Assembly: GCA_031284365.1 (NCBI GenBank)
Contig: JAISZX010000066.1
Location: 1-32,219 of the forward strand
Direction of reading: 5' to 3'
From: Holosporaceae bacterium
Lineage (GTDB): Bacteria; Pseudomonadota; Alphaproteobacteria; UBA3830
DNA: 32,219 bases
The notes below the pieces were generated by a model. It had not been told where the DNA came from. It saw only the letters and a program-made list of their open reading frames with translations, and searched no databases. Of the stretch, positions 1-32,219 are shown in pieces. A program made the position numbers and the translations under genes. Positions within the stretch are counted from its first letter, which is position 1. Each line of letters starts with the position of its first letter.

Positions 1-83
1 ATATATGCAAATTCTTTTATAGTTTATTCTTGAGATATCTGGGGGAAAGAGGAAAATCCACAGTCACGGGGCGACCGAAGGAA

Positions 84-123
84 GCAAGTGCGCACTTATG
101 CGTATCCAGTATTCGGATAACGC
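84..123 (+). other. oriT: candidate oriT / nic region for the TraA relaxase
   Basis: Positions 86-97 form a perfect 12-base palindrome, AAGTGCGCACTT, followed by ATGCGT. From memory, the RSF1010 (MobQ) nick region contains TAAGTGCGCCCT and the Ti/rhizobial oriT contains AAGGGCGCAATTATACGT, which agrees with positions 86-103 at about 15 of 18 bases. Directly downstream is an imperfect inverted repeat, GCGTATCC (100-107) and GGATAACGC (115-123), placed like the inverted repeat that follows the Ti nick site. The block sits about 90 bases upstream of a MobQ-type relaxase gene, the usual place for its target. The palindrome and inverted repeat are seen; the nick function is inference. Confidence 0.5.
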
Positions 124-197
124 AAAATTGCCTACGGCGTATTTTGAGGAAATTTTGAGATATGCGAGGAGGTATGTTACCTTGTGAAGGTTTTGAT

Positions 198-224
198 ATG
201 ATCCAAGCAAATGGCGATATATAG
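198..224 (+). CDS. possible 8-codon leader peptide overlapping the traA start
   Basis: The relaxase ATG at 211 has no good ribosome binding site directly before it. An AAGG (187-190) sits seven bases before a different ATG at 198, which opens an eight-codon frame (MIQANGDI) ending at 222-224, just past the traA start. Ribosomes loaded there could re-initiate at traA, giving translational coupling. This rests only on spacing, and a frame this short can arise by chance. Confidence 0.25.
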   Translation: MIQANGDI

Positions 225-3200
225 CCTACATGTCGGTTTTGTAAGCAGGAGCAGCGGACGGAGCGCCGTACAATCTGCGGCTTACATTTGCGGAGAAAAT
301 TTGCACGAAGAGCGTCGCGACAAAATGGCAGATTATAGCAAGAAGGCCAAAAATGTGGCGTTTGTGGCTACGTTAGCTCCGGAGCAGAGCAGATATAAAG
401 GATTGGAAGTTTGGAACGCCGTTGAAAATTTCGAAGACAATTATGCAGATAAACATTTTAAAGACGAGAATGCCAGAATAAAATTTAAAAAATCTGCTCA
501 GACAGCCCAAACAGTCGTTGTGGCTCTTCCGAACGAATTTTCTCTAGCAACCAGCAAGGAATTGTTGGAAAAATTTATCAATACAAGATTTGTAAGTCGC
601 GGGTTAATCACGACTTATGCAATTCATAATTCTGAGGGAAATTCGCATGCGCATCTTCAAATTAGTCGGCGTGCAATTAATGAAAACGGCGATTTTTTGG
701 AGCGCAAAGATCGCGAAATTTGCACAAGAGCTGCTCTATTGGAAACGCGGAAACTATGGGCCGATATGACCAATGAATTTCTGGCTCGAGATGGGTTAAA
801 GGAGCGAATAACAGAAAAGAGTTTTGCGGATTTAGGAATTAATCTAGAGGCCACAAAGCATCGCGGCTGGTATGCGGACATTATTGGAACGGATAGCAGG
901 ATAGCGCAGGAAAATCTGGAAATCTCGAAAAGAAATGAAGAGAAAATTCTTATGGATCCGAGTATTATTTTGGATTATCTAAACGAAAAAAGCGCAGTAT
1001 TTAGCCAAAAGGATATTTTAAATGAAATTGGGAAAAGAGTCTTTGAAGGTAATAGGGTATCGGCGGTATTTGAGAAGGTTTTGGAGGAGGCGAAATACGT
1101 TGGAGAAAGCATCAACGGAGAGTTTTTGTATACGGGAGAGAGGTATCAGAAGCTGGAATCAGACGTGTTATCTAAATTTGATATTCTTGCATCGCAAGAG
1201 GCGAAAACAGTTTGCAGAAATGAGATAATTTTATCTGTTTTGGAAGAATACCCATATCTTAATAAAGAACAAAAAGTTGCTGTGGAAGGATTATGTGAAA
1301 ATGGTAATGTCGGCATTCTTCTGGGAAGGGCAGGGGCAGGCAAAACGACGACCATGAAAGCAGTGTCCGATATTTATAAAAACAGCGGGGCTCGAGTGAT
1401 AGGCATGAGTCTATCGGCGGTGGCCTCGGAAAATTTGGGCAGGGATGCGGCAATCGAAAGCGCAACGATAGCATCTTGGTCTCATAGATGGCGTTCCTAT
1501 GAGTTGGCGCAGGAGAGGTTTTTATCATTCGAAGCAGTGGTAACGGAGGGAATACTAAAGCAATTCGATTGGTATAACGATCTAAAAAGATATGAAAATT
1601 CTCAACTAAAATCCGGCGACGTAATTATAGTGGACGAAGCAGGAATGGTGGGCGCCAAGGATTGGAAGACGATACTGGACGCCGCCGAAAGGTTCGGAGC
1701 AAAGATAATAGCGGTAGGGGATGATAATCAATTCAAAGCGATTTCCGCCGGAGACTGCCTGAGGCAGTTCATAAATATGGATCGAGCAGAACTCAATGAT
1801 TCTACAACAATCGCCTCCGATGTCGACGAACTCCGGCAAAATGTATTCGAGCTTTCTGAAATTCATCGTCAACGTGAAAAATGGCAAAAGGAAGCGAGCG
1901 TTGAATTATCGAAGCTTAATGTGGGAGAAGCGCTGGCGAAATATGAAAATAACGGCCGGGTGCATACATGTGAAATTCCATCTTTCCCTGTGGCTAAAAA
2001 GTACTTAGAAATTGAAAAAATAGGATCGGCGGCTGTTTTGTGTTCCACCAATAGAGAGTGCACTACAATTAATGATGAAATCCGTTTTTTGAAGAAGGAG
2101 AAAGGAGAACTGGGGAAAGATTTTATAAAGATAAATGATAAAAACTTTGCTGAGAATGATAAGGTTATCTTTCAGGAAAATAATAAATTATTTGATGTGA
2201 AGAACGGGCAGGTTGGACTCGTAAAGTCGTTTTATGATGGAATCCTGTCTATAGAAACAGAATCAGGGACAAAAAACATCAATGTTTCAGAGTATGATAA
2301 AATAAATCATGGCTATGCGATAACGTTACATAAATCTCAGGGAAAAACTTTTGATAATACAATTGTAGTAGCCGGAAAGATGATGGATGCAAAAGCGATG
2401 TATGTGAGTATGACGAGGCATCGGGAAAATGTCGATTTATACTACAAAAAATCTGATTTTGGATCGTTCAGAGAGCTTGTAAACGCTGCGTCCAGATATG
2501 CCCATAAGGACTCTTTGGAGGATTATAGAAACATCGAAAATAAGAACAAAGCCAGAGTATTTGAATATAGGGAATTATTACTGGAAACTGCGTCTGTGCA
2601 GAGGGAAATAAATATCGGCGAAGCCGCATGGGAAGATTATTGGAAATTAAAAGAAAAGAGCAATACTCTTGGGAAAGAAATTTTGCAAAATTACGAGTCT
2701 TCGAAATTGTATTTGCATCAAATGGGAATCACAAAAGAGAAGCTAGAAATAGCAGTTGGCGTGAAGCTGCGACCGTTGAGCAACGTTGAGTTAGATGCAA
2801 AAAATACAGTTGAATTGTATGCAAAAACAGCCGGTGAAACGCGAACGTTATACAAAAAAATGAAAGCGGAAACCTTTAACATCAAAAATCATGTTTTATA
2901 CAAGCAATATTCGGAAATTCGCGATAATCGCAACGAATTCGCATCGAAAATTTTATCAAATTATCCGCTGCATCGGGAGTTTGTGAGAGAAATATCGAAA
3001 CAGTTCTTTATTTCCAGGAGAACTATGGAAAATCAGGTGAATTATGAAAAAAATGAGGCTGTTTTGAAAGAAATAGGAGCCATGAAGATAGCCCGCAATC
3101 CCTTCAGCAGACTTATACCAGCTACAGGAGAATTTATAAAGTCTGAGCAAAGCAATTCCCTCTATAAACTTTCACTGGAAGCCCACAGAAAAGTCGAAGG

Positions 3201-3690
3201 ATATGGCTTATATGTTAGCAGCGCCATGTTGGACAATTATGTGGGTTCAAAAGGCATAGAGATGGATACAAAAGAACAGATATACAAATATGCGAGCATA
3301 TTGGTTCAAAAAACTGTTGATGAACAAAATCTCAAAGCAGTATCTCCGGAATTGTTGGAATCTTGTATCAAACGAGCTATATGTTTTGAAGCATTAATGC
3401 AGGCTTCAGGGAAGAAAGAATTAACCCCCAAAATGGTAGACATTTTGCATAATAGGGCGCTGATATTGAGCGATAAATTAACGGACAATAATATTCGCGT
3501 GCTCAATGATAAGTCTCTTATGGAGCGAGCTAATTCAGCGATTCATGTGGAGAATGCATCTTCACTGTCGCCGGTTCAAAAAGAGCAAATTATCGATGCT
3601 CAAGTTCGAGAACTAAATCATGAGCGTCAGAGAGAAATATCCCAAATGAAAGAACTGGAAAAAAGTAAAAATTTTGAAATAGGTATGTGA
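211..3690 (+). CDS. traA: Ti-type conjugative relaxase/helicase TraA (MobA/MobL, MobQ)
   Basis: This 1159-residue protein nicks the element at oriT and unwinds the transferred strand. The N-terminus carries the MobA/MobL relaxase fold, with the early GRSAVQSAAY segment and the metal-binding histidine motif HNSEGNSHAHL near residues 138-148. A RecD-like helicase follows: Walker A GRAGAGKTT near 371-379, DEAG near 474, AVGDDNQFKAISAGD, the motif-V-like HGYAITLHKSQGKT near 700-712, and YVSMTRHREN. The last third is charged and helical with no motif I recognise. It is the only long plus-strand gene here and ends 13 bases from the convergent rpn gene. The Ti-type relaxase with F-type transfer genes is the known hybrid make-up of Rickettsiales RAGEs. 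The frame is intact. The start has no convincing ribosome site of its own. Confidence 0.95.
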   Translation: MAIYSLHVGFVSRSSGRSAVQSAAYICGENLHEERRDKMADYSKKAKNVAFVATLAPEQSRYKGLEVWNAVENFEDNYADKHFKDENARIKFKKSAQTAQTVVVALPNEFSLATSKELLEKFINTRFVSRGLITTYAIHNSEGNSHAHLQISRRAINENGDFLERKDREICTRAALLETRKLWADMTNEFLARDGLKERITEKSFADLGINLEATKHRGWYADIIGTDSRIAQENLEISKRNEEKILMDPSIILDYLNEKSAVFSQKDILNEIGKRVFEGNRVSAVFEKVLEEAKYVGESINGEFLYTGERYQKLESDVLSKFDILASQEAKTVCRNEIILSVLEEYPYLNKEQKVAVEGLCENGNVGILLGRAGAGKTTTMKAVSDIYKNSGARVIGMSLSAVASENLGRDAAIESATIASWSHRWRSYELAQERFLSFEAVVTEGILKQFDWYNDLKRYENSQLKSGDVIIVDEAGMVGAKDWKTILDAAERFGAKIIAVGDDNQFKAISAGDCLRQFINMDRAELNDSTTIASDVDELRQNVFELSEIHRQREKWQKEASVELSKLNVGEALAKYENNGRVHTCEIPSFPVAKKYLEIEKIGSAAVLCSTNRECTTINDEIRFLKKEKGELGKDFIKINDKNFAENDKVIFQENNKLFDVKNGQVGLVKSFYDGILSIETESGTKNINVSEYDKINHGYAITLHKSQGKTFDNTIVVAGKMMDAKAMYVSMTRHRENVDLYYKKSDFGSFRELVNAASRYAHKDSLEDYRNIENKNKARVFEYRELLLETASVQREINIGEAAWEDYWKLKEKSNTLGKEILQNYESSKLYLHQMGITKEKLEIAVGVKLRPLSNVELDAKNTVELYAKTAGETRTLYKKMKAETFNIKNHVLYKQYSEIRDNRNEFASKILSNYPLHREFVREISKQFFISRRTMENQVNYEKNEAVLKEIGAMKIARNPFSRLIPATGEFIKSEQSNSLYKLSLEAHRKVEGYGLYVSSAMLDNYVGSKGIEMDTKEQIYKYASILVQKTVDEQNLKAVSPELLESCIKRAICFEALMQASGKKELTPKMVDILHNRALILSDKLTDNNIRVLNDKSLMERANSAIHVENASSLSPVQKEQIIDAQVRELNHERQREISQMKELEKSKNFEIGM

Positions 3691-3703
3691 CGATAAATTA
3701 CTT

Positions 3704-4525
3704 TTACAGAGATTTTATTTCAGAAATCGCTAACCCTGTAATTTCTGAAATTTCACGCAACTCCATATTTCTTGCCAGTAATTTTTGAGCGATTTTTTTC
3801 TTTTCATTTGTTTCACCTTCTTCTCTAGCGATGGTGAGTTCGCTATTATGGTCACTGATGGTTCTCTGGCGAAGATCGGCTATGGCACGGACTTCATCAT
3901 CGGCACTGATGTATTTTAGCGTCTCCATTGCTTCCTTTATTTCTTCTATTTCCAAGAACATCTCGTCAATAAAAATCGGATTTTTCAAAAAAGAAAGCCA
4001 GGCGGTGAGGAGATCGCGCCGATCGGCTTTTTTCGGATCGAAGCGCGGTAACTCCACAAAAAATATCCTCGCCTTATCGGTCATAATCTGATATGGATCG
4101 GGATCGCTCGGCTGAAACGTCATGTAGACTTCACTTATGGCGTTTTGGCGATCTGTCACGTTCTCCCCAAGTATCCAGACTCCGATGACGTTCGGTCCGT
4201 TGTAGGATTTTCCCTTCTTTACGGCTCTGGGCATCATGTTGGCCAGATAATGGAAGGCCCGCTGAGGGATCTCGCCGGTGTTGCGTACCTGAATTTCAAT
4301 ATCTAGTTTTGTGCCATTGTCGGTGGTGGCCTTCACGTCTAGACGGCTGGCCTTGTCCCTTTCTAGAATCCTCTCGATTTCGGTATTTTCTAACTGTAGG
4401 TCATTGATATATGGATTGTTTTTGAACAGAGAATTTAAAAGCGAGATTAACAGCGGTTTGTTCTTCTCCACACCGAAGATATTTTTAAATATGTAATCTA
4501 ATTTCGGGTCTAGTAGGTCTATCAT
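3704..4525 (-). CDS. rpn: Rpn-family recombination-promoting nuclease (PD-(D/E)XK)
   Basis: This 273-residue protein matches the Rpn / PDDEXK_2 family, DNA nucleases often labelled putative transposases and common in Rickettsiales and Holosporales genomes. It opens with the family-typical MIDLLDPKLDYIFKNIFG. The catalytic core is visible as RLDVK (D63) and LDIEIQV (D75, E77, Q79), the E-x-Q form of the motif, followed by the RAFHYLANM segment. The C-terminal tail, with IAREEGE and then REISEITGLAISEI, is the usual family ending. The length looks complete. It lies alone between traD and the convergent traA, with its own likely promoter about 40 bases upstream, so it is probably an accessory gene rather than part of transfer. 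Whether it acts on this element's own recombination is unknown. Confidence 0.9.
   Translation of the reverse strand: MIDLLDPKLDYIFKNIFGVEKNKPLLISLLNSLFKNNPYINDLQLENTEIERILERDKASRLDVKATTDNGTKLDIEIQVRNTGEIPQRAFHYLANMMPRAVKKGKSYNGPNVIGVWILGENVTDRQNAISEVYMTFQPSDPDPYQIMTDKARIFFVELPRFDPKKADRRDLLTAWLSFLKNPIFIDEMFLEIEEIKEAMETLKYISADDEVRAIADLRQRTISDHNSELTIAREEGETNEKKKIAQKLLARNMELREISEITGLAISEIKSL
3717..3751. terminator. 11-bp inverted repeat where traA and rpn converge
   Basis: ATTTCAGAAAT (3717-3727) and ATTTCTGAAAT (3741-3751) are perfect inverted repeats around a 13-base loop, inside the last codons of rpn and 26 bases past the traA stop. It could end transcripts from either side. No clear U-run follows on the plus strand, and the arms partly reflect a repeated Glu-Ile-Ser in the Rpn tail, so the role is uncertain. 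Confidence 0.3.
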
Positions 4526-4566
4526 AACTACATCCGCTTCGTAATATGCGTCCGCATACGCGAGTA

Positions 4567-4572
4567 ATTATA
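4567..4572 (-). promoter_or_regulatory. candidate -10 box for rpn
   Basis: Read on the minus strand this is a perfect TATAAT, about 42 bases before the rpn start. The region 17-18 bases further upstream (TTATAT) is a poor -35. A small hairpin (TATGCG 4545-4550, CGCATA 4553-4558, two-base loop) lies between the box and the start and could modulate the transcript. Confidence 0.35.
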
Positions 4573-4601
4573 CAATATCCTTACGAAAAATATAACTTTT
4601 T

Positions 4602-7310
4602 TCAGCGCAGCAAAACATCTTCCACATTATGTGGTTTAAAAAGGCGGTTACCTGAGCTAATATGCGTTACCGTTTCTCCAAATGACTGGACTAATTGTTG
4701 GGCATTGTTTGTTTCGGAAAGCAGTAGCTTATTGCAGTCGGATAATTCACGAGAATTTTCAAAGAAGTGATTGATTATTATGGTATTTGAAGCGTGCTGT
4801 ATCAATTTCTTCCCCATAACGATTTTAATGGTTTCAGGAGTAATTATTTTCTCCATAAATGGCGTTAGCGCCTGCAGATGAACATCGCCTCCGCAGGATA
4901 ACCAAAGTACGGATTTATTCGATCCATAATATTCAGAAAAAGAGAATTCTTTTCTTTTCGAAATCAGCGCCTTAAAGCAGTGGAGCTCTTTTGCTATTCG
5001 GCTGCGGATTTTGATAAAAGTATCCTCATTATCTTCGATATTAACGAATGGCATCAATATAGATTTGATCTGTTTGAATGGAGCAAAACACAGTATTTGA
5101 AAGAATTCCTTTGTATTAATATCAAGACCAATGAGATATGCTATCAAATCCTCAATTTCTGCACATTCTGTTTTGATATTTTTAGCGAATCCCGAGATAT
5201 TTTGGCTATGGCGCAAATCTCCGAGGAAATCCCAAGATAAGCCGTTTTTTCTCAGAGGATTTATCAAAATATCGTCTTTTTCTGCCAAATGTTCGAAAAG
5301 AAAGTCTCCCTCTTCGAAGACTATGCCCTTTCGTTTACTGATCCTCATATCCGTCAATAATTGCCCCACGGTTTGGTTTATGGAGTCATCATTTCCCCAT
5401 ATATAGAAGGGCCTTTCGAATACAACTTCTGAGAAGTTCATGCCGGATAATTTTAGATAATCACCAAAAAATTTTGAGTATTTCTCACTAAATGTACTCA
5501 AGTCCAAAAGACGAACGGAGGTCGCCATATCTTGTTGGCATGGTTTTTGGTGGCCGTGCTCATGTAGTTTAAATTTCGTTTTAGCGACTACAGCTATTCC
5601 CGAGAATTTGATGAATGCCTCACCTGGGGTAAGATTCATGATTTCAGCATAGGGCACTGTTTGCTTTTTCTCGGTTTTTTGAGCGATATTAACTCCATCT
5701 CTCATGGTGTTTGCGCCGTAGGAAATGGCTTCCGACGCGGACACTTCTTCCTTCTCTCCGAGGAAGCTGCTCATATATTTAGCGGTATCCGGTTCGGGTA
5801 TGCCCATGACGATTTTAGTTCCACAAAGCCCTGTGATTGTTCTTGCAACTTCGTGGCCATAAATCCTATTCAATTGGGATATCATTTGGGTTCCAATAAC
5901 AAAGCAACCTCCGTATTTTCTGATTTCCGCCAATGACGTTTCTATTCTCGGCAGTCTATTCAGATTATGAAGCTCGTCGATGAAGAACCAGCAACGTGAC
6001 AAACGTGACGTTTGATCCGATATTTGCTTGGTACCAAATTTCAGTATTTTTGATCCAATCGCCTCCGTTGTCGGCGAATCTTGGCAGCAATTTTCCTGTC
6101 TCATCAGTGATTCAGTGGCGATCGATAACCAAGCAGTGATCAAAGGAGTCAATGATGCTCTTTCCACAGGTCTACATGATAGAAACAAAAGGCCATTTTT
6201 ATCCGAAGCAATCCATTTTCGAATGCTGAAATTTCCGTCAGAGGACTCCTTCAGAATATCAAAAACCGAAATGGCGTTAATGAGCATGGCGCGAACGGAA
6301 ATGGCCATTTTATCGGCTCTTTCGTCCATCAAACCATGGCCATATGTTCCCTCCAGATAATTTTGCATCTCCTTGAGGGATACTTTGAGCAATAGATTCA
6401 GAAACTCGTCAGTAGATTTTCCTTCCTTGATAGCTTTTTTAGCGGTTTCTTGGAAGACAATTTTAGCTGCTTCTTCCCAGAATTTATCTTGGCTATTTTC
6501 GCCGTTTCCGATAAGACAGGCGGCGACGTTTTTCAGTAAAATTTCGTCCTGACATTCGTTCAGAAAACTCCAGGAAATGGAGCGACCATCCAGTGGATTT
6601 AATATGATATCTCGACTTTCATCATAATATTTGTTCAAGTACGTGCCTACGGTATCAACAATGACGATCTTCTCGTTTTTGGTCGCAATCTGATCCAGAA
6701 GCTCAATCATGACGTTTGTTTTGCCGGAGCCTGTTGTGCCGGTAAGAATCGTGTGTCGGCATTCGGTTCCCTTGGGATAGGGGATATCCGCCAATATAAT
6801 GTCGCTTTTGTGTCTGATATATTTCCTGATTTTTGTTCCTTTCACATACTCATGTCCGGAAATCAGTTCTTTGCCGTCGCTGAGAGATTTGCCAAAATAT
6901 TTGTTGAAAAGCACCATGAGAAGCATGGCGGCAATGCTGATGCATGTGCTGAGCTTGAGAGCAAAGCTCAATGAGTCTTCAAAGCTAGCTTTGAAAAACA
7001 AACAAGGTTCGCCCGTGGCAATGACATAATCCGATACCTCTTTCCATTTACCGCTTCCAAATTTGAAATATGAGTGACTGAACAGGGTGGATGGAAGCGT
7101 CGTCATGTTGCTTCTATAGGTTGCTTTCAGGCAAACGAAATAGTTCCATATGCTGCTCGAGTTCCATTTGTTTATGAGATAGAAAAGGAAGCTCCCAAGA
7201 AAGCTCAGTCGCCCCACAAGCCAGATGACGTTCCAGTTTTGCATCATCATGCGCACACGATGCGCCAGCACCTGTCCGCCAATGGTGCTATGGTCTGAAT
7301 ATCTACTCAC
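4602..7310 (-). CDS. traD: F-type coupling protein TraD with a degenerate second ATPase-like domain
   Basis: TraD is the inner-membrane ATPase that hands the relaxase-DNA complex to the secretion channel. The N-terminus has the STIGGQVLAHRVRMM segment typical of F-type TraD and two membrane spans (about residues 28-47 and 125-145). Walker A is GTTGSGKT near 190-197 and Walker B is WFFIDELHN near 439-447, with the family segment GTQMISQLNRIYG after it. At 902 residues it is well over F TraD (about 720). Residues from about 630 repeat the order of the first domain without a P-loop: DILINPLRKNGLSWDFL mirrors DIILNPLDGRSISWSFL, and VLWLSC...LTPF mirrors LLFLSC...LTPL. The start is GTG, set by an AGGAG seven bases upstream. 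It is last of the transfer genes in transcription order. Confidence 0.93.
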   Translation of the reverse strand: MSRYSDHSTIGGQVLAHRVRMMMQNWNVIWLVGRLSFLGSFLFYLINKWNSSSIWNYFVCLKATYRSNMTTLPSTLFSHSYFKFGSGKWKEVSDYVIATGEPCLFFKASFEDSLSFALKLSTCISIAAMLLMVLFNKYFGKSLSDGKELISGHEYVKGTKIRKYIRHKSDIILADIPYPKGTECRHTILTGTTGSGKTNVMIELLDQIATKNEKIVIVDTVGTYLNKYYDESRDIILNPLDGRSISWSFLNECQDEILLKNVAACLIGNGENSQDKFWEEAAKIVFQETAKKAIKEGKSTDEFLNLLLKVSLKEMQNYLEGTYGHGLMDERADKMAISVRAMLINAISVFDILKESSDGNFSIRKWIASDKNGLLFLSCRPVERASLTPLITAWLSIATESLMRQENCCQDSPTTEAIGSKILKFGTKQISDQTSRLSRCWFFIDELHNLNRLPRIETSLAEIRKYGGCFVIGTQMISQLNRIYGHEVARTITGLCGTKIVMGIPEPDTAKYMSSFLGEKEEVSASEAISYGANTMRDGVNIAQKTEKKQTVPYAEIMNLTPGEAFIKFSGIAVVAKTKFKLHEHGHQKPCQQDMATSVRLLDLSTFSEKYSKFFGDYLKLSGMNFSEVVFERPFYIWGNDDSINQTVGQLLTDMRISKRKGIVFEEGDFLFEHLAEKDDILINPLRKNGLSWDFLGDLRHSQNISGFAKNIKTECAEIEDLIAYLIGLDINTKEFFQILCFAPFKQIKSILMPFVNIEDNEDTFIKIRSRIAKELHCFKALISKRKEFSFSEYYGSNKSVLWLSCGGDVHLQALTPFMEKIITPETIKIVMGKKLIQHASNTIIINHFFENSRELSDCNKLLLSETNNAQQLVQSFGETVTHISSGNRLFKPHNVEDVLLR

Positions 7311-7427
7311 CAGGATGCTCCTGGAGGCGATAGCTCAATCCGATTATCTTTTTTCAATGATGCCTCTTTCTTGATCATAGTTAATTTTTCGTTAAATCCC
7401 AGTAGCCTCAGACCATAGCAAACAGAC

Positions 7428-7450
7428 TTATCCACAGAAATTGTGGATAT
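7428..7450. other. inverted pair of DnaA-box-like 9-mers
   Basis: TTATCCACA (7428-7436) is a perfect DnaA-box consensus, and TGTGGATAT (7442-7450) is its inverted partner with one mismatch. They form a hairpin with 8-base arms and a 5-base loop. It lies in the 146-base gap between the 221-residue gene and traD. It could be a DnaA site pair, a weak terminator or attenuator ahead of traD, or chance. No U-run follows in the sense direction. Confidence 0.35.
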
Positions 7451-7456
7451 TAACCA

Positions 7457-8122
7457 TTACAATTGTTCCGCAATTTTTTGTTGCTCCTCTTGCCGATACC
7501 TTTCTTGATAAAAGAGGATTTCATCAGAAAATTGCTTGGTTACATAGGATAAAGCTGTGATAAATTCCATGTGAGGTTCAACTAGCGCTATCTCTATATT
7601 TTTGCTTACATATAAAGCGGTGTTGTCTCCTACAGATGGGATATCTGAACTTGCAACTGTGTATTTTTTAGATAATTCTGAATGTAACTGTGAAAATCTT
7701 TTGCCACCACAATGCATCAGAAATCGTATTACTAAGCCTTTCTGATCTAAAATTAATTCAACTTTTTTTACGGGCAAACTCTCAGAAGAAAAATCATCTG
7801 CATTTAAATATAAGACTTTATATTTTTTATTGTAGATACTATCTTCCTTAATTACCTCAAACCTATCTCTAATCTCTTCTTCAGTTGTATTTTCTATCTC
7901 TATTCCATACGGAGCGGGATTGCCGATGCTCGGTCTCGGAACGATAGGTTTCTTTTTCGGGAGGATGGGTTTCTTTTGTTGCAATTCAATTGCTTGCTTC
8001 TGTTTTTGTCGTCGCTCCAAAGCGTTCCTGTCCTGATAATAGCTATAACCATATTTTCCGAGCAAAATCACCACGCAAGCGATCGCGCTTGCTAAGTATA
8101 TGCGTTTGTCTTTCTTATCCAT
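7457..8122 (-). CDS. unrecognised membrane-anchored protein, 221 residues
   Basis: I do not recognise this protein. It has a charged start, one hydrophobic span at about residues 8-25, then a basic, proline-rich linker (KKPILPKKKPIVPRP) and a soluble domain of about 150 residues. That layout suggests a protein anchored in the inner membrane with its bulk in the periplasm. No cysteine pair or lipobox is evident. It starts one base after the stop of the cysteine desulfurase gene, with an AAAGG ribosome site inside that gene's end, so the two are almost certainly translated together. A gap of about 146 bases with a hairpin separates it from traD. A role with the desulfurase or in the transfer envelope complex is inference. 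Confidence 0.75.
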   Translation of the reverse strand: MDKKDKRIYLASAIACVVILLGKYGYSYYQDRNALERRQKQKQAIELQQKKPILPKKKPIVPRPSIGNPAPYGIEIENTTEEEIRDRFEVIKEDSIYNKKYKVLYLNADDFSSESLPVKKVELILDQKGLVIRFLMHCGGKRFSQLHSELSKKYTVASSDIPSVGDNTALYVSKNIEIALVEPHMEFITALSYVTKQFSDEILFYQERYRQEEQQKIAEQL

Positions 8123-8123
8123 A

Positions 8124-9368
8124 TTATTTTCCTTTCTCTAAAAGTTCTTGGATTTTATTTAGCGAGTCGCCAAGATCTTTTTGTTTGACGGTATCTATGG
8201 ACTCGCATCCTTTAGCCACACTTTTTTCTCGACGCAATTGGTCAACGACGGTTTTCAGCCGCTGCGCAAACGTTATTAATTGATGCAACTCTAGAGAATC
8301 AAAAAAGCTAATACGCAGTGTGCAGGAGGGCAATTTATCCTCCGGATCGATGGCTGCCATCACATTTGATCGCTCCTGACCGGTGCAGGAACAACCGGCG
8401 GCAAAGGAATATTCCTTTAGGCGTTCCATAATGTCCGTCAGCAGAACTCCGGCAATTGAAACAGACACAATGTGGGACGGACTGGACGAATTTATGTGAA
8501 TATTTCCGATTTTCGTCAGTTCTGTTGTTAGTACGTTGAAATTTCGCGCTATTTTTGCGGTATCGAATTTGAAATTTTGCACGGCGGCGGCAAAAGCGGC
8601 GATCAATTCCGTCGCTTTTGAGCCTGGGAAAAATTCGTCGCCGGAGCCGAATAGAATCGGCTGCAATCTTGATGGATCGCGTATGTACAGCGCTCCAATG
8701 CCTTTGGGGGAGCCGATTTTGTGGCCGGCCATGGTCAGTAGATCAATATGCAAAGCCTCAATGTCGATGTCGTACTTGCAAAAAGCCTGGGCAGCGTCCG
8801 TGTGAAACAGAATTTTGTGCTGTCGAGCGATTTCTCCTATGGCTTTCACGTTCTGCAAAGTTCCAATTTCGCTGTTGAGCATCTGGATGGAGATTAATTT
8901 CGTGTTTTTTCGAATACTTTTGCGCAACTGTTCCAAATCCACGTTCCCATGGCGATCTACATTCAGGTAGGTGACCTTGTATCTCCGCGTCTCCAGATGC
9001 TTGAAGACATTCAGCACGCTTTTGTGCTCGATCTTCGACGTAATCAAATGGCATCCAGGATTTCCCTGGGCTACTCCGAGAATAGCGATGTTATTGGCTG
9101 TCGTCGCGCTGCTGCAAAAATGTATCTGATCGGGCTTTGCATTTATCTTTCCCGCAACAATCTTCGCAGCCCTTTCTTCGATTTCCTTCAGGTGTTTCGC
9201 ATGAACATTCAGACCAGAAGAATTGCCGTCCAGCTGTGCAACCTTTACAAATTCCTCCAACGCTCCTCTGCTCGCTGCATAAGAAGCGGCGTAGTCCAGA
9301 TAAATTACTTCGTTTCCACCTGCTAACGCAGGAATCATCAAGAAAGATAATACAAGAAGTTTCTTCAT
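8124..9368 (-). CDS. cysteine desulfurase family protein (NifS/IscS type) with a predicted signal peptide
   Basis: This is a fold-type I PLP enzyme of the cysteine desulfurase family, which removes sulfur from cysteine as an enzyme-bound persulfide. Visible motifs are IYLDYAAS (about 22), EHKSVLN (H115), HTDAAQA (D191, Q194), the PLP-lysine segment AGHKIGSPKGIGALY (K217), and GCSCTG with the likely persulfide cysteine at C328. At 414 residues it is about IscS length plus an extra N-terminus: MKKLLVLSFLMIPALAGG reads as a Sec signal peptide, unusual for a normally cytosolic family. The start is favoured because its ATG overlaps an upstream stop (TAATG, 9366-9370); the internal ATG at residue 11 has no ribosome site. 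No iscU, suf or dnd partner is in view. It lies between traG and traD. Confidence 0.88.
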   Translation of the reverse strand: MKKLLVLSFLMIPALAGGNEVIYLDYAASYAASRGALEEFVKVAQLDGNSSGLNVHAKHLKEIEERAAKIVAGKINAKPDQIHFCSSATTANNIAILGVAQGNPGCHLITSKIEHKSVLNVFKHLETRRYKVTYLNVDRHGNVDLEQLRKSIRKNTKLISIQMLNSEIGTLQNVKAIGEIARQHKILFHTDAAQAFCKYDIDIEALHIDLLTMAGHKIGSPKGIGALYIRDPSRLQPILFGSGDEFFPGSKATELIAAFAAAVQNFKFDTAKIARNFNVLTTELTKIGNIHINSSSPSHIVSVSIAGVLLTDIMERLKEYSFAAGCSCTGQERSNVMAAIDPEDKLPSCTLRISFFDSLELHQLITFAQRLKTVVDQLRREKSVAKGCESIDTVKQKDLGDSLNKIQELLEKGK

Positions 9369-9472
9369 TATGATTTCTCTTTGTTAATTTGTGCGTTCAT
9401 TGATTGGTCTTCTAATTCTTCTTCATTTTCAACCTCAGCTATATTGGTCAGTTCTCGCAATTTATTTTCTAG
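9368..9472 (-). pseudogene. displaced 3' end of the DUF1016 gene in another frame
   Basis: In the frame shifted by one base from the end of the DUF1016 gene, a run reads LENKLRELTNIAEVENEEEL and continues to a TAA that overlaps the ATG of the desulfurase gene. DUF1016 proteins usually continue past their LPD-type ending into a short helix of this character, so this looks like the original C-terminus cut off by a small deletion near 9472-9478. No slippery heptamer is seen at the junction. Confidence 0.5.
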
Positions 9473-10434
9473 TCCGGCAAATGCAAACAATAATCTGCAA
9501 CCATACTTGGTGAAAGTGAGCGGCTAAGTGCGTATTCCACAACGGCATCATCCTTAGAAGCGCATAGAATTAAGCCAACACTGGAATTTTCGTTTGCCTT
9601 TTTCACATCTCTGTCTAATGCTTCCAAATAAAATTCCAACTGTCCAAGATGCTCAGGCTTGAATCTTCCTATTTTCAGCTCTATAGCAATTAAACACATC
9701 AGAGTACGATTGTAAAAAAGCAAGTCTATTAGAAAATCTGTATTTCCAACCTGAACTCTGTATTCTTCTCCTATAAATGCAACGTCTTTTCCGAATTCTA
9801 AAATGAAATTTTTGATATTTGCGACAATAGATTTACGAAGATTTTTTTCGCTATGCGTTTCCGGAATATCGAGAAATTCCAAGACGTAGCTGTCGCGCAA
9901 AGCAGAAATCTCCGGCGTTTTTGAAATTGCTCGCCGGTTTTTTTTGTTAGAAATCATTGTGCGTTCGAATATCATGGCATCAAGTTGTCGTTCCAGTTCA
10001 CGAAAAGAATATTTGTTTTGGACTGCAGCTCTAATATAAAATTCTTTTGTTTCGTCAGTTTTAGCAGAAGCCATAATCAGCAAGTTATTAGACCAGCTAA
10101 TTTCTCGCAACAGTGTCGCGAGTTTTGGGTTCTCGACGTAGGTTTCATAAAATTGCGCCATGCGCCAAAGATTTGATGGAGAAAACCCTTTTATTCCTAC
10201 ATACTTTGTTTGTATGGTTTGAGATAGTCTCTCAACGACAGCTTTGCCCCAGTTGTCGGTTTTCGTTTTCTCGCTTATATAGCGGCCAATAGACCAATAC
10301 ATATCGATTAATTCTCGATTTACTGCTTGAAATGCTCTGGAACGAGCGTTTTCTATGATAACAATAACGTCGTTGAATGGCACGTTTTCGTCTGATTCTT
10401 TTGTTATTATATCTTTCACAAATACCTCATCCAT
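9469..10434 (-). CDS. DUF1016 / YhcG-family PD-(D/E)XK nuclease, probably C-terminally truncated
   Basis: This 321-residue protein has both parts of the YhcG/DUF1016 family. The N-terminal helical domain runs through MYWSIGRYISEK and the GFSPSNLWRMAQFYETY and LLREISWSNNLLIM segments (about residues 46-121). The C-terminal nuclease domain has EEYRVQVGNTDFLIDLLFYNR (D237) and CLIAIELKIG (E252, K254). Family members are common on mobile elements and near restriction-like systems; the substrate of this one is unknown. It ends abruptly at LHLPD, and a likely remainder of the C-terminus lies in another frame just downstream. The nuclease core is intact, so activity may survive. Its start overlaps the preceding small gene by eight bases, which suggests coupled translation. 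Confidence 0.9.
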   Translation of the reverse strand: MDEVFVKDIITKESDENVPFNDVIVIIENARSRAFQAVNRELIDMYWSIGRYISEKTKTDNWGKAVVERLSQTIQTKYVGIKGFSPSNLWRMAQFYETYVENPKLATLLREISWSNNLLIMASAKTDETKEFYIRAAVQNKYSFRELERQLDAMIFERTMISNKKNRRAISKTPEISALRDSYVLEFLDIPETHSEKNLRKSIVANIKNFILEFGKDVAFIGEEYRVQVGNTDFLIDLLFYNRTLMCLIAIELKIGRFKPEHLGQLEFYLEALDRDVKKANENSSVGLILCASKDDAVVEYALSRSLSPSMVADYCLHLPD

Positions 10435-10609
10435 TAATCAGCTTTAGAATCTCTTCTTCCTGCAGTCCCGTGATTTTCACTATATATTCCATGCTTGAGC
10501 CTCGAGTAAACATATCTTTAGCTATGGTAACAATATCCTTCATTTTTAGCCCTTCTTCGCGAAGATTTTTCCTATATGCAGCGGCTTTCTTTTTGAAAAA
10601 ATATCTCAT
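10427..10609 (-). CDS. orphan Rpn-type C-terminal tail, 60 residues
   Basis: This small protein resembles the ending of Rpn-family nucleases and nothing else of them: an EEGLKMKDIVTIAKDMF segment followed by MEYIVKITGLQEEEILKL, parallel to REISEITGLAISEI at the end of the full-length Rpn gene nearby. The nuclease core is absent. It still has an AAGGAT ribosome site five bases before its ATG and overlaps the DUF1016 start by eight bases, so it may be translated. It is either a remnant of a second rpn gene or a free-standing small protein built from the tail. Confidence 0.55.
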   Translation of the reverse strand: MRYFFKKKAAAYRKNLREEGLKMKDIVTIAKDMFTRGSSMEYIVKITGLQEEEILKLING

Positions 10610-10611
10610 GT

Positions 10612-11214
10612 TTAATCCTTATTTTTTTGATCGAGTTTTTTGGTTAGCTTGTCTAATTTGTCATTAAACTCGTGATCTATGATTTTTGAAATCACAGTAC
10701 CGCCGCCGCCAAAGGCTCTTGGAACTTTATAGGAAATGGCAATGTCCATGTAAATTGGACAATAGTAAAAGTTATAAACTAACAAGCAGATACATCCAAC
10801 TATGTCTGCCAAAAGCATATTAATTAAGGCAACAGGAAAGATCAGAGCCAGCGTATATGGTCCTGCAATTTTACGACAGTGTATTAATCTAGCAAAAATT
10901 TCTCCGAAAGCTTTGGCATCAAAGGCTTGATGTTCCCGAAGCCAATCTTGATCAAGATCGGCAAACATCTCTACTCCGTATCTTTTTGCAAGATATTGGC
11001 TGTAAAAAAAAGTTACTGTATTAAACACAGAAAAACTAAGTTGTATGCCTAAAAAGAACACATATACACCTAAATCTTTGTTCAGATCCTTCCCACATAA
11101 GGAAAAAAACACAAAGCCAATACCGAAGAAACCTACTACGGCAAAAATAGCAGCCAATACATATTGTAAGTTATATATAAACATTCTCCGTAGAAATTTA
11201 TCTTTATCTGTCAT
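10612..11214 (-). CDS. multi-pass inner-membrane protein in the traS position
   Basis: I do not recognise the sequence. About 200 residues hold three or four hydrophobic segments: two in the first half (YVLAAIFAVVGFFGIGFVFF and LGVYVFFLGIQLSFSVFN) and one long or double span near residues 125-160 (YTLALIFPVALINMLLADIV onward). It ends in a charged, lysine-rich cytoplasmic-looking tail. The start is taken at the ATG with AGGAG seven bases upstream, not the TTG 21 bases earlier. It follows traG directly. On F this is where traS sits, the inner-membrane entry-exclusion protein that recognises TraG. The positional parallel and similar size suggest an exclusion protein, but I see no sequence likeness that proves it. 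Confidence 0.7.
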   Translation of the reverse strand: MTDKDKFLRRMFIYNLQYVLAAIFAVVGFFGIGFVFFSLCGKDLNKDLGVYVFFLGIQLSFSVFNTVTFFYSQYLAKRYGVEMFADLDQDWLREHQAFDAKAFGEIFARLIHCRKIAGPYTLALIFPVALINMLLADIVGCICLLVYNFYYCPIYMDIAISYKVPRAFGGGGTVISKIIDHEFNDKLDKLTKKLDQKNKD

Positions 11215-11237
11215 TTTTAACTCCTGTATATTCAATT

Positions 11238-14057
11238 TTAGTCATCTCCCCAAGAAAATGTATTTATCGTCTTATCCACAACAGCATGCGCCGCTCCTTT
11301 CCCAGCTCTTTCCTTTTCTTTTTGTCTAATTTTGCGTGCTTGATTTTTTATTTCCATTTTTTCTTGGGAGATATTGGATTTAGTGTTTTGCAACTTGTCG
11401 CTGACGACGACTTTGATTGCGCGTTGATCGCCTTGTAGCTTTTCTTTTTTAGCCTTTCTATCGTCATCCATTTTATCGATGTTGGTTCGCGTCTGTTGTT
11501 CTTGTTGTTTATATTCTGGCCTGAAGTCACTTTCCGCCTGCTTTCGATTATAATCGCCCCAGCCTGGCTGCTTCATTTGCGGCATCGTCGGCCTCATTCT
11601 TACGGTTTCTCTGCTTTTCGCCTCCATGAGCCAGCCTTGCGCTTGCTCTTTATCAGATGCACTGCTGGAATCAATCATTTGGGAGGCTTCAGACTTGGTG
11701 TATCCTCTTTCTGTGGCTATTTCCAACGCATGATCCCGTAGATTACTCCTCTCACTGATGGTCAGGCTGCTCGCTCTGTTGTAGCTTTCCTGGTAACTTT
11801 TCGCCATGTGTTCGTTGTAGGCCTTATCCTGACTGTACTGACTCATTTTCGAAAGCGTATCCGTATGATCTCTCGCCAACTGCGCTACCTCGTCGTTTCT
11901 GCTGGATGCCGCTATGTCCTGCATATAGGAATCAAATCTCTTCTGGGTTTCAGCAATATCGTGAGATGTGGACGCCTGGCTGGAATCGCCGTAATTCGTG
12001 GTGTTGCTGGACTCTACTCCTCCATTCATGCCGATTCCGACTTGTCCAGCGACTGAACCGCTTACAGATACCTTGCTCTTCTTGCTGCCTGCGCCTTTAG
12101 AAAGGTCGATATGACCACCTGCATTTGCTCCAAAAGCTAAGTTTCCTCCGGCTTTAGTCCCATCAGCGTAGGCATGCCCGTTGTAATACTGATCCAATAT
12201 CTTTGCATCATTGTGTATCTGCTGAGCTTTATCCGCCCCCATGTTGTATTTGCTAGAGATATCCTGGGCCGACATGCTGCTGAAACTATGGGCCAACCGA
12301 GATGTTTCACTGTGGGAAGCGCTCTTGCTCTGAGAGTATTTTACCGTGGCGTCATAGGCTCTCTGCATCGAATCGCCGTAGCCCTTGCGAAATTCCTCCG
12401 TATCTGTACTGGTGGCTGAAAAGTCTCTGACTCCGCTGCTTACGGCATGACTTATGGTGGAGAATCCACTGGCGTCGTTGATAATTTGTACTCCTCCGGT
12501 ATCAAGTCTATGTCCTCCGGCCGACAGGGAACTGGAGAAACTCCTCTGTAATTGGGAAAGATTGTCCAACTGCTGGTTTCTCATGCTGACATTGCCGAAC
12601 GAGAAATTACCGGAAGATACTTCCGCGGCAGCAGAGCTAGCAGCTTGCATCGAGGTGCCTGTCATCTGACCTGCAAGATGTACAAACGTCCCCACTCCCT
12701 TCACTATGGCTATGCAGATAAATGGTATACTCATGGATAAATATCCAGCCAGGAGTTTTATTTCTGCATTAGCCTCCGACACTCCTATGTAATTGGCTAT
12801 GGTTAATCCTCCGGCAGTACCAAGTTCGGATAAAGTGGACGCCCTTGCTGCTATGTTCATAATATAGTTAAGAATGGCGTACATTGGAGGCCAGGCCTGT
12901 AGCCAAATTAAAATCGCAACCCAATTCATGAAAAATTTATAGCCGCTTGGAACCATACAAAGCGGTATTATGAAGATAAAACAGGCATAGGCCAGCGCTT
13001 CTATAACCGCTTTCATTATTGGCAGCAACTTTGTAGCCAGTCGTCCGACCGTATCAAATGTGCTACTCTGTTGTTGCAGAGCCCTTGTCTCCGCATAGGT
13101 AATGGCGTTACCGGCCAATTTGCAGTTTTCGGACGCTGCGTCTCCTATGGCATTGATCATCAAGGCCTGCTTCAGGCTGTTTTCTGCATTTTCTGCTATA
13201 TCTCCAAGATATGAGGTGATATTTTGCAGATTTGCTTTGATCTCGGCCTTTAGGGCAGTCTCCAAACTCGAGTTCATCATCAATTTAGGAGAGTTACTTC
13301 CGGAATTGGCGATGAATCTTCCGGTGAAAAACTTCCTTCCCAGAAGAGAAAACGATCTGTCCAGTTCCGCAGCCCAGGCCTGATTGAATTTCTCCGCGGC
13401 TTCTTCACATGTGACGTAGACAGCCATGCCTTTACCCGTTATTGGTATCCAGAATATTCCTCTGTTTTTGGATGGATTGCTGGTTATCAGTCCCCATAAA
13501 TCGTTTGTATTTCTTAGGTCATCGAAACTGTACTTTTGGTTCAACATGATGTCGTATTTCACGCATTGACCGACGAAATTGCGCATGTTTTCCTTGAAAT
13601 TTTGATTTGTGATCCTAAAGGTTTTGGCTTTTTCCAGAATATCAGAGCCAAACATCATGCCGTTTTTCTGATATTTCATATCATCCGGAGTGGAGAAGCT
13701 TTGCTCTACGATTTCCGTAAGCACTTTCCCCAGCTTGCTGGTTTGGGACGCAAAAAGAGCTAATCCATAGGGCACATGATCGATTTTATAGGCATATCTT
13801 GTGATGGCGTCCTTTATCCATACGGTGCTGGTGGGAAGAAACAGCATATTGGTCATGAGCAGCACCGGCATACCCCAGGTTTTCAGAATTTGCATGGGAT
13901 TGCCATACAAAATCATGTAATAAACCATAAACGCACCAACAAGACCTCCGATCCTCAGCATGGCCGTCAGCGTCCCGCTGCCTCCGTTCAAACACATGGC
14001 AACGGCTTTTATTACCTCATATACAATCTCGCCTCCTCCTATGGTGTATAGGTCCAC
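11238..14057 (-). CDS. traG: TraG, mating-pair stabilisation and pilus assembly protein
   Basis: TraG is a large inner-membrane protein of F-type systems; its N-terminal half works in pilus assembly and its periplasmic C-terminal half in mating-pair stabilisation and exclusion. At 939 residues it matches F TraG in length. The first 210 residues follow F TraG closely (YTIGGGE, then DHVPYGLAL, then YQKNGMMFGSDIL and YDIMLNQKYSFDDL). Several membrane spans lie near residues 30-80 and 355-470. The rest is the serine-, alanine- and glutamine-rich region typical of the family. It starts with GTG just after the DUF4143 ATPase gene, with a loose AGGA ribosome site. A second diverged copy of its 5' end, with ATG, lies 1.5 kb upstream beside vapC, so the present start may be a rebuilt one. 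Confidence 0.94.
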   Translation of the reverse strand: MDLYTIGGGEIVYEVIKAVAMCLNGGSGTLTAMLRIGGLVGAFMVYYMILYGNPMQILKTWGMPVLLMTNMLFLPTSTVWIKDAITRYAYKIDHVPYGLALFASQTSKLGKVLTEIVEQSFSTPDDMKYQKNGMMFGSDILEKAKTFRITNQNFKENMRNFVGQCVKYDIMLNQKYSFDDLRNTNDLWGLITSNPSKNRGIFWIPITGKGMAVYVTCEEAAEKFNQAWAAELDRSFSLLGRKFFTGRFIANSGSNSPKLMMNSSLETALKAEIKANLQNITSYLGDIAENAENSLKQALMINAIGDAASENCKLAGNAITYAETRALQQQSSTFDTVGRLATKLLPIMKAVIEALAYACFIFIIPLCMVPSGYKFFMNWVAILIWLQAWPPMYAILNYIMNIAARASTLSELGTAGGLTIANYIGVSEANAEIKLLAGYLSMSIPFICIAIVKGVGTFVHLAGQMTGTSMQAASSAAAEVSSGNFSFGNVSMRNQQLDNLSQLQRSFSSSLSAGGHRLDTGGVQIINDASGFSTISHAVSSGVRDFSATSTDTEEFRKGYGDSMQRAYDATVKYSQSKSASHSETSRLAHSFSSMSAQDISSKYNMGADKAQQIHNDAKILDQYYNGHAYADGTKAGGNLAFGANAGGHIDLSKGAGSKKSKVSVSGSVAGQVGIGMNGGVESSNTTNYGDSSQASTSHDIAETQKRFDSYMQDIAASSRNDEVAQLARDHTDTLSKMSQYSQDKAYNEHMAKSYQESYNRASSLTISERSNLRDHALEIATERGYTKSEASQMIDSSSASDKEQAQGWLMEAKSRETVRMRPTMPQMKQPGWGDYNRKQAESDFRPEYKQQEQQTRTNIDKMDDDRKAKKEKLQGDQRAIKVVVSDKLQNTKSNISQEKMEIKNQARKIRQKEKERAGKGAAHAVVDKTINTFSWGDD

Positions 14058-14063
14058 GTTATT

Positions 14064-15263
14064 TTATTCCTCTAATTCTTCTTTCCCAGGCTTTGTCATC
14101 ATTGCCTCTGATGGTAGACCATTTCCTAAAAACTGCAGCCAATTTTCCTTGTTTATGATGGTTAAATCTGAAACCCCGTAGGTTTCTTCGAAAATCTTCG
14201 GCAATTTGGCTCTTTTATTAGGGCTGTACTTAAATTCGTACGTTTTTAATCTTCCGTCCTCTTCCTCGATAAAATCAATCTCCCCACCATCGTAATTTCT
14301 CCAAAAATACCTACGACATCTTCTTCCTTCCCGCTGAGCCTTTTTCATGAGCTCAACAACGCAAAAATTTTCCCATATGCCTCCGACATCGTTTCGAAGA
14401 TCCATGCTTTGGTAAATACCAAGCAGTGCGTTTCTTATTCCAACATCATAGAAAAAGATTTTTCTTGTTCGATTCCCAGCAATTTCATTTCTGAGGTTTC
14501 TAGAAAAAGCCGGCAGCGCGAATATCACATAACATTTCTCCAGAAGATCAACATACTTCTTTACGGTATTTGCATTAATCTCGAGTCTCTTTGATAATTC
14601 ATTGAAAGAAACTTCCGAACCTATCTGCAAAGCCAAACACTGAAGTAATTTCAGGATTTGATCAGAGCGCCTTACATTCTCAAACACAAGTATATCTTTG
14701 TATAAATAACCGTTAACTAGATTTTCCAATTCGTCTCTGGCTTCATCTTCCGTCATTCCATGAATACATGGATACATTCCCAATCTCAGAAAATTATCTA
14801 AACTAGCATCTGCTATAAACGCTCCCTGGACGTCCTTTAATTCGTTTACAGAGAAAGGGTACAAGATAAACGAGCGACTTCTTCCGACAAGCGGCTCTCC
14901 AGTTTTATTAGCTAAATCAAAGCTGGACGAACCGGTTGCTATAACTTGAATCTCAGGAAAAACATCGTGAATTATCTTCAATGTCCGACCTATGTTGATG
15001 ACATTCTGTGCTTCGTCGATGGCAATTATGTCGAAACCGTCAACATACTGCTTCAAAAGCTGTTCGTTGGTTGTTTCAAGAGCCTGTTTTACACTCAATA
15101 GGTCGCAGTTCAAGTATACACATCTTTTTCCTAATGACTCATTTTCAGCAATAATTTGCCGAAGAAGTGTAGTCTTACCGACTCTTCGGGTACCAAAAAT
15201 CAAAATAACTCTATCTTGAAAGAGAGAGCCATTAATTTTACTAAATATATCACGTTTAATCAT
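14064..15263 (-). CDS. AAA_14/DUF4143 ATPase, inserted between traG and the toxin-antitoxin genes
   Basis: This 399-residue protein has the standard layout of the AAA_14 plus DUF4143 family: Walker A GTRRVGKTT (residues 24-32), Walker B IIAIDEAQN (D83, E84), the sensor-like VIATGSSSFDLANK, a winged-helix-like middle (FNELSKRLEINANTVKKYVDLLE) and a C-terminal nuclease-like fold with GGEIDFIE and TYEFKYS. These ATPases are frequent on mobile elements and in intracellular bacteria; their job is not established. It breaks the traH-traG order, is bounded by two copies of the traG 5' end, and has its own possible promoter. It looks like a later insertion, not a transfer gene. Confidence 0.9.
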   Translation of the reverse strand: MIKRDIFSKINGSLFQDRVILIFGTRRVGKTTLLRQIIAENESLGKRCVYLNCDLLSVKQALETTNEQLLKQYVDGFDIIAIDEAQNVINIGRTLKIIHDVFPEIQVIATGSSSFDLANKTGEPLVGRSRSFILYPFSVNELKDVQGAFIADASLDNFLRLGMYPCIHGMTEDEARDELENLVNGYLYKDILVFENVRRSDQILKLLQCLALQIGSEVSFNELSKRLEINANTVKKYVDLLEKCYVIFALPAFSRNLRNEIAGNRTRKIFFYDVGIRNALLGIYQSMDLRNDVGGIWENFCVVELMKKAQREGRRCRRYFWRNYDGGEIDFIEEEDGRLKTYEFKYSPNKRAKLPKIFEETYGVSDLTIINKENWLQFLGNGLPSEAMMTKPGKEELEE

Positions 15264-15293
15264 GTTATTCGGCCTAATATCCTCAGCAAACTT

Positions 15294-15321
15294 ATTGTAT
15301 TCAGTATATTGATAAAAGCAA
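15294..15321 (-). promoter_or_regulatory. possible promoter of the DUF4143 ATPase gene
   Basis: On the minus strand TTGCTT (15316-15321) and TACAAT (15294-15299) are 16 bases apart, with the -10 box about 30 bases before the ATPase start. The -35 is weak. It would let the inserted gene, and traG after it, be transcribed independently of the upstream operon. Confidence 0.35.
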
Positions 15322-15347
15322 CTTCTATATTATCCATCGTGCATACA

Positions 15348-15572
15348 CTACCTAACAGCCTTAGGAATCGATTCAGGCCGGGCGTTGCCCTCCCATTTTT
15401 TAACGAATCCTATTTCTAAAAAAGTAAGGAGTACTTTCGCGGCAAAGGCTCCTGTAAAACCTCCGATCCTCAGCATCGCCGTCAGCGTCCCGCTGCCTCC
15501 GTTCAAACACAATGCAACTGCCTTCAGGACCTCATAGACAATCTCCCCTCCTCCTATGGTGTATAGGTCCAT
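15348..15572 (-). pseudogene. duplicate 5' fragment of traG
   Basis: The first 43 or so residues, beginning MDLYTIGGGEIVYEVLKAVA and ending in GAF, are nearly the same as the TraG start. The two DNA stretches (15455-15572 and 13940-14057) agree strongly, with most differences at silent positions. After that the frame runs into an unrelated tail (AAKVLLTFLEIGFVKKWEGN, then a stop). It starts with ATG three bases after the vapC stop. It is probably the original traG start, cut off when the ATPase segment arrived, or a piece of a second related element joined by recombination. A 75-residue protein with one hydrophobic segment could still be made. Confidence 0.8.
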
Positions 15573-15575
15573 CAA

Positions 15576-15956
15576 TTACTCCAAACTTACCTCTAGACCT
15601 TCTTTGTGAGCGACATCAATTAGCTGTTTATCAAACGTAGCGATCGGGCATTTGTATTTTTTAGCCAACAGTAGATACGATGCGTCGTAGGCCGTTAACC
15701 CCGTTTCCACAGCGTATAGAAACAGCTTCATCGGATCGGATCGATGTCTTTCAATACCGAGGGCATCAACAGCGGCGAAACAATTCTTGACGGCACCAGT
15801 AGATAAAGCCTGGCGTTTGGCCGTTTTCCACATAACATTCGCAAACTCGTAATCAAATAAATCTGTTGTGATAAATCTTTTGTCATCATCGAAAAAGTTC
15901 ATTGATAACTCTTGTCTCACAAACTTTACGACAAACGACGTGTCCAGTACTACCAT
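15576..15956 (-). CDS. vapC: PIN-domain toxin (VapC family)
   Basis: This 126-residue protein has the PIN ribonuclease layout: the start VVLDTSFVVKF with acidic D5, then DYEFANVMWKTA with E37, then LTAYDASYLLLAKKYKCPIATFDKQL with D91 and D109. These four acidic residues form the metal site by which VapC toxins cut RNA, often tRNA. It overlaps its antitoxin gene by seven bases, the usual tight arrangement. The pair lies between traH and the traG fragment. It would act as an addiction module that keeps the element in its host, which is inference from the family. Confidence 0.9.
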   Translation of the reverse strand: MVVLDTSFVVKFVRQELSMNFFDDDKRFITTDLFDYEFANVMWKTAKRQALSTGAVKNCFAAVDALGIERHRSDPMKLFLYAVETGLTAYDASYLLLAKKYKCPIATFDKQLIDVAHKEGLEVSLE

Positions 15957-16177
15957 TTTCTACCCTCATTTTTGAAGGCCGTCATCTCCTCAAACCCAAG
16001 ATTCAACTTCGGACAGTTAGCTAAAGATGCCTTGATTTTTGCAGCTCTGTTACGGCGTACTTTTTTGATGATATACGCTTCCCGGCCTTCGAATGTCACC
16101 GTCAACTCTTCTTCGTCCTTGAGACGTGGAAGAAGCTTGAACATTTCTTTGCGCAATTTAGTTAAAGATATCTGCAT
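15950..16177 (-). CDS. antitoxin of the PIN toxin, Phd/YefM-like
   Basis: This 75-residue protein sits directly before the PIN toxin and overlaps it by seven bases. The N-terminal half, with LTKLRKEMFKLLPRLKDEEE and then LTVTFEGREAYIIKK, has the shape of Phd/YefM DNA-binding antitoxins (helix, then strand-turn-strand carrying a G-R/K-x-A-like step). The C-terminal part, rich in Lys, Leu and acidic residues, would wrap the toxin. A CGGAG lies five bases before its ATG. The gene has its own strong promoter with a palindrome between the boxes, as expected for an autoregulated antitoxin. Confidence 0.8.
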   Translation of the reverse strand: MQISLTKLRKEMFKLLPRLKDEEELTVTFEGREAYIIKKVRRNRAAKIKASLANCPKLNLGFEEMTAFKNEGRKW

Positions 16178-16208
16178 ATTTACTCCGTTATTACTTCAAT
16201 ACATCCTT

Positions 16209-16237
16209 ATGATACTATATGCACGTACATATGTCAA
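16209..16237 (-). promoter_or_regulatory. promoter and operator of the toxin-antitoxin pair
   Basis: On the minus strand TTGACA (16232-16237, perfect consensus) and TATCAT (16209-16214) are exactly 17 bases apart, starting a few bases past the traH stop. The spacer holds a near-perfect 16-base palindrome (16217-16232, ATATG and CATAT around ACGT, one mismatched pair), a good site for the antitoxin to bind and block RNA polymerase. This promoter may also feed the genes downstream, traG included. Confidence 0.75.
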
Positions 16238-16242
16238 GCTTT

Positions 16243-17598
16243 TCATCGCACCTCCCGTCCCTTTTGCAGAGTTTCGAAGGTATTTTCGAGTTTTTTCTCG
16301 TAGATTTTGGTGCTTTCGATCATGATAAGCATTTGGTTCATCTGTTCGTAGGCCATCTTGCGCTTTCTGTTGATGGTCGCCTTGGCCTCCTGCAACTGAG
16401 AGAGAAATTTGTTGACTTCTTCGTCCGACACCTGGGCATTTTTGAGATTTGCCGTTTCCTCCAGCATTACGTCCAAAATCTCGGAAATATACTGATGTAT
16501 GAGATCAACGCAAATAATGTCTGTGAAGTCTCTTAAATCAAACTCCGATCTTTTGTAGGTGGTTAGCACGTTCACCATCTTGTATATGGGAAGACGCACT
16601 TTTCCGATGAACTCTATCTCGTTCTTGGTCAGCGGCTGATCGTTGATGGCTTTTTGGGTGATGTCCGAGAGCGTTTTTCTAACTCTATTGGCGAATCCTC
16701 CGGAAGCAATATTAAAATCCTTCGCTTGAACCCTGAGACATTTTCCAGTTTCATCACAGCCGTATCCGGACACATTCCCGCCTTCGAGCAAAGCTTTTAT
16801 CAGATCGTCGGTTACTTTACTTGGGTATCTGACTACTCTTCGATTTCCAGATTCCTGGAAGGAAACAATCGTGCCGGAGACGGTCATGCACAGATACCCC
16901 AGCTCCGGGTCCGAGGCCAGGTAACCATTGCGTTTAATAACTTCCCAGGCCACGTTAAATTCCTCTGCAAGAATGTCTTTGTATTCTGCTTCGCTGCTTT
17001 TTCCAGCAAGCACTCTGGAGCGATTACTTCCGGCTCCACATTCGTGTTTGGCCGCCACCCAGCCCTTAAACATGCCGCTCTTGCTGCCCATGGATGTGCA
17101 TATGTGCCGACTTGCGACATCAGACTTTGGCCATGCTCCTCCCACCAGAGTGGCCGCCATCTCGCAGGAGTTCATGCTGGCCTGATTGATTTTAGAAGCC
17201 ATATCCTGCAGCTCCGCCATCACCGATTGCACCGCAGGAGCAAATGTCTTCATGGCCAGCATAAAGCCGTAGCTGACAGCGCTGGAGCCTATGCTTTTCA
17301 TTGCGTCCACCAACTGCGCGCTGTTTACAAAGGAAAATCCTCCGGTAAACATATCTATGCCTCCGCAGCCGGCGTTGACATTAGGTAGCTGCAGCGTCGC
17401 CACTTGAGAATTCCTTGCCCTATTCCTGACGCTTAGCCCGCCTCCGTTGTAATATCCCGCAGATTGATCATGATGGACTCCAGGAGACGTGGAATTTGTC
17501 ACTGCTCCAAATTTTTTGAAAAACTCTTCCAGATCTGCGCCCACTCCGCAGTAGACATTCTGGAATAACAAAGAAAAAATCAGTAGTTCTTTTCTCAT
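16243..17598 (-). CDS. traH: TraH, conjugative pilus assembly protein
   Basis: TraH is a periplasmic protein of F-type systems needed to build the pilus, acting with TraF, TraW, TraU and TrbC. At 451 residues it is close to F TraH. It begins with a signal peptide (MRKELLIFSLLFQNVYCG). Family segments follow: GYYNGGGLSVRNR, LPNVNAGCGGIDMFTGGFSF (about 72-91), and LVGGAWPKSDVASRHIC. The C-terminal 80 residues look like a coiled coil, as in F TraH. It overlaps the traF stop by four bases (ATGA) and has a GGAG ribosome site. On F it is followed by traG; here a toxin-antitoxin pair and an ATPase gene intervene. Confidence 0.95.
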   Translation of the reverse strand: MRKELLIFSLLFQNVYCGVGADLEEFFKKFGAVTNSTSPGVHHDQSAGYYNGGGLSVRNRARNSQVATLQLPNVNAGCGGIDMFTGGFSFVNSAQLVDAMKSIGSSAVSYGFMLAMKTFAPAVQSVMAELQDMASKINQASMNSCEMAATLVGGAWPKSDVASRHICTSMGSKSGMFKGWVAAKHECGAGSNRSRVLAGKSSEAEYKDILAEEFNVAWEVIKRNGYLASDPELGYLCMTVSGTIVSFQESGNRRVVRYPSKVTDDLIKALLEGGNVSGYGCDETGKCLRVQAKDFNIASGGFANRVRKTLSDITQKAINDQPLTKNEIEFIGKVRLPIYKMVNVLTTYKRSEFDLRDFTDIICVDLIHQYISEILDVMLEETANLKNAQVSDEEVNKFLSQLQEAKATINRKRKMAYEQMNQMLIMIESTKIYEKKLENTFETLQKGREVR

Positions 17599-18431
17599 TG
17601 CAATTCTCCGTCACCCATGATTGAGACAATCCTTTCCTCCATCTCCTGAATGGATATCATTCCAATTGCCACTGGTATTACGTGCCCTGATTTGGGATTT
17701 ACGGCGAACAGCGATGGATATGTGTTCACTCCCCAGGTTTCCGCTAGACCGTTGTCTCGAACGCTCCTCTCGAACAACTCATGCGTTTCACCAAATTCAC
17801 TGATGGCCAGCACGTCCCAGTCGTATTTTTCGCTAAATCCTTTAACCACAGGAGCAAATGCATCGCAGTAGGGACAATTATTCTTGAAAAAGAAGAACAA
17901 TCCATATTTTTGGGACAATTCATGGATTTTTTCTTCCGCCAGTCTCTTTTGTTCCGCCAAATAGATATGTCGAGCATTCTGGGACATGGGAGATTCCTGC
18001 GTATAATCTATGTCCGGAGTCTTGTATACGTTTTGCATCCAGACTTTTGCGAATTCTCCGGATTTTTGTATTATCTCGTATTGCATTTTTTGATAATTGA
18101 ACACGTTTTGAGAAGTGGGATACATCACGGCCGCCGCTTTGGCCTCCTCCAATTGTGCTTGATATAGTTTTAGCTCCTCTGTGGCAGGATATTGAGCAGA
18201 AATAGAAGAATCTTTAGACTCCTGGTTGGTATTAAAATCATCGGGTTGAGCCTCAGGCTCATACCAGTGCCAGCCTCTGGCGTGATCATCATAGAAGGAT
18301 TTTCCGTCCTCGGCATTGGATAAACCAGTTAAAAATAGAAAAATTATCAAACAGTTAACCATTAATTTCACTTTTCTAAATGCCGCCCGAGCGGCATAAT
18401 TCCATTCATCGCCTGTACTGCAAGTACTCAT
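17595..18431 (-). CDS. traF: TraF, thioredoxin-fold pilus assembly protein
   Basis: TraF is a periplasmic thioredoxin-like protein of the F-type assembly set. The C-terminal half has the fold, with FFFFKNNCPYCDAFAPVV: an intact CPYC active site at residues 186-189, where F TraF itself has lost its cysteines. NTYPSLFAVNP holds the expected cis-proline. It therefore probably handles disulfides in the cysteine-rich partners TraN, TraU and TraH. The 278 residues include an odd start: 23 residues precede what looks like the real signal peptide (MVNCLIIFLFLTGLSNA), and most are encoded by a dispersed palindromic repeat. The first ATG has a strong GGAGG six bases upstream and overlaps the traN stop; the inner ATG has no clear ribosome site. 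Confidence 0.93.
   Translation of the reverse strand: MSTCSTGDEWNYAARAAFRKVKLMVNCLIIFLFLTGLSNAEDGKSFYDDHARGWHWYEPEAQPDDFNTNQESKDSSISAQYPATEELKLYQAQLEEAKAAAVMYPTSQNVFNYQKMQYEIIQKSGEFAKVWMQNVYKTPDIDYTQESPMSQNARHIYLAEQKRLAEEKIHELSQKYGLFFFFKNNCPYCDAFAPVVKGFSEKYDWDVLAISEFGETHELFERSVRDNGLAETWGVNTYPSLFAVNPKSGHVIPVAIGMISIQEMEERIVSIMGDGELQ
18372..18420 (-). repeat. palindromic repeat, copy A, inside the 5' end of traF
   Basis: The core hairpin is ATGCCGC and GCGGCAT (18380-18397) with a four-base loop, TCGG in the sense strand. The flank reads CAGGCGATGAATGGAATT upstream in the sense strand and TTTAGAAAA after it, matching copy C closely and copy B more loosely. It is translated as GDEWNYAARAAFRK between the traF start codon and the signal peptide. 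Confidence 0.75.
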
Positions 18432-20341
18432 TTGCCGCCTCCAACTTTCAGAGAACCGGTCAGATGTCTCATGTTTTCTTTAAGGTAAGCCGCTTCAGAT
18501 GCTCCAGAGCGCCGCCTGGGCGGCGTAACGTCATTAACCGCCAGTGGCGCAGCCACCATCTGCTCCCTAATGCGATCTAGTTCTCCTTCCCTTGCAAAGT
18601 GTTCTCCGCCCTGAGGCTTAAACTTGCCCATAATATCGTTGGTAATTTCTGTTAAATCTAATCTCGAAAAGTCGATCCGGCTCAGCTGTTCTGGAGTAAA
18701 TCCTCCGCAGCTAGGGTGTTCTGAGTCTCCAAAGTTCATGCCCAATTGCGGCTTTCCCTGCTCCTGCAAAAGTTTTGCGAACTTCGTTCCAAAGCAACAG
18801 AATACTGATTTTTTTCTCAGGCAGAATTTCGTAAATCCCACATTTATCTCTTCTGCACAATGGGTTCCGACATATATGCATTTCCCTTCTTCACGGAGTT
18901 TTGCCAGAGTTTTAGCGTCCTCGTCGCATCTTGTGAGGCCAAGACTCACACCCAGCCCCTTTCCGTTGCCACAACAATCTTTGATGCCAACTCCTATTCT
19001 GATTTTATTGCAGGAGCGATCTTGTCCCTTGAATATATTGATATTCGCCGTACCGTCCATCTCTTTTCTCGCCTCTTCCAGAATCGAAAGGTATCCCAAA
19101 GCCTGAATCATATCTTTGTCGGATTCGTAACTGGAATCGATGCAGTCTCCTCCCAAACAAAACGGATTTTTCTTAGAAAATTTATGTTTAGCCACCACAA
19201 CTCTATCTCTACATTTAAACTTCCATCTCCAGCGCAAACATTTGCCATCTTTTTCTTCCAGACATTCCGGATCAGGCTGCCGAGAGTACCCTCTGGCTTT
19301 CAGATCTGTGCAGGTATCTTTGCAGGACGATCTACAGCCAAAGGTCATGGTTCTACCCCAGGAGCCATTCACCTTTTTTCCTTTCCAGAACTTCTCCGAA
19401 GGCGGATCGTCCTCAAATGATTCGTAGCGACACAATCCCTGGTCGCACAATTCTTCATAGTGTTTGTAGGCGTCGTCTGGAATCCAATAATGCTCTCCGG
19501 TGTCATTCACAACCCGATGATGGAGATAGGCGTTTCCTATTTCTCCCCAGGGGATGTATTCATCGCTGGCTCCTCCCAGAAGCTTGGTTATCAGCGTCGC
19601 AGCACTTACTACGTGATTTTGTAATGCCGGCACCAAATAACAACTTGGGTGTATCCAGGGATGACCGTTTTGCTGTATGGTTTTCCTCAAAATCACATTT
19701 ACTCCGTTTACTCGATAGGTTTCGTCCACATAAGCTCCTCCCCAGGAAACTGTGCTTATATGGGTAATGTCGTTAAATACTCCATCTTCCCGAAATATCT
19801 CTTCTGGTTCGTCAACTATTTCCACTTTGATGGTCAAATATCCGTGATTCCCACAATTCTGACCCGCCGTTATATATGGAGGAGTCTGAAGATACACGTA
19901 CCTCTTCTTGATCATTCTTGCTTTTACAAAATACTCTTCGTCCGGACATTCTTCGCAGGTTTCAATGGTGTAGTCATCGCTCCCTTCTTCCACAGATTCC
20001 GTTTCTTCAAAAGCCCGCTCCGGATGTTGGTGTATTTCTTCAGATCGAGTCATAAACGGTTCGGTATCGTCCAATATGTAAGGCTTACGAGTTTTGTGAA
20101 TGTTCCGCAAATCCCTGCCGTGTTCTGTTTGTTCCAAATGTTCGAATGATTTAGATAATTCGGTCCTGTTGATAAAAACTCCATCTCGATATTGAGGTAC
20201 ATGAGTCTTGTGGGCTCCGGATTTTATTTCACCCTCTATGTCGTTTTTGCTGGATTCGGCCACCCGTTTCCCATGCTCAAACGAATCCCTCACGGCTTCT
20301 GCTTTGAAGAACGATAAAAACATCAGTAATGTCATTATCAT
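18428..20341 (-). CDS. traN: TraN, cysteine-rich outer-membrane mating-pair stabilisation protein
   Basis: TraN sits in the outer membrane and holds donor and recipient together during F-type conjugation. This 637-residue protein has a signal peptide ending near AEA (residue 16), a charged spacer, then a cysteine-rich body. The C-terminal family block is clear: NPFCLGGDCIDSSYESDKDM, IKDCCGNGKGLGVSLGLTRC, FCLRKKSVFCCFGTKFAKLLQEQG, and EHPSCGGF...LSRIDFSRLDL, each matching the layout of F TraN. The variable first half (to about residue 260) would contain the receptor-contact region. The start overlaps the trbC stop by four bases with a GGAGGGG ribosome site. A palindromic repeat is read through near the C-terminus (APLAVNDVTPPRRRSGA), outside the conserved block. 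Confidence 0.95.
   Translation of the reverse strand: MIMTLLMFLSFFKAEAVRDSFEHGKRVAESSKNDIEGEIKSGAHKTHVPQYRDGVFINRTELSKSFEHLEQTEHGRDLRNIHKTRKPYILDDTEPFMTRSEEIHQHPERAFEETESVEEGSDDYTIETCEECPDEEYFVKARMIKKRYVYLQTPPYITAGQNCGNHGYLTIKVEIVDEPEEIFREDGVFNDITHISTVSWGGAYVDETYRVNGVNVILRKTIQQNGHPWIHPSCYLVPALQNHVVSAATLITKLLGGASDEYIPWGEIGNAYLHHRVVNDTGEHYWIPDDAYKHYEELCDQGLCRYESFEDDPPSEKFWKGKKVNGSWGRTMTFGCRSSCKDTCTDLKARGYSRQPDPECLEEKDGKCLRWRWKFKCRDRVVVAKHKFSKKNPFCLGGDCIDSSYESDKDMIQALGYLSILEEARKEMDGTANINIFKGQDRSCNKIRIGVGIKDCCGNGKGLGVSLGLTRCDEDAKTLAKLREEGKCIYVGTHCAEEINVGFTKFCLRKKSVFCCFGTKFAKLLQEQGKPQLGMNFGDSEHPSCGGFTPEQLSRIDFSRLDLTEITNDIMGKFKPQGGEHFAREGELDRIREQMVAAPLAVNDVTPPRRRSGASEAAYLKENMRHLTGSLKVGGGK
18500..18546 (-). 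repeat. palindromic repeat, copy B, inside the 3' end of traN
   Basis: The arms are CGCCGCC (18510-18516) and GGCGGCG (18519-18525). The sense-strand flanks, ACTGGCGGTTAATGACGTTA before and TCTGGAG after, align with copies A and C. It encodes LAVNDVTPPRRRSGA in the TraN tail, in the same frame as copy C but a different one from copy A. Confidence 0.65.
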
Positions 20342-20892
20342 TGCCCCTCCAGAAGCTTGGAATGTGCAAATTCCAATGTCACATTGCCGGACAATCTGTT
20401 GATTTCTACGCCGTTTTTTATCAACACAAATGTGGGAACTTTTTTGATGTTGTATTGCCTGAACAAATCTGGATGAATCTGAAGCTGTAGCCCTTTCGGA
20501 TTAATCTCCAGTATCTTGTTCTTAGTTTTCAAAAAAGAATCTTCGTGAATACCTCTAAGCACAAGTGTTGCGTTATACTTTTGGGATTGATCGCCTAGCT
20601 CCATCAATGACGCTTTTGGCATCGAAAATGACACAAACACGATGATGCCGTTTTCTAAAGTTGCTTCTTTGTTCGGAATATTCTGAATTCCAGAGCCGCA
20701 ATCTTTGCAGCCATCTTCAGTGGCAGGAAGCTCGCCAGTTATGAACTCTAACTCTTTCGCCATGTTATAAACTTTCTCAAGATTGAGTCTTTGCTGTTTC
20801 GCGAATTTTACGTCCTCAGAAGTTCGATCCTGAGCTGCGGAAAAATCAAATGCCACAATAATCAGAAGGACTCCTCCTATAAAAGGCAGCAT
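20338..20892 (-). CDS. trbC: TrbC, F-type pilin assembly protein
   Basis: TrbC is a periplasmic thioredoxin-like protein that works with TraW in F-pilus assembly. The family core is clear: IIVFVSFSMPKASLMELG, then TLVLRGI, then FRQYNIKKVPTFVLI and a final FAHSKL. A CKDCG cysteine pair lies in the spacer after the signal peptide. The frame is open for 62 more codons upstream, inside traU, but the start is placed at 20892. That ATG has TGGAG nine bases before it and opens a clear signal peptide (MLPFIGGVLLIIVAFDFSAA). This gives 184 residues and a 16-base overlap with the end of traU. Confidence 0.92.
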   Translation of the reverse strand: MLPFIGGVLLIIVAFDFSAAQDRTSEDVKFAKQQRLNLEKVYNMAKELEFITGELPATEDGCKDCGSGIQNIPNKEATLENGIIVFVSFSMPKASLMELGDQSQKYNATLVLRGIHEDSFLKTKNKILEINPKGLQLQIHPDLFRQYNIKKVPTFVLIKNGVEINRLSGNVTLEFAHSKLLEGQ

Positions 20893-21851
20893 TGTCTTTT
20901 TCTCCAGATCAAATATCCAAAATCTTCTCCCGTGTATGGTTTTTCTTTTCCTCCTTCCCAATGAACACTGGTTCGCCCAAGTGGCTTGCACCCGCCCTTG
21001 CCTGTCGTTGAAGACGGATACAGCATCTGCTGCTTGTATTGGCTCTTCATCATCAGGGGCATTAAATATGGTCCACACATTCCGCTTTTGCCGATGGTTC
21101 CCTGAGCCAATAATTCCCTATGCATTTTCGCCAACATGCGAGACGTTAGAAGAAGAGATGCTTGCACTCCTCCAATATGATATGGAACATGTCCCGTATA
21201 CGGATAAATGCTCCCCTGACATCCGGCGCACCAAAACATCTCGTCCAGAGGAAAACCGGCGGTCGCAGCAACGGAATCCGCGGCACAAGCTGCTTGCGCT
21301 ATTGGATTGCCAAATATTACTGCTTCAGGATTTAGCACAAATGCCGTCTCATCATCGTTCCACAGAGGATCAAATTCTGTGATGTAAGCAACATCCATCT
21401 GCCCCTTTTCCATGCAAACGAAATTGGTGAGAAGTTCCAGCCAATATAGGACTGGGTAAATGTAGTAATGAACCTGATAAAAACTGCTTTTCGTATTGTT
21501 GGTAGTGGCGCCGGTGGAAACGTTTCCATGTCCTCGAATACTGTCCGCTCCTATCTGGAGACCACCCATGTTCACAAGACAAAATTTCACTCTTGTAACG
21601 TCGATTAGTCTTGCCGGTTCCCAAAACGATACCGGAATGCCGATGCGAGGAATCGGTTTTTCGCAGGTGCAGAGAATTTCTCTAGGGTTACTGGTATCTT
21701 CCCCACTTGGAGATACTTTTAGTCCGCAGATTGTTATGGGAAACAAACAACTCCAACATATGTCGGTGGCGGGATTAACAAACCTGCCGGTGCATTTGCC
21801 ATATCCCTCAAACATCAATAACAAAGAAAAAATGCAGATAAAAAACCTCAT
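20877..21851 (-). CDS. traU: TraU, periplasmic pilus assembly and DNA transfer protein
   Basis: TraU is one of the most conserved F-type proteins, periplasmic and needed for DNA transfer and, more weakly, for piliation. This 324-residue copy follows the family throughout: signal peptide (MRFFICIFSLLLMFEGYGKC), then PATDICWSCLFPITICG, PIPRIGIPVSFWEPARLIDV, FYQVHYYIYPVLYWLELL, EFDPLWNDDETAFVLNPEAV, MFWCAGCQGSIYPYTGHV and MCGPYLMPLMMKSQYK. Conserved cysteines are present. Length is like F TraU (330). It starts 13 bases after traW, and its end overlaps trbC. Confidence 0.97.
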   Translation of the reverse strand: MRFFICIFSLLLMFEGYGKCTGRFVNPATDICWSCLFPITICGLKVSPSGEDTSNPREILCTCEKPIPRIGIPVSFWEPARLIDVTRVKFCLVNMGGLQIGADSIRGHGNVSTGATTNNTKSSFYQVHYYIYPVLYWLELLTNFVCMEKGQMDVAYITEFDPLWNDDETAFVLNPEAVIFGNPIAQAACAADSVAATAGFPLDEMFWCAGCQGSIYPYTGHVPYHIGGVQASLLLTSRMLAKMHRELLAQGTIGKSGMCGPYLMPLMMKSQYKQQMLYPSSTTGKGGCKPLGRTSVHWEGGKEKPYTGEDFGYLIWRKRQCCLL

Positions 21852-21864
21852 GCGATATTTTCCA

Positions 21865-22500
21865 TTATTCCGTTACCCCAACTGTTTCTTCGATAATCGT
21901 GAGTAGCTTCGCGCCTTGTTTCTGAAAAACAATCGCCGGAATATGTCGTATTCCTAATTTCGTTGTCAGTATGCCGTGCTGATCAAAATAAACGGCCCGA
22001 TCTAACTGATTTTGCAAATCAAAAGGCGAGCCATTCACCAAAACAATCTTGCCGGACTCATGTCCATGAATGGTTGCATCCTTCAGTTTCGAAATTGCCC
22101 ATTTGATGTGTTTTCCAGCGCCTCCATCTATGAATAACAGTGGTTTTGAGAGACCTATCTTGTTTAGAGGGTTAAACCGTTCTCCTTTTTTCACAAAAAC
22201 CTGCCCCTTGTGGTCGGATAGGTCTCTTGTCACCGTAATTGTTGGATCAAACTTATATTCCTTTGTCTTCTGGGTGTGCGTAATTCCGACAATCGGTTGT
22301 GGATGCAAAATCATTTCTTTAATCCTGCTTTCTACTTTTATTTTTTCGGACTCCCATACGCCCGTTTTCTCCAACTCTCTAAGCCTAGAAAAAATCTGCT
22401 CCAATAAGTCCCTCTCCGCTATCTCAAATGTCTCTCCAAATACTCCAAGGTCCTTGGCTTCAGTGGATACGACGGCAAAAAACAGTAGCAAAATCAGCAT
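21865..22500 (-). CDS. traW: TraW, pilus assembly protein
   Basis: TraW is a periplasmic F-type assembly protein that partners TrbC. This 211-residue protein has a signal peptide (MLILLLFFAVVSTEA), then the family start KDLGVFGETFEIAERDLLEQI. Later family segments are FDPTITVTRDLSDHKGQVFV, RFNPLNKIGLSKPLLFIDG and a thioredoxin-like end with GIRHIPAIVFQKQG. Length matches F TraW (210). It follows the S26 peptidase gene after 27 bases and has a modest GAGAAAAG ribosome site. Confidence 0.95.
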   Translation of the reverse strand: MLILLLFFAVVSTEAKDLGVFGETFEIAERDLLEQIFSRLRELEKTGVWESEKIKVESRIKEMILHPQPIVGITHTQKTKEYKFDPTITVTRDLSDHKGQVFVKKGERFNPLNKIGLSKPLLFIDGGAGKHIKWAISKLKDATIHGHESGKIVLVNGSPFDLQNQLDRAVYFDQHGILTTKLGIRHIPAIVFQKQGAKLLTIIEETVGVTE

Positions 22501-22527
22501 TAGCTTTTCTCAATTATTACCTTCGTG

Positions 22528-23010
22528 CTACGGCGCAATTTCTTCATTTGGCGCTGTCACCAATCCAAACACTCGACCTCGGATATCAGATGCCGAAATC
22601 AATCCAAATTCCTTGTATCTGGAGTCCAAACTATCAGGATGTGTTCCGGCGACAAAAACGTACCCTTCTGGAATTTTTCCCTCTTCCATGGGGCTAAGAA
22701 GCTCTGCCTTTTGGACCTCGCCTACCCTCGCCTCTCCCACATAAACAACTCTACCAACACGCTGAATTTCGTCTCCGGGGACTCCAACCATATATTTAAC
22801 AAACGTCCGTCCTCTAAAATCGAAGGCACATAAACCTCCTTTCTTTGGCTTGAGGTTATATATTTGCAAACACACTCTGAAAGGCACAGATGTCGAATTC
22901 AAAAAGATGAGTCTCATCTGGCTAATAACAACCAAACAAACAAAGCAAATAAATAGTCCCCAAAGTAAAACCCTCGGATGATTTTCACTTAACCAATTAA
23001 AAAGCTTCAT
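22528..23010 (-). CDS. S26-family conjugative transfer signal peptidase (TraF/TrhF type)
   Basis: This 160-residue protein is a membrane-anchored serine peptidase of the S26 family found in many transfer operons, where it processes pilin or other exported components. One membrane span covers residues 15-31. The catalytic serine is S41 in NSTSVPFRV and the lysine is K72 in FVKYMVGVPGDEI. The closing motif is AGTHPDSLDSRYKEFG followed by IRGRVFG. F itself lacks such a gene and uses host LepB, but R27-like, P-type and RAGE operons have one. It overlaps traC by 14 bases with AGGAGAG before its ATG. The symbol traF is used for this family elsewhere but is left out to avoid confusion with the thioredoxin-fold TraF. 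Confidence 0.92.
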   Translation of the reverse strand: MKLFNWLSENHPRVLLWGLFICFVCLVVISQMRLIFLNSTSVPFRVCLQIYNLKPKKGGLCAFDFRGRTFVKYMVGVPGDEIQRVGRVVYVGEARVGEVQKAELLSPMEEGKIPEGYVFVAGTHPDSLDSRYKEFGLISASDIRGRVFGLVTAPNEEIAP

Positions 23011-25510
23011 GATTTCTCTCCTGTAAAATATGCTCTACAGCCTCCATAATCTCGTATCCCTGTTTCCTAAGCTCCTGCACCGCCGCGTAATCTTCCGCTT
23101 TCGTTGAAAATAATAATCCGCTAAATGGGTCCAACAGCAGCTTCCCCACTGCGTAACCGTCGGCTCCGTTGATCAGCACCTCAGCATATTTTCCCTGTTC
23201 CGTTTTAACCGAAGTAATGACCCTTTCCTTATGCTCATCCAGGAGAATGCGTTTGCTGTTTTTCAACTGCGCTATGGATTCTTCTTTTTGGGACAGAAAG
23301 CAATTCCAGTCGGAATTATCCCAGGCTGCTTGGGCCCCGGCGCAGGAATAAAAGTCATTTACACTCTGTGTGCCAACAACCAGTGATCCCCGATATTTGC
23401 GCAGTCTCCTTGCCAAGGTCTCAATGAATACTTCGCTCTGCTTGGTTCTTAGCATGTCCCAAGCTTCATCAAACACAATATTGAACGGAGTTTTTCTATC
23501 TCCCAAAAACATCTTGTTCGTTATATTAATAACCATCATTTGCACAACCACAGATTGTAGATCTTTTCTCTCCTTAAGCTCCTCTAACTCAATTACAATC
23601 AGGTCGTTATCCAAATTAACGTTGGATTCTCCGTTAAAATATTTCCCATACGCTCCCGAAGCCGTGTATGGATACAACATTTGTCCCAAATCCCTAGCCT
23701 GATCGTCATTTAGAGATAGAAGGGAATCTGCTATGTCCGTAATAGTCGTTTTATTTCTGTTTTTCTTGAAGGTTTCGTTGGTGGCCTGCTCCAGTAAAGC
23801 AGCTCCCTTGTCATCCACTCCGTTTATAGGAGCCGCCATCGTCTGTATTACCGACTTCAGCATCGCCAACGTATCTTCAACGGCTTCTTGATTCTTTGGA
23901 TCCAGTGTCGAGAACGGATTAAGACAAATGGATCCAGCGTCACGCTGGTTTTTATTGAATTCTATAAACTGACCGCCCAGCATATAGCAGGTTTTTTCGA
24001 ACGATCTTCCCACATCCAGCACAAATACTCTTCCTCCAAGACCTATGGTAGAGGCCATAAGCTCCTGCATAAACACTGATTTTCCTGCGCCGGAACGACC
24101 GACTACCGTTACGTTGTAGTTCCCGGCGGTATTATCGAACGGACAGAATTTTATAACCTGTCCTTTTCTTCCTCCGAACAGCATGGCCGGAGTTTTTGTG
24201 CCTTTCCATTCGGCCTGTTGAGGAACCAGATTCGCCGATTCCACTGATATGGTCGTTCTGAGCTTCTTGAATTCTTCCAAGGATGCAATTGTGTCTCTAT
24301 GCCACGCCAGCGGCAATGTGGTTAGCAACGAATGCAGCTGCGTTCCAAGGTTGGATTCAACTCTAAATAGCATTGTGGAAAACATCGTCCTCAACGTTTG
24401 CTCTGCACTCGACATTTCCCCCTTAGGGCTAAACAAAATCACATTGAATTGGGTTTTAACCAGACGCTCCCCCTTGTTCAAACAATTTTGGGCATACTGT
24501 AATTCTGCATGTTCTCTCTCAATATTCGGTATGTACTTACCTATGGGAGAATACATCTGCTTCTCGGCCATGCTGGCTTTCATGGCTATTTTGGCCACGT
24601 CATTCGATTGCTTATGTATGTGAACGCCATAGTGCATGATAAATGGAAACGGGAATTGCCTCGTATCTCTGAACATGTCTCCTATAAGTTCAGACATCTG
24701 ATACAGAGTCCATTCGGCTGGATAATTCACCACTGAAAACGTCTTGATTTCAATTTTGCCGTTTCTGAGTTTGAGTAAATCATCCTCCACAATCACATCC
24801 GTATCATGGGCTATTATCTGATTTCTAATGGGATCAAGACGATTCCACTTTTTATCCGAAGTATCTGTACAGCTGAAATCTGCATTAAAAACACCATCCA
24901 AAAATTGGATCAACCTTTCAGCATTCATAACTTTGTTTGGAACGCCCACTATAGTCAGCGTAGCCACTATTTGTTTCTTGATTTCCGTCACCTTTTTGAT
25001 CGTCAGATCAACGTCTCCGTCCAAATTAATGCACACGCTCATGTAACATCTGAAATCACGCAATACATACGGCGACAAATGTGATTTAATTGCTAATTGA
25101 CTCAAATATTTCGCCCTTCTCATGGCCAATGTTTGCATTATTTCAGAAGAATTTTCACGAGCTTTGATATATTGATCCAGTATGTGGCCGATGTTTTTAT
25201 CGGCATATATCATCGTTTGAATACTGCTTTCTTCTGGCAATATTTGTGTGAAAATATTACTCAATTCCTTCTGCATATTGTCGCTGTTGCCCACCAGAGG
25301 TGACGTTTCCAAAACGAAACCGATATGCTTGTCGGAAATAAACAACTCCGATTCCGTGTCGTACCATTGATATGGCAAAAAATCTGATAAATGATGCGCT
25401 TCTTCCAGTTCGGTAAGAGACTTCTCCTTCGGATCAACAAGTCCGCTAAAAATATCGCTGATCTTCCTGCCTATATGCTCTAATTTAAAACTATTTATGT
25501 TTAGATTCAT
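22997..25510 (-). CDS. traC: TraC, VirB4-like assembly ATPase
   Basis: TraC is the cytoplasmic, membrane-associated ATPase (VirB4 relative) that powers pilus assembly. This 837-residue protein is close to F TraC (875). It opens with the family N-terminal domain (HLSDFLPYQWYDTESELFI near residue 40). Walker A is GRSGAGKSV near 470-478 after NYNVTVVG, and Walker B is FNIVFDEAWDML near 672-683, followed by GSLVVGTQSVNDF. The C-terminal part carries the expected KRILLDEHKERVI stretch. It lies 46 bases after traV and has a GAGGGA ribosome site; its end overlaps the peptidase gene. Confidence 0.97.
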   Translation of the reverse strand: MNLNINSFKLEHIGRKISDIFSGLVDPKEKSLTELEEAHHLSDFLPYQWYDTESELFISDKHIGFVLETSPLVGNSDNMQKELSNIFTQILPEESSIQTMIYADKNIGHILDQYIKARENSSEIMQTLAMRRAKYLSQLAIKSHLSPYVLRDFRCYMSVCINLDGDVDLTIKKVTEIKKQIVATLTIVGVPNKVMNAERLIQFLDGVFNADFSCTDTSDKKWNRLDPIRNQIIAHDTDVIVEDDLLKLRNGKIEIKTFSVVNYPAEWTLYQMSELIGDMFRDTRQFPFPFIMHYGVHIHKQSNDVAKIAMKASMAEKQMYSPIGKYIPNIEREHAELQYAQNCLNKGERLVKTQFNVILFSPKGEMSSAEQTLRTMFSTMLFRVESNLGTQLHSLLTTLPLAWHRDTIASLEEFKKLRTTISVESANLVPQQAEWKGTKTPAMLFGGRKGQVIKFCPFDNTAGNYNVTVVGRSGAGKSVFMQELMASTIGLGGRVFVLDVGRSFEKTCYMLGGQFIEFNKNQRDAGSICLNPFSTLDPKNQEAVEDTLAMLKSVIQTMAAPINGVDDKGAALLEQATNETFKKNRNKTTITDIADSLLSLNDDQARDLGQMLYPYTASGAYGKYFNGESNVNLDNDLIVIELEELKERKDLQSVVVQMMVINITNKMFLGDRKTPFNIVFDEAWDMLRTKQSEVFIETLARRLRKYRGSLVVGTQSVNDFYSCAGAQAAWDNSDWNCFLSQKEESIAQLKNSKRILLDEHKERVITSVKTEQGKYAEVLINGADGYAVGKLLLDPFSGLLFSTKAEDYAAVQELRKQGYEIMEAVEHILQERNHEAF

Positions 25511-25556
25511 ACTATTCCCTCTAAATCACTCCCAATCGCGTCACAAGTCACGAAAC

Positions 25557-25928
25557 TTAATTCTTCGCCTGTGGTGCAATCACCCATTCGGCTGGTTTAA
25601 CAACGATGTACAAATGATGCGCCGCATGCAGATTTTGGGACGCATCTTCGTAGGTCATCATATACATTCGCTTTATATCCTCGACTCCACGAGAAATGTT
25701 GCCGTCTTTGAATACCTTTAGTTTTGTCGCCATATCTCCTGATAGAACCAAATCGTCGTCTATTTCTTTGATAATTCCTTTGTCCGTCATCCTGGATATC
25801 TTGTGTATCGAGGCCTTTGGATATGCTCTCACCACATCTCCTTCAAACTCCCCATTCCAAGTGGAACATGAAGGCAGCATGATGCTGCATACAATCAATA
25901 AAAAATTAGATGCAATAAATCTCTTCAT
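25557..25928 (-). CDS. traV: TraV, outer-membrane lipoprotein of the secretion channel
   Basis: TraV is the small lipoprotein (VirB7-like) that anchors the TraK/TraB core to the outer membrane. The 123-residue product has a signal peptide ending in the lipobox LPSC, then STWNGEFEGDV, parallel to the short motif after the lipidated cysteine in other TraV proteins. The rest is poorly conserved, and the extra cysteines of F TraV are missing. The start is placed at the ATG at 25928, with AGGAGG eight bases upstream. A GTG nine bases earlier is too close to that ribosome site. The call leans on lipobox, size and position between traB and traC. Confidence 0.82.
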   Translation of the reverse strand: MKRFIASNFLLIVCSIMLPSCSTWNGEFEGDVVRAYPKASIHKISRMTDKGIIKEIDDDLVLSGDMATKLKVFKDGNISRGVEDIKRMYMMTYEDASQNLHAAHHLYIVVKPAEWVIAPQAKN

Positions 25929-25941
25929 CCTAAACACCTCC

Positions 25942-27285
25942 TCAATGCGTTATAGTATTGCCTATTCTCCAAGCGGCGCCCGAGCGCCGAACTCCAGAAA
26001 TCGCCAGTCCGGCTCGGACCTTCTTCATATGAACCGCTGACGCCTTTACTGAATCCGTAAATACAATGGTTACCTTCCTGCCTCCGTCTATCATGATCAC
26101 CGGCTGCATTTGCTCCGCCCTTTTAATGATAAAATCCGCATATTTTTCCACCGCGTTCCCTATTCCTTTAGACGCTCCCTGTTGCAACATTTTTGAACCC
26201 GCTTGGGGAGAGAATTGCGCCAATCCAGAGTTTGGTTCAAACGTTACATGCGAACGACTATTGGAGGACAGATAATCCGCCATACCAGACATAAATCCTG
26301 CCACAGCTGCGTTTCTTGCCACCTCTCCTGCTCGATCAAAAACCATGCCACGAATTTTAGAACAGCCATTTTCAGCGGCCACGTATCCTTTGACTGGAAT
26401 ATCAATGCCCACTCCGGTTCTATTATCTATCTTCACTATCCGTTCCAGACGAATTATCACGCTCTCGGAAGATAAATCTCCGTAGGCCGCCCCTATAACT
26501 ATCGCGTCCTTTAAAAATCCCTTGACGTTGTTGGGTAAGTTTCCCATATCATTAATTCTCAACAACACCGGCTCAGGGTTGGCAGACGCTCCTATGCCAG
26601 CGCTAGCTATCACAGTTCCCACGAGCACCGCTCTCGCATAGGTGCCGGCGAATATAAAGTTTTCGTCTAAATCGTATTCGCTATCTGTATTGCTGAACCT
26701 AATAACCTTAATTCCATTCTTGAGCACCTTTTGATTTGGCCTTTCCCCAGAAAAAGCACGAGAAATACCGGAAGTATTCTCATCGCCAAGTACGCCTCTC
26801 TGATCCACGAAATTCTCGATTTTATCCATTAATAGTGGTGTAGATTCATTGGAATTTAAAACTTGATCTGCGGAATTAGATTTTCCTTTATATGTTCGGT
26901 TTTCAGGCACATCTTCGGAAGAAATAGCGGTACTTTCCCGTTGATCATCAAATGCATTTAGATGAACGCCAAGACCTATCACCAGCTTTTGGATTGAATC
27001 CAGTTGTTTCTGCAGTCTCGCGTTATGATCTTCAAGCTTTTTGTTATGAATCCTGATGTCTTCGATCTCGTTTGTGCTCTTTTCCACCCATAATTCTTGA
27101 TCCGATAATCCGTCCACTCCTGTTTTAATCTCCTTTTTATAATACCGCGCCGCCTTCAAGTTGTCGGAGTTTTTGCTCTCCCTGAACGCCATCATGATTA
27201 AAAAAGTCATCATTAATCCGCCCGCTACAAATCCAAAATTTTTATACTGTTTCGCCTTCACAAATTTTTCGAACTTTTCCCTCAT
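25942..27285 (-). CDS. traB: TraB, inner-membrane core protein of the channel
   Basis: TraB (VirB10-like) spans the envelope and links the inner-membrane machine to TraK and TraV. This 447-residue protein has a short cytoplasmic start, one membrane span (about residues 17-34), a coiled coil (about 68-105, IRIHNKKLEDHNARLQKQLD), a linker and the C-terminal beta domain with FIFAGTYARAVLVGTVIAS and PVLLRINDMGNLPNNVKG. It overlaps the traK stop by four bases and has GAGGAAA before its ATG. The last 20 or so residues (LAISGVRRSGAAWRIGNT) come from a dispersed palindromic repeat at the very end of the gene, so the original C-terminus may have been replaced. Confidence 0.95.
   Translation of the reverse strand: MREKFEKFVKAKQYKNFGFVAGGLMMTFLIMMAFRESKNSDNLKAARYYKKEIKTGVDGLSDQELWVEKSTNEIEDIRIHNKKLEDHNARLQKQLDSIQKLVIGLGVHLNAFDDQRESTAISSEDVPENRTYKGKSNSADQVLNSNESTPLLMDKIENFVDQRGVLGDENTSGISRAFSGERPNQKVLKNGIKVIRFSNTDSEYDLDENFIFAGTYARAVLVGTVIASAGIGASANPEPVLLRINDMGNLPNNVKGFLKDAIVIGAAYGDLSSESVIIRLERIVKIDNRTGVGIDIPVKGYVAAENGCSKIRGMVFDRAGEVARNAAVAGFMSGMADYLSSNSRSHVTFEPNSGLAQFSPQAGSKMLQQGASKGIGNAVEKYADFIIKRAEQMQPVIMIDGGRKVTIVFTDSVKASAVHMKKVRAGLAISGVRRSGAAWRIGNTITH
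25960..26012 (-). repeat. palindromic repeat, copy C, at the 3' end of traB
   Basis: The perfect arms CGGCGC (25974-25979) and GCGCCG (25984-25989) flank a four-base loop, TCGG in the sense strand. The sense flanks, CTGGCGATTTCTGGAGTT before and CTTGGAGAATAGG after, match copy A closely. The arms differ from copy A by compensating changes that keep the pairing. It codes for the final residues of TraB. Confidence 0.75.
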
Positions 27286-27989
27286 GATTTCCTCAGCACA
27301 TACAGTGTCGCTTTGCGGTTCTTTCCCAGAGCTAAATCAGAAAGCGATAATGCAACATCTCCCTCTTTTGAAAACATACGTTCGTCCAGTCTAAATACTC
27401 CTTCTTTGTCAGTTGTGACCCTGAATCTCAAACACAAAAAACCATCCATGTAATATCCAGATTCAAATGTCGCTTTTAGATGGCTGTGGAATCTGTCCGT
27501 AACTCCAGTAAATTCAAGTCCCTGCTGACTAGTAGGTAGATTAATGAACTTCTTCATCACGCAACTGATAGCTTCTTCGTAGTCGTTAGTATTTGCTTCC
27601 GCGCCAATACCGCCAAATAACGAATCCGGTGAAACTGCTGATGTATCCGATACCAATTCTATTGAATTCGCGTCTCCATCAACTACTTCCAGTAATAAAT
27701 CCTGGGTTTTGCCTGACATTGTCGTCACGCTCAGACTTATGGAAGTGTATCCATTATCTTCCGTCGGTCTGATGAATGCCTCGCCTGTCTTATCGTTCTT
27801 TTCGGCATGAAACGCGCTGTCTATGCCTAAAATGCTATCGATTTTGTCTCCCTTTACGCTGATTCTGTTAAGGTTTTGATACGAAATCTTGGCTTTAATT
27901 ACCTTATCTTCCATCCTGAATTGCTCGGCCTGAGATGATGAAAATAAACATACAAATAGAATTAACAACCTATTGATTGGCTGTTTCAT
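27282..27989 (-). CDS. traK: TraK, periplasmic secretin-like core protein
   Basis: TraK (VirB9-like) forms the outer part of the channel core with TraV and TraB. The 235-residue product has a signal peptide (MKQPINRLLILFVCLFSSSQA). A family-type N-terminal beta domain follows, with IKAKISYQNLNRISVKGDKI, then GEAFIRP and YTSISLSVTTMSGKTQDLLL. The C-terminal part is less conserved but ends in the usual small beta-rich domain. Length is close to F TraK (242). It overlaps the end of traE by 20 bases, with AGGAG six bases before its ATG, and its stop overlaps the traB start. Confidence 0.93.
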   Translation of the reverse strand: MKQPINRLLILFVCLFSSSQAEQFRMEDKVIKAKISYQNLNRISVKGDKIDSILGIDSAFHAEKNDKTGEAFIRPTEDNGYTSISLSVTTMSGKTQDLLLEVVDGDANSIELVSDTSAVSPDSLFGGIGAEANTNDYEEAISCVMKKFINLPTSQQGLEFTGVTDRFHSHLKATFESGYYMDGFLCLRFRVTTDKEGVFRLDERMFSKEGDVALSLSDLALGKNRKATLYVLRKS

Positions 27990-28542
27990 TTTCAGCTCCT
28001 ACTTTTTTAATTTCCCTGAAAAACAATCTTCCACGGTAAGTTTTGAAGCTTACTTCGTAAACCTCATGACTTTCCTTGATCTTTTTGGCTCCCACATGGC
28101 TGTTTAGCGTTCCCTCCACATGGACCACATTTCTGTCCGGATATACCGTAACTTCCTTTACCTCAAACGTCGTCGAAGCATCGTTTTGTTTCAATTTTTT
28201 GATGTCCTTTTCGTATTTGTTTCTCAGATAATTGCTGGTTTCTACGTCCGCATATCGAGACAACATCTCGGTGTTATAGGGCAACGTCGTTTGATTGACG
28301 TCCAATGCCAAATGCAGGAAATACACCGCCATTTCTTCTAAATATTCCGGAGAAAAGCGATTGCCTTCTGCCCAAAACTCCCTTCGCAATTCCGGCGGAA
28401 GAAGTATCACCCGCTCGCTCCTAAAAAGCAGACACAGCGACATAATTATCATCAGCACCAACAGGGCTGCCGTCAGTCCCAGCAGCATGTTACGCTGATA
28501 CTCAAAATTCGTTACCCTTTTGGTCGCAAAATTAAACTTCAT
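27970..28542 (-). CDS. traE: TraE, inner-membrane pilus assembly protein
   Basis: TraE (VirB5/VirB8-like in role) is a single-span inner-membrane protein of the F assembly set. This 190-residue protein matches F TraE in length (188). It has a short cytoplasmic start, one span at about residues 20-42, then the family segments RVILLPPELRREFWAEGNRF, EYLEEMAVYFLHLALDVNQT and YPDRNVVHVEGTL. A GGGGAT lies about eight bases before its ATG. It follows traL after about 96 bases. Confidence 0.95.
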   Translation of the reverse strand: MKFNFATKRVTNFEYQRNMLLGLTAALLVLMIIMSLCLLFRSERVILLPPELRREFWAEGNRFSPEYLEEMAVYFLHLALDVNQTTLPYNTEMLSRYADVETSNYLRNKYEKDIKKLKQNDASTTFEVKEVTVYPDRNVVHVEGTLNSHVGAKKIKESHEVYEVSFKTYRGRLFFREIKKVGAENETANQ

Positions 28543-28638
28543 TAGAGATGATCCCCAAAGGTTTTCTGCTTAGTAGCTTTATCGCAGTGGTTTGTATTTG
28601 CACTAAATTCCTCCCTAAATAATACAATTCTCTTTCGC

Positions 28639-28935
28639 CTACCGTATCCACCATCTCACATAGGATGGAGGAATGCCTTGTCTCACAAGCTTTGACGATG
28701 TGGGCAGATACCAATACAACATCGATCGTATTTTTCCTTTGCCGAATTTCTTCTGGAATATTTTGAACAAAAATGCAGTAACGACGGATAAACCTATGCC
28801 TACAAAAACGTGTTCCGTAACCATGCCCAATGCAAATGGCATGGCGCACACAAGAACTTGATTTGCAGGCCAGATTAGAATCCTGGCGGGAGCATCAATG
28901 TGACTCAAAATAACGTGACTGTTAATTTGCAACAT
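28639..28935 (-). CDS. traL: TraL, small inner-membrane pilus assembly protein
   Basis: TraL (VirB3-like) is a short membrane protein acting with TraC at the inner membrane. The 98-residue product carries the family marks: HIDAPARILIWPANQVLV, a pair of membrane spans (about residues 26-60), a basic turn KKFGKGKIRSM, then LYWYLPTS and the closing PPSYVRWWI, parallel to F TraL. It starts eight bases past the pilin stop; the ribosome site is weak, so the pilin and TraL may be coupled. Confidence 0.9.
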   Translation of the reverse strand: MLQINSHVILSHIDAPARILIWPANQVLVCAMPFALGMVTEHVFVGIGLSVVTAFLFKIFQKKFGKGKIRSMLYWYLPTSSKLVRQGIPPSYVRWWIR

Positions 28936-28943
28936 AGCGGCGC

Positions 28944-29267
28944 CTAGGAAATCGCCTTCAATAACTGCTCCGCCATCTGAATTAATGCCCCCTCCCCTTC
29001 TCCCACAAAGGATTTGGCTGCATACAAAAATCCAGTTCCCGCTAATCCCGCAATGCCCATCTTAAAGTTGTTCGCAAATAGGCATACTCCACTGCCAAAT
29101 AATCCGCCACCAATGATCGCCGGCATCCAGTCCTTCATCGTTCCTATAAACGTTTTACTCGCCGCTTTAATCTGAGCGTCCGTAATTCCACAAAACGCCT
29201 GGTCTATATTTAAAAGCATCATCACCAGTACCATTAGCCCGAATATTAGAATTGCTCTTCTGTTCAT
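28944..29267 (-). CDS. conjugative pilin subunit (TraA/VirB2-like)
   Basis: This 107-residue protein is the likely pilus subunit. It has a signal peptide (MNRRAILIFGLMVLVMMLLN to about QAFC), leaving a mature chain of about 80 residues. The mature part has two hydrophobic helices (WMPAIIGGGLFGSGVCLFA and MGIAGLAGTGFLYAAKSFV) split by a short basic loop, the usual pilin hairpin. It is first in the pilin-traL-traE-traK-traB order found on F. The ribosome site is excellent (GGAGGAG seven bases before ATG), as expected for a highly made protein. The name traA is not used here because it is given to the relaxase. Sequence likeness between pilins is low, so the call rests on topology and position. 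Confidence 0.88.
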   Translation of the reverse strand: MNRRAILIFGLMVLVMMLLNIDQAFCGITDAQIKAASKTFIGTMKDWMPAIIGGGLFGSGVCLFANNFKMGIAGLAGTGFLYAAKSFVGEGEGALIQMAEQLLKAIS

Positions 29268-29327
29268 CTACTTTCTCCTCCCATGTTCTTTGTTTCATAA
29301 TTGACTAGTTACGTTATTATGCTGCTG

Positions 29328-29696
29328 TCACGTGATCGGCCTCCACTGTTGTCTCTCTCTACTAACAAAACTTATGTCGGCTACATGAATTTTTGTTTTA
29401 GAACTAATGAGCACCGATAAATTGTGAAGGCAGTAATTAGTGTCAACGATCGGTATTTTTAAAAAAGACGTAAGGCTACGAATTTTATTGGACAATTTCA
29501 GACGACAAAGCCCATATCCTAAAACAGCCTCTACATTATATTGCTCAAAGAAATACGCTGTCCAATTTTTTTTGGATGTATCAATATACACAACTTCATG
29601 GTCAAGCCCCTCAAATGCCTCACCAAAATTCTTTAATGAAGACCAAAAGTCGACGTCCCATAAACTCGATTCATCGTACAATATGCCTATCCTCAT
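29328..29696 (-). CDS. unrecognised 122-residue protein, possibly a truncated glycosyltransferase-like fold
   Basis: I do not recognise this protein with confidence. The start MRIGILYDESSLWD, followed by LDHEVVYIDTSKK and EAVLGYGLCRL, has the alternating strand-helix feel of an N-terminal Rossmann-like domain as in GT-B glycosyltransferases. It stops after about 120 residues, far short of such enzymes, so it may be a truncated gene. It ends 60 bases before the pilin gene and is the first gene after the long gap. No good ribosome site stands out. No transfer role is known for such a protein. Confidence 0.45.
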   Translation of the reverse strand: MRIGILYDESSLWDVDFWSSLKNFGEAFEGLDHEVVYIDTSKKNWTAYFFEQYNVEAVLGYGLCRLKLSNKIRSLTSFLKIPIVDTNYCLHNLSVLISSKTKIHVADISFVSRERQQWRPIT

Positions 29697-30193
29697 GGTC
29701 TATTCCCATCTTTTTTCTTTAAATACAGGCTAACTCTATGGTTTCCATAACTACCGCATTACTCTCTTCCCTTAACCTGAGTACGCCCTTCCATTCCCAT
29801 AAACAGAATTACACGTCAGAGTTGCATGCCTTTCTGCTGAAAATCTACTGTGAAAAATTACCAGGGGTTCCCCTAGTAAAAAATCACAGTGAATTTTTAT
29901 TGATATTGACTATGGAAGGTCTCAAATTGTAGAGATTATTTGCGTTCATCCACGAAAACGAAGCATTTTTTCTATTGGCCAATAATCTTCCGTTTTGTTG
30001 AGATATGCTCAAACGATGCATAAAGTTCACATTCCGTGAGGAGATGGACGCATCGAATCCGTTATTCTGAGTGGAACAAAAGTAGTCGATACAATAACTT
30101 CAAAAATGACGTCATCAACACATTTTCCCCTTGAAAAAATGTAAGATATGACATACATATGGCTTGAACAAATGAGGCTTCGATGAAAGACCG
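29697..30193. other. gene-poor gap of about 500 bases with palindromes
   Basis: I see no gene I can support here. It separates the toxin/immunity pair from the transfer operon and is the most likely place for the operon's promoter, though no consensus pair convinces me. It holds a 42-base fold-back (29847-29890), a 12-base palindrome TATTGGCCAATA (29973-29984) and a 10-base palindrome ATGACGTCAT (30106-30115), any of which could bind a regulator. Confidence 0.5.
29847..29890. repeat. long interrupted inverted repeat (fold-back)
   Basis: Left arm 29847-29867 and right arm 29870-29890 pair at 16 of 21 positions around a two-base loop. The outer seven (ACTGTGA with TCACAGT), a TTAC block and the inner CAGGGG/CCCCTA block pair, with one C/T-type difference and a four-base A-rich bulge as the mismatches. 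It could be an operator, a bidirectional terminator or the relic of a mobile element end. Confidence 0.6.
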
Positions 30194-30769
30194 TCATGCC
30201 TTTTGTAAATTCAACGATTGCAAATAGTCTTCAAAAGTATCAGGAACGCCGCCGGGAAATAGCTTCTTGGCCACAAGGTCTGCGCTCCTGCCGGTACAGC
30301 GAGCGATGGAGTATTTCACGGCGGCTCCGATGACTGATGGAGTGGAAGTGGATGGGATAGTAAGATTGAAACTCTCATTCATGCCGTCATAGCCTTCTAA
30401 TTTGTCATGTTTCCATGGAGAAATTACTATAATTCCATCATCCATTTTTACAGAGCAATGTTGCATATTCTTAAACATAGCATGTTTATTTTTATAGTTA
30501 TATTTTTGTAATACGTATTCTACAAAATCCTTATAACGTCCAGTAATTGCCGAGATATCAAACAAATTGTAATCCGGATCGTTTTTTCCCACGACTCTGC
30601 TTTTTTCAAGTACTGTTGTTAGTGCACTTCCTATGTTGTAGCAACCATCTTCCGATGATAAATATATATCAACTCCCTTTGGATCTTGAGCACATACACT
30701 ACCACTTTTTGATTCTGTATAGAGTTCAAAAAAATCTGTGTTACAATAAACGGAAGCGTGCTTTTCCAT
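30194..30769 (-). CDS. CdiI-family immunity protein
   Basis: This 191-residue protein resembles immunity proteins annotated with contact-dependent growth inhibition systems. The marks are HAMFKNMQHCSVKMDDGIIV, then ISPWKHDKLEGYDGM and LTIPSTSTPSVIGAAVKYSI followed by ARCTG, in the order I know from that family. It would bind and block the toxin domain encoded just upstream. Its start is one base after the toxin gene's stop, so the two are made together, as is normal for toxin-immunity pairs. No signal peptide is present, fitting a cytoplasmic protector. Recognition of the family is from memory. Confidence 0.75.
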   Translation of the reverse strand: MEKHASVYCNTDFFELYTESKSGSVCAQDPKGVDIYLSSEDGCYNIGSALTTVLEKSRVVGKNDPDYNLFDISAITGRYKDFVEYVLQKYNYKNKHAMFKNMQHCSVKMDDGIIVISPWKHDKLEGYDGMNESFNLTIPSTSTPSVIGAAVKYSIARCTGRSADLVAKKLFPGGVPDTFEDYLQSLNLQKA

Positions 30770-30770
30770 T

Positions 30771-32219
30771 TTATTTTACCTTTATAACTGTAACTTTTAC
30801 CCCATTCCTTTCTCCATAACTTACACAATGTTTTATTTGTTGCATATGTATAGCAGACGTGTTTCCAGGAATTGCCAAATGTAGTTCTTTGGCCGCTATC
30901 ATGTCCGAGGTAAGCGGAAATTTTTCAAGAGTATGTCCACTAAAATCAACCATCTTATTAATATAGCCATTAACAGTGTAACGGACCATTTCTGGGTTAG
31001 CAATTCTCGAAAGTGTGTTAGTGTCAAGTGTTTTGGCGCTGATCGCAAGACCATTTTCTCGATCAAAGAAATCGAAAGTTTTGAAGTTTTTAGGCAGTCT
31101 CCAACTGGCTGGCAATATGGATGCAGTGTAATTCTCAAAAGCGTACCCGCGTTCGAACCAATTTCCGAACCAACTCATGCCGATTTTGCTTCCGTCGACT
31201 ACGGTAGCTGTAGATTTCGTGGCGGCTCCGAGCATTGCGCCGCGAAATTTGGTTACTCCGGCCATGGCCGCGCCTGCTTTTCCAAGCGCTCCGGGAGCAA
31301 AAATTTGGGTGGAGATATTTCCGACGTCGGCCAAATTTTGAGCGACCACTTCCGGCATTCCTCCGGAAATCATCCCACGCTCGATTCTTTCAAACGCAGA
31401 ATCGATTCCATCCGAGAGCTTATGCATCCAGCCGGAAAGAACATTTCCCGTTGCGTCGTCCAGCGCTCCGAAAACGGTACCAATCCCCTGTCCGATTTTC
31501 GCCAATCCCCTGTTGATGAAGTAACTCGCCGCCATACTATCGATAATTTCCGGATCCGATCTCATGCTTTCCGGCATTTTGGACATCTGATAGTCCATAT
31601 ATTGCTCGTGAGTCATGGCGTCAGCCGCGCGACAATTGTCTGCCACAACTCCAAGCACAACTCCAACACCTTCCCTAACTCTCGTGACCGCCAGAGGTTC
31701 CGGCGCTTGACTCAGTGCAAACAGCAGCTGCTGATACATGCCGATTCTGTCGTTCAGGACGCTCAGCTGAGTTTCTTTGGAAGCGGCAGTGATGCTCTGC
31801 TCAAATTTACCGGAACCGGCTGAACTGCTTCTTGCAACCTCCTCCTTTTTCGCCTGAAGCGCACCTATGGCTCCGCTGATTTCTCGGGCCACGGACGCTC
31901 TTGTCTTCGCAGACACAGGCTTCCCGGAGGTTAACTTCGCGATTTCAGCTTCGCCAACCGTCGATTTAAGCTTTTGATTAAGCTGATCGTTAACGGCGAC
32001 TGTTTCTTCCGCAACACTCTTTACTTTTGTTTCTTCCTGCTGAGTTGTACGCTGAACGGCTTCGTCCGTCCGCTCAATTTCTTCTTTAGGAGCGTTGGCA
32101 GCCATTTGTTCGAGTCGGATTCTCGCCCTGACCTGCTGTAATTCGTCCACCTGGGCCATCATGGCGGTGAATTCTGCGATGGAGGGGTTTATGACGGAGC
32201 GTTTGTGGGACTCAGCCTC
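30771..32219 (-). CDS. toxin-bearing protein with a C-terminal CdiA-CT nuclease domain (5' end outside window)
   Basis: The frame stays open to the window edge (19 more codons before the ATG at 32162), so this is the C-terminal part of a larger protein. From the last 130 residues (about 31165 downward) it matches the CdiA C-terminal tRNase/endonuclease-like toxin domain: RGYAFENYTASILP, FKTFDFFDRENGLAISAKTLD, then AAKELHLAIPGNTS and GERNGVKVTVIKVK. The E in FENY, the acids in FDFFD and the K in SAK look like a PD-(D/E)XK-type site. The preceding 330 residues are alanine- and glutamine-rich, partly coiled coil, with a glycine/alanine-rich stretch before the toxin. No VENN motif, haemagglutinin repeat or CdiB partner is seen. 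The immunity gene follows after one base. Confidence 0.8.
   Translation of the reverse strand, partial: EAESHKRSVINPSIAEFTAMMAQVDELQQVRARIRLEQMAANAPKEEIERTDEAVQRTTQQEETKVKSVAEETVAVNDQLNQKLKSTVGEAEIAKLTSGKPVSAKTRASVAREISGAIGALQAKKEEVARSSSAGSGKFEQSITAASKETQLSVLNDRIGMYQQLLFALSQAPEPLAVTRVREGVGVVLGVVADNCRAADAMTHEQYMDYQMSKMPESMRSDPEIIDSMAASYFINRGLAKIGQGIGTVFGALDDATGNVLSGWMHKLSDGIDSAFERIERGMISGGMPEVVAQNLADVGNISTQIFAPGALGKAGAAMAGVTKFRGAMLGAATKSTATVVDGSKIGMSWFGNWFERGYAFENYTASILPASWRLPKNFKTFDFFDRENGLAISAKTLDTNTLSRIANPEMVRYTVNGYINKMVDFSGHTLEKFPLTSDMIAAKELHLAIPGNTSAIHMQQIKHCVSYGERNGVKVTVIKVK

Follow-up and report, generated by a model that had tools for sequence, protein, structure and literature searches.

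A probable MOBQ-type origin of transfer upstream of traA in a conjugative element of a rumen Holosporaceae bacterium

The DNA analysed here (the window) is a whole contig of 32,219 bp, belonging to a 1.44-Mb genome in 133 contigs. Positions 61-138 of this window, read on the minus strand, very probably constitute the origin of transfer (oriT) of a conjugative element from a rumen Holosporaceae bacterium, in which a MOBQ (Ti-type) relaxase is combined with an F-type T4SS. The computed support covers sequence and structure, their conservation, the order of the genes, and catalytic residues that are intact; the nicked base, the protein contacts, the direction of transfer and the activity are predicted. 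The block is almost certainly a transfer start of the ordinary type known from RSF1010 and rhizobial plasmids, and it is new for this group of rumen Holosporaceae. In the open-licence papers searched, only relaxosome genes, and no oriT sequence, were found for Rickettsia, RAGE or Holosporales elements; thus, a transfer origin predicted at base level for RAGE-like elements in a reduced, host-associated lineage is useful.

A preliminary description of this region had drawn attention to a 12-base palindrome, AAGTGCGCACTT, which indeed lies at 86-97 and is the sole copy in the whole window when up to two mismatches are allowed. Its 17-base extension, AAGTGCGCACTTATGCG, has one exact occurrence in the 1.44-Mb genome. 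The similarity to the Ti-type nick region, estimated at about 15 of 18 bases, was reproduced when AAGTGCGCACTTATGCGT in the window was compared with AAGGGCGCAATTATACGT in a rhizobial plasmid (L024), and the adjoining inverted repeat is real, its arms being located at 99-107 and 115-124. The proposal that this is a nick region holds as regards the MOBQ type of the oriT, although its orientation has to be changed. On the minus strand the elements follow one another as a small repeat GCC-GTA-GGC (138..130), the hairpin (124..99), the nick-region core TAAGTGCGCACTT (98..86) and the box CGTGACTG (68..61). Since the hairpin precedes the core, on its 5' side, only when the minus strand is read, this is taken as the functional strand and the one predicted to be nicked, the palindrome being incidental rather than defining. 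The nick is predicted between G91 and C90, with TAAGTGCG before it and CACTT after it.

The palindrome is not rare by itself, about one chance match at two or three mismatches being expected per window, and therefore conservation must carry the case for an oriT, and does so. Five relatives carry the block as well, 70-115 bp before traA, and upstream regions could be compared at six Holosporaceae loci (the window, L011 and L013-L016). Relaxase identity to the window is 69-73% in the four loci with a full-length N terminus, and 59% over a partial match in L011. Core and hairpin are kept upstream of traA in all six loci while the surrounding sequence drifts: CATAAGTGCGCACTT is exact in five of them and differs by one base in the sixth. 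Related elements thus keep both the GTGCGC core and the inverted repeat beside it ahead of traA, the conservation that the preliminary description had named as support. A scan of 50 genomes of the order, with one mismatch allowed, gave seven occurrences of the core. Six lie ahead of traA, on the strand opposite to it; the seventh is a decayed copy in G012, beside a traA remnant, with TGCAC for TGCGC, and no other orphan copy of the oriT was found in these genomes. Conservation, position, strand and hairpin, repeated across dozens of loci, have already refuted a chance resemblance of the 12-base palindrome, an explanation with next to no probability left in spite of the expected background of similar motifs.

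The predicted relaxase-recognition hairpin, TGCG(T)TATCC-GAATACT-GGATACGCA (99..124, minus), is placed directly 5' of the core and forms nine pairs with one bulged T; its folding in the window gives z = -3.2. In the set of MOBQ loci, hairpins favour the 5' side, where the mean z is -2.8, as compared with -0.3 in the sequence 3' of the core (p = 4.5e-6). The arms change in step among the Holosporaceae relatives, in such a way that the sequence varies and the pairing is kept. At alignment columns 4/24, the G-C pair of the window is replaced by A-T in L013 and L011. At columns 5/6 with 23/22, the window or L013 has T-A or T-G where L016 and L011 have C-G; the stem of L014 and L015 is longer and of a different sequence. 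Taking into account that the sequences are few and that the window hairpin contains a bulge, this covariation is considered as supporting evidence only.

The elements flanking hairpin and core are also maintained. The small inverted repeat GCC-GTA-GGC (130..138, minus) appears as GCC-G(T/C)A-GGC in five of the six Holosporaceae loci, and a comparable small GC repeat is found at the same place in an IncQ1 plasmid and in a Pseudomonas MOBQ plasmid. The box CGTGACTG (61..68, minus), on the 3' side of the predicted nick, has the form CGTGA(C/T/A)TG in all six loci, at 17-20 nt from the core. Each of the two could possibly be an accessory-protein site.

The generality of this arrangement was evaluated in 68 distinct upstream regions of MOBQ relaxase loci, taken from Alphaproteobacteria and from plasmids and oriented to the relaxase, with TAA[GTC][TC]GCGC as the strict core pattern. 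The controls were 416 windows of the same length, located within or behind relaxase genes. The strict core was detected on the strand opposite to the relaxase in 49 of the 68 regions and on the same strand in eight, as compared with 2 and 0 of the 416 control windows. A perfect stem of at least five pairs just before the core is present in 28 of the 49 loci vs 2.7% of shuffles. Many of the 19 regions without the strict core have a variant of one or two bases after a hairpin, such as TAAGTGGGCACTT (Paracoccus) and TATCAGCGCGCC (one relaxase group). An earlier set of 22 loci had given best 13-mer scores of 10-13, against no more than 10 in 171 control windows; the 68-region test is the fairer one, since the 22 loci were partly chosen by score. 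At the nucleotide level, when 111 bp of the window were compared by blastn with 72,556 plasmids, a single match was obtained, weak (E = 0.9), which adjoins the MobA gene of a Pseudomonas MOBQ plasmid. The design amounts to a rule (a hairpin, then TAAGYGCGC, on the opposite strand and in most cases no farther than about 320 bp from the start of the relaxase) that would point to the oriT of many alphaproteobacterial MOBQ elements, and that covers two Rickettsiales plasmids too. In one genus (G287, G433, G437 and G441), genomes of about 2 Mb carry up to seven MOBQ relaxase loci each, of at least three oriT types, and conjugative elements are strongly amplified.

Alignment with MOBQ oriTs, suggested in the preliminary description, brought agreement from IncQ1, MOBQ4, rhizobial and Rickettsiales plasmids. 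The IncQ1 (RSF1010/R1162) type was represented by an IncQ1 plasmid and the Ti type by rhizobial plasmids. The IncQ1 oriT shares with the window a hairpin directly before TAAGTGCGC, on the strand opposite to the relaxase genes and pointing to mobC; its AGTTTCTCGAAGAGAAACCGGTAAGTGCGCCCTC keeps the same order as in the window, opposite the annotated mobB and running toward mobC. The cores are identical at 11 of 13 positions, but IncQ1 has CCCT where the window has CACT, and it is a mobilisable plasmid without its own transfer channel. The MOBQ2 or Ti-type rhizobial loci (L022 and L024) share the divergent order traC-traD, oriT, traA, together with a hairpin and TATAATTGCGCCCTT, although their hairpin is GC-rich and their channel is MPF_T, instead of the F type of the window. 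In the MOBQ4 system (pIGWZ12/ColE9-J type), a 178-bp oriT fragment between mobC and mobA was mobilised, and transfer fell drastically when this fragment was split (PMC6856555). The mobA-mobC intergenic region of plasmid L026 has exactly that length, 178 bp, and its core is identical to that of the window at all 13 positions, which suggests that L026 is a MOBQ4 plasmid. Its mobC is divergent from mobA as well; however, it is a small mobilisable plasmid with a weak hairpin.

RAGEs possess an F-type T4SS (PMC10732058), and they share a TraA_Ti-type relaxase with the Megaera and Bandiella plasmids and with the window. The preliminary description had assigned the element to a Rickettsiales type, and this can be maintained only in part. 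F-type tra/trb genes and a TraA_Ti-type relaxase, as in RAGEs, are present; however, by its TraA relatives the element belongs to Holosporaceae rather than to a Rickettsiales host, the nearest relatives being rumen and ruminant metagenome genomes, several of them named Holosporaceae. Two Rickettsiales plasmids nevertheless share the design, with hairpin and core in L021 (Megaera) and a weaker core in L062 (Bandiella), while a second Megaera plasmid, L061, has a diverged core.

The gene downstream of the block, traA (211..3690, plus), encodes a MOBQ relaxase of 1159 aa with a RecD-like helicase (Pfam MobA_MobL 4e-36, and AAA_30), and it matches TIGR02768 TraA_Ti with 2e-139, below the curated cut-off. 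Its catalytic residues Y25, E109, H146 and H148 are intact, and a tyrosine has been reported in MOBQ4 relaxases at the position matching Y25 (PMC6856555). Beyond traA, the contig is occupied mostly by minus-strand F-type conjugation genes, with some cargo: a type IV coupling protein of F type (4602..7310, minus; TrwB_AAD_bind 7e-128) and the F-type mating-pair genes (11238..28542, minus), in which Pfam matches identify TraG, TraH, TraF, TraN, TrbC, TraU, TraW, a signal peptidase, TraC, TraB/TrbI, TraK and TraE. The ends of the contig show no overlap that would indicate circularity, no integrase was found among the window proteins scanned, and the contig does not include the left end of the element.

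It could be argued that the block is a relic oriT, left by an element that no longer transfers, taking into account the fragmentary assembly and the decayed copies in two relatives, G012 and G026. This is unlikely: in the window the core is intact, the relaxase and the F-type genes are open and the catalytic residues are kept, whereas G012, in which traA has decayed, also has a G-to-A change in the core. In this decayed element (L066, 1500-1515; G012:C15), the changed core adjoins the short traA remnant. A traA start that lacks the core, found in the relative G026, would count against the oriT, but it belongs to a fragment of only 29 residues, located at a contig end and lying against a traD-like gene; the start lies about 40 bp from this gene (L074, 2622-3025; G026:C4), the oriT region is missing and a resolvase is found on the same contig.

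For the oriT, the following mechanism is proposed. TraA would recognise the hairpin (124..99) and the adjacent TAAGTGCGC, and would cut the minus strand between G91 and C90, Tyr25 becoming joined to the 5' end at C90. The helicase of TraA would then unwind the nicked strand, and the coupling protein (4602-7310) would hand it to the F-type channel, whose participation is deduced from gene content. The DNA to the left of the nick (the traC/traD-like side in relatives) would thus enter first, and traA last. IncQ relaxases cut between TAAGTGCG and the C that follows. The MOBQ TraA of pIP501 cuts at GpC (PMC4981023), and the nick at G91/C90 is predicted from this analogy and from the IncQ1 alignment.

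On the other side of the block, L014-L016 carry one or two small divergent genes; one accessory ORF of L016 passes the Pfam TraD cut-off (25.1 vs 22.3 bits) and another ORF falls just below it. The traC/traD side is absent from the window because the contig begins at position 1, and a TraD-like query had no match in the genome of the window, a weak negative. The layout of divergent accessory genes, oriT and relaxase is also found in rhizobial, Sphingobium, Bandiella, Paracoccus, MOBQ4 and IncQ1 plasmids. Between the traC-like and traD-like genes, L016 encodes a protein with an HNH-like motif (HHIIPINSGG; 1912-2550, minus).

The position of the block in a divergent intergenic region would also suit a regulatory operator for the traC and traA promoters, to which the relaxase or an accessory protein would bind, with the nick elsewhere, and the MOBQ TraA of pIP501 represses its own promoter at oriT (PMC4981023). 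That the block is mainly such an operator is, however, very improbable, given that the core is common to MOBQ plasmids with unrelated flanks, that the hairpin lies on one side of it, and that a promoter-like match reaches only chance level. Operator and oriT roles are, in any case, mutually compatible.

Returning to the oriT, it might tentatively be regarded as a distinct Holosporales subtype, although this is rather less probable than its not being so, in which the relaxosome, of MOBQ type, supplies an F-type channel, and the small divergent TraC/TraD-like proteins read conserved accessory sites peculiar to the subtype, CGTGACTG and GCC-GTA-GGC. If this were true, the subtype would set which elements a bacterium of an intracellular lineage can export.

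Among the transfer genes of the window (3704-4525, 8124-10434 and 14064-15956, minus), the cargo includes a PDDEXK-family transposase, a class-V aminotransferase, a YhcG-type nuclease, a DUF4143 ATPase and a PIN-domain protein. The far end of the conjugation cluster (30194-32162, minus) holds a CdiI immunity gene together with a CDI-type toxin domain (EC869-like nuclease), the frame of the latter being open to the contig end.

Follow-up and report, generated by a model that had tools for sequence, protein, structure and literature searches.

The choice and loading of cargo by coupling proteins is still understood only in part (PMC12624023). VirD4 proteins have two substrate-recruiting parts in all, the all-alpha domain (AAD) and the C-terminal tail (PMC12624023; PMC7434980), and proteins of this type are usually 500 to 750 residues long (PMC7434980). 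A stretch of 32,219 nucleotides from a Holosporaceae bacterium (contig JAISZX010000066.1), here called the window, encodes a TraD-like protein of 902 residues, which is beyond the norm for VirD4 and F-type TraD proteins. The questions here are what lies behind the motor domain of this protein, where it came from, and what it might do. An earlier note on this DNA had described it as a decayed second copy of the protein's own ATPase domain.

The conjugation cluster and its surroundings

The window is contig C113 of the host assembly (1.44 Mb in 133 contigs). It carries, on the minus strand, an F-type cluster with the genes for TraD, TraG_N, TraH, TraF, TraN, TrbC, TraU, TraW, TraC, TraV, TraB, TraK, and TraE. 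A relaxase-helicase of 1159 aa (MobA_MobL plus AAA_30) is encoded on the opposite strand and converges on traD. With its F-type T4SS genes and an adjoining TraA_Ti-like MobA/L relaxase-helicase, the element resembles the Rickettsiales amplified genetic element (RAGE). The published RAGE TraD is described with a single copy each of Walker A and Walker B (PMC10732058), and neither an integrase, which in RAGE lies at the left end, nor SpoT-type cargo was found among the ORFs scanned in the window.

Cargo genes are located between the tra genes. They encode a PDDEXK_2 transposase-family nuclease (3704-4525), a YhcG/DUF1016 nuclease (9469-10434), and a PIN-domain protein (15576-15956); related elements carry different cargo near the same places. 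A DUF4143/AAA_14 gene is flanked by a 128-nt direct repeat (88 % identity; 13929-14056 and 15444-15571). One copy marks the 5′ end of traG and the other lies upstream, and it looks as if cargo had been inserted here with duplication of the traG start. A cysteine desulfurase-like protein (Aminotran_5; 8124-9368, minus strand), with DndA/IscS as best NCBIfam matches below the cut-offs, has an apparent Sec signal peptide at its start and seems to have kept the active-site Lys and Cys loops. Such a gene was present near traD in at least three elements (also at L013:6006-7265 and L017:3959-5275), and an exported cysteine desulfurase is an odd component of a conjugative element. At the end of the conjugation cluster (30194-32162, minus strand), a 463-aa ORF with a C-terminal CDI toxin EC869-like domain (PF21111, 4.6e-41) is followed by a CdiI immunity gene (PF07262, 1.9e-30).

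An F-type TraD-like motor followed by a dead module

The traD frame was confirmed to be open and real (Table 1). It scores 419.9 bits with TIGR02759, of the 521.35 bits of the curated cut-off, and because of this shortfall "F-type TraD-like" is the name to be used, rather than curated TraD_Ftype. Residues 1-583 make up an ordinary F-type TraD with both Walker motifs intact, as they are in seven of seven N-domains compared. As in F-type TraD (TIGR02759) and the VirD4-type TrwB of R388, there are two N-terminal membrane helices, a nucleotide-binding domain (NBD) with Walker A and B, a TrwB AAD-type domain and TraG-D_C, and the gene lies in an F-type tra cluster.

Table 1 Features of the traD-like ORF of the window
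Feature	Residues	Position	Strand	Basis or remark
traD-like ORF, whole		4602..7310	minus	902 aa, GTG start; NCBIfam TIGR02759 TraD_Ftype match 1.8e-125
Transmembrane helix 1	28-46	7173..7229	minus	Hydropathy
Transmembrane helix 2	116-134	6909..6965	minus	Hydropathy
First, active TrwB/TraD domain	171-577	5580..6800	minus	PF10412 7.4e-128; PF12696 TraG-D_C 1e-24
Intact Walker A, GTTGSGKT	191-198	6717..6740	minus	Sequence
Intact Walker B, WFFIDEL	441-447	5970..5990	minus	Sequence
Fusion linker	584-599	5514..5561	minus	Stop codon and new gene start here in G031; membrane hairpin in G044/G046
Second, dead TrwB-like module	600-902	4605..5513	minus	PF10412, hhalign, AF2, Foldseek
Lost P-loop position, GNDDSINQTV	639-648	5367..5396	minus	Profile alignment

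A 23-nt repeat (91 %) is common to positions 1808-1830 and 6056-6078, within in-frame inserts of the relaxase and TraD. The TraD insert comprises residues 414-438 approximately, between a helix of the first domain and Walker B, and a similar insert occurs in the relative G037. These inserts look like small palindromic-type elements that were inserted within genes.

The C-terminal 288 aa by themselves matched PF10412 (TrwB_AAD_bind, 2.8e-12) and, used as a query, retrieved the first domain of the same TraD (3.5e-5). In a comparison with hhalign, a profile of seven C-modules was aligned to TraD positions 168-392 of a profile of eight first domains with a probability of 98.6 %, an E of 1.3e-15 and a score of 121.4; the top score of 100 column-shuffled profiles was 26.4. 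The idea of a second ATPase-like copy behind the first was thereby upheld. The earlier note had let this copy run from about residue 630 to the end. The motif pairs on which that was based (DILINPL/DIILNPL, SWDFL/SWSFL, and WLSC/FLSC) did align, but homology starts at about residue 600, immediately past the first domain, and spans the first NBD lobe and the AAD; significance ends at about residue 805-820, near the strand that precedes the Walker B lobe. This lobe has about 95 residues past the "WLSC" strand vs about 175 in the first domain, not counting the insert. With its Walker B lobe shortened and diverged beyond reliable alignment, the second module is taken to be about two thirds of a TrwB domain and not a full copy.

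At the P-loop position, the second module has WGNDDSINQTV vs GTTGSGKTNV in the first domain, so that the proposed change of the P-loop into GNDDSINQTV was borne out by the profile alignment. Walker A and Walker B are missing from all eight C-modules; a GKT or GKS string is present in two of them, far from the P-loop position. The picture of a tandem in which an active ATPase-like module is followed by a dead one therefore holds, as the Walker motifs are kept in the first and lost in the second. Residual ATP binding by the second module was judged unlikely, since both motifs are lost.

A search of PDB sequences with the C-module returned only TrwB, with a marginal E of 0.012. An AF2 model of the C-module made from seven sequences was of middling confidence (pTM 0.71, pLDDT 69). 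Its best 33 PDB matches in Foldseek were all TrwB chains (E 7e-7 to 2e-4, TM about 0.42-0.50), followed by HerA and VirB4. A TrwB-like fold was thus recovered in the C-terminal part, with a clear first lobe and AAD, and with the significant self-alignment neither of the outcomes that the earlier note had named as refuting its idea was seen. In a full-length model, most helices and strands of one module have their counterpart in the other between the P-loop strand and the "LSC" strand; the pTM of this model (0.40) is too poor for the arrangement of the modules, and it was not used for domain placement.

Conservation and distribution of the second module

A traD of this kind was found in 8 of 50 genomes of the window's order, spread over several genera, and wherever the gene was readable past the first domain, the module was there. 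Six fused ORFs of 899-946 aa are without a stop; only a broken copy was found in G018. Within the C-modules, the first NBD lobe and the AAD are best kept, and identity between the window and most relatives is 20-27 %. For the pair G046/G044, the only one close enough to measure, dN/dS was 0.108 in the C-module, between the values of the N-domain (0.038) and the membrane linker (0.399); these values are rough, since dS is near saturation. An assembly artefact was ruled out, as MAGs of separate projects and isolates share the fused frame. Their origin from termite gut and rumen was read from isolate names and, for one water-buffalo rumen, from a title.

It could be argued that the module is left over from a duplication, without function and tolerated by the motor, as its catalytic motifs are lost, its evolution is fast, and both the second copy in the window's genome (contig C123) and the G018 copy are broken. 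These broken copies sit in broken or fragmentary elements, however, and a leftover would hardly be expected to show a dN/dS of 0.11 and an open frame in six fused ORFs across several genera, which makes this explanation very improbable. The word "decayed" in the earlier note cannot be maintained for a module that six genomes or more have conserved and that is under purifying selection in the one measurable pair. Judged from the sequences, evolution is keeping the second module rather than letting it decay. Its anatomy and its maintenance are regarded as close to certain.

Outside the order, a search of 385 genomes of the class gave about 35 TraD matches, in 23 genomes, and none of them had the module; these TraD frames are up to 755 aa long, and some are cut by contig ends. 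In a sample of the phylum, distant TraD frames reached 864 aa, and the C-module profile found no tandem module. Searches for the C-module in plasmids (tblastn) and in viral contigs, and a single-protein scan of genome contigs, gave no match.

Exchange of modules between TraD proteins

The C-modules are of two deep types, A (window, G031, G023, G044, and G046) and B (G029, G037, and the second copy in the window's genome). The motor of G029 groups with that of G031, and its module groups with that of G037. In AU tests, a grouping of the G029 N-domain with G037 was rejected (p 0.0003), as was a grouping of its C-module with G031 and the window (p 0.0004); these p-values are optimistic, as the groups were named after the trees had been seen. 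Because both alternative groupings of G029 are rejected, the trees indicate that the module has moved between TraDs at least once. A relaxase tree, used to see if the neighbouring relaxase had moved along with the C-module, gave p 0.16-0.17, and the G029 relaxase is on a separate contig.

Remains of further copies of the element were seen at two loci. A broken type-B dead module occupies positions 1-756 of L019 (G000:C123) in the window's own genome, and at L018 (G018:C64) a broken traD lies alongside a long open relaxase frame.

Origin of the tandem protein

In G031, traD ends where the first domain ends (KLHED followed by a stop codon), and a new gene of 463 aa begins three bases on. In its product, two membrane helices precede a dead TrwB-like domain that is 51 % identical to the module of the window. 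In G044 and G046, the modules are fused and a membrane hairpin is retained between them (residues 576-621 approximately), and this membrane part is lost in the window, G023, G037, and G029. As both a split form and forms with a membrane hairpin exist, it is probable that a second traD-like gene was joined to traD. If the tree is right, it suggests that the membrane part was lost more than once, and the split, hairpin and fused forms are suggestive of the stages by which a tandem of motor and pseudo-motor can arise. A sequence comparison of the membrane part of the G031 split gene with that of TraD itself gave a score of 16.9, which shuffles exceeded (up to 23) and which is not significant, so the descent of this part rests on topology and on homology that starts just past the second helix.

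In the tree, all dead modules form one clade (support 100/100) outside every active TraD sampled. The earlier note had called the module a copy of the protein's own domain; that it is a homologue of the TrwB/TraD type stands, and the position of the clade leaves duplication of this traD inseparable from fusion of another traD-like gene. The module might also have been captured as a traD-like gene from another conjugative element and then fused, which would be compatible with a docking function. Such a source would explain why the dead modules fall outside both the TraDs of the order and all others sampled, but a long, fast-evolving branch would do so whatever its source. The split form lies directly 3′ of traD in G031, and the class and phylum samples yielded no stand-alone source outside the order; capture is seen as a tentative possibility.

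Proposed function of the second module

The proposal that fits best is that of a lineage-specific coupling protein, made of a motor and a dead docking module. Initially, a second traD-like gene would have adjoined traD; it would then have been fused to it through loss of the stop codon and of the membrane helices. The first domain is the working motor of this type IV coupling protein, which belongs to an F-type conjugative element. The second module would be a non-catalytic docking part at the cytoplasmic side of the motor ring, with as many as six additional AAD-like surfaces for recruitment of the relaxosome or other cargo, and it would replace the C-terminal tail of other TraD proteins. As a whole, this explanation is slightly favored, and for the docking function itself the chances are put as evenly divided.

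Docking is preferred because the module sits at the site of the tail, has kept its AAD part, has lost its catalytic motifs, evolves fast under constraint, and is exchangeable. Fast, exchangeable evolution is expected of a part that determines partner specificity, and a fast pace may also reflect weak constraint. Among the roles proposed in the earlier note (hexamer cap, regulator, or carrier of substrate specificity), the last seems to agree best with these data.

Ranked next is a scaffold or regulatory ring, the main rival, in which the dead module would stack as a second ring under the motor hexamer or cap it, stabilizing the assembly or gating ATP turnover with no part in substrate choice. 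ATPases built as double rings, one of them degenerate, are known, and the RecA-like first lobe has been retained along with the AAD. A T4SS precedent is VirB4, the protomers of which are placed in an inner and an outer ring (PMC12857230). A part that packs on a conserved ring would, however, not usually diverge as rapidly as this module does or be exchanged between TraDs, and the shortened Walker B lobe also argues against this role. This role is considered rather unlikely, and docking stays the preferred reading.

Comparison with known coupling proteins

The difference with F-type TraD and TrwB of R388 lies in the length of the protein and in the replacement of the tail by a dead TrwB-type module. 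The tails of TraD_F, Agrobacterium tumefaciens VirD4, TcpA, and DotL are in the same position and likely have the same partner-recruiting job, but they are either acidic and variable tails or extensions that bind adaptors, and not modules with a TrwB fold (PMC7434980). FtsK-type coupling proteins such as TcpA are, like this TraD, longer than 750 residues; TcpA types lack an AAD and contain several membrane segments, whereas the TraD of the window has an AAD, two membrane helices, and a second module without catalytic motifs.

A review of coupling-protein architecture distinguishes five subfamilies and describes none of them as having a dead TrwB module in tandem (PMC7434980). Searched by term, a 2025 nomenclature review did not mention one either (PMC12857230). 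A T4CP built in this way was not found in the open-access literature, and an earlier report may exist.

In conclusion, a pseudo-ATPase twin that was once a separate membrane protein might now, fused to the motor, serve as an exchangeable specificity ring beneath it, so that partners would change by swapping the dead module while the motor is kept; in this full form, the idea is a doubtful one. A family of coupling proteins with a domain that is freed from catalysis, kept, and swapped offers a natural means of telling recruitment apart from pumping.
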